The translations under genes were made by a program, and so were the position numbers. A stretch of DNA of 64,000 nt from Ridgeia piscesae (lineage: Eukaryota; Annelida; Polychaeta; Sabellida; Siboglinidae): NCBI GenBank assembly GCA_025642075.2, contig JAODUO010000117.1:1-64000 (forward strand), given 5' to 3'. The notes below the pieces were generated by a model that made no database searches, was not told the origin of the DNA, and saw only the letters and a list, made by a program, of their open reading frames with translations. This document shows positions 1 to 64,000 of this stretch, in pieces (within the stretch, counting starts at the first letter, position 1; every line of letters starts with the position of its first letter).

Positions 1-725
1 AATTTTTTAAAAACTGACAGTTGAAACGGCGGGTAACCATGGAAGGAATCTCAAGGCGAACCTCCAACCCCTTTGGGGGGAGGAGGAAGTCTGATTTCCC
101 AGTGCTTCAACAGCGAAAGGAGTTTACTCTCCTCCCGACCATGGTTACCAAAAATAAATTACACCGATCTACACCCTATAACACCCTAACATTTAACCGA
201 TAATTGTGAATAAAGTCACTGTAACGTAAGTTCGGCAGCCGCTTCATTAACTTGAATTGAATCCGACGTCTCTTCCCTTGCGACTGACGTTCAATATGAA
301 AGGCTCTTCGAGTTTCCAATCCGATAGCCGTATTGCGCGCGTCGTATAGTTTGCAGGGCCTATAGTCCACATCTCGATGTTATCGTGGCCGTTTACTACA
401 ACAACATTGAAGCGATATAATATTAAGGGTATCAATAACGAGCAGCTATAGACGGCGAGGAAGAAAACGACAAAACAATTAAGAAAACTAACCTGCCGCG
501 GATCCATTTCGCTTAGGTATACATCTTACGCCCTTCTCGTTGTCTCGTTGTTGGGCCGAAACCGCAATCAGGTGACGACTAATTGTGAGAATTCGCAGTT
601 GCGCAACGCGCAACTTCCTGACAAAGCAGTGACCTTTTGAGCATGCGCCAATTCTTATATTTCCATTGCGTGTTCGTTCGCGGATGCGTTCGCGTATTTC
701 TGTGTATTCGTGTTATTTTAAAACC
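1..725. repeat. 3' part of a ~4.03-kb tandem unit (copy 0)
   Basis: This block matches about 9045-9763 and 13080-13796, the ends of the two complete units downstream. It is more diverged and has short indels: the minus-strand frame starting at 507 is broken relative to its later copies. It is cut at 726 by the TTAA transposon, and the unit sequence resumes at 5741, so copies 0 and A were adjacent before insertion. Confidence 0.93.
247..507 (-). pseudogene. Diverged copy of the tandem-unit minus-strand ORF starting MDPRQ
   Basis: Minus-strand frame from the ATG at 507. It begins MDPRQVSFL and runs through a hydrophobic stretch (FLAVYSCSLLIPLIL) like its copies at 9205-9540 and 13239-13574. 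Small indels near 320-330 shift the frame, so it ends after 86 codons instead of 111. A GT donor-like site follows the fifth codon (CAG then GTTAGT), so the ATG may be a tiny first exon and the rest intron. The function is unknown. Confidence 0.4.
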
Positions 726-729
726 TTAA

Positions 730-820
730 AGGGCAAAAAAGGCAACGGTTTCGTGGTGTACACCTAATAGAGTTAATATAAAGTAACAATTTCCACATAT
801 ACTAAATTTTTTAACGCCAG
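730..820 (+). repeat. Left terminal inverted repeat of the TTAA transposon
   Basis: It begins AGGGCAAAAAAGGCAACGG and pairs with 5645-5736 across its whole length. The outer ~25 bases are almost perfect, and the inner part carries scattered substitutions. Confidence 0.9.
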
Positions 821-974
821 CCGTTTACCTGAAAATTTTTTTTGAACACCCAGCCATCGAAATACTATGAGCTACGCCATTGTCGACGAAGAATGAGGTC
901 AGTAAGCTTAGGCTTCTCCAGTGATTAGTTATTCATAAATCCGGCTAGAGGCGCTGTGCGCAGAGAAAAATAAA

Positions 975-2897
975 AATGGCGTGTTTGTTATGGATTATCT
1001 AAATCGGATCATTTAACGGATGCAGAAGTATCTGGATATAGATTCTAGCCCAAAGACAAACACGTATTGGAAGATACACAGAGGCGAGTGACCACGAAAA
1101 GAAAGACACACGGGAAGTGAACGTAAAAAACAAAACAGCAGAGACGGTGTCAACTGGTGGGGGTGCCGAACCAATTTTTTGGGTGACAAGTTTGTCTGCT
1201 GTCATGAAATGGCTGCAACTGGCAACGCGCGGAGCTTTTATGAAAGGGAAATATTAAGTTGTCTATTATTGTTTTTCTTAAATATTATTATCCTGAGGTC
1301 CGGGCTTGTAATGATCGTATTATTATGCAAGCGAAAAGATCGCTTAGCTTAAACCCTTGCCGCCGGGCCACCTCAGTGACCTCAGGCTCAGACTTGCCGC
1401 ATTCAACTATTAGACTAATAGGTCATTATTACGTTTTAGGTAATAACACATTTGTTAAGACTTGGTGGGGTTTTTCTTTTAAAATAAATCGTATTAATAG
1501 TTCCAATAAAAATTTAAAAGAATTAGGTCCCACAATTGTGCAGGGTGTCAATTGTGGAAACAAATCCATATAAATGAATAGTCAATACCTTGCTGATTTT
1601 TTGCATCGCCCAGGTGTGGACATCCATCACATTTGTAATAACAGCAGCTATATTGATTCATATATCATGATCTAAATGCACCGCCTACACAGCAATGGCA
1701 GGCAGTTACGATTATTTTATTTGAACATAAACTGCAGGGTTATCTTCTCATCATTTTGCATGTGTCTTATGGAGTCATATATAAACATAGATAATGAGTT
1801 TGTTTCAAAGAACCCAGAGATATTAGTGACGAGATGAATACAGGAAATGTGTCAGAATTCATGCTTTGTGAAATTCACATAAAACATTTCTTAATGTTCG
1901 ATTTTTTATTACAGGTGGACTGCTGTGTATTACGAAACGTCGGATTTGAAATTCTCTGCTTCGAGCAACTGGTGCTTCGGAATGTATTGGTTGCACTGAA
2001 CCATATACAGATAGATAACTGGCAACTAGATCCATCAACAAACAAGTAAGTATACTGTGCATACATTTTATATAATTATGTTGCAATAAACGTTAATGCA
2101 TCAAATAAGAAGCAACAATACAACATCAAACAAAGTAGCACTATAAATAAAAAAATTAATAGTTATCATTACTTATAGATACAACACATGGAACCATTAT
2201 GATTTTTATGTAGTGAAAATGGCAGGTATATTTGTAAACATTAACAGTTAATTATAGTGCCTAGTCTTTTCACAATAATAATCTAATTGACATTTTCTCT
2301 GGTTATCCATTATGAGATGACAACCCAAATATGTGAATGCAGGGACTGGAGTTGTCATTAGAGGTTTTAGACAAGATGTTTATGTTTGACAGCTTTCAGA
2401 ATGGTTCAATCAAATTAATAAACATTTCTTGAGCTTACTAGCAATACCCTAATTAATTTTATTCCAAATTATAGAAATTGATCCTCAATGGTTTCTAATG
2501 CCACACAGCGGTTTAAAAGTGCATAGTGTCAACATTAGATGCAATATGCTATAATACTGCCACACATTTATAAAAAATCTTAAAAAGCACCACATGTTTG
2601 AAATGGGGTGTGTCTTTAATTATATATTTTAAATTAAAAGCATCATTGATTAATTTTCATCTTATTTACAATGTCATATGTATATTTATCTGAACACGTT
2701 TATTTCAGGTTGCTCAGGTGGGCTGTCTATAAGCAGTTTACTGGTGGGTTCACAGCAAGTTGGGCCGGAGTGTTCATCGAGTACTGCCAGCATGCACCAG
2801 CCACCTAATCAGGACAAAGTTCCCTGTCCTCGCTTGGAGAGCAGCACGAGGGATATCACTTTGCTCTCAAAGACTTGACTAATGTACAAAACGATTG
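975..2897 (+). pseudogene. Broken spliced gene encoding a P2X7-type C-terminal (ballast) domain
   Basis: In animals this cysteine-rich zinc-binding cytoplasmic domain (P2XR_C) ends the P2X7 receptor and also occurs in stand-alone invertebrate proteins. The first coding block, about 975-1260, shows GYRF then P after an in-frame stop, NWWGC, and FVCCHE, which match the YxFEP, WCxC and CC motifs. The second exon is 1915-2045, between a TTTTTTATTACAG acceptor and a GTAAG donor, and reads CVLRNVGFEILCFEQ. The third exon starts at 2709 and reads LLRWAVYKQFT. Then, one base out of frame, it reads HSKLGRSVHRVLPAC and LIRTKFP, matching the conserved ARY-x-QF, LGR and IP-x-C / IR-x-FP blocks. A nonsense codon near 1047 and a 1-base loss near 2741 show that this copy is dead. 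There is no P2X channel domain upstream. The exon 1 donor is unresolved. The domain call is by eye. Confidence 0.78.
2254..2560. repeat. Dispersed repeat copy, inside a pseudogene intron
   Basis: It starts TGCCTAGTCTTTTCAC and contains ATTTTCTCTGGTTAT. It matches 4085-4180 and 57665-57760. Its later part (AGAATGGTTCAATCAAATT onward) matches 58745-58915. The family is unidentified. Confidence 0.6.
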
Positions 2898-3876
2898 AGC
2901 CATGCAGCCCGCAGATCTTCCTTACTCGGTTTTGGCACATTTGCCCCGATCAAGCAACCCCTGTTGGTACAGTGATTAGTGGCAGTGTAACTTTTCCCAT
3001 CACCATATGGATTATGTGGCTCATCACCATGGGTAGACGGTTATGTCGGACTTGTGTTCTGTTGCGCAACCTCCAGTTTAATCATTGTTTCTCGAAGATG
3101 ACATCTGTGTTAACAGGGATGCCTGGGACAGGACGTGGCCGATAGTTCCCCGCAAGAGCAGATAACATCAATCGTGATTTCATTCCTACAATGAATATAG
3201 TGCTTGCATTAACTGATTAGTATTTAGACAACTTTGCAACGTTTTTCTACATGATTATAAACATGTACTATTTTTTGTAATTTCATTTGATAATCATGTA
3301 AGAAGTCATTGTTTTAGTAACCAAACATTAGCCAAATTAGTAACCATAAGTTAAATAACAACACATTGACCAGGAATTCCACTATCACATTCCACTCCCA
3401 ATTATCACTTGTTGTTCTAATCTTAATGTTTCACTTTGTATCATGTATATACAGTGACTGTATTTTTATATTATATTTTAATACATTCAGTGATAATGAC
3501 GTGTTATTTATTTTATTTTATCAAAAACAGAGAAGTTATTAATTACACAAGTAGCTGTATTCATAAGTGTACACAGTAACTGTTTACAGCTGTGTTTTAT
3601 CCCCCCATGACACAGTTACTAGGAGTTCATTCAAATGCCATGCCTGTATTATCTTAGAAATATGAAGCAATACTGCAATTACTATGTGCTACTTTATACA
3701 GCTTGGTGCAATGTGAAGAGAACTGTACAAGCAAGGATTCAAATGCAACTTATCGCAAAAGTCCCCTTGTCGCAAAAGTCCCCTTGTAGTTACGACTGCT
3801 GTCATACCTTCATAGAAGTGCTGTATCTTGGGGCAGATAACTCTGATAGACCTCCACCTGTCCAGTATGACAGAAT
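2898..3876. other. No gene seen; interior of the TTAA transposon
   Basis: AT-rich sequence, probably 3'-untranslated or spacer. Open frames at 2882-3145 and 3635-3880 have no recognisable protein features. A short direct repeat (CGCAAAAGTCCCCTTGT, twice) lies at 3756-3790. Confidence 0.5.
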
Positions 3877-5296
3877 TTAGTGAGCTAGGCTTCCAGAAAG
3901 TGCCGTGCTGTGATGACTGACTTCAGGCAGGGCATTGAATGCTGCTGAACTTTGCTCCAGATACATTGTCGTATCTTCTTCCTCAACAATTGCAGCATAT
4001 GCACATGCGTGTGGATGCCACAATGTGATACAGGAGTGACAATCACTGTTTTCTGTAACCAACAACAAAGGAACGTGAAATAATTAATTGCATCATCACC
4101 TAATTGGCATTTCCTCTGGTTATTCATATGAGATTACCAGAAAGTGAGAAACACAGCCATATTGTGAGAATGCAGCAGACAATATCAATCAAGTGTATGA
4201 ATTTTCACTATATAATTATCTAAAATAAAACTTATCACTTACAGGTGACAATAGATCTTTAACCAGTGGATACCGACGTCACATCTAAAAAGCTAATAAA
4301 ACATCAAAATAAACACAACTTGTTGCAGATAAAATGAGTAGTTTAAATGAAGATTTAGTTTAAAACATGCATGCAGCTACTGTCCATGGATTTCAAACAA
4401 TCATTGAATTCCACCAGCCATTAAACAGTCATAAATACTGCTACTCGAAGGTGAAACTAATTTTGAAAGTGGGGTGTCAAAGTGCATGCAGAAACTTGAT
4501 AAAATTATGATAAATATAGTCAGATGTGTATCTCATAATTGCAAACTAACAGAAAAATGCAACTAACAAAACTTTGTAAAAACTTAATGTTTAAATAAAT
4601 ACTGACTGAATTTCTAGTTTTCAGCATCATAACATTTTCATTGTTTCTTAGCACATATCTGAACACACTGATCATAAGCTTTACTAGCTGTATTTAATCA
4701 ATGTCACCTTACTCTAACATAGCCTACATTCACATCAATGGAAATAAATGACTATGTCACTATGAGCGGTTAGTTAACTTTACTGAACTTACAAAGAAGT
4801 GCCAACGACAATCCAAGGCCACTGTCCCTCCGCCGATGACATATTATCACCCATGAGACGTGTCATGTTCAAGTTCAGTTATTCAAGTTTCTTCTAAAGG
4901 CAAAATTATTTATTTTGCATTGTACTAAATTCTGCGATGATATAAATTGTGTCATTGTCCTAGCTTGGTTCAAGTATATCTTAGTCTTTACACATGTGGA
5001 CGTGATACCGTAAAAACAGATTAGCTGTCATCGAGGGACATCGGCATCGGGCATCGTCAACACATCGATGATCGAGCCATCGGCATCGTCAATCGATAGC
5101 CGGTCTACGGAGGTCAAAACTACTTTTAACAGCATAAAAACGTTACATGTGCTTGACGTCTGTAAAAAACACAATTAAATACAAACGTTATAACACAGAA
5201 AAATAGTACATCATACTAACCTTCTTGCGATCTGATCATTGATGTCTCGGCCAGCTTGATATATGCGTTGCTTCGACGTTTAGCCTTTAGGTCCAT
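3877..5296 (-). CDS. Small two-exon gene of unknown function in the TTAA transposon (83 aa)
   Basis: I do not recognise this protein. Exon 1 is 5296-5221: ATG, then MDLKAKRRSNAYIKLAETSM, ending in phase 1 at a GTTAGT donor. Exon 2 is 4052-3877, after a GGTTACAG acceptor, and starts with the two bases that complete the codon. It reads ENSDCHSC, then a Cys/His-rich stretch (HPHACAY), an acidic patch EEED, and stops. Total length is 83 residues. The junction keeps the frame and exon 1 is rich in basic residues, which supports a real gene. Exon 2 lacks similarity to anything I can name, and further exons could lie in the 1.17-kb intron. The gene runs toward the P2X7-like pseudogene. Its upstream 300 bp look like a promoter. 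Confidence 0.45.
4085..4480. repeat. Second dispersed repeat copy inside the TTAA transposon
   Basis: The shared core is CACCTAATTGGCATTTCCTCTGG, followed by stretches resembling 57700-58080 (for example AACATCAAAATAAACACA). It lies in the intron of the small minus-strand gene. Confidence 0.6.
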
Positions 5297-5640
5297 CCAT
5301 GGCTAAATATTGTCAGCACTGCCCCGGGTTTAAGAAGACGACGGTCGGCGACGTTTTGTTGGATTTTGTTCCATCAACTGGTGATATATGTCTACTTCAT
5401 AATTACTTGTTGACCACAGATTTAGGTCTAAGCAGCTGCTACATCGCCAACTAAACGAAGACTCGAAGTTGTTGTGCCGTACTGACGTCACAGGAAGCTG
5501 AACGGCCTCAGCAGAGACTTAGAATACCGCGCGCTTATAGGCCAGGCCAAGCCAAACGAATACGTCACCGGTTAAGATGGTGGTGTCTAGGCCATCATGG
5601 ATTTCGTTAGATTTTTAGACTAAGGTCACATTCTGAGTAA
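5297..5640 (-). promoter_or_regulatory. Promoter-like region for the small minus-strand transposon gene
   Basis: Just upstream of the minus-strand ATG at 5296. It contains a CRE-type TGACGTCA at 5483-5490 next to CAGGAAGC (ETS-like), a GCGCGC tract, and AAGATGGTGG (YY1-like) near 5575, in locally GC-richer DNA. This is inferred from motif content only. Confidence 0.35.
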
Positions 5641-5644
5641 ACCG

Positions 5645-5736
5645 CTGACGTTAAAAAATTGAGTATATGTGGAAATTGTTAGTTTGTATAAACTCTATTA
5701 AGTGTATGATACGAAACCGTTGCCTTTTTTTGCCCT
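5645..5736 (-). repeat. Right terminal inverted repeat of the TTAA transposon
   Basis: It ends TTTTTTTGCCCT directly before the TTAA at 5737-5740 and mirrors 730-820. Confidence 0.9.
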
Positions 5737-6031
5737 TTAACCTTTCACCCAAGAAGGTGGACTTTTGGGACACTGTCCGCGAGAGAAAATATAGAAGACA
5801 ATTCGAGAGCGTACGTGCTTTTATGAGATTTTATTGGATGTGCGCGCCCGCAAGTGTGTGCACCGGTACAATCGAATAAAAACGGGTTATCGGGAGAAAA
5901 CACGTTTGCTTTCGCCACAGGCGTCTATTACAACGTTACCTTCATATCCTATAAATGGTTCAGAACGTATCCAGAAATGCCCACTGCATATATAACATAC
6001 ACTGACAAAGGTGCCGTAGAAAATTCGTGAA

Positions 6032-6346
6032 ATGAGAACATCATATATTCCAAGAAACCACTTTCCTTCCTGTCACCCGTTAATTTCTGTTAAAGCCAGA
6101 GAGTTATTGGTCGTGATAATATCACCAATAAAAATACATATGTGTCACTACGCCGAAGAACCGCAGTGTCCTCGCACTTACACTAGTTTGACAGCTGAAA
6201 TACCGATCTGGCTGAACAGAAACGTAACTTCTATTGACATAACACAACACAAGACATCACCAGTCCTCACAGACGTTCAAACAACCTGCATACTGCTGAT
6301 GCGTTTGCGAACTCTTTCGTCGGTTACTGGGCTAATGACCCCTTAA
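6032..6346 (+). CDS. Conserved 104-aa plus-strand ORF of the tandem unit, copy A
   Basis: Open from ATG to stop without indels in all three copies (also 10054 and 14030). It begins MRTSYIPRNHFPSCHPLISV. Most differences between copies change amino acids, so conservation may only reflect young duplication. No domain, signal peptide or membrane segment was recognised. Confidence 0.25.
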   Translation: MRTSYIPRNHFPSCHPLISVKARELLVVIISPIKIHMCHYAEEPQCPRTYTSLTAEIPIWLNRNVTSIDITQHKTSPVLTDVQTTCILLMRLRTLSSVTGLMTP

Positions 6347-7025
6347 TATCGCGATATAATTTCTCGCTCGTGGGCACAGAGCACATTTGATTTTCCCATT
6401 GGAGGCCATATTAACGTTTTGTCGATTATAAAGAAACTGTACCAGAGAAATGTTATGTTATGCTCATTGCATTTCGTCAAAATCACATAGCACTAGCTCT
6501 TTTGAAATGCAAGTATGTGCGTTGTCCGTCAATTGTTGACCACATTTACCACGTATTTCTGCATCCGCAGGGTCGTATATTAAAAAGGTAAAAAACCGTT
6601 ATGCTAATTAAACACTTCCTAACATGCGTCATTACACTGCAGATACATCGTAGCAATTACCCTACTGGTGTGTCTGCTTTCTTGTACCCATTTCACTTCA
6701 AAATGGCTATTCAAACGTTTAAGTAACACAATTCTTTGGGTAACACTTTCACATGGGTCAGACCAGGAAGTCTAAATGTCTTCTGACCCCCTCGTCGTAG
6801 TCGGTCAATGGGGTGCAACCATATCACGGTGCCCGACACATTTCTCGCATCTAGGAGAAACCTGGCAGAAAATCAAAGAATAGCTAGTAAGGTCGTCGGA
6901 CGGACGAAACCTGCAATTCGCTACTGGCATCACTTGGCTCAATATTATTTCCAAACATATTTTAGTGACAGCTACTTGTTTATTTCAATATGGGATTAAA
7001 TAAACTCGTTATGGGCAAGGGGAAG

Positions 7026-7352
7026 TTATAAGACGACCGAAGGAGCACACGTGTCCCTGTTGTCGCGTGTGTACACTGCGCTTCCGATGTGATGCTCTGT
7101 CGGGGTGAAGTAATTCCGCTTTGACATGTCGCAAATAGTCAGCGGGCCTTGTCGCCAGCCAGCTATGACGGATATAGCCACACTGTCGATCTGTTTCTCG
7201 TCCGACACTTGTACAATATGCCTGCTTAGAAGTGTTCGTGATTGTCCTTGAAACAACTGGCTGCGGGAAACTATGGGCGCAAGGGTGTTCACCGGCTTCC
7301 CTACCACCGACATACTGAACTGGTCCGATGAGGCTTCTTCGTCGTCAACAAT
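7026..7352 (-). CDS. Terminal exon of an unknown minus-strand gene, unit A
   Basis: A long pyrimidine tract and GATGCAG acceptor precede the exon. It reads IVDDEEASSDQFSMSVVGKP for its first residues and stays open for 108 codons to a stop at 7026. The composition looks like protein (acidic start, then GWRQGPLTICDM), and the unit B copy at 11046-11372 differs at one residue. A candidate preceding exon lies at about 7390-7484 (reads TIIGP, then HHMSR), but its donor is not clear and the phases were not reconciled. I cannot name the family. Confidence 0.4.
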   Translation of the reverse strand: MVDDEEASSDQFSMSVVGKPVNTLAPIVSRSQLFQGQSRTLLSRHIVQVSDEKQIDSVAISVIAGWRQGPLTICDMSKRNYFTPTEHHIGSAVYTRDNRDTCAPSVVL

Positions 7353-8097
7353 CTGCATCAAAAAAGAAAAAAAGAAAAAGGAAGTCTCAATCGCCACACG
7401 GAAGATCGTAGACCATCTTGAAGTACTGCATGTATATGGTGGTGAACCGGCTCATATGATGGGTTGGCCCTATTATAGTGACATCTGCCAAAATTAAATG
7501 ACATAGTAGCTTGTAAAGTATCGTATAGTTTATTTTTATAACTTGTTCGGTAATAAATAATGTCAATGATATAATATTATAATAGAGCGATCGTCTCATC
7601 TTTGATAATTTGAATTTCAGTTGGGAGTAGCCGAACGCACTAACTATGCCTACATTTTCGTAACTGATCTATTTAAAGGTTATTTTTGGTGAAATAGAGC
7701 AGTTGTAATAACATGTGTGCACATACGGGCGGCGCTATATTGTGAAGAGTGCTGAACCGTATCTACAACATGACACGACATCGACGTGAGACGTGTTGAC
7801 CTTTTTCACGGCGACGTTACCAATTTCTCGGTCGTCGGATATTGACATCGGAAGACAAGACGGGGACACTGCATTGGAGGGGGGTGGTAGTGATTTGACA
7901 CCTGTTCGTTTACAACTGAAGAATGTTTATGGCGGTAAGTCTAGATGTGGTGGGGGAACTTAACCTTCGAAGCGTATATGGGCTACGTTATTCTAATGAA
8001 AACAGTGTGAGGCACAATTGCGACGATCTATCCCTCAACACACCCTAGATATGTCTATGGTCAAATATATCTGTCCGTAGCGTCGATTACCCAGGCT

Positions 8098-8112
8098 CCG
8101 TGAGGTGGCAGC
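8098..8112 (+). promoter_or_regulatory. CTCF-like motif 1, unit A
   Basis: CCGTGAGGTGGCAGC contains the complete AGGTGGCAG core of the animal CTCF consensus, with two or three mismatches in the 5' half. Same orientation as the second motif 273 bp downstream. Confidence 0.4.
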
Positions 8113-8370
8113 ACTTTTCAGACCCTCAACTCTGCCAACACTAATGGGCTGCAGTTGTAACAGCCAGGGCGGCTTTACCCAAGATTAGGGTAGAGATGCT
8201 GATTGGTTCTCAGGCCGAATTTGAAATAACAAATTAAATAAGTATACCTTTTATAAGATAATGTTCTATTATAAAATATACAAAATTAAACTTATATTAA
8301 CACAAAAATAATTATAAATAAAATGTGTAGTAGTTTATCAAATCGAAATTACGGCAGGATTAGCCAGTAT

Positions 8371-8385
8371 CCGTGAGGTGGCAGC
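8371..8385 (+). promoter_or_regulatory. CTCF-like motif 2, unit A
   Basis: An identical 15-base motif to the one at 8098, in the same orientation, with different flanking sequence (TAGCCAGTAT upstream). Confidence 0.4.
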
Positions 8386-9204
8386 ATTGGTTAGCCCAAA
8401 CGGATAGCATTCAAACGCTGGTAAAATCACCAGACTGTCTTTTCGGCGTAGTTCCGCAACCGGCCGACAGTCGGTTAAACGAAACTAATCCATCCAAAGA
8501 TGCATAACCGTAGTCCAAGTAGTCGTGCTCGTTATTCTGTCCAGCTTACATCTTTGTTGCACTAGTCAAAAGTAACTGTAGTCGTTGATCTTTGAACTTG
8601 ATTGATCCGATGGTTCTCTCACCTCTCCACGAAATATTGTATTACTACCAGATCTGGTGTTTTCTCGGACTTCGCGGTGCTAACTACAACGATTTGATAA
8701 AGATTCACGGTGAACTATCATACTGCTTACTACGTACATACATCTCAACGGGTCAAATTTTAGCAAAACTCAATATAGTTTGCGTGAAGATGTAGACCTG
8801 TATAATTGTGGTCACGGTGCATTTTCGAAGTAGTCATTTCGCTCGGGTCGTGTATCTCTAGGTCTGTACGGCCTTCGTTCGACTGAATAACGCTTCGAAA
8901 GAAAAAATAGGTATACCACATGTTTCATTTTTTCAAATTTATTACTTAACAAAATGGTACATCGAATGACGAAAAAGGCACCGTCAACAATCAACCAGTC
9001 ATTTAGATTAGATATGAAACATATCTGGTTAAAATAACTGACAGTTGAAGACGGCGGGTAAGCCATGGAAGGAATCTGCAAGCCGGCGAACCTCCAGCCC
9101 CTTTCGGGGAGGAGGAAGTCTGATTTCCCAGTGCTTCAACAGCGAAAGGAGTTTACTCTCCTCCCGACCATGGTTACCGAAAATAAATTACACCGATCTA
9201 CACC

Positions 9205-9540
9205 CTATAATACCGTAACATTTAACGTCCGATAATTGTGAATAATGTCACTGTAACGTAAGTTCGGCAGCCGCTTCATTAACTTGAATTGAATCCGACG
9301 TCTCTTCCCTTGCGACCGATGTTCAATATGAAAGCCTCTTCGAGTTCCAATCCGATATGGCCGTATCGCGCGCGTCGTATAGTTTGCAGGGCCTATAGTC
9401 CACATCTCGATGTCATCGTGGCCGTTTACTACAACAACATTGAAGCGATTTAATAGTAAGGGTATCAATAACGAGCAGCTATAGACGGCGAGGAAGAAAA
9501 CGACAAAACAATTGAGAAAACTTACCTGTCGCGGATCCAT
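9205..9540 (-). CDS. 111-aa minus-strand ORF with a membrane-like segment, unit A
   Basis: Starts MDPRQVSFLNCFVVFFLAVY. Residues about 8-30 are strongly hydrophobic, like a signal anchor, followed by a basic C-terminal half (RSQGKRRRIQFK). A perfect GTAAGT donor follows codon 5, so the ATG exon may be only MDPRQ with the rest intron. The copies at 247-507 and 13239-13574 show amino-acid changes and a frameshift, which argues against strong constraint. The upstream block (9560-9700) looks like a promoter for this strand. Confidence 0.35.
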   Translation of the reverse strand: MDPRQVSFLNCFVVFFLAVYSCSLLIPLLLNRFNVVVVNGHDDIEMWTIGPANYTTRAIRPYRIGTRRGFHIEHRSQGKRRRIQFKLMKRLPNLRYSDIIHNYRTLNVTVL

Positions 9541-9559
9541 TTCGCCTAGGTATACATCT

Positions 9560-9700
9560 TACGCCCTTCTCGTTGTCTCGTTGTTGGGCGGAAACCGCAA
9601 TCACGTGACGACTAATTGTGAGAATCCGCAGTTGCGCAATGCGCAACTTCCTGACAAAGCAGTGACCTTTGCGCATGCGCCAATTCTTATATTTCCCGTG
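9560..9700 (-). promoter_or_regulatory. Promoter-like block of the tandem unit, copy A
   Basis: Immediately upstream of the minus-strand ATG at 9540. It holds CACGTG (E-box) near 9604, a palindromic TTGCGCAATGCGCAA, an ETS-like AACTTCCTG, and TGCGCATGCGCCAAT (NRF-1 plus CCAAT-like) near 9670. The same set is present at 525-665 and 13590-13735. This motif combination is typical of TATA-less animal promoters. Confidence 0.45.
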
Positions 9701-10053
9701 GGTGTACATTCGCGGGTGCTTTCGCGTATTTCTTTGTGTATTCGTATTATTTTAAAACATTAACCTTTCACCCTAGAAGGTTGACGTTTGGGACACTATC
9801 CGCGAGAGAAAATATAGAAGACAATTCGAGAGCGTACGTGTTTTATGACATTTTATTGGATGTGCGCGCCCGCAAGTGTGTGCACCGGTACAATCGAATA
9901 AAAACGGGTTATAGGGAGAAAACACGTTTGCTTTCGCCACAGGCGTCTATTACAACGTTGTCTTCATGTCCTATAAATGGTTAGGAACGTATCCAGAAAT
10001 GCCCACTGCATATATAACATGCACTGACAAAGGTGCCGTAGAAAATTCGTGAA

Positions 10054-10368
10054 ATGAGAACATCATATATTCCAAGAAACCACTTTCCTTCCTGTCACCC
10101 GTTAATTTCTGTTAAAGCCAGAGAGTTATTGGTCGTGATAATATCACCAATAAAAATACATTTGTATCACTACGCCGAAGAACCGCAGTGTCCTCGCACT
10201 TACACTAGTTTGACAGCTGAAATACCGATCTGGCTGAACAGAAACGTAACTTCTATTGACATAACACAACACAAGACATCACCAGTCCTCACAGACGTTC
10301 AAACAACCTGTATACTGCTGATGCGTTTACGAACTCTTTCGTCGGTTAATGGGCTAATGACACCTTAA
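10054..10368 (+). CDS. Conserved 104-aa plus-strand ORF, copy B
   Basis: Same frame as 6032-6346. It differs at a few residues (HLYHY versus HMCHY; VNGLMTP at the end). Unknown function. Confidence 0.25.
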   Translation: MRTSYIPRNHFPSCHPLISVKARELLVVIISPIKIHLYHYAEEPQCPRTYTSLTAEIPIWLNRNVTSIDITQHKTSPVLTDVQTTCILLMRLRTLSSVNGLMTP

Positions 10369-11045
10369 TATCGCTATACACTTTCTCGCTCGTGGGCACA
10401 GAGCACAGTTGATTTTCACATTGGAGACCATACTAACGTTTTGTCGATTATAAAGAAACTGTACCAGAGAAATGTTATGTTATACTCATCGCATTTCGTC
10501 AAAATCACATAACTCTAGCTCTTTTGTAATGCAAGAATGTGCGTTGCCCGTCAATATTGACAACATTTACCACGTATTTCTGCATCCGCAGGGTCGTATA
10601 TTAAAAAGGTAAAAAACCGTTATGCTAATTAAACACTTCCTAACATGCGTCATTACACTGCAGATACATCGTAGCAATTACCCTACTGGTGTGTCTGCTT
10701 TCTTGTACCCATTTCACTTCAAAATGGCTATTCAAACGTTTAAGTAACACAATTCTTTGGGTAACACTTTCACATGGTTCAGACCAGGAAGTCTAAATGT
10801 CTTCTGACCCCTCGTCGTAGTCGGTCAATGGGGTGCAACCATATCACGGTGCCCGACACATTTCTCGCATCTAGGAGAAACCTGGCAGAAAATCAAAGAA
10901 TAGCTAGTAAGGTCGTCGGACGGACGAAACCTGCAATTCGCTACTGGCATCACTTGGCTCAATATTATTTCCAAACATATTTTAGTGACAGCTACTTGTT
11001 TATTTCAATATGGGATTAAATAAACTCGTTATGGGCAAGGGGAAG

Positions 11046-11372
11046 TTATAAGACGACCGAGGGAGCACACGTGTCCCTGTTGTCGCGTGTGTACACTGCG
11101 CTTTCGATGTGATGCTCTGTCGGGGTGAAGTAATTCCGCTTTGACATGTCGCAAATAGTCAGCGGGCCTTGTCGCCAGCCAGCTATGACGGATATAGCCA
11201 CACTGTCGATCTGTTTCTCGTCCGACACTTGTACAATATGCCTGCTTAGAAGTGTTCGTGATTGTCCTTGAAACAACTGGCTGCGGGAAACTATGGGCGC
11301 AAGGGTGTTCACCGGCTTCCCTACCACCGACATACTGAACTGGTCCGATGAGGCTTCTTCGTCGTCAACAAT
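11046..11372 (-). CDS. Terminal exon of the unknown minus-strand gene, unit B
   Basis: Same acceptor, frame and stop as 7026-7352; one G/E difference (HHIESAV here). Candidate preceding exon at about 11410-11504. Confidence 0.4.
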   Translation of the reverse strand: MVDDEEASSDQFSMSVVGKPVNTLAPIVSRSQLFQGQSRTLLSRHIVQVSDEKQIDSVAISVIAGWRQGPLTICDMSKRNYFTPTEHHIESAVYTRDNRDTCAPSVVL

Positions 11373-12132
11373 CTGCATCAAAAAAGAAAAAAAGAAAAAG
11401 GAAGTCTCAATCGCCACACGGAAGATCGTAGACCATCTTGAAGTACTGCATGTATATGGTGGTGACCCGGCTCATATGATGGTTTGGCCCTATTATAGTG
11501 ACATCTGCCAAAATTAAATGACATAGTAGCTTGTAAAGTATCGTATAGTTTATTTTTATAACTTGTTCGGTAATAAATAATGTCAATGATATAATATTAT
11601 AATAGAGCGATCGTCTCATCTTTGATAATTTGAATTTCAGTTGGGAGTAGCCGAACGCACTAACTATGCCTACATTTTCGTAACTGATCTATTTAAAGGT
11701 TATTTTTGGTGAAATAGAGCAGTTGTAATAACATGTGTGCACATACGGGCGGCGCTATATTGTGAAGAGTGCTGAACCGTATCTACAACATGACACGACA
11801 TCGACGTGAGACGTGTTGACCTTTTTCACGGCGACGTTACCAATTTCTCGGTCGTCGGATATTGACATCGGAAGACAAGACGGGGACACTGCATTGGAGG
11901 GGGGTGGTAGTGATTTGACACCTGTTCGTTTACAACTGAAGAATGTTTATGGCGGAGAGTCTAGATGTGGTGGGGGAACTTAACCTTCGAAGCGTATATG
12001 GGCTACGTTATTCTAATGAAAACAGTGTGAGGCACAATTGCGACGATCTATCCCTCAACACACCCTAGATATGTCTATGGTGTAGGCCTTTGAACCCAAA
12101 TATATCTGTCCGTAGCGTCGATTACCCAGGCT

Positions 12133-12147
12133 CCGTGAGGTGGCAGC
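12133..12147 (+). promoter_or_regulatory. CTCF-like motif 1, unit B
   Basis: CCGTGAGGTGGCAGC, same position in the unit as 8098-8112. Confidence 0.4.
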
Positions 12148-12415
12148 ACTTTTCAGACCCTCAACTCTGCCAACACTAATGGGCTGCAGTTGTAACAGCC
12201 AGGGCGGCTTTACCCCAGATTAGGGTAGAGATGCTGATTGGTTCTCAGGCCGAATTTGAAATAACAAATTAAATAAGTATACCTTTTATAAGATAATGTT
12301 CTATTATAAAATATACAAAATTAAACTTATATTAACACAAAAATAATTATAAATAAAATGTGTAGTAGTTTATCAAATCGAAATTACGGCAGGATTAGCC
12401 AGTATCCGTGAGGTG

Positions 12416-12430
12416 GCAGCATTGGTTAGC
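12416..12430 (+). promoter_or_regulatory. CTCF-like motif 2, unit B
   Basis: CCGTGAGGTGGCAGC, 283 bp downstream of the first motif in this unit. Confidence 0.4.
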
Positions 12431-13238
12431 CCAAACGGATAGCATTCAAACGCTGGTAAAATCACCAGACTGTCTTCTCGGCGTAGTTCCGCAACCGGCC
12501 GACAGTCGGTTAAACGAAACTAATCCATCCAAAGATGCATAACCGTAGTCCAAGTAGTCGTGCTCGTTATTCTGTCCAGCGTACATCTTTGTTGCACTAG
12601 TCACAAGTAACTGCAGTCGTTGTTCTTTGAACTTGATTGATCCGATGGTTCTCTCACCCCTCCACGAAATATTGTATTACTACAAGATCTGGTGTTTTCT
12701 CGGACTTCGCGGTGCTAACTACAACGATTTGATAAAGATTCACGGTGAACTATCATACTGCTTACTACGTACATACATCTCAACGGGTCAAATTTTAGCA
12801 AAACTCAATATAGTTTGCGTGAAGATGTAGACCTGTATAATTGTGGTCACGGTGCATTTTCGAAGTAGTCATTTCGCTCGGGTCGTGTATCTCTAGGTCT
12901 GTACGGCCTTCGTTCGACTGAATAACGCTTCGAAAGAAAAAATAGGTATACCACATGTTTCATTTTTTCAGTTTTATTACTTAACAAAATGGTACATCGA
13001 ATGACGAAAAAGGCACCGTCAACAATCAACCAGTCATTTAGATTAGATATGAAACATATCTGGTTAAAATGACTGACAGTTGAAGACGGCGGGTAAGCCA
13101 TGGAAGGAATCTGCAAGCCGGCGAACCTCCAGCCCCTTTCGGGGAGGAGGAAGTCTGATTTCCCAGTGCTTCAACAGCGAAAGGAGTTTACTCTCTCCCG
13201 ACCATGGTTACCGAAAATAAATTACACCGATCTACACC

Positions 13239-13574
13239 CTATAATACCGTAACATTTAACGTCCGATAATTGTGAATAATGTCACTGTAACGTAAGTTCG
13301 GCAGCCGCTTCATTAACTTGAATTGAATCCGACGTCTCTTTCCTTGCGACCGATGTTCAATATGAAAGCCTCTTCGAGTTCCAATCCGATATGGCCGTAT
13401 CGCGCGCGTCGTATAGTTTGCAGAGCCTATAGTCCACATCTCGATGTCATCGTGGCCGTTTACTACAACAACATTGAAGCGATTTAATAGTAAGGGTATC
13501 AATAACGAGCAGCTATAGACGGCGAGGAAGAAAACGACAAAACAATTGAGAAAACTAACCTGTCGCGGATCCAT
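13239..13574 (-). CDS. 111-aa minus-strand ORF with a membrane-like segment, unit B
   Basis: Differs from the unit A copy at one residue (GSANY versus GPANY). The fifth codon is followed by a GTTAGT donor-like site, so the same doubt applies about whether the bulk of the frame is exon or intron. Confidence 0.35.
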   Translation of the reverse strand: MDPRQVSFLNCFVVFFLAVYSCSLLIPLLLNRFNVVVVNGHDDIEMWTIGSANYTTRAIRPYRIGTRRGFHIEHRSQGKRRRIQFKLMKRLPNLRYSDIIHNYRTLNVTVL

Positions 13575-13589
13575 TTCGCCTAGGTATAC

Positions 13590-13735
13590 ATCTTACGCCC
13601 TTCTCGTTGTCTCGTTGTTGGGCGGAAACCGCAATCACGTGACGACTAATTGTGAGAATCCGCAGTTGCGCAATGCGCAACTTCCTGACAAAGCAGTGAC
13701 ATTTGCGCATGCGCCAATTCTTATATTTCCCGTGC
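13590..13735 (-). promoter_or_regulatory. Promoter-like block of the tandem unit, copy B
   Basis: Same CACGTG, TTGCGCAATGCGCAA, ETS-like and GCGCATGCGCCAAT motifs as 9560-9700. Confidence 0.45.
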
Positions 13736-14029
13736 GTGTACATTCGCGGGTGCTTTCGCGTATTTCTTTGTGTATTCGTATTATTTTAAAACATTAACCT
13801 TTCACCCTAGAAGGTTGACTTTTGGGACACTATCCGCGAGAGAAATATAGAAGACAATTCGAGAGCGTACGTAATAAGAACGGGTTATAGGGAGAAAACA
13901 CGTTTGCTTTCGCCACAGGCGTCTATTACAACGTTGTCTTCATGTCCTATAAATGGTTAGGAACGTATCCAGAAATGCCCACTGCATATATAACATGCAC
14001 TGACAAAGGTGCCGTAGAAAATTCGTGAA

Positions 14030-14344
14030 ATGAGAACATCATATATTCCAAGAAACCACTTTCCTTCCTGTCACCCGTTAATTTCTGTTAAAGCCAGAGA
14101 GTTATTGGTCGTGATAATATCACCAATAAAAATACATCTGTGTCACTTCGCCGAAGAACCGCAGTGTCCTCGCACTTACACTAGCTTGACAGCTGAAATA
14201 CCGATCTGGCTGAACAGAAACGTAACTTCTATTGACATAACACAACACAAGACATCACCAGTCCTCACAGACGTTCAAACAACCTGCATACTGCTGATGC
14301 GTTTACGAACTCTTTCGTCGGTTAATGGGCTAATGACACCTTAA
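14030..14344 (+). CDS. Conserved 104-aa plus-strand ORF, copy C
   Basis: Third copy of the frame at 6032 and 10054, still open (HLCHFAEEPQ). Unknown function. Confidence 0.22.
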   Translation: MRTSYIPRNHFPSCHPLISVKARELLVVIISPIKIHLCHFAEEPQCPRTYTSLTAEIPIWLNRNVTSIDITQHKTSPVLTDVQTTCILLMRLRTLSSVNGLMTP

Positions 14345-15229
14345 TATCGCTATACACTTTCTCGCTCGTGGGCACAGAGCACAGTTGATTTTCACATTGG
14401 AGACCATATTAACGTTTTGTCGATTATAAAGAAACTGTACCAGAGAAATGTTATGTTATACTCATCGCATTTCGTCAAAATCACATAACTCTAGCTCTTT
14501 TGTAATGCAAGAATGTGCGTTGCCCGTCAATATTGACAACATTTACCACGTATTTCTGCATCCGCAGGGTCGTATATTAAAAAGGTAAAAAACCGTTATG
14601 CTAATTAAACACTTCCTAACATGCGTCATTACACTGCAGATACATCGTAGCAATTACCCTACTGGTGTGTCTGCTTTCTTGTACCCGTTTCACTTCAAAA
14701 TGGCTATTCAAACGTTTAAGTAACACAATTCTTTGGGTAACACTTTCACATGGGTCAGACCAGGAAGTCTAAATGTCTTCTGACCACTCGTCGTAGTCGG
14801 TCAATGGGGTGCAACCATATCACGGTGCCCGACACGTTTCTCGCATCTAGGAGAAACCTGAAGAGTGCTGAACCGTATCTGCAACATGACACGACATCGA
14901 CGTGAGACGTGTTGACCTTTTTCATAGCGACGTTCCCAATTTCTCGGTCGTCGGATATTGACGTCGGAAGACAAGACGGGGGCGCTGCATTGGAGGGGTG
15001 GTGGTAGTGATTTGATACCTGTTCGTTTACAACTGAAGAATGTTTATGGCGGAACGTCTAGATGTGGTGGGGGCACTTAACCTTCGAAGCGTATATGGGC
15101 TACGTTATTCTAATGAAAACATGTCGAGGCACAACTGCGACGATCTATCCCTCCACACACCCTAGATATGTCTATGGTGTAGGCCTATGAAGCCAAATAT
15201 ATCTGTCCGTAGCCTCGATTACCCAGGCT

Positions 15230-15244
15230 CAGTGAGGTGGCAGC
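15230..15244 (+). promoter_or_regulatory. CTCF-like motif 1, unit C
   Basis: CAGTGAGGTGGCAGC; the core is kept although the unit has diverged. Confidence 0.35.
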
Positions 15245-15502
15245 ACTGATCAGCCCCTCAACTGTGCCTACACTAATGGGCTGCAGTTGTAGCCGCCAAG
15301 GCGGCCTTATCCCAGATTAGGGTAGAGATGCTGATTGGTTCTCAGGCCGAATTTGAAATAACAAATTAAATAAGTATACCTTTTTATAAGATAATGTTGT
15401 ATTATAAAATATTCAAAATTAAACTTACATTAACACAAAATTATTAAAAATAAAATGTGTAGTAGTTTATCAAATCGGAATTACGGCAGGATTAGCCAGT
15501 AT

Positions 15503-15517
15503 CCGTGAGGTGGCAAC
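15503..15517 (+). promoter_or_regulatory. CTCF-like motif 2, unit C (degraded)
   Basis: CCGTGAGGTGGCAAC; one core change relative to the other copies. Confidence 0.3.
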
Positions 15518-15760
15518 ATTGGTTAGCCCACACGGATAGCATTCAAACGGCGGTAAAATCACCAGACTGTCTTCTCGTCGTAGTTCCGCAGCCGACCGAC
15601 AGTCGGTTAAGCGAAACTACGCTAGCTGTAAACAACATGTTTAAGGATTTCGTCTGGTGCGACTGAATAAATGTCTAGATGATTGTTAATTGGAACAAAT
15701 AAATATATGATTCTTCAAACTGATATAAAACACAGTTCGACGCTTTGAATTTCATTGCTG

Positions 15761-15990
15761 TGTAATTGTCTACTGAATGATTTCCTAATGAGTGTTATAT
15801 GCAAGACTCCACCCCTCATGACTTAATTACCTCAGGGGTGGAGTCTTGCACAACACTCATTAGGAGATCAGTCAGTAGAGTATTACAGTGGCGAGCGCGC
15901 CAGGATACTGTAATGGTCTAGTGACTGATCTCCTAATGAGTGTTGTGCAAGTCTCCACCCTGAGGTAATCAGTCATGACTTAATTGCACT
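15761..15990. repeat. Three-armed foldback repeat
   Basis: The segment CCTAATGAGTGTTxTxTGCAAG.CTCCACCCC occurs forward at 15783-15816, reversed at 15833-15875 and forward again at 15931-15964. TCATGACTTAATT flanks the first and third arms (15817 and 15973). Arms two and three pair for about 60 bp around a GCGAGCGCGCC loop. Probably a MITE or nested MITE pair. Confidence 0.75.
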
Positions 15991-16059
15991 ACCTACATGT
16001 CAGAGAAGTTACAACTCGGGACCTACTGCTTTGTCAGCCTCTAATCGCAACTCATCACA

Positions 16060-16122
16060 AGAGGACCACATTGGAAAGACAGGAGGACCACATTGGAAAC
16101 AGGATGACCACATTGGAAACAA
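16060..16122 (+). repeat. Three tandem copies of a ~20-bp unit
   Basis: The unit GAGGACCACATTGGAAAC is repeated three times with one- or two-base changes. Confidence 0.8.
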
Positions 16123-16162
16123 GTGTACTATTGTGTGCTTTAATGTGTCTATATCCTCGGTA

Positions 16163-16166
<4 letters not shown>

Positions 16167-16220
<54 letters not shown>
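16167..16220. repeat. (TA)n microsatellite
   Basis: About 27 uninterrupted TA dinucleotides. Confidence 0.95.
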
Positions 16221-16223
<3 letters not shown>

Positions 16224-17435
16224 TATTTCGTTATTTGCTTATGCATTGTATACAAATTCTTTTATGTATTATAATGTTTTACCAAATAAACTCAGTCAAT
16301 CACACAACACGCAAGAAGAGTGTTTGTCTCTCTACGATACTATAACAGCAGAAGTCCAAGTTCTGTTTGTCAGCAAACACGTTTTAATCCAACCAACGCA
16401 CAGTACAATCATCTTGCCCTTCTGCCCCTCCTTCCTTCTCTGCTACAGACATAGGCTTATATCCTATCTACCAAGGACAACGCTCTGGCTAGGCTTCGGA
16501 CAACACTCGGACAACGCACTGGTTATGTACGCGAGATAATAATAAGCTGGCTGTGGTGTGGGATCCTTCCTTTCTAGAAGGTATGTCGCCTATGCCCCAT
16601 TATCCTAAGTTTAGCACCACTGCATGACCATCTCTCCCAGCAGTGGGTCTGAGGCCAAATTAATAGCGAACCTTTAACGTAGGTAATTAATAGCCCACAG
16701 CACATTAGTCCATGCTAATAATATATCTACGACTTCCTGTAACTTTCCTCCCTTCCCAGTGCTTACATATATTTGCTTCAAAATAAATCCTTTCGATTCT
16801 AAGCTTAGCTTAGGTCAAATGCTGAAACTCAGACTGCCTAAGTAATACATTTTCGTTTTCTGGATAGCTGTTTCGTCTTTTACAAATATTTAATATAATT
16901 GTCGACGTTCCCAAGTGCATAAAATTGGCGTAAAAGTTGTATTTTGCGCAATTCTTCAATTATATTCATTATATACGCCCTTTGCTCCTCTTCCGCCGCT
17001 GTGCGTTGACATGCCTGGATTGTTTCCGCAGTCAACGAGGCGGCAACGACATCGTCATATTTGTTATGGTAACAGCCAACTCCAAGATCATAATATATTT
17101 TTTACGGATAAAGATGCAATTGTCTTGTAAAAATTGTCAAGTAAACGCCAATGGGGCAAAGGCATATTTATTGTGCATTTGAGTATCACGCCGAGCTAGC
17201 ACCGACGCTAGTCGGTTGGTGTGTGTGGGCAGAAGTCGGAGGAACTAATTGGCGTTTAGCACCGACTGCTTCTTTACGCCGACTGCCAACTGAAGTTGGT
17301 GTTCACGTGTGCCTAGCATTATATACAACGATGAGAGACACTGGTAGCAACCCGCTCACACCAGTTCTAACTGACACCGTAAATGCATCCCCGCAATCAG
17401 ACACAATACACGCCAACGCGCACACAACCGTAATT
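16221..17435. other. No gene seen
   Basis: Non-coding sequence. Near 16993-17046 a short inverted repeat (TTCCGCC..GTTGAC and GTCAAC..GGCGGAA) brackets about 25 bp. Around 17195-17300 the words CACCGAC and CGCCAATT/GCGTTTAGCACCGACT recur. Confidence 0.5.
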
Positions 17436-17706
<271 letters not shown>

Positions 17707-17801
17707 GTACTCACACGTTCACGAACGCACGCGCGCCTGCGCGCACTATCTGTAATAATACATACAATTATTATGGACTGGTATACTTGAGATTTGCGTA
17801 A

Positions 17802-17816
17802 TCGCTAGGTGGCAGC
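17802..17816 (+). promoter_or_regulatory. CTCF-like motif outside the tandem units
   Basis: TCGCTAGGTGGCAGC has the AGGTGGCAG core and a better 5' half than the copies in the units. Confidence 0.4.
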
Positions 17817-19500
17817 ACACGACTATACGTTAACATATTTGACTGGCATCAGCAAAAATGCTAATTTCCCGCATGACACGCGCGTTATCTTGTCATTGTT
17901 TCAGCGTGTCCCAGAAATAGCCATTTTTTAAGATAGTTATTTTTCTGATCACAAACTTGGATATGTAAAATGAAAGTAAGTTCGTGAACTGTTTCATAAT
18001 ATGCATGTTGCTGTGCGTTATTATTGGGTGATCGCCGATTATACATTCTTGATGTGCACACGTGTACCCCACGTCCGTCCCGCTAGAATAAGTCCTGTTG
18101 CCGCGCTGCTGGTGCATAGAAGTAACTAGCGCCGCTTCTCTGATTGGTTAAACTGTACACACCATACTGTTGTTGTCTCGACGAATGTGTCGCCGGTGTA
18201 CAATGGTATAGATAATACCTGTTCATGCCAGCAACAAGTGTGCGGATCTCGTGCAGACAACACGACATTTGGCGATCGCTCTATCGGGTAAGAAAATGCA
18301 CACACAAATGTATACTGCACCATTACGAGATATGGTAATATTAAAGGAAGCCATGTCTTGTAATCTGAGTAGGGCAAAGTTATATCAACACAGAGTACAC
18401 TGTTAGTGGTAATTCCGGGCCGGGATGTTGCAGAAGGAAGGTCGCGCACGAAGCATGTCTTGCATCAAATAGAAACAGCTTGAAATCGTGGCTATGGTGA
18501 CGTCATGTTTTTTAGGGTCCGAACATTTACCCATTTACCCAAACTGCCATGTTGCTGTCACCGTACATGTTGGTCACGTGGGGCAGTCTCTGTACAGTCT
18601 TTCTTCAGATGCCTCTAAATCTATCCCTCAGGCTCAGTGCCGTTTAATGGTGAGCAGGAAATGTGTTCGCGCAAGTTGCAGGAAATGGGCGCTTGAATTT
18701 AAAATGTATTAATTCGGCAAAATGAATGTTGCTTCCGATATATTGTTAAATTGTAAACAAAACATTATTGCGTAAACAGTTACGTTTAGCGGTGTCACGG
18801 TAGTCGACGCTAACTGCAGTGTGCCCTTTGGCATATATATTATGGCGCAATATTAAGTTATCACATAGCATTAATGAACTTCCTGTTAAAATAACCTTCT
18901 ACCAAACAGTATAATGATGATTCCGGGGGCAGAACAGACTACTTCGGTTTAAAATGATTTTTTTACTTATAATACTAGATCGCCGATTTATGGACTAAAT
19001 TTATTTCTTCCGGAGTTTTAACCCGACCTGATTTTGTTGCGTTTAACGACCATGCCGGATCAGTGTGTATTGATATACGTTTAATCCGCCATTAAAAGCG
19101 TCCCGAGTGATCAGTCACGGGTGAGGAAGAGTGCGATTGCTTGTTGAATAGACTAGGAAGTCTTTGAAAGCGACCACGCCAATTGGCACACTTCGGATGA
19201 CTGGGAGACTTAATTATAGATCAGTACGTCTACCGCGATAGTAGCTCCAGGTTACCGCGATAGTATCAGGTCAAGAATGAACCTCGAGCGGCGGCTGGTT
19301 CTCGCACGCGACCCCAGGGTCTACATAAAGTACATGTAGATTCTGACAGCGCCGTGGCAGCTTGCCAGGGTAGTCTGTCTCGAGGGGCGTCGGGTGCTCT
19401 GCTCTACACGACACGTTTAATTACCACGCAACAGTCGAGTCTTATGGGGGAATAAAAATGGGCGCGTACACTTACGGCGATTGCCGCATACATACACTAT
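17817..19500. other. No gene seen
   Basis: Mixed-composition non-coding DNA. A CRE-like TGACGTCA lies at 18498-18505. TACCGCGATAGTA is repeated at 19230 and 19254. Open frames here are short and lack family features. Confidence 0.5.
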
Positions 19501-19504
19501 ATAC

Positions 19505-19935
19505 CAATATTTTAGACCCTCAGTGTTTTGAAAACGTCACGGGGGATGCATTTTAATTGTTTGGACTGTCAAACTTGTGTATAGCGCCTCATTGCTGCCT
19601 CAAGCCGTCAAGGGATGCGACTGGGGTTTTTGCCCCATGGTGGGTTCATTTGAGAGCCTCAATATTTGTTTTGATACCGTCGGGGGGGGGGTAAATTAAA
19701 AGTTTGTTTGTAACTCTCAATTTTTTTGGGGGGGAGCATTTTAGGTTTTTGGAATGGTACCACTGTGTTTTTTAGAGCCTCGATGTTATTTTTGAGATCC
19801 CATTGAAAGTGCATCTGTTTTTTTAAATCTCAATATATTTTTGAAATCATCAAAGGGTGCAACTGAAGGTTTCATGAGAGTCTGAAGTATATCTTAGCGA
19901 ATCCCAAGAGGTGCAATTCAAAGTTTACGGTGAGC
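19505..19935. repeat. Degenerate tandem repeat, ~50-75 bp unit
   Basis: Lines resembling AGAGCCTCAATATTTTTGA followed by a GTCAAAGGGTGCAACTG-like stretch recur about seven times (near 19512, 19586, 19657, 19708, 19777, 19827 and 19879). G-homopolymers sit at 19682-19690 and 19729-19735. Confidence 0.55.
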
Positions 19936-20126
19936 TTCAATCCCCAATCCTGATAAGTTACTGTTTGTTATGTGTATACGCCTGGCATTAGACCAACGTA
20001 GCGATAAATCTATGGCACCGATCTGTCGTGAGGAATGAATGCAAAATCTGAGTCACCACCATGCCGGCCGAATCGGGTGTACTCTGGCCTTTTCTTTATA
20101 CACGCATCGCAGACAGCCGCGCTTAT

Positions 20127-22048
20127 TGATCTCGGCTGCGATATAGCTCAGTGCCGTAAACTAAACGTACACAATGCATGCGTAATAGAGAGGACACGGT
20201 CCGATGCCTTAGACTTAGGCACCTATAATTATAGAACCCAGAGTGCATGGTCAGGCTCCATTCAGTCACGATGCAGACCTTCCTCGGTGCAAGTTACAAA
20301 GATCACAATAGTCCACATTGCATACACATACCTGTGTCTATACTTGTAATTAGTACTGGTGAGACTTCCCGGCTACATTTTCCCGGCTACATTTTCCATG
20401 CATGGCACTTTGTCCAGGCACTTCGGTATGTATTTATCAGCTCATACAATAGGGTCTCGATCTTTACTTCTACAGTTCCCACAGCAGCTGCATTCAACGA
20501 TGGAGTCGGGGGATGTTCCAATATATGGTCTTAGGTCTTAGGTGATTACCTCCAAACAGCCCAAACTTGGGCTAACGCAGGAGTTGTTCTTCTCTATAAT
20601 TTGTGAGTCCACTACAGGTTACACATTTACCCCCTGTGTGGGATCTTTTACTTCCCCTGGCATAGACACCAGATAGAAGGGACCACCGGCTGTTAGTGTT
20701 TCTTCCGAAAGACACAGGCAAATGTGGGGTGAAGAAATTGCCTAAGTTTCGAAACGGCGGTAGGTGGAATTGAACCACCGTCCCCTCGATTGACAGTCCG
20801 GCGCTCTATCGCGCGACCACCGCTCCCCATATGGATAGACACTGCTTATGGCGAAGCCTCTCTTCTCCATCTTGAAGGAGTCATGTGACTGCTCCATCCT
20901 GCTCCTGTAGGCTGCCAAGCCATCCACCTCATGCTGACAGGAGTGACAGCTCTATAGGGCCTGCAAGTGGGTCACGATACATGGCGTGACTCCGCGCGAC
21001 TGGAGCTTATTGGGGACTAAGCGAGACTAATTGGGGACTGGACACAAGAATAATATCCTAACGATGGATGACAGTTGTAGCTTCCGACTGATGAATACTA
21101 GGAAAATCAGTTCATAAATATCTTGTGTTATACGTTTCTTATCTTAAATGTCCGATTTAATATTGAGTTTATCACACTATCATAGACACATTGCGATTTA
21201 CGTAGTGCAGATAATAGATACGATGTTAGGTCGTATGTGTCTTTTACAGGATTTGCGTTTTACATTGCTGTACGTTGTGGTTTCGATAAGCACTTATATC
21301 TGACAAGTTGTCTAAATGCACATAATCATAACACATGTATACGTTTGGCCCAAACAGGTTGTGCTGCGCGAAATACGGCACTCTTCATTATTAGTCAAGA
21401 TCGCCAAACACAAGTACTTGCCGCTATTGCCATGGCAACCACCATAATAATCGATTAAAATTCATGATTTCCGTGATCATTGTCACCGGCAAAATGCTCC
21501 ACTGGTTCTGCTTGTAATAATCCTTCGGACAATATAACTGAAATACGCTATTTCGGGACAGTTCGATTATTACGACCAAAACAAAACAAAGTCCTATATG
21601 TTAACATGGAGTATATGGACCTCCTGCCCCCAACTGCCCCCAGCCTCGTTTTCGCGCGCGAGACTTGCACGCCCTATTGCGTTGCATTCGTTCTGAAGCG
21701 GCCTGTGTCAGGATAGCAGATCGCCTTGATGAGGCTCCTGGCAGGCTTCTCTACTCTTGTCCTACAGACGGCCTTCATCCTGGAAGCTGTGATTCGGCCA
21801 GTGTGGAATCTCCCGCCATTCTTTGCAGTCAGCCTGCTGCCTCGTCCGTTCTTCGAACAGCTGGACTTGGTCATTTGTGACACAAATGGAGTCGTACACT
21901 TGCTCACACTTATGAAACAATTTTCGTCCTTGGACTGATGAAATGCATTTTCATCTCGAAATTCAGATAGTAGCAGTGATTTGTCGAAATATTTTTTTAT
22001 TAAGCTGTCTCGGGACATAACCCTCTGCATAGTCCGACACGAAGGACA
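20127..22048. repeat. 1.92-kb direct repeat, left copy
   Basis: Matches 29295-31239 from end to end in the same orientation, with roughly 25 differences by eye plus a ~21-base insertion near the start of the right copy. It ends GAAGGACA exactly where the internal element begins. It contains a reverse-oriented tRNA-derived SINE. The small open frames inside show amino-acid-changing differences between copies and no known domain. Confidence 0.95.
20540..20830 (-). mobile_element. tRNA-derived SINE, family 1, left copy
   Basis: On the minus strand it begins GGGGAGCGGTGGTCGCGCGA (A-box region). It carries an anticodon-like GTC loop (Asp-like) and a B-box GGTTCAATTCC, followed by a body with CATTTGCCTGTGTCTTTCGG. 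The same sequence is at 29731-30021 (-) and 60623-60920 (+). Confidence 0.88.
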
Positions 22049-22159
22049 TACCCAGTGGGCAAAAGTGGTATATTTTGACGTCTAAAAGACGTCTTTTTTT
22101 GACATCTAATGGCGGTCAAAATCACGCAAAATATGAAAGACTAAATGACGTCAATGATT

Positions 22160-22760
22160 AGACGTCAATCTTGAGACATCTTTTAGATGTCAAAATTTAG
22201 ACGTCAAAAAGATGTCCTATTTTTGATATCTAAAAGACGTCAAAAATCATGCAACATTTTTACGTCAATCTTGAGACATCTTTTAGATGTCAAAAATTTG
22301 ACATCGAAAAGATGTCCTATTTTTGATATCTAAAAGACGTCAAAAATTATGCAACATTTTAACGTCAATCTTGAGACATCTTTTAGATGTCAAAAATTAG
22401 ACGTCGAAAAGATGTCCTATTTTTGATATCTAAAAGACGTCAAAAATTATGCAACATTTTAACATCAATCTTGAGACATCTTTTAGATGTCAAAAATTAG
22501 ACGTCGAAAAGATGTCCTATTTTTGATATCTAAAAGATGTCCAAAGTCAAGCAACATTTTAACGTCAATCTTGAGACATCTTTTAGATGTCAAAAATTAG
22601 ACGTCGAAAAGATGTCCTATTTTTGATATCTAAAAGATGTCAAAAGTCAAGCAACATTTTAACGTCAATCTTGAGACATCTTTTACATGTCAAAAATTAA
22701 ACGTCGAAAAATCATGCAGTATATAAAACTAAATGATGTCAATATTTTTATGTCAATCAT
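22160..22760. repeat. ~100-bp tandem array with GACGTC-type palindromes (left subterminal)
   Basis: About six copies (near 22170, 22272, 22372, 22470, 22570 and 22671). Each has a GACATCTTTTAGATGTC palindrome and a GATATCTAAAAGACGTC near-palindrome. The last copy decays after 22700. Confidence 0.9.
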
Positions 22761-23290
22761 GAGACATCATTTATATGTAAAAATAGGTCTTTTTATATTT
22801 AAAAGACATCAAATTCAGGAAGCCAATGAAAGTCTAAATTGAGTCAATTTGTTTACGTCAATCTTAAGATGTCTTTTATATGTTAAAAATAGATGTTAAA
22901 AATATGGATTTTGTCAACATCAAATTTAGGTAGCCAGTTAGTCTACACAATGTCAATGTCTTTTAGATGCATTTACGTAAGGCACCAACACAACACAACG
23001 TTTAATGAAAATGGCCAGGATTTATTTATGATATTTGAAACACCCAATCAATCAATTAAAAATTTTAACATGTGCATGAAATCAGGTACTAAGAAGCAAA
23101 CTTGTAAACTATACGTAAATATTGGCATTAATCATTATCACCATACATAGCAAACATGTACGTGTATATATATATATATATACAAACAATCACCACATAA
23201 AAGTGCAAATTCCCTAATCTATAAGTCAGACTACATACTAACTACCATCTACACAATACATGTATACAATAACTAACTACAAATATATGT

Positions 23291-23624
23291 CAGTGTTTCC
23301 CCTGAGTAAAATGATGGGCAAGGTGGTACGGTGGGCTGAGCGAACACCGAAGGCATAATGCGACACTAAATATATGTATCCGGGGGCACTCCCACCCAGA
23401 ATGTTTTTAAGACGATCTTTAAAATGGTGCATTCTGAAGGGTGTTTAGCCTACTACCTGGGAAATGAAGAGGAAACAAATGCATAACTACAAGGTAACAT
23501 CATATAAGCATGTTTATCGCAAGATATAGCTACGAGGTGGCAATTTTAGCATATTTTGAGCGAGGTAGCTTAGAAAAACAGTGAGATGGCCCACCTCATT
23601 CATTATATAGCAGGGGAAACACTG
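23291..23624. mobile_element. hAT-like MITE, 334 bp
   Basis: The ends CAGTGTTTCCCCTG and CAGGGGAAACACTG form a perfect 14-bp inverted repeat typical of hAT elements. The flanking 8-bp sequences do not match, so the target duplication has decayed or the ends are off by a few bases. It lies downstream of the DUF4806 stop codon. Confidence 0.75.
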
Positions 23625-23806
23625 TAAGTAATACAATAATAGGTACAAAGTCTTGTACTCACTAGCATTTTTAAAATTCTTACTAAACATGCTGGCACAA
23701 GATGTGAACAAATTTACAACATTCAAAGAAATTCCACTATAATCAATTTAAATGTATAAAACTAATCTTGATCAATAACATTAACATTTTCAGAAAGGTT
23801 TACTAC

Positions 23807-26525
23807 TTAAGATCTGGTGTATGCGTAACGCAGAAACTTCGCGATTTTGGTCCTGACTTCGGTTATCGTGGTCTGATGACTTGCAACGACACTCTCTGTG
23901 ATATGAAAACAAAGTGGTAACAAATATTTATAATATATCTTCCAATTATCACTAGCAAACATTGGTATAAATAACATTTCATATTTTATGTTGCATTGTC
24001 ACATTATAATTGTCACTATTAACAGGGCTGCCTATACATGACAGAAATAATTTCCGTAATGATGGGGGTGTGGGGGTGGGGGCACTACCCTTATGTATGA
24101 ATATGGATGTACACTGGGAAGGTCACATAGACCCTATGGCATTGAAAAAGGCATTCAATATCAACATTTCCCCCTGATCTAGGGACTTTTTTGTAACGTC
24201 ATCTCCCATAAGATGAGTATGGTGATAACAATTTATTCTAGGGAGAACTCATTGAAATGATGCCCTGCCTCAGAAAAAAACATGAAGTCAATACATCCAC
24301 AATACTGCTAGTATAGGAAGTGTCCCCCTTCCATCCCACGGGGACAGTACTCAATCAAGTCTTTCTAAGAACTAGCCACGGTGACAGGCCACTACAGACC
24401 TGTCTGTAACTGAACACCATGTTGTTAAGGTGTTGATAAATTGTTTCTTTCTCTAGTCAGTGGGTTTGTTCCCTGCCCAGCTGCCACGGGTATGAACTTG
24501 TCAGGACATTATTTATAGCAGTTCTTTTATGTGCATAAATTCTTATAGTCTGATATGTTTATTTCCGTAGTGCAAGAGCAGTTTCCGTAATACTGTATTT
24601 GAGGTCAATTTCTATAAAGATTACAAAAAATCCGCAATGGTAGGCAGCCCTGTATTAATTAATTAAAAGTACAAGAGGATTGTTTAGAGATGAACCAATG
24701 TTATCACTATATAAATTATATTCCAATCAGGCATATAAACTATTACTGATATCTTGCCAGGTTTGTCAAGGGACTTGCTAACAAATGTGATGAAATGTGT
24801 GTGAAATTAGGAACATTCTTTTGTAATATAAAAGTTGAATACTGACATTTCATTGATGCCCTCACACAGGGTCTGATTAATATAACAAATCTACATATCC
24901 CCCAAATCTACCAACATTGTTATATCTGTCACTAAACAGGCAATGTTATTCAGGGCATGTTAATAAACATTTAGAAATAAAAAATTATTTACCTTCTATC
25001 ACACGGCATAGAGCTGTCTTGCCAAAGGCAACCTTTGCCCTGTTGAGTCCCATCATGTTGAATTCCTTCTGCAGGGTAACACTCATCAACCTGTTGAACA
25101 GAGCAATATTCACAGATAACCATTATGGGTAATATTTTTATTAGGTGCAGCATATAATACATTTTTATTTCATGAAATATCAAGGCTCCCAAGTCCCAAC
25201 AGCTCACATACTGGTGGCTTGGGAAAGTGCATATTGAAGCTGGCAAGCTTTCTATATAAATTATGGAAAACCAGCAAAACAGCTATGTCACTGTTAATGA
25301 CTTACACTTGCTTAACGCAGGTTTAGTCAAAGCATTTGGGTTGAGTACATATCACTTGGCGAGCGCATGTAATTTCTCGCAAAATTTTTCCCAACAACTA
25401 GACCACTGACCAGTTACAAGTTATTACCTGGTCATACAGATAGGCTGGAAACATTTGTGATGGGTTTTGGGTGTCTGGTATATATTATGGACAATACTGG
25501 GTAGCTTGATCAGCTAGTAGCTGAGCTATTGTAGGGCGCACTATAGCTCACGGGTAGAGCATCGGCCTTTCAAATAAGAGAACCCTGGTTCGAATCCTGT
25601 GCTGCCGTGTTAAGCCTTAGGCAAGTTTTTTCCTATACATCGCGCCAGTTCACTCAGCTATATAAATGAGTACCTGGCTACAGACGGTGGTGGACAGGCC
25701 TTTATGCAAGATCGATGTTATCTGATATATACACATGCCAGTTGAAATGTTACATTTGATATACAAATAGATATGCACCTACCTCATGATTACTTGTTTC
25801 ACCATGTTTTGGGCGTCAGTCCCGCCAATCCTGGCACAATGGGCAATCTTTGAAAGCAACAAATTAAACAGCATTAGTTTTAGTATTAATTGTACCTGCC
25901 AGGAAACATTTCAATAAAACATTATTTCAGGGTGGTCGTGTCCAGTGTGAATATAGTGTATGGGTAGAGGAAAGATTGAAAAACATTGTTGATTATTGGG
26001 TACATGTGCTAGGGATCATAAATTGGCGAGGTGCTGGCTGAAGTGTAACAATAATTATAACAAACACTAATTTATTTATTTAGAAAATGTTGAACTGGAT
26101 CTGACAAATAACACCAAGACTCACAGGCCTTGTTGTTTAAAACTATATATTATGTTGGAAGATTACCAACTGCTGTATGATTACCACATTCTCCCTTTTA
26201 CCCACAGTAGTATTTTCATTATTATTACATTATTTGGGTGACATTCCAAAATTGGTAAATACACAATGTTCTGGGTTGACAGTATACTTTTTATTATATT
26301 TACCAACTTTCTTCTGAACTGTACGTCAGCCAGTTGAACCTCAAATTCTTTTTAACTCTTCCAGTGTCTCAATTGGCCCATCCCACCCATACAAATCATC
26401 ATCATCGTGGTTGTCAAGTTTCCGTTCTATTCTTTCCAGGTGCTCTCTCATTTCAACGAGTTTCTGGATGACTCGTTTCAGGAACCCTGTGAAATAAATG
26501 AAATTATTTGAGTAACATATATGAA

Positions 26526-26588
<63 letters not shown>

Positions 26589-26714
26589 GTGGATCTTGAG
26601 GCCTCCATGTCCCTGTTCATCATCAGATTGCTTATTCTCATCACTCGTCTCACTACTTCCCGCCAGTGCTAGAACTTCAGCTTGATGTTTGCGCCAGAGC
26701 CTCAAATAAGCCAT
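23807..26714 (-). CDS. DUF4806-domain gene, one frameshift (possible pseudogene)
   Basis: Five minus-strand blocks. 26714 to about 26590 starts MAYLRLWRKHQAEV with an acidic tail. 26486-26304 has a helical stretch, then PIETLEELKR and, one base out of frame, EVQLADVQFRRKL. 25847-25783 reads IAHCARIGGTDAQNMVKQVI. 25090-24993 reads LMSVTLQKEFNMMGLNRAKV, then AFGKTALCRVIE. 23895-23807 reads TTITEVRTKIAKFLRYAYTR and stops. Acceptors, donors and phases agree at the last three junctions. The order L-x-D-x-x-FRRKL, IGG, G-x-N-x-x-K-x-AF and a final basic helix matches DUF4806, a domain of unknown function seen in many invertebrate proteins. The 1-base insertion near 26358 would end translation early unless it is a sequencing error. 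The donor of the first block is hidden by a TA microsatellite, and the 5' end is uncertain. Confidence 0.8.
24023..24652. mobile_element. MITE with CAGGGCTGCC ends, 630 bp
   Basis: Left end CAGGGCTGCCTA and right end TAGGCAGCCCTG are inverted repeats. TATTAA flanks both sides (24017-24022 and 24653-24658). It sits in the last intron of the DUF4806 gene. Confidence 0.78.
25531..25705 (+). mobile_element. tRNA-derived SINE, family 2, truncated copy
   Basis: The head has an A-box-like TAGCTCACGGGTAGAGC and a perfect B-box GGTTCGAATCC, then AGTTCACTCAGCTATATAAATGAGT-type body sequence. It matches the longer copy at 58306-58632 and lies in a DUF4806 intron. Confidence 0.85.
26529..26586. repeat. 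(TA)n microsatellite at a DUF4806 exon edge
   Basis: About 29 TA dinucleotides directly after the coding text ending GLKIHP on the minus strand. It obscures the exon boundary. Confidence 0.95.
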
Positions 26715-26889
26715 TCTGATTTGTTGTTATTATATTTTTCTTTTGCAGCACCACAAACCTGAAATACAACAAATATCCACCTTCAGAGATGGGTTCAATT
26801 ACATAAATCAAATGTATTACAATTTCAAGGGATAAGGTTACAACTCGATATTTAATCCCATTGTTTATTGTATGAAACAAACTAATAAT

Positions 26890-27460
26890 AACAGTAATAA
26901 TAATTATTTATTTCTTATATAGCACCCCATCCAAATCATTGTTATGTGCCTTTTTACAGTGATTACTCCTATTTTAATTTTAATAATAATAATAGTAAAA
27001 ATAAATAAATTAATTAAAAAAAACAATGCATTACTACTTTGATAAAGTATGCATATGCTAATAAAACAATCATATTCTACCATCTCTTAACAACTTAATC
27101 TAGTCCAGTAAATAATCATCATGCTGTGCTCTATCAGTTTGCATCCTAATTAATAAGCACTATAGTCATCAAGCATATTGCAAATAATGTTTTTTGTTGC
27201 CCTGTCGTCCCTTAGGCAGCAATCTGCTTGATGCTTGCCTCCTAAGGCAGAAGGAGCAGAAGCATGCACTTTGTGTAACTTAATCCCATTTGGGATCCAT
27301 CCCTATAACCTCTGCCCTGTGTCACTCTATGACTCAGGCAACCACAGCCTACCCTCCAATTATTTGGTGTGGGGTAGAGCCATGGCCCTGTTGGTTTCCC
27401 CCTGTGGCTACTCCACAACTGATATAATAATCTTAATCTCAAGATTCCCATCTACCAATT
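26890..27460 (-). repeat. Probable retroposon fragment
   Basis: On the minus strand the end near 26910-26965 (AAAAAGGCACATAACAATG, then TATATAAGAAATAA) resembles the 3' tails shared by LINEs and SINEs. The GC-richer body at 27185-27460 has no open protein. Tentative. Confidence 0.3.
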
Positions 27461-27960
27461 AACCAAAAACTTTAATTTAGATTCCATCATTTGTGCTTAC
27501 CGGTAAATTTAAAAATTTGACCAAAAACATTATATTGAGACTCCCTACACATAAGACATTAGTCAAACAAATCATATACATGTAGCCAACTATTTGAATA
27601 GCATAAATTAAATGCCTTTGTTTATTTTAGAATAGCAACAGACCAACTATAAATATTTTTTATTTACTGATAGCAATGTTATATGTATGTCAGGTTATAT
27701 TATATATTATTATTATATTATACTATGCATACACATAAATACATATTAAAATCAATTCCCCACCTTTAAAACAGTTCTATGCACATCTACGTCATCAGAT
27801 TGCTGTTTGTGTAAATGCATTCTATGTTACATCTGGCGGTAATTACTAGAGATATCCAGTAAAAACTTAAGCCAAGACAAGTGTTGAACTGGTGAACGTG
27901 TTCGACTGGCTAAAAATTACAATTTATTATTAAAAAAATTGATAGCATGCAATACATACC

Positions 27961-28202
27961 TCTCAAATTGTGTGATCCTTCGGCTTCCCTCTCTTTTTGC
28001 AAATGCCTTCACTCTCCAGATTACCGGTATTTCGGTCGTTGAACATAATATCCCAGCCCAGCGCCTTATCGTCTAGATGAAAAATTACCTGCCAACGATA
28101 GCGGCTGGTTGGTGTTAAAACGATACCCTTGGCTGGACCACCCGCCCAATGATTCATCTGTTTTCCAAACAATCCCTCGCCCAAGATGGCCATTAGCTGC
28201 AT
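27961..28202 (-). CDS. Possible 5' exon of the DUF4806 gene, or unrelated ORF
   Basis: A GC-richer open stretch ends at a good donor (GAG then GTATGT). One frame starts MQLMAILGEGLFGKQMN and reaches a stop at the donor itself. Another frame, open from about 28080, reads VIWRVKAFAKREGSRRITQFE to the donor in phase 0. Position and strand fit a first exon upstream of 26714, but no shared domain proves it. Confidence 0.3.
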
Positions 28203-28284
28203 GAGATGGTGGTAAACCCATTAATCAAATATTCGAGCAACTTTTGTAGATGCTTAGATCGTGTTTAAGGATACCAACAATATA

Positions 28285-28680
28285 CAGAGGCGTCGATCCA
28301 GTTTTAAAAGTGGGGGTATGGGGGACGAATTTATATACATATATGTATGTACGTAGTACGTACGTACGTACGTACGTACGTATGTATCTATGTATCTATC
28401 TACGTATGTGTGTACGTATGATGAATATTTACCGGACTAAGATAAAGTTGTGCGCTGCGGCCAACCAAGCAATTTATCTAGTGATTTTCTACAGGGTAGT
28501 CGGAAGTTTATGTCTGAACTGGTATATTTATACTAACATAGGGTTTTTAAGGGAGTGGAGTGGTCACTCTCGCTATATGCCTGTAAATTTGTTTTAACTG
28601 AAAAAAGTGGGGGACATTTCCTATGCTGTCCCCCTCAAGCTGAAAGGGGGGGCCGCATCCCCCAACGATCGACGCCCATG
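28285..28680. mobile_element. hAT-like MITE, 396 bp, with 8-bp target duplication
   Basis: The left end CAGAGGCGTCGATCCAG and right end GATCGACGCCCATG are imperfect inverted repeats of hAT type, with G-rich then C-rich shoulders. The flanks are ACAATATA (28277-28284) and GCAATATA (28681-28688), 7 of 8 identical. An (ACGT)n tract lies at 28348-28382. Confidence 0.8.
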
Positions 28681-28854
28681 GCAATATACCATAAGTTTAT
28701 TCAAGTGCGTGAAGAGAGTTGAAGGAATATCAACATATATAAACGAAAACATGCTTACAATGAATGCTGTGTTAAACTGGATGTTTTAAACGAAATGAGT
28801 GGCTTGTTTTACTATTTTTATTATTTTTTACTATCTAATATAAATTACCCTGGT

Positions 28855-29240
28855 ATGTCAGTTGGCGTGACGTCTAAAATATATCTAATATATGTCGATT
28901 TGCTGACGTTATAGAGATGTCAAGAGAAACATATCTAATAGATGTCAATTAGCCGGCATATGATATAGGTATCAACAGAAAGACGTCTAATAGACATCGC
29001 GAACAAGTTACTTGTCGACATCATTTTGAAGTCAATAAAGCTACGTCTAATAGATGTCAAATTGTCGGCGTGATGTAGATGTCAATATGAAGATGTCTAA
29101 TAGACGTAAATTAGCCGGCATAAAATAGATGTCAATAAAATGATGTCTAATTGATATCATTTTGCTTGCGCTATATAGACGTCAATAGAAAGACGTCTAA
29201 TAGACATCATATTTACTTCATTTATAGACGTCATCAAAAT
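28855..29240. repeat. ~62-bp degenerate tandem array (right subterminal)
   Basis: Six or seven copies built from AGATGTCAATA, then AGACGTCTAATAGACATC, then a GCCGGC-like spacer. The unit differs from the left array but uses the same GACGTC words. Confidence 0.85.
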
Positions 29241-29294
29241 AACCAAAAATCGACCACTATTAGACGTCTAAAAGACGTTGTGTGCCCACTGGGT

Positions 29295-31239
29295 TGATCT
29301 CCGCCCGGTCACGCATGAATGCTCGGCTGCGATATAGCTCAGTGCCGTAAACTAAACGTACACAATGCATGCGTAATAGAGAAGACACGGTCCGATGCCT
29401 TAGACTTAGGCACCTATAATTATAGAACCCAGAGTGCATGGCCAGGCTCCATTCAGTCACGATGCAGACATTCCTCGGTGCAAGTTACAAAGATCACAAT
29501 AGTCCACATTGCATACACATACCTGTGTCTGTACTTGTTAAGAGTACTGGTGAGACTTCCCGGCTACATTTTCCCGGCTACATTTTCCATGCATGGCACT
29601 TTGTCCAGGCACTTCGGTATGTATTTATCAGCTCATACAATAGGGTCTCGATCTTTACTTCTACAGTTCCCACAGCAGCTGCATTCAACGATGGAGTCGG
29701 GGGATGTTCCAATATATGGTCTTAGGTCTTAGGTGATTACCTCCAAACAGCCCAAACTTGGGCTAACGCAGGAGTTGTTCTTCTCTATAATTTGTGAGTC
29801 CACTACAGGTTACACATTTACCCCCTGTGTGGGATCTTTTACTTCCCCTGGCATAGACACCAGATAGAAGGGACCACCGGCTGTTAGTGTCTCTTCCGAA
29901 AGACACAGGCAAATGTGGGGTGAAGAAATTGCCTAAGTTTCGAAACGGCGGTAGGTGGGATTGAACCACCGTCCCCTCGATTGACAGTCCGGCGCTCTAT
30001 CGCGCGACCACCGCTCCCCATATGGATAGTCACTGCTTATGGCGAAGCCTCTCTTCTCCATCTTGAAGGAGTCATGTGACTGCTCCATCCTGCTCCTGTA
30101 GGCTGCCAAGCCATCCACCTCATGCTGACAGGAGTGACAGCTCTATAGGGCCTGCAAGTGGGTCACGATACATGGCGTGACTCCGCGCGACTGGAGCTTA
30201 TTGGGGACTAAACGAGACTAATTGGGGACTGGACACAAGAATAATATCCTAACGATGGATGACAGTTGTAGCTTCCGACTGATGAATACTAGGAAAATCA
30301 GTTCATAAATATCTTGTGTTGTACGTTTCTTATCTTAAATGTCCGATTTAATATTGAGTTTATCACACTATCATAGACATATTGCGATTTACGTAGTGCA
30401 GATAATAGATACGATGTTAGGCCGTATGTGTCTTTTACAGGATTTGCGTTTTACATTGTTGTACGTTGTGGTTTCGATAAGCACTTATATCTGACAAGTT
30501 GTCTAAATGCACATAATCATAACACATGTATACGTTTGGCCCAAACAGGTTGTGCTGCGCGAAATACGGCACTCTTCATTATTAGTCAAGATCGCCAAAC
30601 ACAAGTACTTGCCGCTATTGCCATGGCAACCACCATAATAATCGATTAAAATTCATGATTACCGTGATCATTGTCACCGGCAAAATGCTCCACTGGTTCT
30701 GCTTGTAATAATCCTTCGGACAATATAACTGAAATACGCTATTTCGGGACAGTTCGATTATTACGACCAAAACAAAACAAAGTCCTATATGTTAACATGC
30801 AGTATATGGACCTCCTGCCCCCAACTGCCCCCAGCCTCGTTTTCGCGCGCGAGACTTGCACGCCCTATTGCGTTGCATTCGTTCTGAAGCGGCCTGTGTC
30901 AGGATAGCAGATCGCCTTGATGAGGCTCCTGGCAGGCTTCTCTACTCTTGTCCTACAGACGGCCTTCATCCTGGAAGCTGTGATTCGGCCAGTGTGGAAT
31001 CTCCCGCCATTCTTTGCAGTCAGCCTGCTGCCTCGTCCGTTCTTCGAACAGCTGGACGTGGTCATTTGTGACACAAATGGAGTCGTACATTTCCTCACAC
31101 TTATGAAACAATTTTCGTCCTTGGACTGATGAAATGCATTTTCATCCCGAAGTTCAGATAGTAGCAGTGATTTGTCGAAATAATTTTTTATTAAGCTGTC
31201 TCGGGACATAACCCTCTGCATAGTCCGACACGAAGGACA
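29295..31239. repeat. 1.92-kb direct repeat, right copy
   Basis: Begins TGATCT immediately after the internal element's last base. It carries a ~21-base insertion, then follows the left copy to GAAGGACA at 31239. Beyond this the sequence continues as GAATGATAGGCC without the element. Confidence 0.95.
29731..30021 (-). mobile_element. tRNA-derived SINE, family 1, right copy
   Basis: Duplicate of 20540-20830 within the direct repeat; B-box reads GGTTCAATCCC. Confidence 0.88.
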
Positions 31240-31937
31240 GAATGATAGGCCTGGTGCCACTTTCACGCAGACCCCTGGACAGGGTTGACAGTTCGGCATC
31301 AGTGGGTGGAGGCCCATTAGGGAGGGTCAGGGGATTTGTCTGCTTGTTTGAAGGGGTCTGTGAGATTAATATACCCAAACTGTTGTAGTTGTATAGTTAT
31401 TTAAATATTTTATCCAGCGCATAAGAACCCCGTCGATTATGTTAGCAAATTTGCATTACCATTTCATAAAAATGTCCCAAAGAATACAATTAATATGTCA
31501 AAAAGTAGCAAGCCAATTCGAGAAACCGACACATTTCAATAAAGGCCATGATAGTGAAGAAGCAGTCAACAGACTGCCCCAGGTTTACATTGATCCTAAC
31601 CTAGACAACCCATCAGTTGGAAATAAACATCCATCGTCCAATTTTCAAGTGGCAAGTATTTCGGAGTTGATGCTATCCTGGCAGACGTCTACAAAATGGT
31701 GGTCCACAAGTACTTGGCAAGCTCACACACACTCGCAAGCCAGGGGTCGTTGCGCTGCGCTATAGCACCCCTGGCTGATCATCTGCGCAAATCATGGAAA
31801 TGAGCGGAATACCAGCCTACAGTACCCTTTGCAAAAATCTTCTTTAACCTCAGCCAATAAAATCGCTCACGACGTGTATGGTGGGCATCCGGTCATGTGA
31901 TGTAATTTTGGGTGATTTCATTAACACGCGTGTAACA
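31240..31937. other. No recognised gene
   Basis: A plus-strand frame of 108 codons at 31439-31765 (contains VASQFEKPTHFNKGHDSEEA) has a plausible composition but no recognisable domain and no clear splice sites. I would not call it a gene on this evidence. Confidence 0.3.
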
Positions 31938-32048
31938 TGCATACATGCATGCATGCATAGGGTCTACATACATACGCATGCACGCACGGACGCATATGCA
32001 CACACATGCACACACGCACGCACGCACGCCCGCCCGCACGCACGCACT
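31938..32048. repeat. (ATGC)n / (CACG)n compound microsatellite
   Basis: Runs of CATGCATGCATG followed by CACGCACGCACG and CGCCCGCC variants. Confidence 0.9.
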
Positions 32049-32254
32049 ACGTAATTGATATACGCTCATGTAATTTGTATAATTATGTACTTATGTGCAT
32101 CCCGCATACAGAGACGCACGTGGTGTTAGACAGCGCTGTAAGCCACACTCCCGGCAGACGCTTACTGCAGTTCACGAGCGTCACGACTACGCTACCCGGA
32201 ACCGAGCGACCTTCGTTGGTATTGATTTTTGTAATACTGTCAACTTGGCATCAA

Positions 32255-32345
32255 TTAGCCAGACTCCGTGAGGTGGCAGCACTTTTCAGCCCCTCAACTC
32301 CTCTCGAAGAAGAACCGAGCGACAGTCGGCTAGATGTCAACTATG
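32255..32345 (+). repeat. Solo fragment related to the tandem-unit end, with a CTCF-like motif
   Basis: AGCCAGACTCCGTGAGGTGGCAGCACTTTTCAGCCCCTCAACTC-like text (motif at 32266-32280) followed by ACCGAGCGACAGTCGGCTA. These are the same two landmarks as near 8098-8490 and at the end of unit C (15615), but closer together. Confidence 0.6.
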
Positions 32346-35300
32346 ACAATTTGCTCTTTTACAACGACGTGATTTAAAACAAACATGACACACATATTAA
32401 TGCTTTTCGTGCATAACAAGCATCCCATTGCAAATCACAACCAAACCTATGTACAATTATCAGAAACTACTTAGCCTTAAAGCTAAGGTCAAGGACGGCC
32501 TGCAATGAATGACAGCTGCTCCTAGAAGCGAGCGCGAGACATAATCAGCTGGCCGGGATGCGCATTTGACAGACTACCGTATAACTGAGCAGTCTCACTG
32601 ATCCAGGAAGTCGGATCAAAACGGGCACCGTGCGAGTGGTATCAACTTACAGGTAACGTTGGCAACTGTTTAAAACGGCTGATGTAATTTTGCCGAATTA
32701 TTTATTGTTGCGTACGTGGGGCGTGCTTCTATTGAGGGCAGCGCGCGATCGACCTTTCTCGGAGACGGCGCGTGTCTGACGCATCGCTGACCGCGGCCGA
32801 TGTCATTCACCATCGGGCGCGCGCTAACCGGTGTTTATCGGATGCACGACACAACACTGTGATTTTTTTCTAATGCATCGGTGGTAGTTGAAGTAGGACA
32901 CCTGTATACAAACTGCAGATGCGCGTACAGACTATTGTTATTATTTATCTTTTATCAAACCCTTCGTTATTGGCCTATTTTCAATACTCTCTATCCTATA
33001 ATATTATAATTATGCGTGCGTAGCAGTAATACATTATGATAAATTGTTCAACTGTCGATTTTCTGGTTTTATTAGCATAGTCTTATTGTTTTATGTTATA
33101 ATAATAATATTTCCATAATTTATACATTATCTTAGTATAATATCATATTATTTGTGAACTGTTTAAACGCTGTCATGTGGCATTTATCACATTGGTTACT
33201 TTTACTATCTTTATTGCACCACCTCTGACAAAAATATTCTGGAAATAATTATACAGTGTCTTTTTAAATGAGATATTGTTATAACAAACCAACCGTCATA
33301 TGTCTCAGTGTTAACATATTGATCATACACAAGATAACAGCTGGCAGTAAAGATGTAAAATGTGTGCATACATTATTAATTGTTGATATTTTGGCTTTCG
33401 TTTTCTGATGGCCCTAATTGGTCGACATTGTTATCTAATAATAGTATTCCTTATCCCTAACACTCCTGGGAACACAGGGGAAGCTAAATATAGTGTTTTG
33501 AATACCCCAAAGTATTAAATAGTAACAACAAGTCATGAAAATGAAATAGTAACAAATCATCTTATATTTTCAAATAAGTCTCTTGAAACTCATGGACTAA
33601 GTTCAGTGTCTTTCATGTGGGGGGATAACAATAGGGACCAAGGGAGTGTGCATGTATTGTAAGAAAGTGTGTTTATACTTTTACGTTGAGCATATACAAG
33701 TGGCAGTAATTTTTTTAATTAAAATGTTAACATTTAAAAATCAAATTGATTGATTATGTAGTTCAAAATCAATGACACAGCTCTACTTGACTATTAGGAT
33801 GTTTTTATTTGACCTAGTTTCACCAAGTGGAATTCTTAAGACGAATTCACATAAACAGTTCTTATAATGTACTAACAAACATAATAAGCTTGTCCAGCTA
33901 ACGTTCACAATTTAGATATAACCACAGATTAAGCAGAACTGGAGCACAGATGTTAAACTTATAATAGACACTTACTTATGACTAAGTGTCACTTGATGTC
34001 TATGGTGTGACAATAGTGGTAGGTGAGAGCTATTTATAGGTGTCAGTTGACACTAACCCAGGTTACACAGCAGGGTGTCTGGCCCAGTGTATGTGTCACT
34101 TCAGTGGGGTCACATGCTTTGAATGATTGTGTGCCTTGGAATAAATGGTAGTGTCACAGTCATGTGGAGAAATGCTGACTGTCGGTAGAGTGTGTACTTA
34201 GTCATTACAGAACACACCAAAAGGTATGTACCAAGAGGAAACAATCAGATACAGGTGTGTGTATTTAATTACATTCAAAAAGCTTGTATTTGGTGGACGC
34301 ATTTTATAGCATGCAGTTGTTTTATGTAGATCAATATTTTAGAACAAACACCAGATAGAGAACCAGCGACCACATCTGGACGACTCTAGATATATATTAG
34401 CTAGCAGAATAATAATTATGCTGGTCCCGACTGCTGATAATTGATATTGATAGGATAAAATGTATGTTACAATTGTACATATTATTATTAGCGGGCCCAT
34501 ATGCAATAGCCAGGTTGAATCACTGTACACTGTAAAATAGTGACTTTCATGCATGCTTTTAATATTTGTTTACTAATTTTAGTCATTTATTAACTTTTTT
34601 AAACTGATTATCAAATTTTTTCTCATTAAGTTATTTTATACGTGATTATATTTCTAACGTATTTTCTTCTAAAACCAATGCACCTATTTGTATGTACCGA
34701 CTGTAATTATATTTTTGTCTTTGAAAAAAGGTAACATTGAGTAATACCGAGACGATACTGACTCGCCAGTTCTTAATGATTGGAATAGGATTGTGATAGC
34801 TGTGTTACTGTTGTATGAGCATCACAATAGTATAATAGAATAATTACTAGGCAGGAAAGCAGTTCCATACCATAAGTTATTGTCACAAAGAAATTGTTGA
34901 CTGATCCAAGGTGACATGCACATAGATCTGATAAACCTCATAAATGTTATCAGGACTCAAAATTCCTCTTGTCTGCTAGCCTGCGACAACTGGATTTGCC
35001 ACCGGACAAGTTAAATTGCTACGACTTGTTATCCGTAGGAAAACTTGGCTGTTTGCAGACAGGATTTGTAATCATTACTTAATTGTGCGCTCTTGAAAAC
35101 ATTTCACATAATTATAGTAAATATCTTCAGTAAATATACTTCTCTCAATAAACAAACACCAAACTAAACAGAATGAGATCATTTTATATTATGTGTTCTC
35201 TGTCTTCAAAATACCATCTCGACATCTCCATAATTATGTTAGAGCATCATTATACTAGTGCATACGGGCTACATATCTGTATCCGTATTTGTAACTGGCA

Positions 35301-35394
35301 AAATGTCCTTGGGACACATCACGCGGTGGGTCGTCTGACTTAGTTGTTAAAATGTTGGATTAAATTATTTTGAAACGAGTTTAGTGATTTACTT
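32346..35394. other. No gene seen; GC-richer patch at the left
   Basis: 32505-32860 is enriched in CG dinucleotides (for example CGCGCGATCGACC, GCGCGCGCTAACCGG) and could be a small CpG island or promoter, but no exon follows that I can support. The rest is AT-rich. Around 33965-34160 the word GTGTCAC or its complement recurs at least six times. Confidence 0.4.
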
Positions 35395-38075
35395 GAGACA
35401 GTGTTTGGGGGGAATTCCATTCTTTAATTGTTGTTGGGAAGTAGCCGTTTCCAAATATGTTTGCAGAGTATCTAATTTGCAAGAACTGACTGTAATGTTT
35501 ACGTGAGGATCTAGTGTTGCGTTGGATATACCCGGTAGTGATCTAGCGAGATATCTAAGAGGTTGTGTTCCATCTTGTATATTATGCTAAGTCTTTTAAT
35601 TGTTCTTCTTGTTTGGAGGGTGTCTCACTGGAGGTCTTTAAGAAGTTTGGTTACTATTCCTGGCTCTCTAGAATAGTTTTGTGTAAAAAATCTGGCAGCT
35701 TGTCTTTGGATTCTTTCTAACGTTTTAATATGTTCAAGTATTGGTTGGACAAGGGTTGTGTAGGCTGTACACATAATGTGGGTTGGGCATTTATTTAGAT
35801 TTCTCCTTATGACTCCTAGTGTCTGTTGTACTTTCCTAGCGACTGAGTTGCATTGTGCTGTCCAATCTAACGCATTTGATATTTGTATGCCAAGATAGCA
35901 ATGTGATTGAACATATTTAAGTTATTGGCCACATAAGGATTTGGTGTCGTCTTTTTTAGGCTAATGTCATTGTAAAGCATTTGGTGGGATTGAATTTCAT
36001 AAGCCAGGTGTTTTGCCATTCTTCAAGTTTGAGTACATCATTTTGGAGGAGAGAAGTGTCATTGTCTGATTTAACTGGTAGATATATTAGGCAGTCATCT
36101 GCCAAAAGGCAAACGTTTAAAGTGAGATTGTTAGGTAGGTCATTTATGTATTAAAGTAAGAAAAGTAGGGGCCCCAGTACGGTTCCCTGTGGTACCCCAC
36201 AGGTGACTTGAATTGGTATGCATGCTGATCCATTTATTACAACCTGTTGAGTTCTTTCTGCAAGGAAGCTTTCTATCCATGATGATATTGGGCCTGTGAT
36301 GCCACAGTATTTTAGTTTGTGGATTAGTCTTTTATGTTGAACTTTATTGAATGCTTTAGTGAAGTCTAGAATGGCCATGTCTACAGATTTCTTTTCATCT
36401 AGATATTTGCTTATGTCATGGACAGTTTGAATTAATTGAGTTTCTGTTGATCCTTTTGCACAGAGTTTCTGTTGATCTTTTTGGTGGTCAGTTAGGATGT
36501 GATGTTGGTCAAGGAGTTTCATGATGTGGCTATGAATTATGTATTCAAGAAGTTTAGAAATCACAGGTTTCTGAAGTTTGATGTTTCTGCCCCGTTTCCT
36601 TTCTTGAAAATTGCTGAACTATGTTTGCTTCTTTCCAGTCTTTGGGGACTTGACCAGAGTCAACTGATGATTGGATGATATCATGTATTATTGGTGTTAG
36701 GTGGGAGGCATATCTGTTTAGAAACCATGGTGGAATGCCATCTGGTCCTTGTGATTTAGAGGTGTTAATTTTTGATAATTGGTCATGTACTCCTTTAAAT
36801 GAAATTGTTAGTTTGAGTATTTTTCCATGTGAGCTGTCGTTCAGATTTGGCAACTTGGAATTTCCTTCATGTGTGAAGACACTTTTGAACTGATTGCCTA
36901 AGACTTCTGCTTTTTGTTTGTCATCGCTAATTATGTTTCCCGCAATGTTGAGGTCCAAATACCCTGGTTATCTTGTCTAAGTTTAGAAATGAAACTCCAA
37001 AATCCTTTCGGTTTGTCTGTTATTGCAGTTGTTACAAATTTATTTATATAGGTGTTTGTGCATGATGTTTCCTGATGTTACAAAACTCTTGCCAGTCTTC
37101 TGGATTTCTAGACCTTTTAGCTTTCTTACATAATCGTTTCTTTCTTTTGCACAATTTTTTTCAAGTATTTACTGAACCAGGGAAGGTTGTAAGATGGAGT
37201 GGTACATATTGGTTCATAATGTTGATGATTTTAGTTTATTTAGTCATGTTTTGGGTTAGTGTGTGAAGTCATCGAGAGATTTCTGGATGCTAAGGTGGTC
37301 AGCTTTATTTCTGATGAAATGTTTTCGTTTTGGGCAATGTTTGCACCTGGGCGAGATGTTTACATCAGTGATGACTGTGCTGTAGTCTGCTATGCTGTCT
37401 ACTACATTTAGTTTCTTTATTAACTCAGGTCTGTTTCTGTTTGTGAAGAAGATCTAGGATAGTGTTGGCATTTCCTTGTTTATGTGTGGATTCATTGACA
37501 TATTGGATTAGTCCATGTTCCTCTACGAGAGAGAGAGAGTAGTTTGTTGGCAGCAACTGTACTATATCCACTGTGAGGTGTGACATGGTGATTTTCCCAA
37601 TTTATGTTAGGAAGGTTGAAATCGCCGGTAATTATGACATTATGTGTGTTTATCTTGTTTCCTAATTTAGACAAAGATACCAGGGGGGTAGGTCTAGTTC
37701 TTCAATTTGAGTTCCTTGAGAATCATGTGGGGTATGGTAGAAGGTGCATATGATTATGGGTTTCATTCCTTTTATTTCAGTTTCTGTCCAAATGCTCTCA
37801 CTGTTACTGTTTAAGTTTGTTAGATCAGTTGTAATGAGATCAGCTTTGGATATTTGGAATGCTGCCCCCCCCCCAGTAGTGCTTGTTTCCCTTTCTTTTC
37901 TAAAAACATTAATTAAAGTGTTCTGGGAAAATGTCTCCATTTTTAACTGAGGGATCTAACTATGACTCTGTTGCACTGATCATGTCTGGATTATACAGGT
38001 TGTTTAGTACTTCGATGTCTGCGTTAGTGTAACAAAAGTTATTTAAATTGGCAGAAATAAATTCATTTGCTCATG
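35395..38075 (-). mobile_element. Degraded non-LTR retrotransposon (Jockey/CR1-like LINE)
   Basis: On the minus strand, an endonuclease fragment at about 38075-37490 reads YTNADIEVLNN, then IITGDFNLPNINW. The reverse transcriptase follows at 36958-35990: SQGPDGIPPWFL, ILDFTKAFNKVQHKRL, VPQGTVLGPLLFL and, in another frame, LADDCLIYLP (the catalytic YADD/FADD box). A C-terminal segment at 35900-35640 reads RIQRQAARFFTQNYS. Several frameshifts and stops (for example near 36150 and 37480) make it inactive. The 5' end is truncated and the 3' boundary is approximate. The exact clade would need a phylogeny. Confidence 0.93.
36151..36958 (-). pseudogene. Reverse transcriptase portion of the LINE
   Basis: Two frames (36958-36554 and 36564-36151) joined by a frameshift near 36560 cover the RT fingers and palm up to the VPQGTVLGPLLF block. 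The active-site ADD follows after a further frame change near 36150. Confidence 0.9.
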
Positions 38076-38700
38076 GGATAAGTCAATTGTTGCACTGACA
38101 AGTGAACCTTTGTCTGTATTTGTCCACTGGACAAGTAGATAATCTGACAAATTTCGAGCTCCGATTATCTGTATAGGCACCATAGGCACAACTAGAACAG
38201 ATTATGGATCAGTTGTAGCTTTGCCTGACTTTGCCAGATATCACAGATTATGGATTAATGTTTTAGTGTGCTGGATATAACCAATTTAAGTGGCTGAACT
38301 CAGATCTGTTCTTTTTGTATGTACAGACAGTGTCACTTGAGAGAAATGCAGGTTGGCTGGATCGGCATTTGTGAACATCATGTTATATTAATGACCCAAG
38401 GAAGTTTCTTGCAAGTCATTTAATTTATCAATTTTTTTCTCCATGACATTTCCATAATTTTATGCTAACCACTTGTCTAAAGTGGTAAGATCATCAAGCT
38501 AACTCACTGTGGCAACATTCTGAAATCATAATTGTTCAAACACATTATTTATGCTGTTTGTGTTATATACATTTTTCCTCATGAATATGTAATTAATATT
38601 AACTAGTGACACAAGCGTGACTGACCTACTCTGACTACAGTCTGCACTGACTACAGGCAAGGTCGTGCGTAGACAGTGTCAGTAGTTGCACTAAGTTTGA
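38076..38700. other. No gene seen
   Basis: AT-rich intergenic DNA between the LINE and the sulfite oxidase promoter region. Confidence 0.5.
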
Positions 38701-38749
38701 AGTCTACTTTCAACTAGGTTGGTCGGTGTAACATTTATTTCAGCTGCTG

Positions 38750-39091
38750 CCTACAGCCCCGCCCATGGTAACGCAATAAAACAGATTGTTGCCGGCAATT
38801 TCATGGTTTGTTTATCGCAGAAATTGGCCCTCTGAGACTGAGGCCTCAACTGTGACGCCATAGGCATTGCTGGGCCCAATCGCATGCCGTAGACATGTCG
38901 TGCCCGAAGCCTGCGTGTCTGACGCGTGACAACAGTTCTGCATGGTGCTGCCTTTAACTCTGTCCTAATAAGGAATATAGCACCCGGAAGTTCGACTTAC
39001 GCAATGTACCGTAGACGTCATGATGCACATGCGCAAACCTGGCTATAAAGCCATCGTTTTGATAGCTAGCGTTTTTCGGTGCAGACGACAG
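38750..39091 (+). promoter_or_regulatory. SUOX: Probable promoter and non-coding first exon of sulfite oxidase
   Basis: Contains a GC box (GCCCCGCCCATGG, 38758), an ETS-like CACCCGGAAG (38979), a CRE-like GACGTCATG (39014), a GCACATGCGCA NRF-1-like site (39024), and a TATAAA at 39044-39049. A strong donor follows at 39092 (CAG then GTAAGC), so a leader exon of about 20 bases from near 39073 could be spliced to the exon at 41157. The link to SUOX rests on order and strand only. Confidence 0.5.
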
Positions 39092-41156
39092 GTAAGCACC
39101 CGGATTCTTGCGCGTCGACTTGGCTGGGCTATAGTCACGGGCACGATCCCCTCCTTAGCCTAAGTCTAGGAGTGGTGAATCGGGATAGGTAGGCGGCGGT
39201 ATTTACGAAATTCTGAAATGATTGGTCTACTCTATGATCTATCATGTCTGAGTTTAAATAAATAAATTACATTCATAATTCTCTAAGAAATTATGTTCAT
39301 AACTGACATATAAATAAGTACTACTTCAGTCAAAAGAACCTTTCTAATAGTCTGTTGCCATACATTTGACGGAATATAATATTATGACACACGATTTGTA
39401 TTCCCACCTGAGTGAATAAATGAGTAATCACACGCTGACACGCCACACGTGACACGGTCTCTTTTTAGTAGACATTATAGACTATCATCTATGTCTATGA
39501 CTGTCTATACTATGTCTATATAGCATAACTAGTCATATACACTAGACAACTGTGTATACACACATTCATCAGCGTCAAAATCTGGACTTATGGACTATGC
39601 CGATTAAACACGTAGAAGTAGACAGTGGTTATCAGTGGTTATCGTACCACCGGCGTAGCCGTAGCCGTAGGCGTGGACCCGTAGGCGTAGACGTAGTAGA
39701 CTAGACTGAGTCGACGTAGTATCGTGATTCATGAGTATCAGACTTTCGGGTTTCCATCGGATGTAGATAAAATATCGCATCAACACAATTTTCTATAGAA
39801 TCGTAGTAATCCGATTACTGGTGTGTATATAAAACTATAATGAAAATTAAGTAAACTTGTGTACAGCGCTCGGTATCCGAATAGTGTAAGACGCCATTTT
39901 GTATTGTAGCCTCGAATTGAATTTTTCGTTTTGGGTTCGTACGTTGGAGTATTACAAAGCTGAATATGTGCATAACTCGTTACCACAATTGCATTGCAAA
40001 AAGTTTAGTTTGATTTGTTACCATTAATGGTTTAGATTGAGTTACTGAATGTATAAGTCTGCTTATTTCAACTTTTGAGTTTCGAAATTCGTGAGATTCA
40101 ACATTTCGTCACTCATCCTGACTCTGCATGGCGTTCCGTTCCGCTCTATTGGTGGAATGAAATTCAGAAAATGAGGTGGGGTTGTTGCCATGTTGGTGAT
40201 TAGAATAGAGAATCTAACATTATATAATGTTCATCCCTTGCTGTTCTCTTTATGTTATATGTTTTTTTGCATTCTTCTCATTTGTATTGTAAAGATTGTT
40301 TTTTTCGTGAATCTAAAAACAACAAAGTGACAATTAATACGCCGCTCGAGATGGGATTGGTCATCGTAATTGAAAGACGTGGTGGTGGTGGTGTGTGTTT
40401 GGGGGGTGTGCTGTTGTCAGTTGAAGATGTGAAAAAGCCAGGTTTTTTTTACAGTTCGGTAGATTGTTTGGCTTTTGAGAAAATCTGGGACTGGGAGATT
40501 TAAAAAAAATCCCCGAGAATGAAAATCCGGAATGGTTGGCAGGTAAGACGTGCCCGTGATATTCGCTGGCTATGAAAGACCAAGACAGAACAAGAAGATG
40601 CAATGACAGCCACCTTGTGACTTATACCAACCCATGAGCGCTTGAGTCATTTTACTACTCAATTTTAGGCGGGAGTCCCGTGACGCGAAATTCACGAACG
40701 TAATTTTCTGAAAACTTAAAACGCGTGCCTAAATGTGTGCGTCTATGTACGTGCGCGCAGTCAATGAAAACACGCGTACATGTCTTCAGACGAGCGCGCG
40801 CGCGCGCACACATACTCGTTAATGATTATTAATGTTTGCTTGATATACAGTTGATATAGTGTAGAAGCATAACTAAATGTTTTTAATGGTGAGAGTATGA
40901 ATCACACAAAAACAAAGGGAACATAGGCTATCCGTGATTACGGATGCACACAAAGGAAGAACAATAAGGATAGCTGATCATCAAGTTAATCGTGATTTTA
41001 AAAAAGAAACCACGGTACAACATTCGTATTTCAGACAAACGCCCAGATGTTTGCTAAATGGCACTGGCCTTAAATTAACTGAATAAGGGAGGCAACACAT
41101 TATATTGACCTTGAGGAATAAGTAGTCGACTTATTCATAACCGTTGCCTTCAACAG
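39092..41156 (+). other. Probable first intron of sulfite oxidase; no gene seen
   Basis: Holds short repeats of CGTAGGCGTAGAC type at 39650-39700 and a (CG)n run at 40793-40808. It ends with a CCTTCAACAG acceptor. Confidence 0.45.
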
Positions 41157-41183
41157 GTTTTGAAGACACAGAACAGCAAGACG

Positions 41184-44100
41184 ATGATGCTACGACAGCC
41201 ACTACGATACCTTCACAGGTTCGTCAAGGTTCAACGCCAGTCAGCTAAACAAGTTGACCTGTTAACAACACGAGTCAAACAAGATGCTGAGGCGAGGGAG
41301 ATTATCTGCAGAGCTGCAAACACGGATAGCTCATCGTCAGAGATGTCACCATTGGAGACATCGGAGCAGTCGCAATCGTCTGGCCGTGGCCGTACGTTCT
41401 GGACAATTGTTGCCACCATGGTTCCTGTAGTTGGTAAGTCTTGCTGTTTGAGTGACATGACGTCATAGTTATTGGTTTATTGCGTATTGGTGTGAGGTAC
41501 GACAGAAAGTCAACATTTGCCGAATATAGATATAAACAATTTCAGCTATTCATGAATACCAGTGACACACTTGATGGTCATTAACGGCACATTCGTTCAC
41601 ACAACATTTAATGGCTGCAGTACACATCTAGAAGTGCATGTGTATTAGGATACTGTAATTCTACGAGGTTACATAAATTATTATTACAGCAGAAGTGTTT
41701 TGCATTAACCGTTATGTACAGCTCTAGATGAATTTTGGTGTTGATGCAAACCGTCTAATGTCGCTTCATTTCAGCTTTCACTGTCGGCTATGATGTGTTC
41801 AATGTATCTCTTTAAACACAGAACATTATGGATTCTAACCCTACAGGTTGTGTCGACAGTCGGGGACATCAGGAGAAGATGCCGGAGCTACAGAACTGTA
41901 ATAATGCAGTTGTTCAACCAGATTGCAGATGATATCAAACTAGGAAAGCGTGCCGATATAATGCCATGTATCGCTGACGGATATTGCCTTTGTTAATTGC
42001 ACCACTTTTAAGGCAAGTATCACCCACTGTACATTTCTAAGGTCACGGTCAGTCGAGTGAGAGCATGACTGTGGAGACAGGCATGAGGTATGATATATGA
42101 CGTGTATGTTTCAACGACGAAATCCTCCCAAACAAAATCTGCATACACAAAAATTGTATATTCAACTTATCACCATATCAAAATATGGTGAACTTACGTG
42201 AAGTAGATAATATAAATACAAAATTTCTGGAATTTTTTATTTGGAAACACTCAGTATTCATACTCTTTTGAAACAAAATAACTCTGAATAATATAATTCA
42301 GCATGCAGTAAAATTATTAATATAATAATATCTTGTATATTTACAGTCCATGATATGGTGATTTTGTTGACATGGTTTTGTCGTGTGCTTATCTACTGGT
42401 ACATACAAATAAGCAAATATGTAAACTCTCTTGCATTTGGCATGACCCTCCAAGGAATATGTTGCACTGTCATATCGTACACCGCACATATCAAGCATGC
42501 GACACGTAATGATTTTGAAGACATTTGTTTTCTTCTAAAAGATCATATATAAAACACTGACATATCCACTCAGTTACTTGCACACAACACGATGCACTGA
42601 TAACTTAATTGTAGTTGTAGGCGCACTATTAAGACTTAAGTGTTATAAAACTGGAAAACATAAGTAAACTCTTTTTTTAAGGCAGTAATGTTCACATTAT
42701 TGGAATAGTTGCATCATAATACTAATTAAAACATTTAGTGATATTGTTTTCAATATTTTAATTGGGAAAATTTTCTTAGAAAGTGTGTATGCACATAAGT
42801 TCTGCTGCAGTCATTGGCAGCGAGCTATTATATTTACAGCAAAGAGGAAGCTGCCAGCAAACATAAGATATTCAATTCTATGTATCATGATAATCCAATT
42901 TTCAGCAAATTTACTGGTTGAAGCAAATATATTTTATTAGGATACAGGCAGATAATTGCTACTATAGCCTGATCTCTTCCAGTGGCATGCCAGGAGTGCT
43001 GGTTCGTTTACCAAGAAGACCAGCCAGTGCTAGTGCAAGATTAATGTATTCTCGCAACAGGTGGCAAGACAATGCTTGGAATTATAATGTCTTGTCTAAT
43101 TGTCGGTGATGTATATTGCGTTTTATGTCAAGCTAACAAAGCAGAGATACATAATACATTGGCATATCCTATGTTTAGGAAATTTACCACGTAGCCAAAA
43201 AACTAGATTTTACTGATAGTATGAGTAAGATGAACACACTTTAGCATGCAAAAGTAAAAATGCACCAACTGATCAGAAACGTTTTATAACGTGTTTATCT
43301 TTTTTTTTAACAAAAGCTTATCTCGCAAGAACACGAGACTTGGTAGGCAGGAAACTGAAGATATGTTTTGTTTACACAATGCAGCTCTAATACGAAACAC
43401 TGGAATGATTTGAACCTTTAATTGACCATACTACTGTGGAGAGAATATAAATATATGTGTCGAGCATAGTGATAGTGGGAAACGATCTATAAGTCTTCAT
43501 CGCAGTGATTGGCAACAGAATAAGTATTGCGGGACCAGTGCAGTTTTCTGGGATTGCTAGCATGGAAGAACAAACAACGGCTGCACAACTAATATCTGTA
43601 CAAAATGGCTGGCTGCAACGCAGCATGTGAACAACATACCTAACAACTGAATCTTAATTCAGATGAAGTCATTGGGATTGTCTGTTGCCCATGCATGATG
43701 AAAACAAGTGTTACTAACACGAGCTAGTAGGACATAGATTGTTGTGTTATATGTAATGTTATTACTGAACGTAATTGTCATGCGATGGATCACGTGGACA
43801 AAAATGAAGAAAACTGCGTACATAATAGAATACACTGGCAATAGGACGAAGAACTAATTTGTGCCCATCTAGCAATAACAGACGAAGACAGCTTGGCGAC
43901 ACTAATAATGCAATAAAGAACGATTAGAATTGACGGACAGGACGCTCCAGACCAAGCTGGGTATAAACCGTCAAATGTTGGTAGCAACTTCGACACGGCA
44001 ACTACGTCATAAACGGTCACGCAAGAGATCGTTGATTAAATGTCATGATAAATAAAGAACTTAAACACGGCGGCGCAGTGGAGAAAATGGACGTTATGCA

Positions 44101-46162
44101 CAACATATAACATGCTGAAACGGATACATCAGTACTAATGTTTCTCGTTACTTAGTAAGTAAAGAACTCATACACTTCTTGATCACTTTTCTGGATGTTG
44201 CTTTTCTCACTACTCAAACTAAATCTACTATACTAATTAGTAAAGGACTAATACACTTCCTAATTCTGTCCTAGTATTATTTCAGATAGTATACGCTTCG
44301 CTGATAGTAGTCTACAATGCTCTCCACACTGTATGTTTTGTGCTGTTCAGTATTCATGTGCATTGCTATTCTAGATCGAAGAGTACTTGAAAGTACATTA
44401 ATGTAGTTTAAAAAATTATAACAATTGAAACAATAAGCAACGAGCACATTACGACACTTATATGTTTACAGTATCAGCTATGTAACTTCAGTGATCATAG
44501 GCATAATTATGTTATTATTATTTTAACATGTTCTCGAATATATCATGCACATGAATATCTAGCGACTGTGATAGGATAGGCGTGCTAGGCCTACGGCGTA
44601 GGAACTTATATTCTGAAGGTATTTAATTTCGTCGTTTTAATGTCTGCCATGCGCGGAATCCGATCTCCATTAGACGCGTGTGTGTTGTAGGAGTGCTAGG
44701 TTACGAACAGTTGAAGCGAAGTGGAACGGCGACGGTCACCGCCAGTTTGCCACAGTACGCGATCGAGGATGTCATGCAGCACAACAACACGGAGACGGGC
44801 ATCTGGGTCACCTACGGCACCGATGTCTACGACATCACGGAGTTCGTCGACTCGCATCCTGGAGGCGACAAGATCCTGCTTGCAGCAGGCCACTCGATCG
44901 AGCCCTTCTGGGATCTGTACACGGTCCACCACAAGGGCGAAGTGAAGGAGATCCTCGACTCGATGAAGATCGGCCAGATAACGTTGGTCGATCGGATGCG
45001 GCTGGCGAACCGGACCAAGCATGACCCGTACGAGAAGGAGCCGGCGCGTGCCCCCGTCTTCCGCGTCAACAGCCTGAAGCCGTTCGACGGCGAGCCGCTG
45101 CCGCACTCGCTCATCAAGAACTTTGTCACGCCCAACTCGCACTTCTACATCCGTAACCATCTGCCCGTGCCAGAGATCAACATCGACACGTACAAGCTAG
45201 AGATCAAGATCGCGTCGAAGCCGGCGATCGTGCTGAGCATGGAAGAGCTGCGCAGCAAGTTCAAGAAACACACGGTGATGGCGACGCTCCAGTGTGCGGG
45301 CAACCGGCGGGCGGAGATGTCGGAGCACAAGAACGTGTCTGGCTCCATCTCCGGAGTGGCCAGCATCAGCAACGCCACGTGGGGCGGGGCACGTCTGAGG
45401 GATGTCCTACTGTACGCCGGCTACACGGAAGACGACGCAGAAGTGAAGCACATCCACTTTGAAGGTCTTGACAACGACATTGCGAAGGAACCGTACATCG
45501 TGTCCATCCCTATAGAGAAAGCAGCCAATCCATTGGGTGATGTGCTGCTCGTCTACGAGATGAACGGCAAGGAGCTGCCGAGAGACCACGGCTACCCGCT
45601 GCGCGTCATCGTTCCGGGTGTGATCGGCGCGAGAAGCGTCAAGTGGCTGGGACGCATCTTGGCCGACTCCGACGAGACGCTGTCGTTCTGGCAGACGAAG
45701 GACTACAAGAGTTCACCGCCGACGCCGCACACGGGCTGCTTCGACTTCCGCGACGCGCCGCCGATCTACGAGAGCCCCGTCAACTCTGTGGTGTGCGAGC
45801 CGGAACCGGGGGAAGTGCTGCAGCCGGTCGACGGCGAGATCAGCGTGCGCGGGTACGCGTTCAGCGGCGGCGGCAACAGCATCCTGCGCGTCGACGTTTC
45901 GGCGGACGGCGGAAAGACATGGCATTCGGCCGACCTGCACGCGCAGGAGCAGACGCCCTACCGCACGTGGACGTGGACGCTGTGGGAGATCAAGGTGCCC
46001 GTGCTCGAGAACTCGGACAAAGTGGAGATCATGTGCAAGGCGATCGATTCCTTCCACAACGTGCAGCCCGACTCGATATCGGGCATCTGGAACCTGCGCG
46101 GTTTCCTCAACAACACCTGGCATCGGGTCAACGTGAGCACGACCAGCAATGACAACCAGTGA
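41184..46162 (+). CDS. SUOX: Sulfite oxidase, mitochondrial (two coding exons)
   Basis: Oxidises sulfite to sulfate in the mitochondrial intermembrane space, passing electrons via heme b5 to cytochrome c. Coding exons are 41184-41433 and 44691-46162: exactly 574 codons, 573 residues (human is 545). The join restores VVGVLGYEQ across a GTAAGT donor and a TGTTGTAG acceptor. Residues 1-25 are basic (MMLRQPLRYLHRFVKVQRQS), a presequence. About 72-86 is hydrophobic (FWTIVATMVPVVG). The cytochrome b5 domain has HPGG (heme His139) and the second His at 163/164. The molybdopterin domain holds TLQCAGNRR with the molybdenum-ligand Cys285, then LPRDHGYPLRVIVPGVIGAR. The dimerisation domain ends GIWNLRGFLNNTWHRV. 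The large exon is GC-rich at third codon positions against an AT-rich background. All key residues are intact. Starting at 44678 instead would lose the presequence. Confidence 0.97.
41434..44690 (+). other. Second intron of sulfite oxidase; unassigned exon-like pieces
   Basis: Two stretches look exon-like but are not needed for SUOX. 41776-41995 is preceded by TTTCAG and has a frame containing NQIADDIKLGKRADIMPCI. 42981-43059 lies between TCTTCCAG and GTGGCA. Minus-strand frames at 43387-44020 have no recognisable domain. These may be decayed repeats or alternative exons. Confidence 0.3.
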
Positions 46163-47208
46163 ACACGCCGTGCAACTGTAGTCAAATCTTACAATGTTAC
46201 ATTGTCAGTTGTGTTTCGCCTGGGAGAAACAGGCGCCTAGTGGTTACATCGACATTTGGGCCTCCGCGTTTTAGTGGAGGTCTCGTTTTAACACTATTAA
46301 TAGAAACATGGGAACTGAGCACAGCATTCACGAATTGACTGGTGTGTATTAATTAATGTTGAAACAACTGTTCTTTGTGATGTGTTTTTTAAATATTTTG
46401 TTTGAAATTACACCAAATTACTTTCGAGTTGTACCAATTGTATGGAACAGCTGCACGAATCTCTTAGGCGAAGCAGACAAGTCAGTGTAAACAACAACGC
46501 ACAACCATAATGGAAATATATTTTTAAAATTTTACCTTTAGTTCTTATTATGTACACAAGTGTTAAGTTAATATGCCATATCAAAAACGTTTCTCGCATA
46601 TCTCTGCCACTACATCACCCTGTGTGTCGCAGCCTTCTTTATAATGCATGATTATACATGATTCAACCATAAACCGCATGCAATGTATCAAGACTATTAT
46701 TGCATGCGATTATTGGTTGAAGGTGTGATGTTTATTGTACATTGTAATATTTGGAGGTGGTAGTTAGACTGCTTTAGTGTTGCTATTGATATCTGAGTAA
46801 CAGTAGTTTCTACAGCAGGGGATGGTTGGTAACCATGAACAAATTGTTCTGGGTTGTAGCAGGTGATATAGGTCAAATGTTTAAGTTGTGGCACGTCTCT
46901 TGCTTGAGCCAGTACTTGGTAGTCGAGCATTGATACACACACTGGCATTGAATCTCAAGTTGTCATATTTGAATTGCATTGTTAATCTATGATTCCTACT
47001 CGTGTTAATTTGTCAGCATATCTGGGTAAAACTGACAAAATTATATTGTAAGTTTTTTTTTATATCTTGGTATGTTATTTTATCTGAAAAAGACTGATTA
47101 GTACAGTTTTGGTTATAAAGAGAGAGGGCAAGCACTATGCAAATTATTCATTTCAAAAGGTTGTGCCCCAGAATTACCCAGAATGCGGCTGTGTAATGTA
47201 GTCCGGTG

Positions 47209-47247
<39 letters not shown>

Positions 47248-50200
47248 GAATTGTATAATTATAGTGTATGCTTTATTCAAAGTTATTGAATGTGTAACGG
47301 TATGATTTACTGGTGTTCAGTATACATTCTTGTACGCACAGCACGTCTTATTGATGTTTGTTAGTATTATTTTACCAACTCGAGAACCGACACTACATCA
47401 TATAGTCAAGATTCAGTGTTATACACAAACCATTCAAACTGTTGCTAAATGAAAACGCACATTACTGCCTGACGTAGCGTAAAAGGCCAGTGTATAACCA
47501 CAAATGTTTTATCACTTGTCGCAAACATTGCAAGCATGCAGCTATTTCTTGTGCATGTGGATACATGTATTATTTTGATCACTGTGTGATCGCTTTTATC
47601 AGTGTACTCAATATATAAAGTATTGTGTACTTCAATATACACATTGACAGACTGGTATTCAGTATTGTTGCTTCTTCATAACTGGGTCTGGTAATTAGGG
47701 CAATCAGAATAGCTACGTGCATTATGCACGTTTTTTTTATCTCAAGTGACCAACAAGACCTTTGGAGTTGACGTTACTTGCAGTCATTACACTACATTAG
47801 TGTCAAGAAACTGTTGTTCAATAGTTCGAGTAGTGTAGCAATTTATGTAAGGATTTAGAAACGTATATTTTATAAGACAAACAGATTAATAGATGGATTT
47901 ACACCAATTATATCAACATTGGAAAACAGTAAAATAGTATAATTATTGCTGGAAATTTTAATATTTAAATTTAATTAGTATGAGATTTAATATCACATCA
48001 AAATCTATAGTTTTCCCCCTAAAATATCTCTCCCATCTAGATTAACTAGAACAACTGGGAGTTTGATAGACATTATATTTTGTAGACCATAAATCAATAC
48101 TAGAAAGAACTGCAGGTATATTAACTCAACTGCTATCTGATCATTAATTATATCTTATGGTTATGCACAACACTAAAGATCCTAAATTGTACTTTTGACA
48201 AATTAAGAAATTACCTATGCTAAAATAAACAGATGTCAAGTGAATTTCATAAATACAAACATTCTGGCTGATTTTCCGTCATCCACATGATCAAACATCA
48301 TCATAGTTTAACTAAGACAAAGTGACTGTGTTAGTCACCAGTGTTGACTCAGGTCACACTTATATACAATAACACACACGCACGCAAGCACACACACTTA
48401 TATCTAAAGAGGAAATGGAGAAATGTCCTTGTAAAGAATGTGAACATGATAAATAATGAAACGCTACAGCCTGGGTTTCATTATAAGAAAGCCATTTAGC
48501 ATGTGTTTTATCATTTTATGTTCTCTGAAAAGGTTATCCTTACATGCAATGCAATATTTACTGATCTGTAGACGAAAAACTGGTCACATCTGAACTTTAT
48601 TATTTCCCCACCCTAATACTTCAGGTATTTTTTAGCAAAACGTATTAGAAAAAAAATCAGTTGATACATATTTTTTGTATTAGAAGTCAAATGTTATACT
48701 CTATATGTTGGCTTTCCAATGATTATGTCTCACCTTTTCTAGCATTATTAGATGCAGTTATGGCTATTTATGCAATAGTCCATATGCAAATTAATCACAG
48801 CTCACTGACCTATATCTTCAATAATAATTGACCTGGATTTTTATTTGCAATTTTTATGTTCTCAATTGAGCCAATAATTGTGCTAACAAAAATTCAGTTG
48901 GTTGATAATTTGAATTATTTATTTGACATGGAATGAGTCTCAGTACACTGCCTCAAGCTGTTCCAAATGGATACTTGTGTTTAACTTGATCTATAAGTCA
49001 TGCATTAATTATTGTTTCTTGAACGAGTGAGGCAGAGCATATAATGGCATACTAATTTCACCAGTCATATGAATAAATACAGGTATGTATTCAATCATTT
49101 AACCTGTATTTACGCACAAATGATCGATGTGTCATAGAGCATAATAGCAAACCTCACGCATGGATTATCAAACCTGTGGCGTGTAGCATAATAGCATGTG
49201 TCATGTGTCTGACCTGTATCATTTGTGGTCACCCAGGACACGTTTGGAGCGTACAATTTGAAAACAGGCTGTTTCTAACATGCACTAGCATGTTATCTAG
49301 GTGGCCAACTTAGATAACATGCTAGTGAAAAGTAGTTCAGTAAACATTGACCTCATATTTGACATTGTTACGGTCCACATTGTCCAATTGAAGAATGGGC
49401 AAACTTTCAGTAAAAATAGTCCGTTATTGTAACTTGCTGAATTTATATTTCCTCGTATGAAGAATAAAAACATAATAATTACCTGTAATATATAATGACT
49501 CTTATGATGTTGTTAATTGGTTAATGATAATATTGCCTGACATTACAAATCTTGCTTACTTACTAATTAATTATAACAACATTCCTGTTGTGGGATGCAG
49601 AACTTTGTTTGTTTTAATTGACTGGTAAAATACTGTAGTGTGATACATTATTATTATAACGTGTGTTTGACAAAACATTGACACCCGTGCAGAACAACAC
49701 TCCACCACACGTAAGAAGTCAAACAGAACTGAGACTAAGATAAGAACAAACTGTATGTTAACGGATCTGCAACAATAAACATGGGCTGACTAAAGTGAGT
49801 TAATTTTATCCTGTTTAACAGATGTTATCTGACATGTTTAGTCTGTGTGGTAAATAATGACAACACTTTGTTGGATACGAAACCTTTTTGAACCATTTAA
49901 TTTCTGACCTTCACCAAAACACATTAAACTATATACACTGTACAAGGGAAATTGGGTACACAAAATTATTATCGTAAAATTCCCTCAATTGCCCCATAAC
50001 ACTTAAAAAATTCATATAATAGGTAGATTCAAATTCACACACTGTAGCCTAAATAGCTTATATCTAAAATGCTTATATTAAATATTATTTCACGTTCCTG
50101 TCATGTCTTCACAACAACGTAGTAACTTCTGTTATTTTTATTCGGTACAAATACATGTTGTAATCATTGCTATTTCAATACTCAGCACATGTGGAATAAT

Positions 50201-50342
50201 CATTCTACTTGACAATGATTATATCTTCCCACTATCACCTTGTTCAAACTGCAAACAGCTACGCTATAGAACTGCTGTCAATGATTACTTAATATATTAA
50301 TAAAAATGTATTGTCTCAAATGCATTAAATAAAGCACTGTTC
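46163..50342. other. Intergenic; no confident gene
   Basis: Downstream of SUOX and downstream of the minus-strand HSF2BP, so both genes end into it. A minus-strand frame at 46697-46948 (contains ARDVPQLKHLTYITCYNPEQ) has protein-like composition but no known domain. (TA)n lies at 47207-47242. A short CA-rich tract lies at 48371-48398. Confidence 0.4.
49283..49327. repeat. Perfect 17-bp inverted repeat
   Basis: CACTAGCATGTTATCTA at 49283-49299 and its exact complement at 49311-49327, separated by 11 bases. Confidence 0.9.
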
Positions 50343-60487
<10,145 letters not shown>

Positions 60488-60622
60488 CTCTCATCAAACA
60501 CAAACAATATTTTATACAGCACATGGAGATGGGTGAACCACTGGCAATACTCAACAACAACAGCATACTGCAAACTGAGCATGAACATTTAGTATTTAAG
60601 ACTAATTAATACCAAGACTAAT

Positions 60623-60920
60623 GTGGGGAGCGGTGGTCGCGTGGTAGAGCACCGGACTGTCAATCGAGGGGACGGTGGTTCAATACCACCTACCCGGTAC
60701 CATCGTTTCGAAACTTAGACAATTTCGTTCACCCCACATTTGCCTGTGTCTTTCGGAAGAGACACTAAAAGCCGGTGGTCCCTTCTATCTGGTGTCTATG
60801 CCAGGGGAAGTAAAAGATCCCACACAGCTAGGGGGTAAATGTGTAACCTGTAGTTTACTCACAAATTCTAGAGAAAGACAACTCCTGGGTTAGCCCAAGT
60901 TTGGAGGAAAGCAACTAAGA
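60623..60920 (+). mobile_element. tRNA-derived SINE, family 1, solo copy
   Basis: GGGGAGCGGTGGTCGCGTGG (A-box region), GACTGTCAATCGAGG anticodon arm with a GTC loop, B-box GGTTCAATACC, and the same body as 20540-20830 in opposite orientation. It has an A-rich tail at 60919-60927. Confidence 0.9.
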
Positions 60921-60927
60921 AAAAAAA

Positions 60928-63900
60928 TATTAGTTAGTATGGTTTATAATAAAATTAATATTATTTATAATAATATGGTTTATAATAAAATAAAATAAAT
61001 AAAAATTCTTTACTTCACAAAACATACCGTAGAAAAGTGGTTTAATTTTGTCATTAAAAAGCTTTTAAAATCAGGAATATGTACCACATTCTAAACACAG
61101 TAGGGCTTTTTCATTCACCTACCAAGTATATTCAATATTATTATACACCCACCAAAAGTATAATGCCAAAAAAGTGATGATCTATAGGTTATATAAAAAC
61201 ATGACTGCCTTCCCCCCACCCCCAGACAAAACCATGTAATCTATCTAGTATAAATAGGCCTAACAGAAAAGAGCATTTTCAAAAAGCACAATAGTAATCT
61301 ACTTTTGGATCAATTATATTCAGCATGCCCCAAAACAAGAATCCTGAACACAATTATCTGGTTGTCAGAAACTATCATGATTGCAGTGCATGCTGGTCAA
61401 ATCAAACTTGACATCAGTTTGTTTGTATCGCTGAGGTGAAAGTTTTATTATGTAGCCCTAACAAGACCAGATGCCCTAGGGGAATTGTGTACGTTGACCC
61501 ACTGACCTACTGATTACTAGGCGTGTCACTGTCTGGAAAAAACCACTCTTATTCAATTCTCTGTATTGATTATCTACAAGTCTCCCGTGCACTGGGTGCC
61601 TTACAACACTGTTATGGCTTAGTTAGAATTTACACAATTTAGGAGGAAACATTTTATTCAAATGTTACATTTATGTCATCCTTTGTATATGTACACCATT
61701 CATCATCATCTTTGATGCCAATTATTCACAGAAAATCTGTGCTCAGTGACGTTACAAAACCAAAGGATTAAGCATTCTCATAAACACGTTTATAACAAAG
61801 TTGTCAATAGATGGATTGAATTGCTAAAAAGATAAGGATATATCATAATAAAAGATGTATTTTTATATGATGACAAAATTAAACCATAATTTTCTACTGA
61901 CCTGTTGCAATTATTTTTTACAAATCTTGCAAGTGAACTGGTGCTACCTAGCCTTTGTGGTAGGGTGACCATTGAACATATAAGCATACAAGTTGTTTGG
62001 ATAAAATGGTCAGAGGACAAATGGATCATGAAATGTCAAGTTGTCAACCTTTGTTAGTGCATACCTGTAACAGGGGCAACAGAAATGTGTTAAGACAAAC
62101 ACAGTTGCAACAAAGATTATAGTAAAATGATCTAAGCTCTTTGGAGTGTGGATAATATAACATGTATGCACAAATGACATTTTTAATATAAACTGATAAC
62201 GTTTGATCACTGATCTCTAAAAATATATCATTGGCAGTCCCTTTTACTGTTATGACGACTTTCATGTGTCCGTTTTACTGATAACTGTTACTACACTTTT
62301 TAGCTTGTGCTTTCGAGGATTTAAATATATAGTAGCTTATTAAATATAATGATGTGATTATATTTAAGTTACAAATCAGTATGAATTAGTACCTAAGCAG
62401 GTCATATATTATAAGCAACACTATGTCGACTCCTGTGGCAACAAAATCATTTTAGCTTAGATTTAATAAACAGCTAATAAAAATCTTGTAGATGTGACAC
62501 TGAATCCATTTTGTAGCCAGTGGCATTCTTTAAAACCTTAATTATGGCCCAAGGCACTCAAATGATGCGAGACAAATTTTCCTAAATATATGCTTAAGGA
62601 ACCTCATCTCCCTGTAATCAGCATTTCTTCACGATAACATCAGCTGGAAGCACAAAGCGTTAATTATAGCATCTGGGTCCAACTAGGAAAAAGAGCCTAA
62701 ACATAATTTATGCCAAAGTAAATATGGTAGCAGACGGATTTGCCAAGGGGTAGTTAAGTCACGTTTGTAGAACAGTTTGTGCCATTCCATGCCAGGCGCA
62801 TGCATGTCACGTTTATAGCTTGATTGATAGCTGTACATGAGAAGATTGATTTGGATAAGGTGTATTGAAGTCACGTTTGTAGAAGAATTATATTTATACT
62901 GCCTGAAAAGCATTAGGTTACACCGACACATGTCTTGATAGGCAGTTAGTTATACTAAGTAGACCGTAATATATATTATATAGTAACATATTTTTGGCTT
63001 CATGTAGCACTGACAGTCTAGATGTCTTCTCTTGATAGAAGGTTGTTCCAAGTAGACAGTAATGTAAATATAGCAACATATTTTTTACGGTGTCATGGCT
63101 GACATTTCATGATTGACAGTTGAACTAGATATCGTGGTCTACTTTACAAGATGTCACAACCAACACGTGGGATATCATCACCAACCTGTTGTTGGTTAAC
63201 AGTTGTACCAGATGCTCGCCACATCTTAACACAAATTATGTGCTGCCATCTGGTGAGTGATGAAGGAGAGTAAATAAAGACAGTACACATACTCCATGGT
63301 CAAGCAGGACCAACCAAAACGTTTATTTTATTTAACAAATTATGTTATTACACCTCTCCTGTCTGCATGTTTTGCTTGCTGCTATTGCTGCAAGAACAAA
63401 TTATAAAAAAGCAAATTTAAGGGCCAGATCCAGGATTTCACCAATGGGGGGGACATAGCTAGGTAGAATTGTGTATCTTTGGTTCTTTCTGGTGTCTGGT
63501 GGGTATATTATATTATTGTGAATGGTTTCTTTTTCATATATGACATTCTGCGAATGTAAATGGCATTGGTTGTGCAAAACAGAATTAACTTTATTTATTA
63601 TACTATTAAGCATTATTAGTTGACAATGAATATATAAATTGGGATACCAGTTTAGCTGAATAAAGAAACAACTCTTTCAAAACTGTACCAAAATACCAGA
63701 TTACCAGGGTACCGATTTACCAACATTGAGATCCACTAAAAAATCAAATTGTACTCCACTTGAAGCTCACAGAAAAACTCCCACTGTAAAGAAACTTTTC
63801 TAAGAATGGGCATATATTCTGCAAACACACAATGGACCCACAAATGGATACTTATTTATTTATGTCAATATGGGGGAATATGCATTCAGTGTCAGTACAA

Positions 63901-64000
63901 TAGCATTTGCACCAGAATTATCTTTAATGGAAATTATTCAAGATACATACAAAAAAGGTAATTATTTAAGCCAACTCAGGTCTCTGTGATCAAAGATATT
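60928..64000. other. Upstream of the seen HSF2BP exons; no exon located
   Basis: The ~60 missing N-terminal residues of HSF2BP should be encoded upstream on the minus strand, but I could not find a matching coiled-coil exon here. They may lie beyond 64000. Otherwise this is AT-rich intron or intergenic DNA. A GGGCCAGATCCAGGATTTCACC stretch followed by a G-run at 63420-63455 resembles one end of a hAT element. Confidence 0.4.

Follow-up and report, generated by a model that had tools for sequence, protein, structure and literature searches.

The stretch of DNA analysed here, hereafter called the window, comprises 64,000 nucleotides of Ridgeia piscesae (contig JAODUO010000117.1, positions 1 to 64,000), and carries an element of 5 kb with inverted ends, TTAA on both sides and the broken remains of two genes on opposite strands; the coordinates of these features are collected in Table 1.

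Table 1. Features of the element and of its insertion site in the window
Feature	Position	Strand	Basis or remark
Whole element, very probably a non-autonomous Kolobok-type DNA transposon	730..5736	.	5,007 bp
Left TTAA target site copy	726..729	.	direct reading; empty sites hold a single TTAA
Right TTAA target site copy	5737..5740	.	direct reading
Left terminal inverted repeat, tip AGGG	730..830	+	end-to-end alignment; genome matches
Right terminal inverted repeat, tip CCCT	5636..5736	-	end-to-end alignment
KolX relic, N-terminal part, two frames	1028..1220	+	tblastn with the KolX frame of L051
KolX relic, open exon VDCC...STNK	1915..2046	+	AG acceptor 1913-1914, GT donor 2046-2047 (splice sites by reading)
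KolX relic, last exon, broken by frameshifts	2709..2895	+	AG acceptor 2707-2708
Transposase relic, C-terminal part, several frames	3803..4087	-	tblastn with L048:2572-3057:-
Possible THAP-domain tail RRLLKPGAVLTIFSH (AVPTIF-box region), weak	5299..5343	-	tblastn with the coral THAP protein P0030
Empty site, single TTAA	9760..9763	.	second copy of the host repeat
Empty site, single TTAA	13794..13797	.	third copy of the host repeat

The element lies in a host repeat organised as a tandem array of ~4.03-kb units (9-15619). Both of its flanks run unbroken through two sister copies of this repeat, which have one TTAA each and no element: the empty copies read AAAACATTAACC, and the junctions of the element read AACCTTAA...TTAACC. 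The TTAA on both sides and the matching empty site in two sister copies, which an earlier sequence-only reading of the window had reported, are both confirmed. The left terminus reads AGGGCAAAAAAGGC and the right one is its near-identical complement, ending in CCCT; the alignment of the two, TTAA included, gave 88.5% identity over 104 columns (E 1e-31), so that the inverted ends proposed in that reading stand and the length of ~91 bp assigned to them is slightly short. Rightward of the element, the host-repeat unit agrees with its neighbour at about 98%, but identity with the two sister copies is only 93% in the ~720 bp on the left side. Elsewhere in the window, at 57670-58857, there are patches 73-86% identical to the interior of the element (window 2258-2306, 4095-4173, 4300-4371 and 2392-2496), with the element ends absent, and these are perhaps an old relative of the element or a shared nested repeat.

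The source genome (628 Mb in 4,875 contigs) was searched with the left end of the element, as the earlier reading had suggested, and many copies were found: 975 candidates appeared at first look, and all of the 40 scored, the window's own included, are at least 97% identical. Among the 39 scored matches other than the window's own, 20 were fetched; one (L012) was too short and 19 were usable, 15 of which have the inverted partner end. The remaining left ends (L015, L027, L030 and L031) show no partner end within ~9.7 kb and stand outside the copy counts; L004-L011, which cover no more than short terminal pieces of eight listed matches, were not counted as copies either. Adding the window's own brings the end-to-end copies to 16. 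Thirteen measure 4.3-6.1 kb; the other three (1.2, 1.5 and 2.8 kb) keep these ends and have lost or rearranged internal sequence. TTAA is found on both sides in 14 of the 16, being imperfect in L017 and L023; the termini are of the RR...YY form, namely AG...CT, in 15 of the 16, the window's copy included, and L023, whose left tip is damaged, begins with AA. The flanks of different copies (32 flanks, up to 100 bp) gave no mutual match at E 1e-4, hence the copies look like separate insertions. A non-autonomous TTAA family, as had been suggested from the sequence alone, is thus borne out, with many genomic copies.

Divergence from the majority sequence ranges from 1.2 to 6.9% among the 13 long copies and is 1.95% for the window's copy; these low values suggest recent movement, and an active source may persist in the genome. 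The left ends of the other copies are 97-98% identical to the window's left end and their right ends 94-100% identical to the window's right end; in the copies where the comparison was made, left ends are only 88-91% identical to the family's right end. Left and right are two different versions, each of them fixed, and since each end matches its own counterpart better across copies, the 12% difference between left and right is not a measure of age. The longest stop-free frame measures 109 aa in the window's element and 94-148 aa across the 13 long copies, which indicates that the "genes" of the element are fragments.

The ends, which the sequence-only reading could not assign, fit Kolobok. Kolobok elements, including those of the Kol0 lineage (Kolobok-1_XT type), are described as having TTAA target duplications and 5'-RR...YY-3' ends, the latter setting them apart from piggyBac (Kojima and Bao 2022, PMC9587614). 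A further likeness is found in the T2-MITE and XKol elements of Xenopus, which according to PMC6004289 share the TTAA target and non-autonomous amplification, and multiply beside Kolobok transposases with THAP, H2CH and DDE motifs. The Kolobok-like T2-MITEs have AGGRR tips; the AGGGC of the element fits AGGR and has C in the fifth place. T2-MITEs are also short, whereas the element is a 5-kb derivative with gene relics.

The relic on the forward strand is that of KolX, the usual second gene of the Kol0 lineage, which is found beside the transposase and has the cytoplasmic ballast fold of P2X7 (PMC9587614); in the element the likeness to this fold is seen at the level of sequence only. Its N-terminal part was recovered as two pieces, 1074-1220 (...FVCCHEMAAT, E 2e-5) and a weaker one at 1028-1090 (VSGYRF.P, E 0.10), the best piece scoring 30.8 bits vs 24.6 for the best of 400 dinucleotide shuffles. 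The open exon that follows has 19 related protein fragments, with identities of 72-98% across the aligned portion, and, as its splice sites read, is predicted to join in frame to the last exon. The read-through of these two exons matches positions 113-187 of PF20478 (P2RX7_C) with E 1e-4 and 22.7 bits; the curated cut-off of this family is 23.5 bits, and the element's relic remains just under it (22.7 and 21.9 bits). L051, a diverged relative from the same genome, agrees with the read-through at 54% of positions in its last exon (E 4e-20) and at 75% over 32 aa in the exon before it (E 4e-14). The N-terminal, middle and C-terminal KolX pieces are present in order and broken, and read as the remains of an intron-containing gene. 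Pfam gave nothing credible on the seven raw ORFs or on the two joined exons; on 133 stop-to-stop frames (at least 24 aa) of the element its best match had E 0.019 and no transposase was found, and against PDB sequences neither the joined exons nor the read-through gave more than chance matches.

The P2X7 ballast is described as a zinc-coordinating cysteine domain (PMC7016195). Its WCxCxxC and CC motifs also occur in L051, and (I/L)PxC...IRxxFP occurs both in L051 and in the last exon of the element; differently from P2X7, no channel is seen in the element, which has a decayed transposon gene instead. Thus the frame of P2X7-ballast type recognised in the sequence-only reading is supported by the PF20478 match of the read-through, and what was taken there for cargo is instead decayed KolX. 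The link between KolX and P2X7 was already published in 2022 (PMC9587614).

The second relic, on the reverse strand, was recognised with a 162-aa frame from the reverse strand of L048, which itself matches P0032, an amphioxus protein (39%, E 7e-21), and P0024 (43% identity, E 1e-22). This frame aligns with the element in four collinear pieces at 4087-3803 (joint E 3e-15 against the element alone), or in three pieces when all loci are searched (joint E 2.9e-13); the best piece scores 42 bits vs 26.9 for the best of 400 shuffles, none of which is as good. The relic carries CPKIQHFYEGM and, around the last catalytic E, HTGQVEVY, to which HTG.LEVYH corresponds in the homologues; an E region of the LEVYH type appears in most rows of the alignment. 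Kolobok transposases are of the DDD/E type, with C/DxxH and a zinc finger ahead of the last E, and DxxH is listed as a signature of Kolobok and its kin (PMC9587614); it is found in the homologues P0032 (DLFH), P0024 (DVWH) and P0034 (DVCH), and is replaced by other sequence in P0026, P0030 and P0031, that is in three of the six rows with letters in this region. Neither of the first two catalytic positions (Asp) of the core was detected in the element. Among the 13 long copies, 12 show the relic in tblastn (E 1e-2 or better), L023 being the exception. The earlier statement that the cargo includes no recognisable transposase must then be revised, as the C-terminal part of one can be recognised.

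The motifs of these transposases comprise DDE, a THAP domain with AVPTIF box and H2CH (PMC6004289). Two coral proteins have a THAP domain attached to the homologous C-terminus, and the possible THAP tail of the element is 10/15 identical to P0030, a weak match (joint E 0.004); with the THAP query the best score anywhere in the element is 26.2 bits vs 24.6 for the best of 400 shuffles. The Kolobok identity of the transposase is putative, being drawn from motifs described in the papers. The only Pfam hint of a transposase is P0024 against PF20700, a Mutator-like family, at E 0.057, below the cut-off. A protein search with the relic returned 13 fragments of 79-203 aa, and none of the eight read is a complete transposase. 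P0037 is no evidence of an intact gene: it has W at the stops of the element, taken for TGA read as Trp in prediction. The predicted structure of the homologue P0032 is poor, with a mean pLDDT of 47.8.

Further KolX loci were found by a PF20478 search of the genome, which gave 19 matches, all over the cut-off, and none in 14 control genomes; these are the loci L032-L050, which do not include the window's own relic; from the KolX frame of L033 it can be seen that they keep the orientation of their contigs. One of them, L048 (contig C3273), which in extended form is L051, is the diverged relative of the element mentioned above. Seven alignment rows, five interior and two at the ends, relate L051 to the family at 68.7-74.6% identity; its left end has AGGG beside TTAA (L051 3314-3321), the end regions agreeing at 70% over 100 bp (E 4e-7), and its open N-terminal KolX frame contains GYRFQP, WCHCGKC and VCCQE and matches PF20478 just under the cut-off (E 7.9e-5, 23.1 bits). 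Both in the element and in L048/L051, KolX on the forward strand and the transposase on the reverse strand lie tail to tail, and the same holds for L050 and L045; this arrangement at some of the PF20478 loci (L048, L050, L045) suggests that several different Kolobok families coexist in the genome. An autonomous partner with these ends was not found in the genome with the left end and PF20478 as queries, and L052 (3.6 kb, on the wrong side of the KolX locus) has no recognisable intact transposase. In viral contigs the exact 18-base end pattern gave three matches, none continuing like the end of the element; relatives of P0008 in the genome contigs and of P0002 in the viral contigs were not found.

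Of the features that distinguish Kolobok, the element has the TTAA target site, the tips and KolX, and those of the transposase can be traced only partly, in the relic and in its homologues. We consider it very probable that the element is a copy of a ~5.1-kb non-autonomous Kolobok family of the Kol0 (KolX-bearing) type. It shares with the Kol0 lineage the two genes, transposase and KolX (PMC9587614), and differs in that both genes are broken, the family is non-autonomous and the inverted ends measure ~100 bp, a comparison made with the published description. The possibility of a novel family, raised in the earlier reading, may be retained only for a new sequence family, and not for a new kind, the kind being Kolobok. 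The family was probably moved in trans, and its history may have begun with a two-gene Kol0 ancestor in which both genes were intact and which then lost its coding capacity. An autonomous partner at another place in the genome would supply a THAP/DDE transposase that still recognised the ~100-bp ends; this enzyme would cut copies out and paste them at TTAA, and the crippled form would thereby have multiplied recently.

A piggyBac-type element would share the TTAA target site, and such families are reported in PMC9587614; however, piggyBac differs in tips and in type of transposase, and here the tips AGGG...CCCT are of the 5'-RR...YY-3' form that separates Kolobok from it (PMC9587614), the transposase relic matches proteins of the H2CH/LEVYH type and no piggyBac domain is among the Pfam matches listed at E 0.3 for the 133 frames, so that this origin is highly improbable. 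Slightly less probable still is a transposon that took up a P2X7-like gene of the host as real cargo. Such a capture would agree with the resemblance of the cargo to the P2X7 ballast and with a length of 5 kb, which is long for a non-autonomous copy, but KolX adjoins the C-terminus of the transposase tail to tail not only in the element but also in L048/L051, L050 and L045, no P2X channel domain is listed among the 133 frames, and KolX is a normal gene of Kol0 elements (PMC9587614). Least credible of all is a new TTAA mover devoid of a DDE transposase, with KolX-like or other small frames as the moving protein, since the absence of an intact transposase from all 13 long copies (longest stop-free frames 94-148 aa) is set against a transposase relic in 12 of them (L023 excepted) and a KolX that is broken too, so that gene decay combined with assistance in trans appears to describe the family.

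The assignment to Kolobok gives a place to a TTAA transposon that seemed unassigned and whose insertion is cleanly recorded, and adds one more case of the P2X7 ballast domain as second gene of a DNA transposon. A bolder proposal, which we regard as rather unlikely, is that the genome holds a currently active KolX-bearing Kolobok, the transposase of which acts in trans on the asymmetric ends of the 5-kb family and moves it, with KolX required for the reaction; if this were true, the ancestral job of the P2X7 ballast domain would be directly testable.

Other repeats and genes are present in the window. A 1.9-kb stretch occurs twice in the same orientation, at 20131-22048 and 29322-31239, the copies being 98.8% identical and 9.2 kb apart, and part of it recurs inverted at 60621-60904 (~90%). 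A 100-bp tandem unit is repeated 5.5 times at 22162-22710, with 95% matches, and also matches itself in inverted orientation. On the reverse strand, 36151-36958 contains two adjoining frames which, by motif, we presume to resemble a non-LTR reverse transcriptase; for one of them Pfam gives only a weak match to another family. Finally, a 494-aa open frame at 44678-46162 contains cytochrome b5, molybdopterin oxidoreductase and Mo-co dimerisation domains, as in a protein of the sulfite oxidase type.
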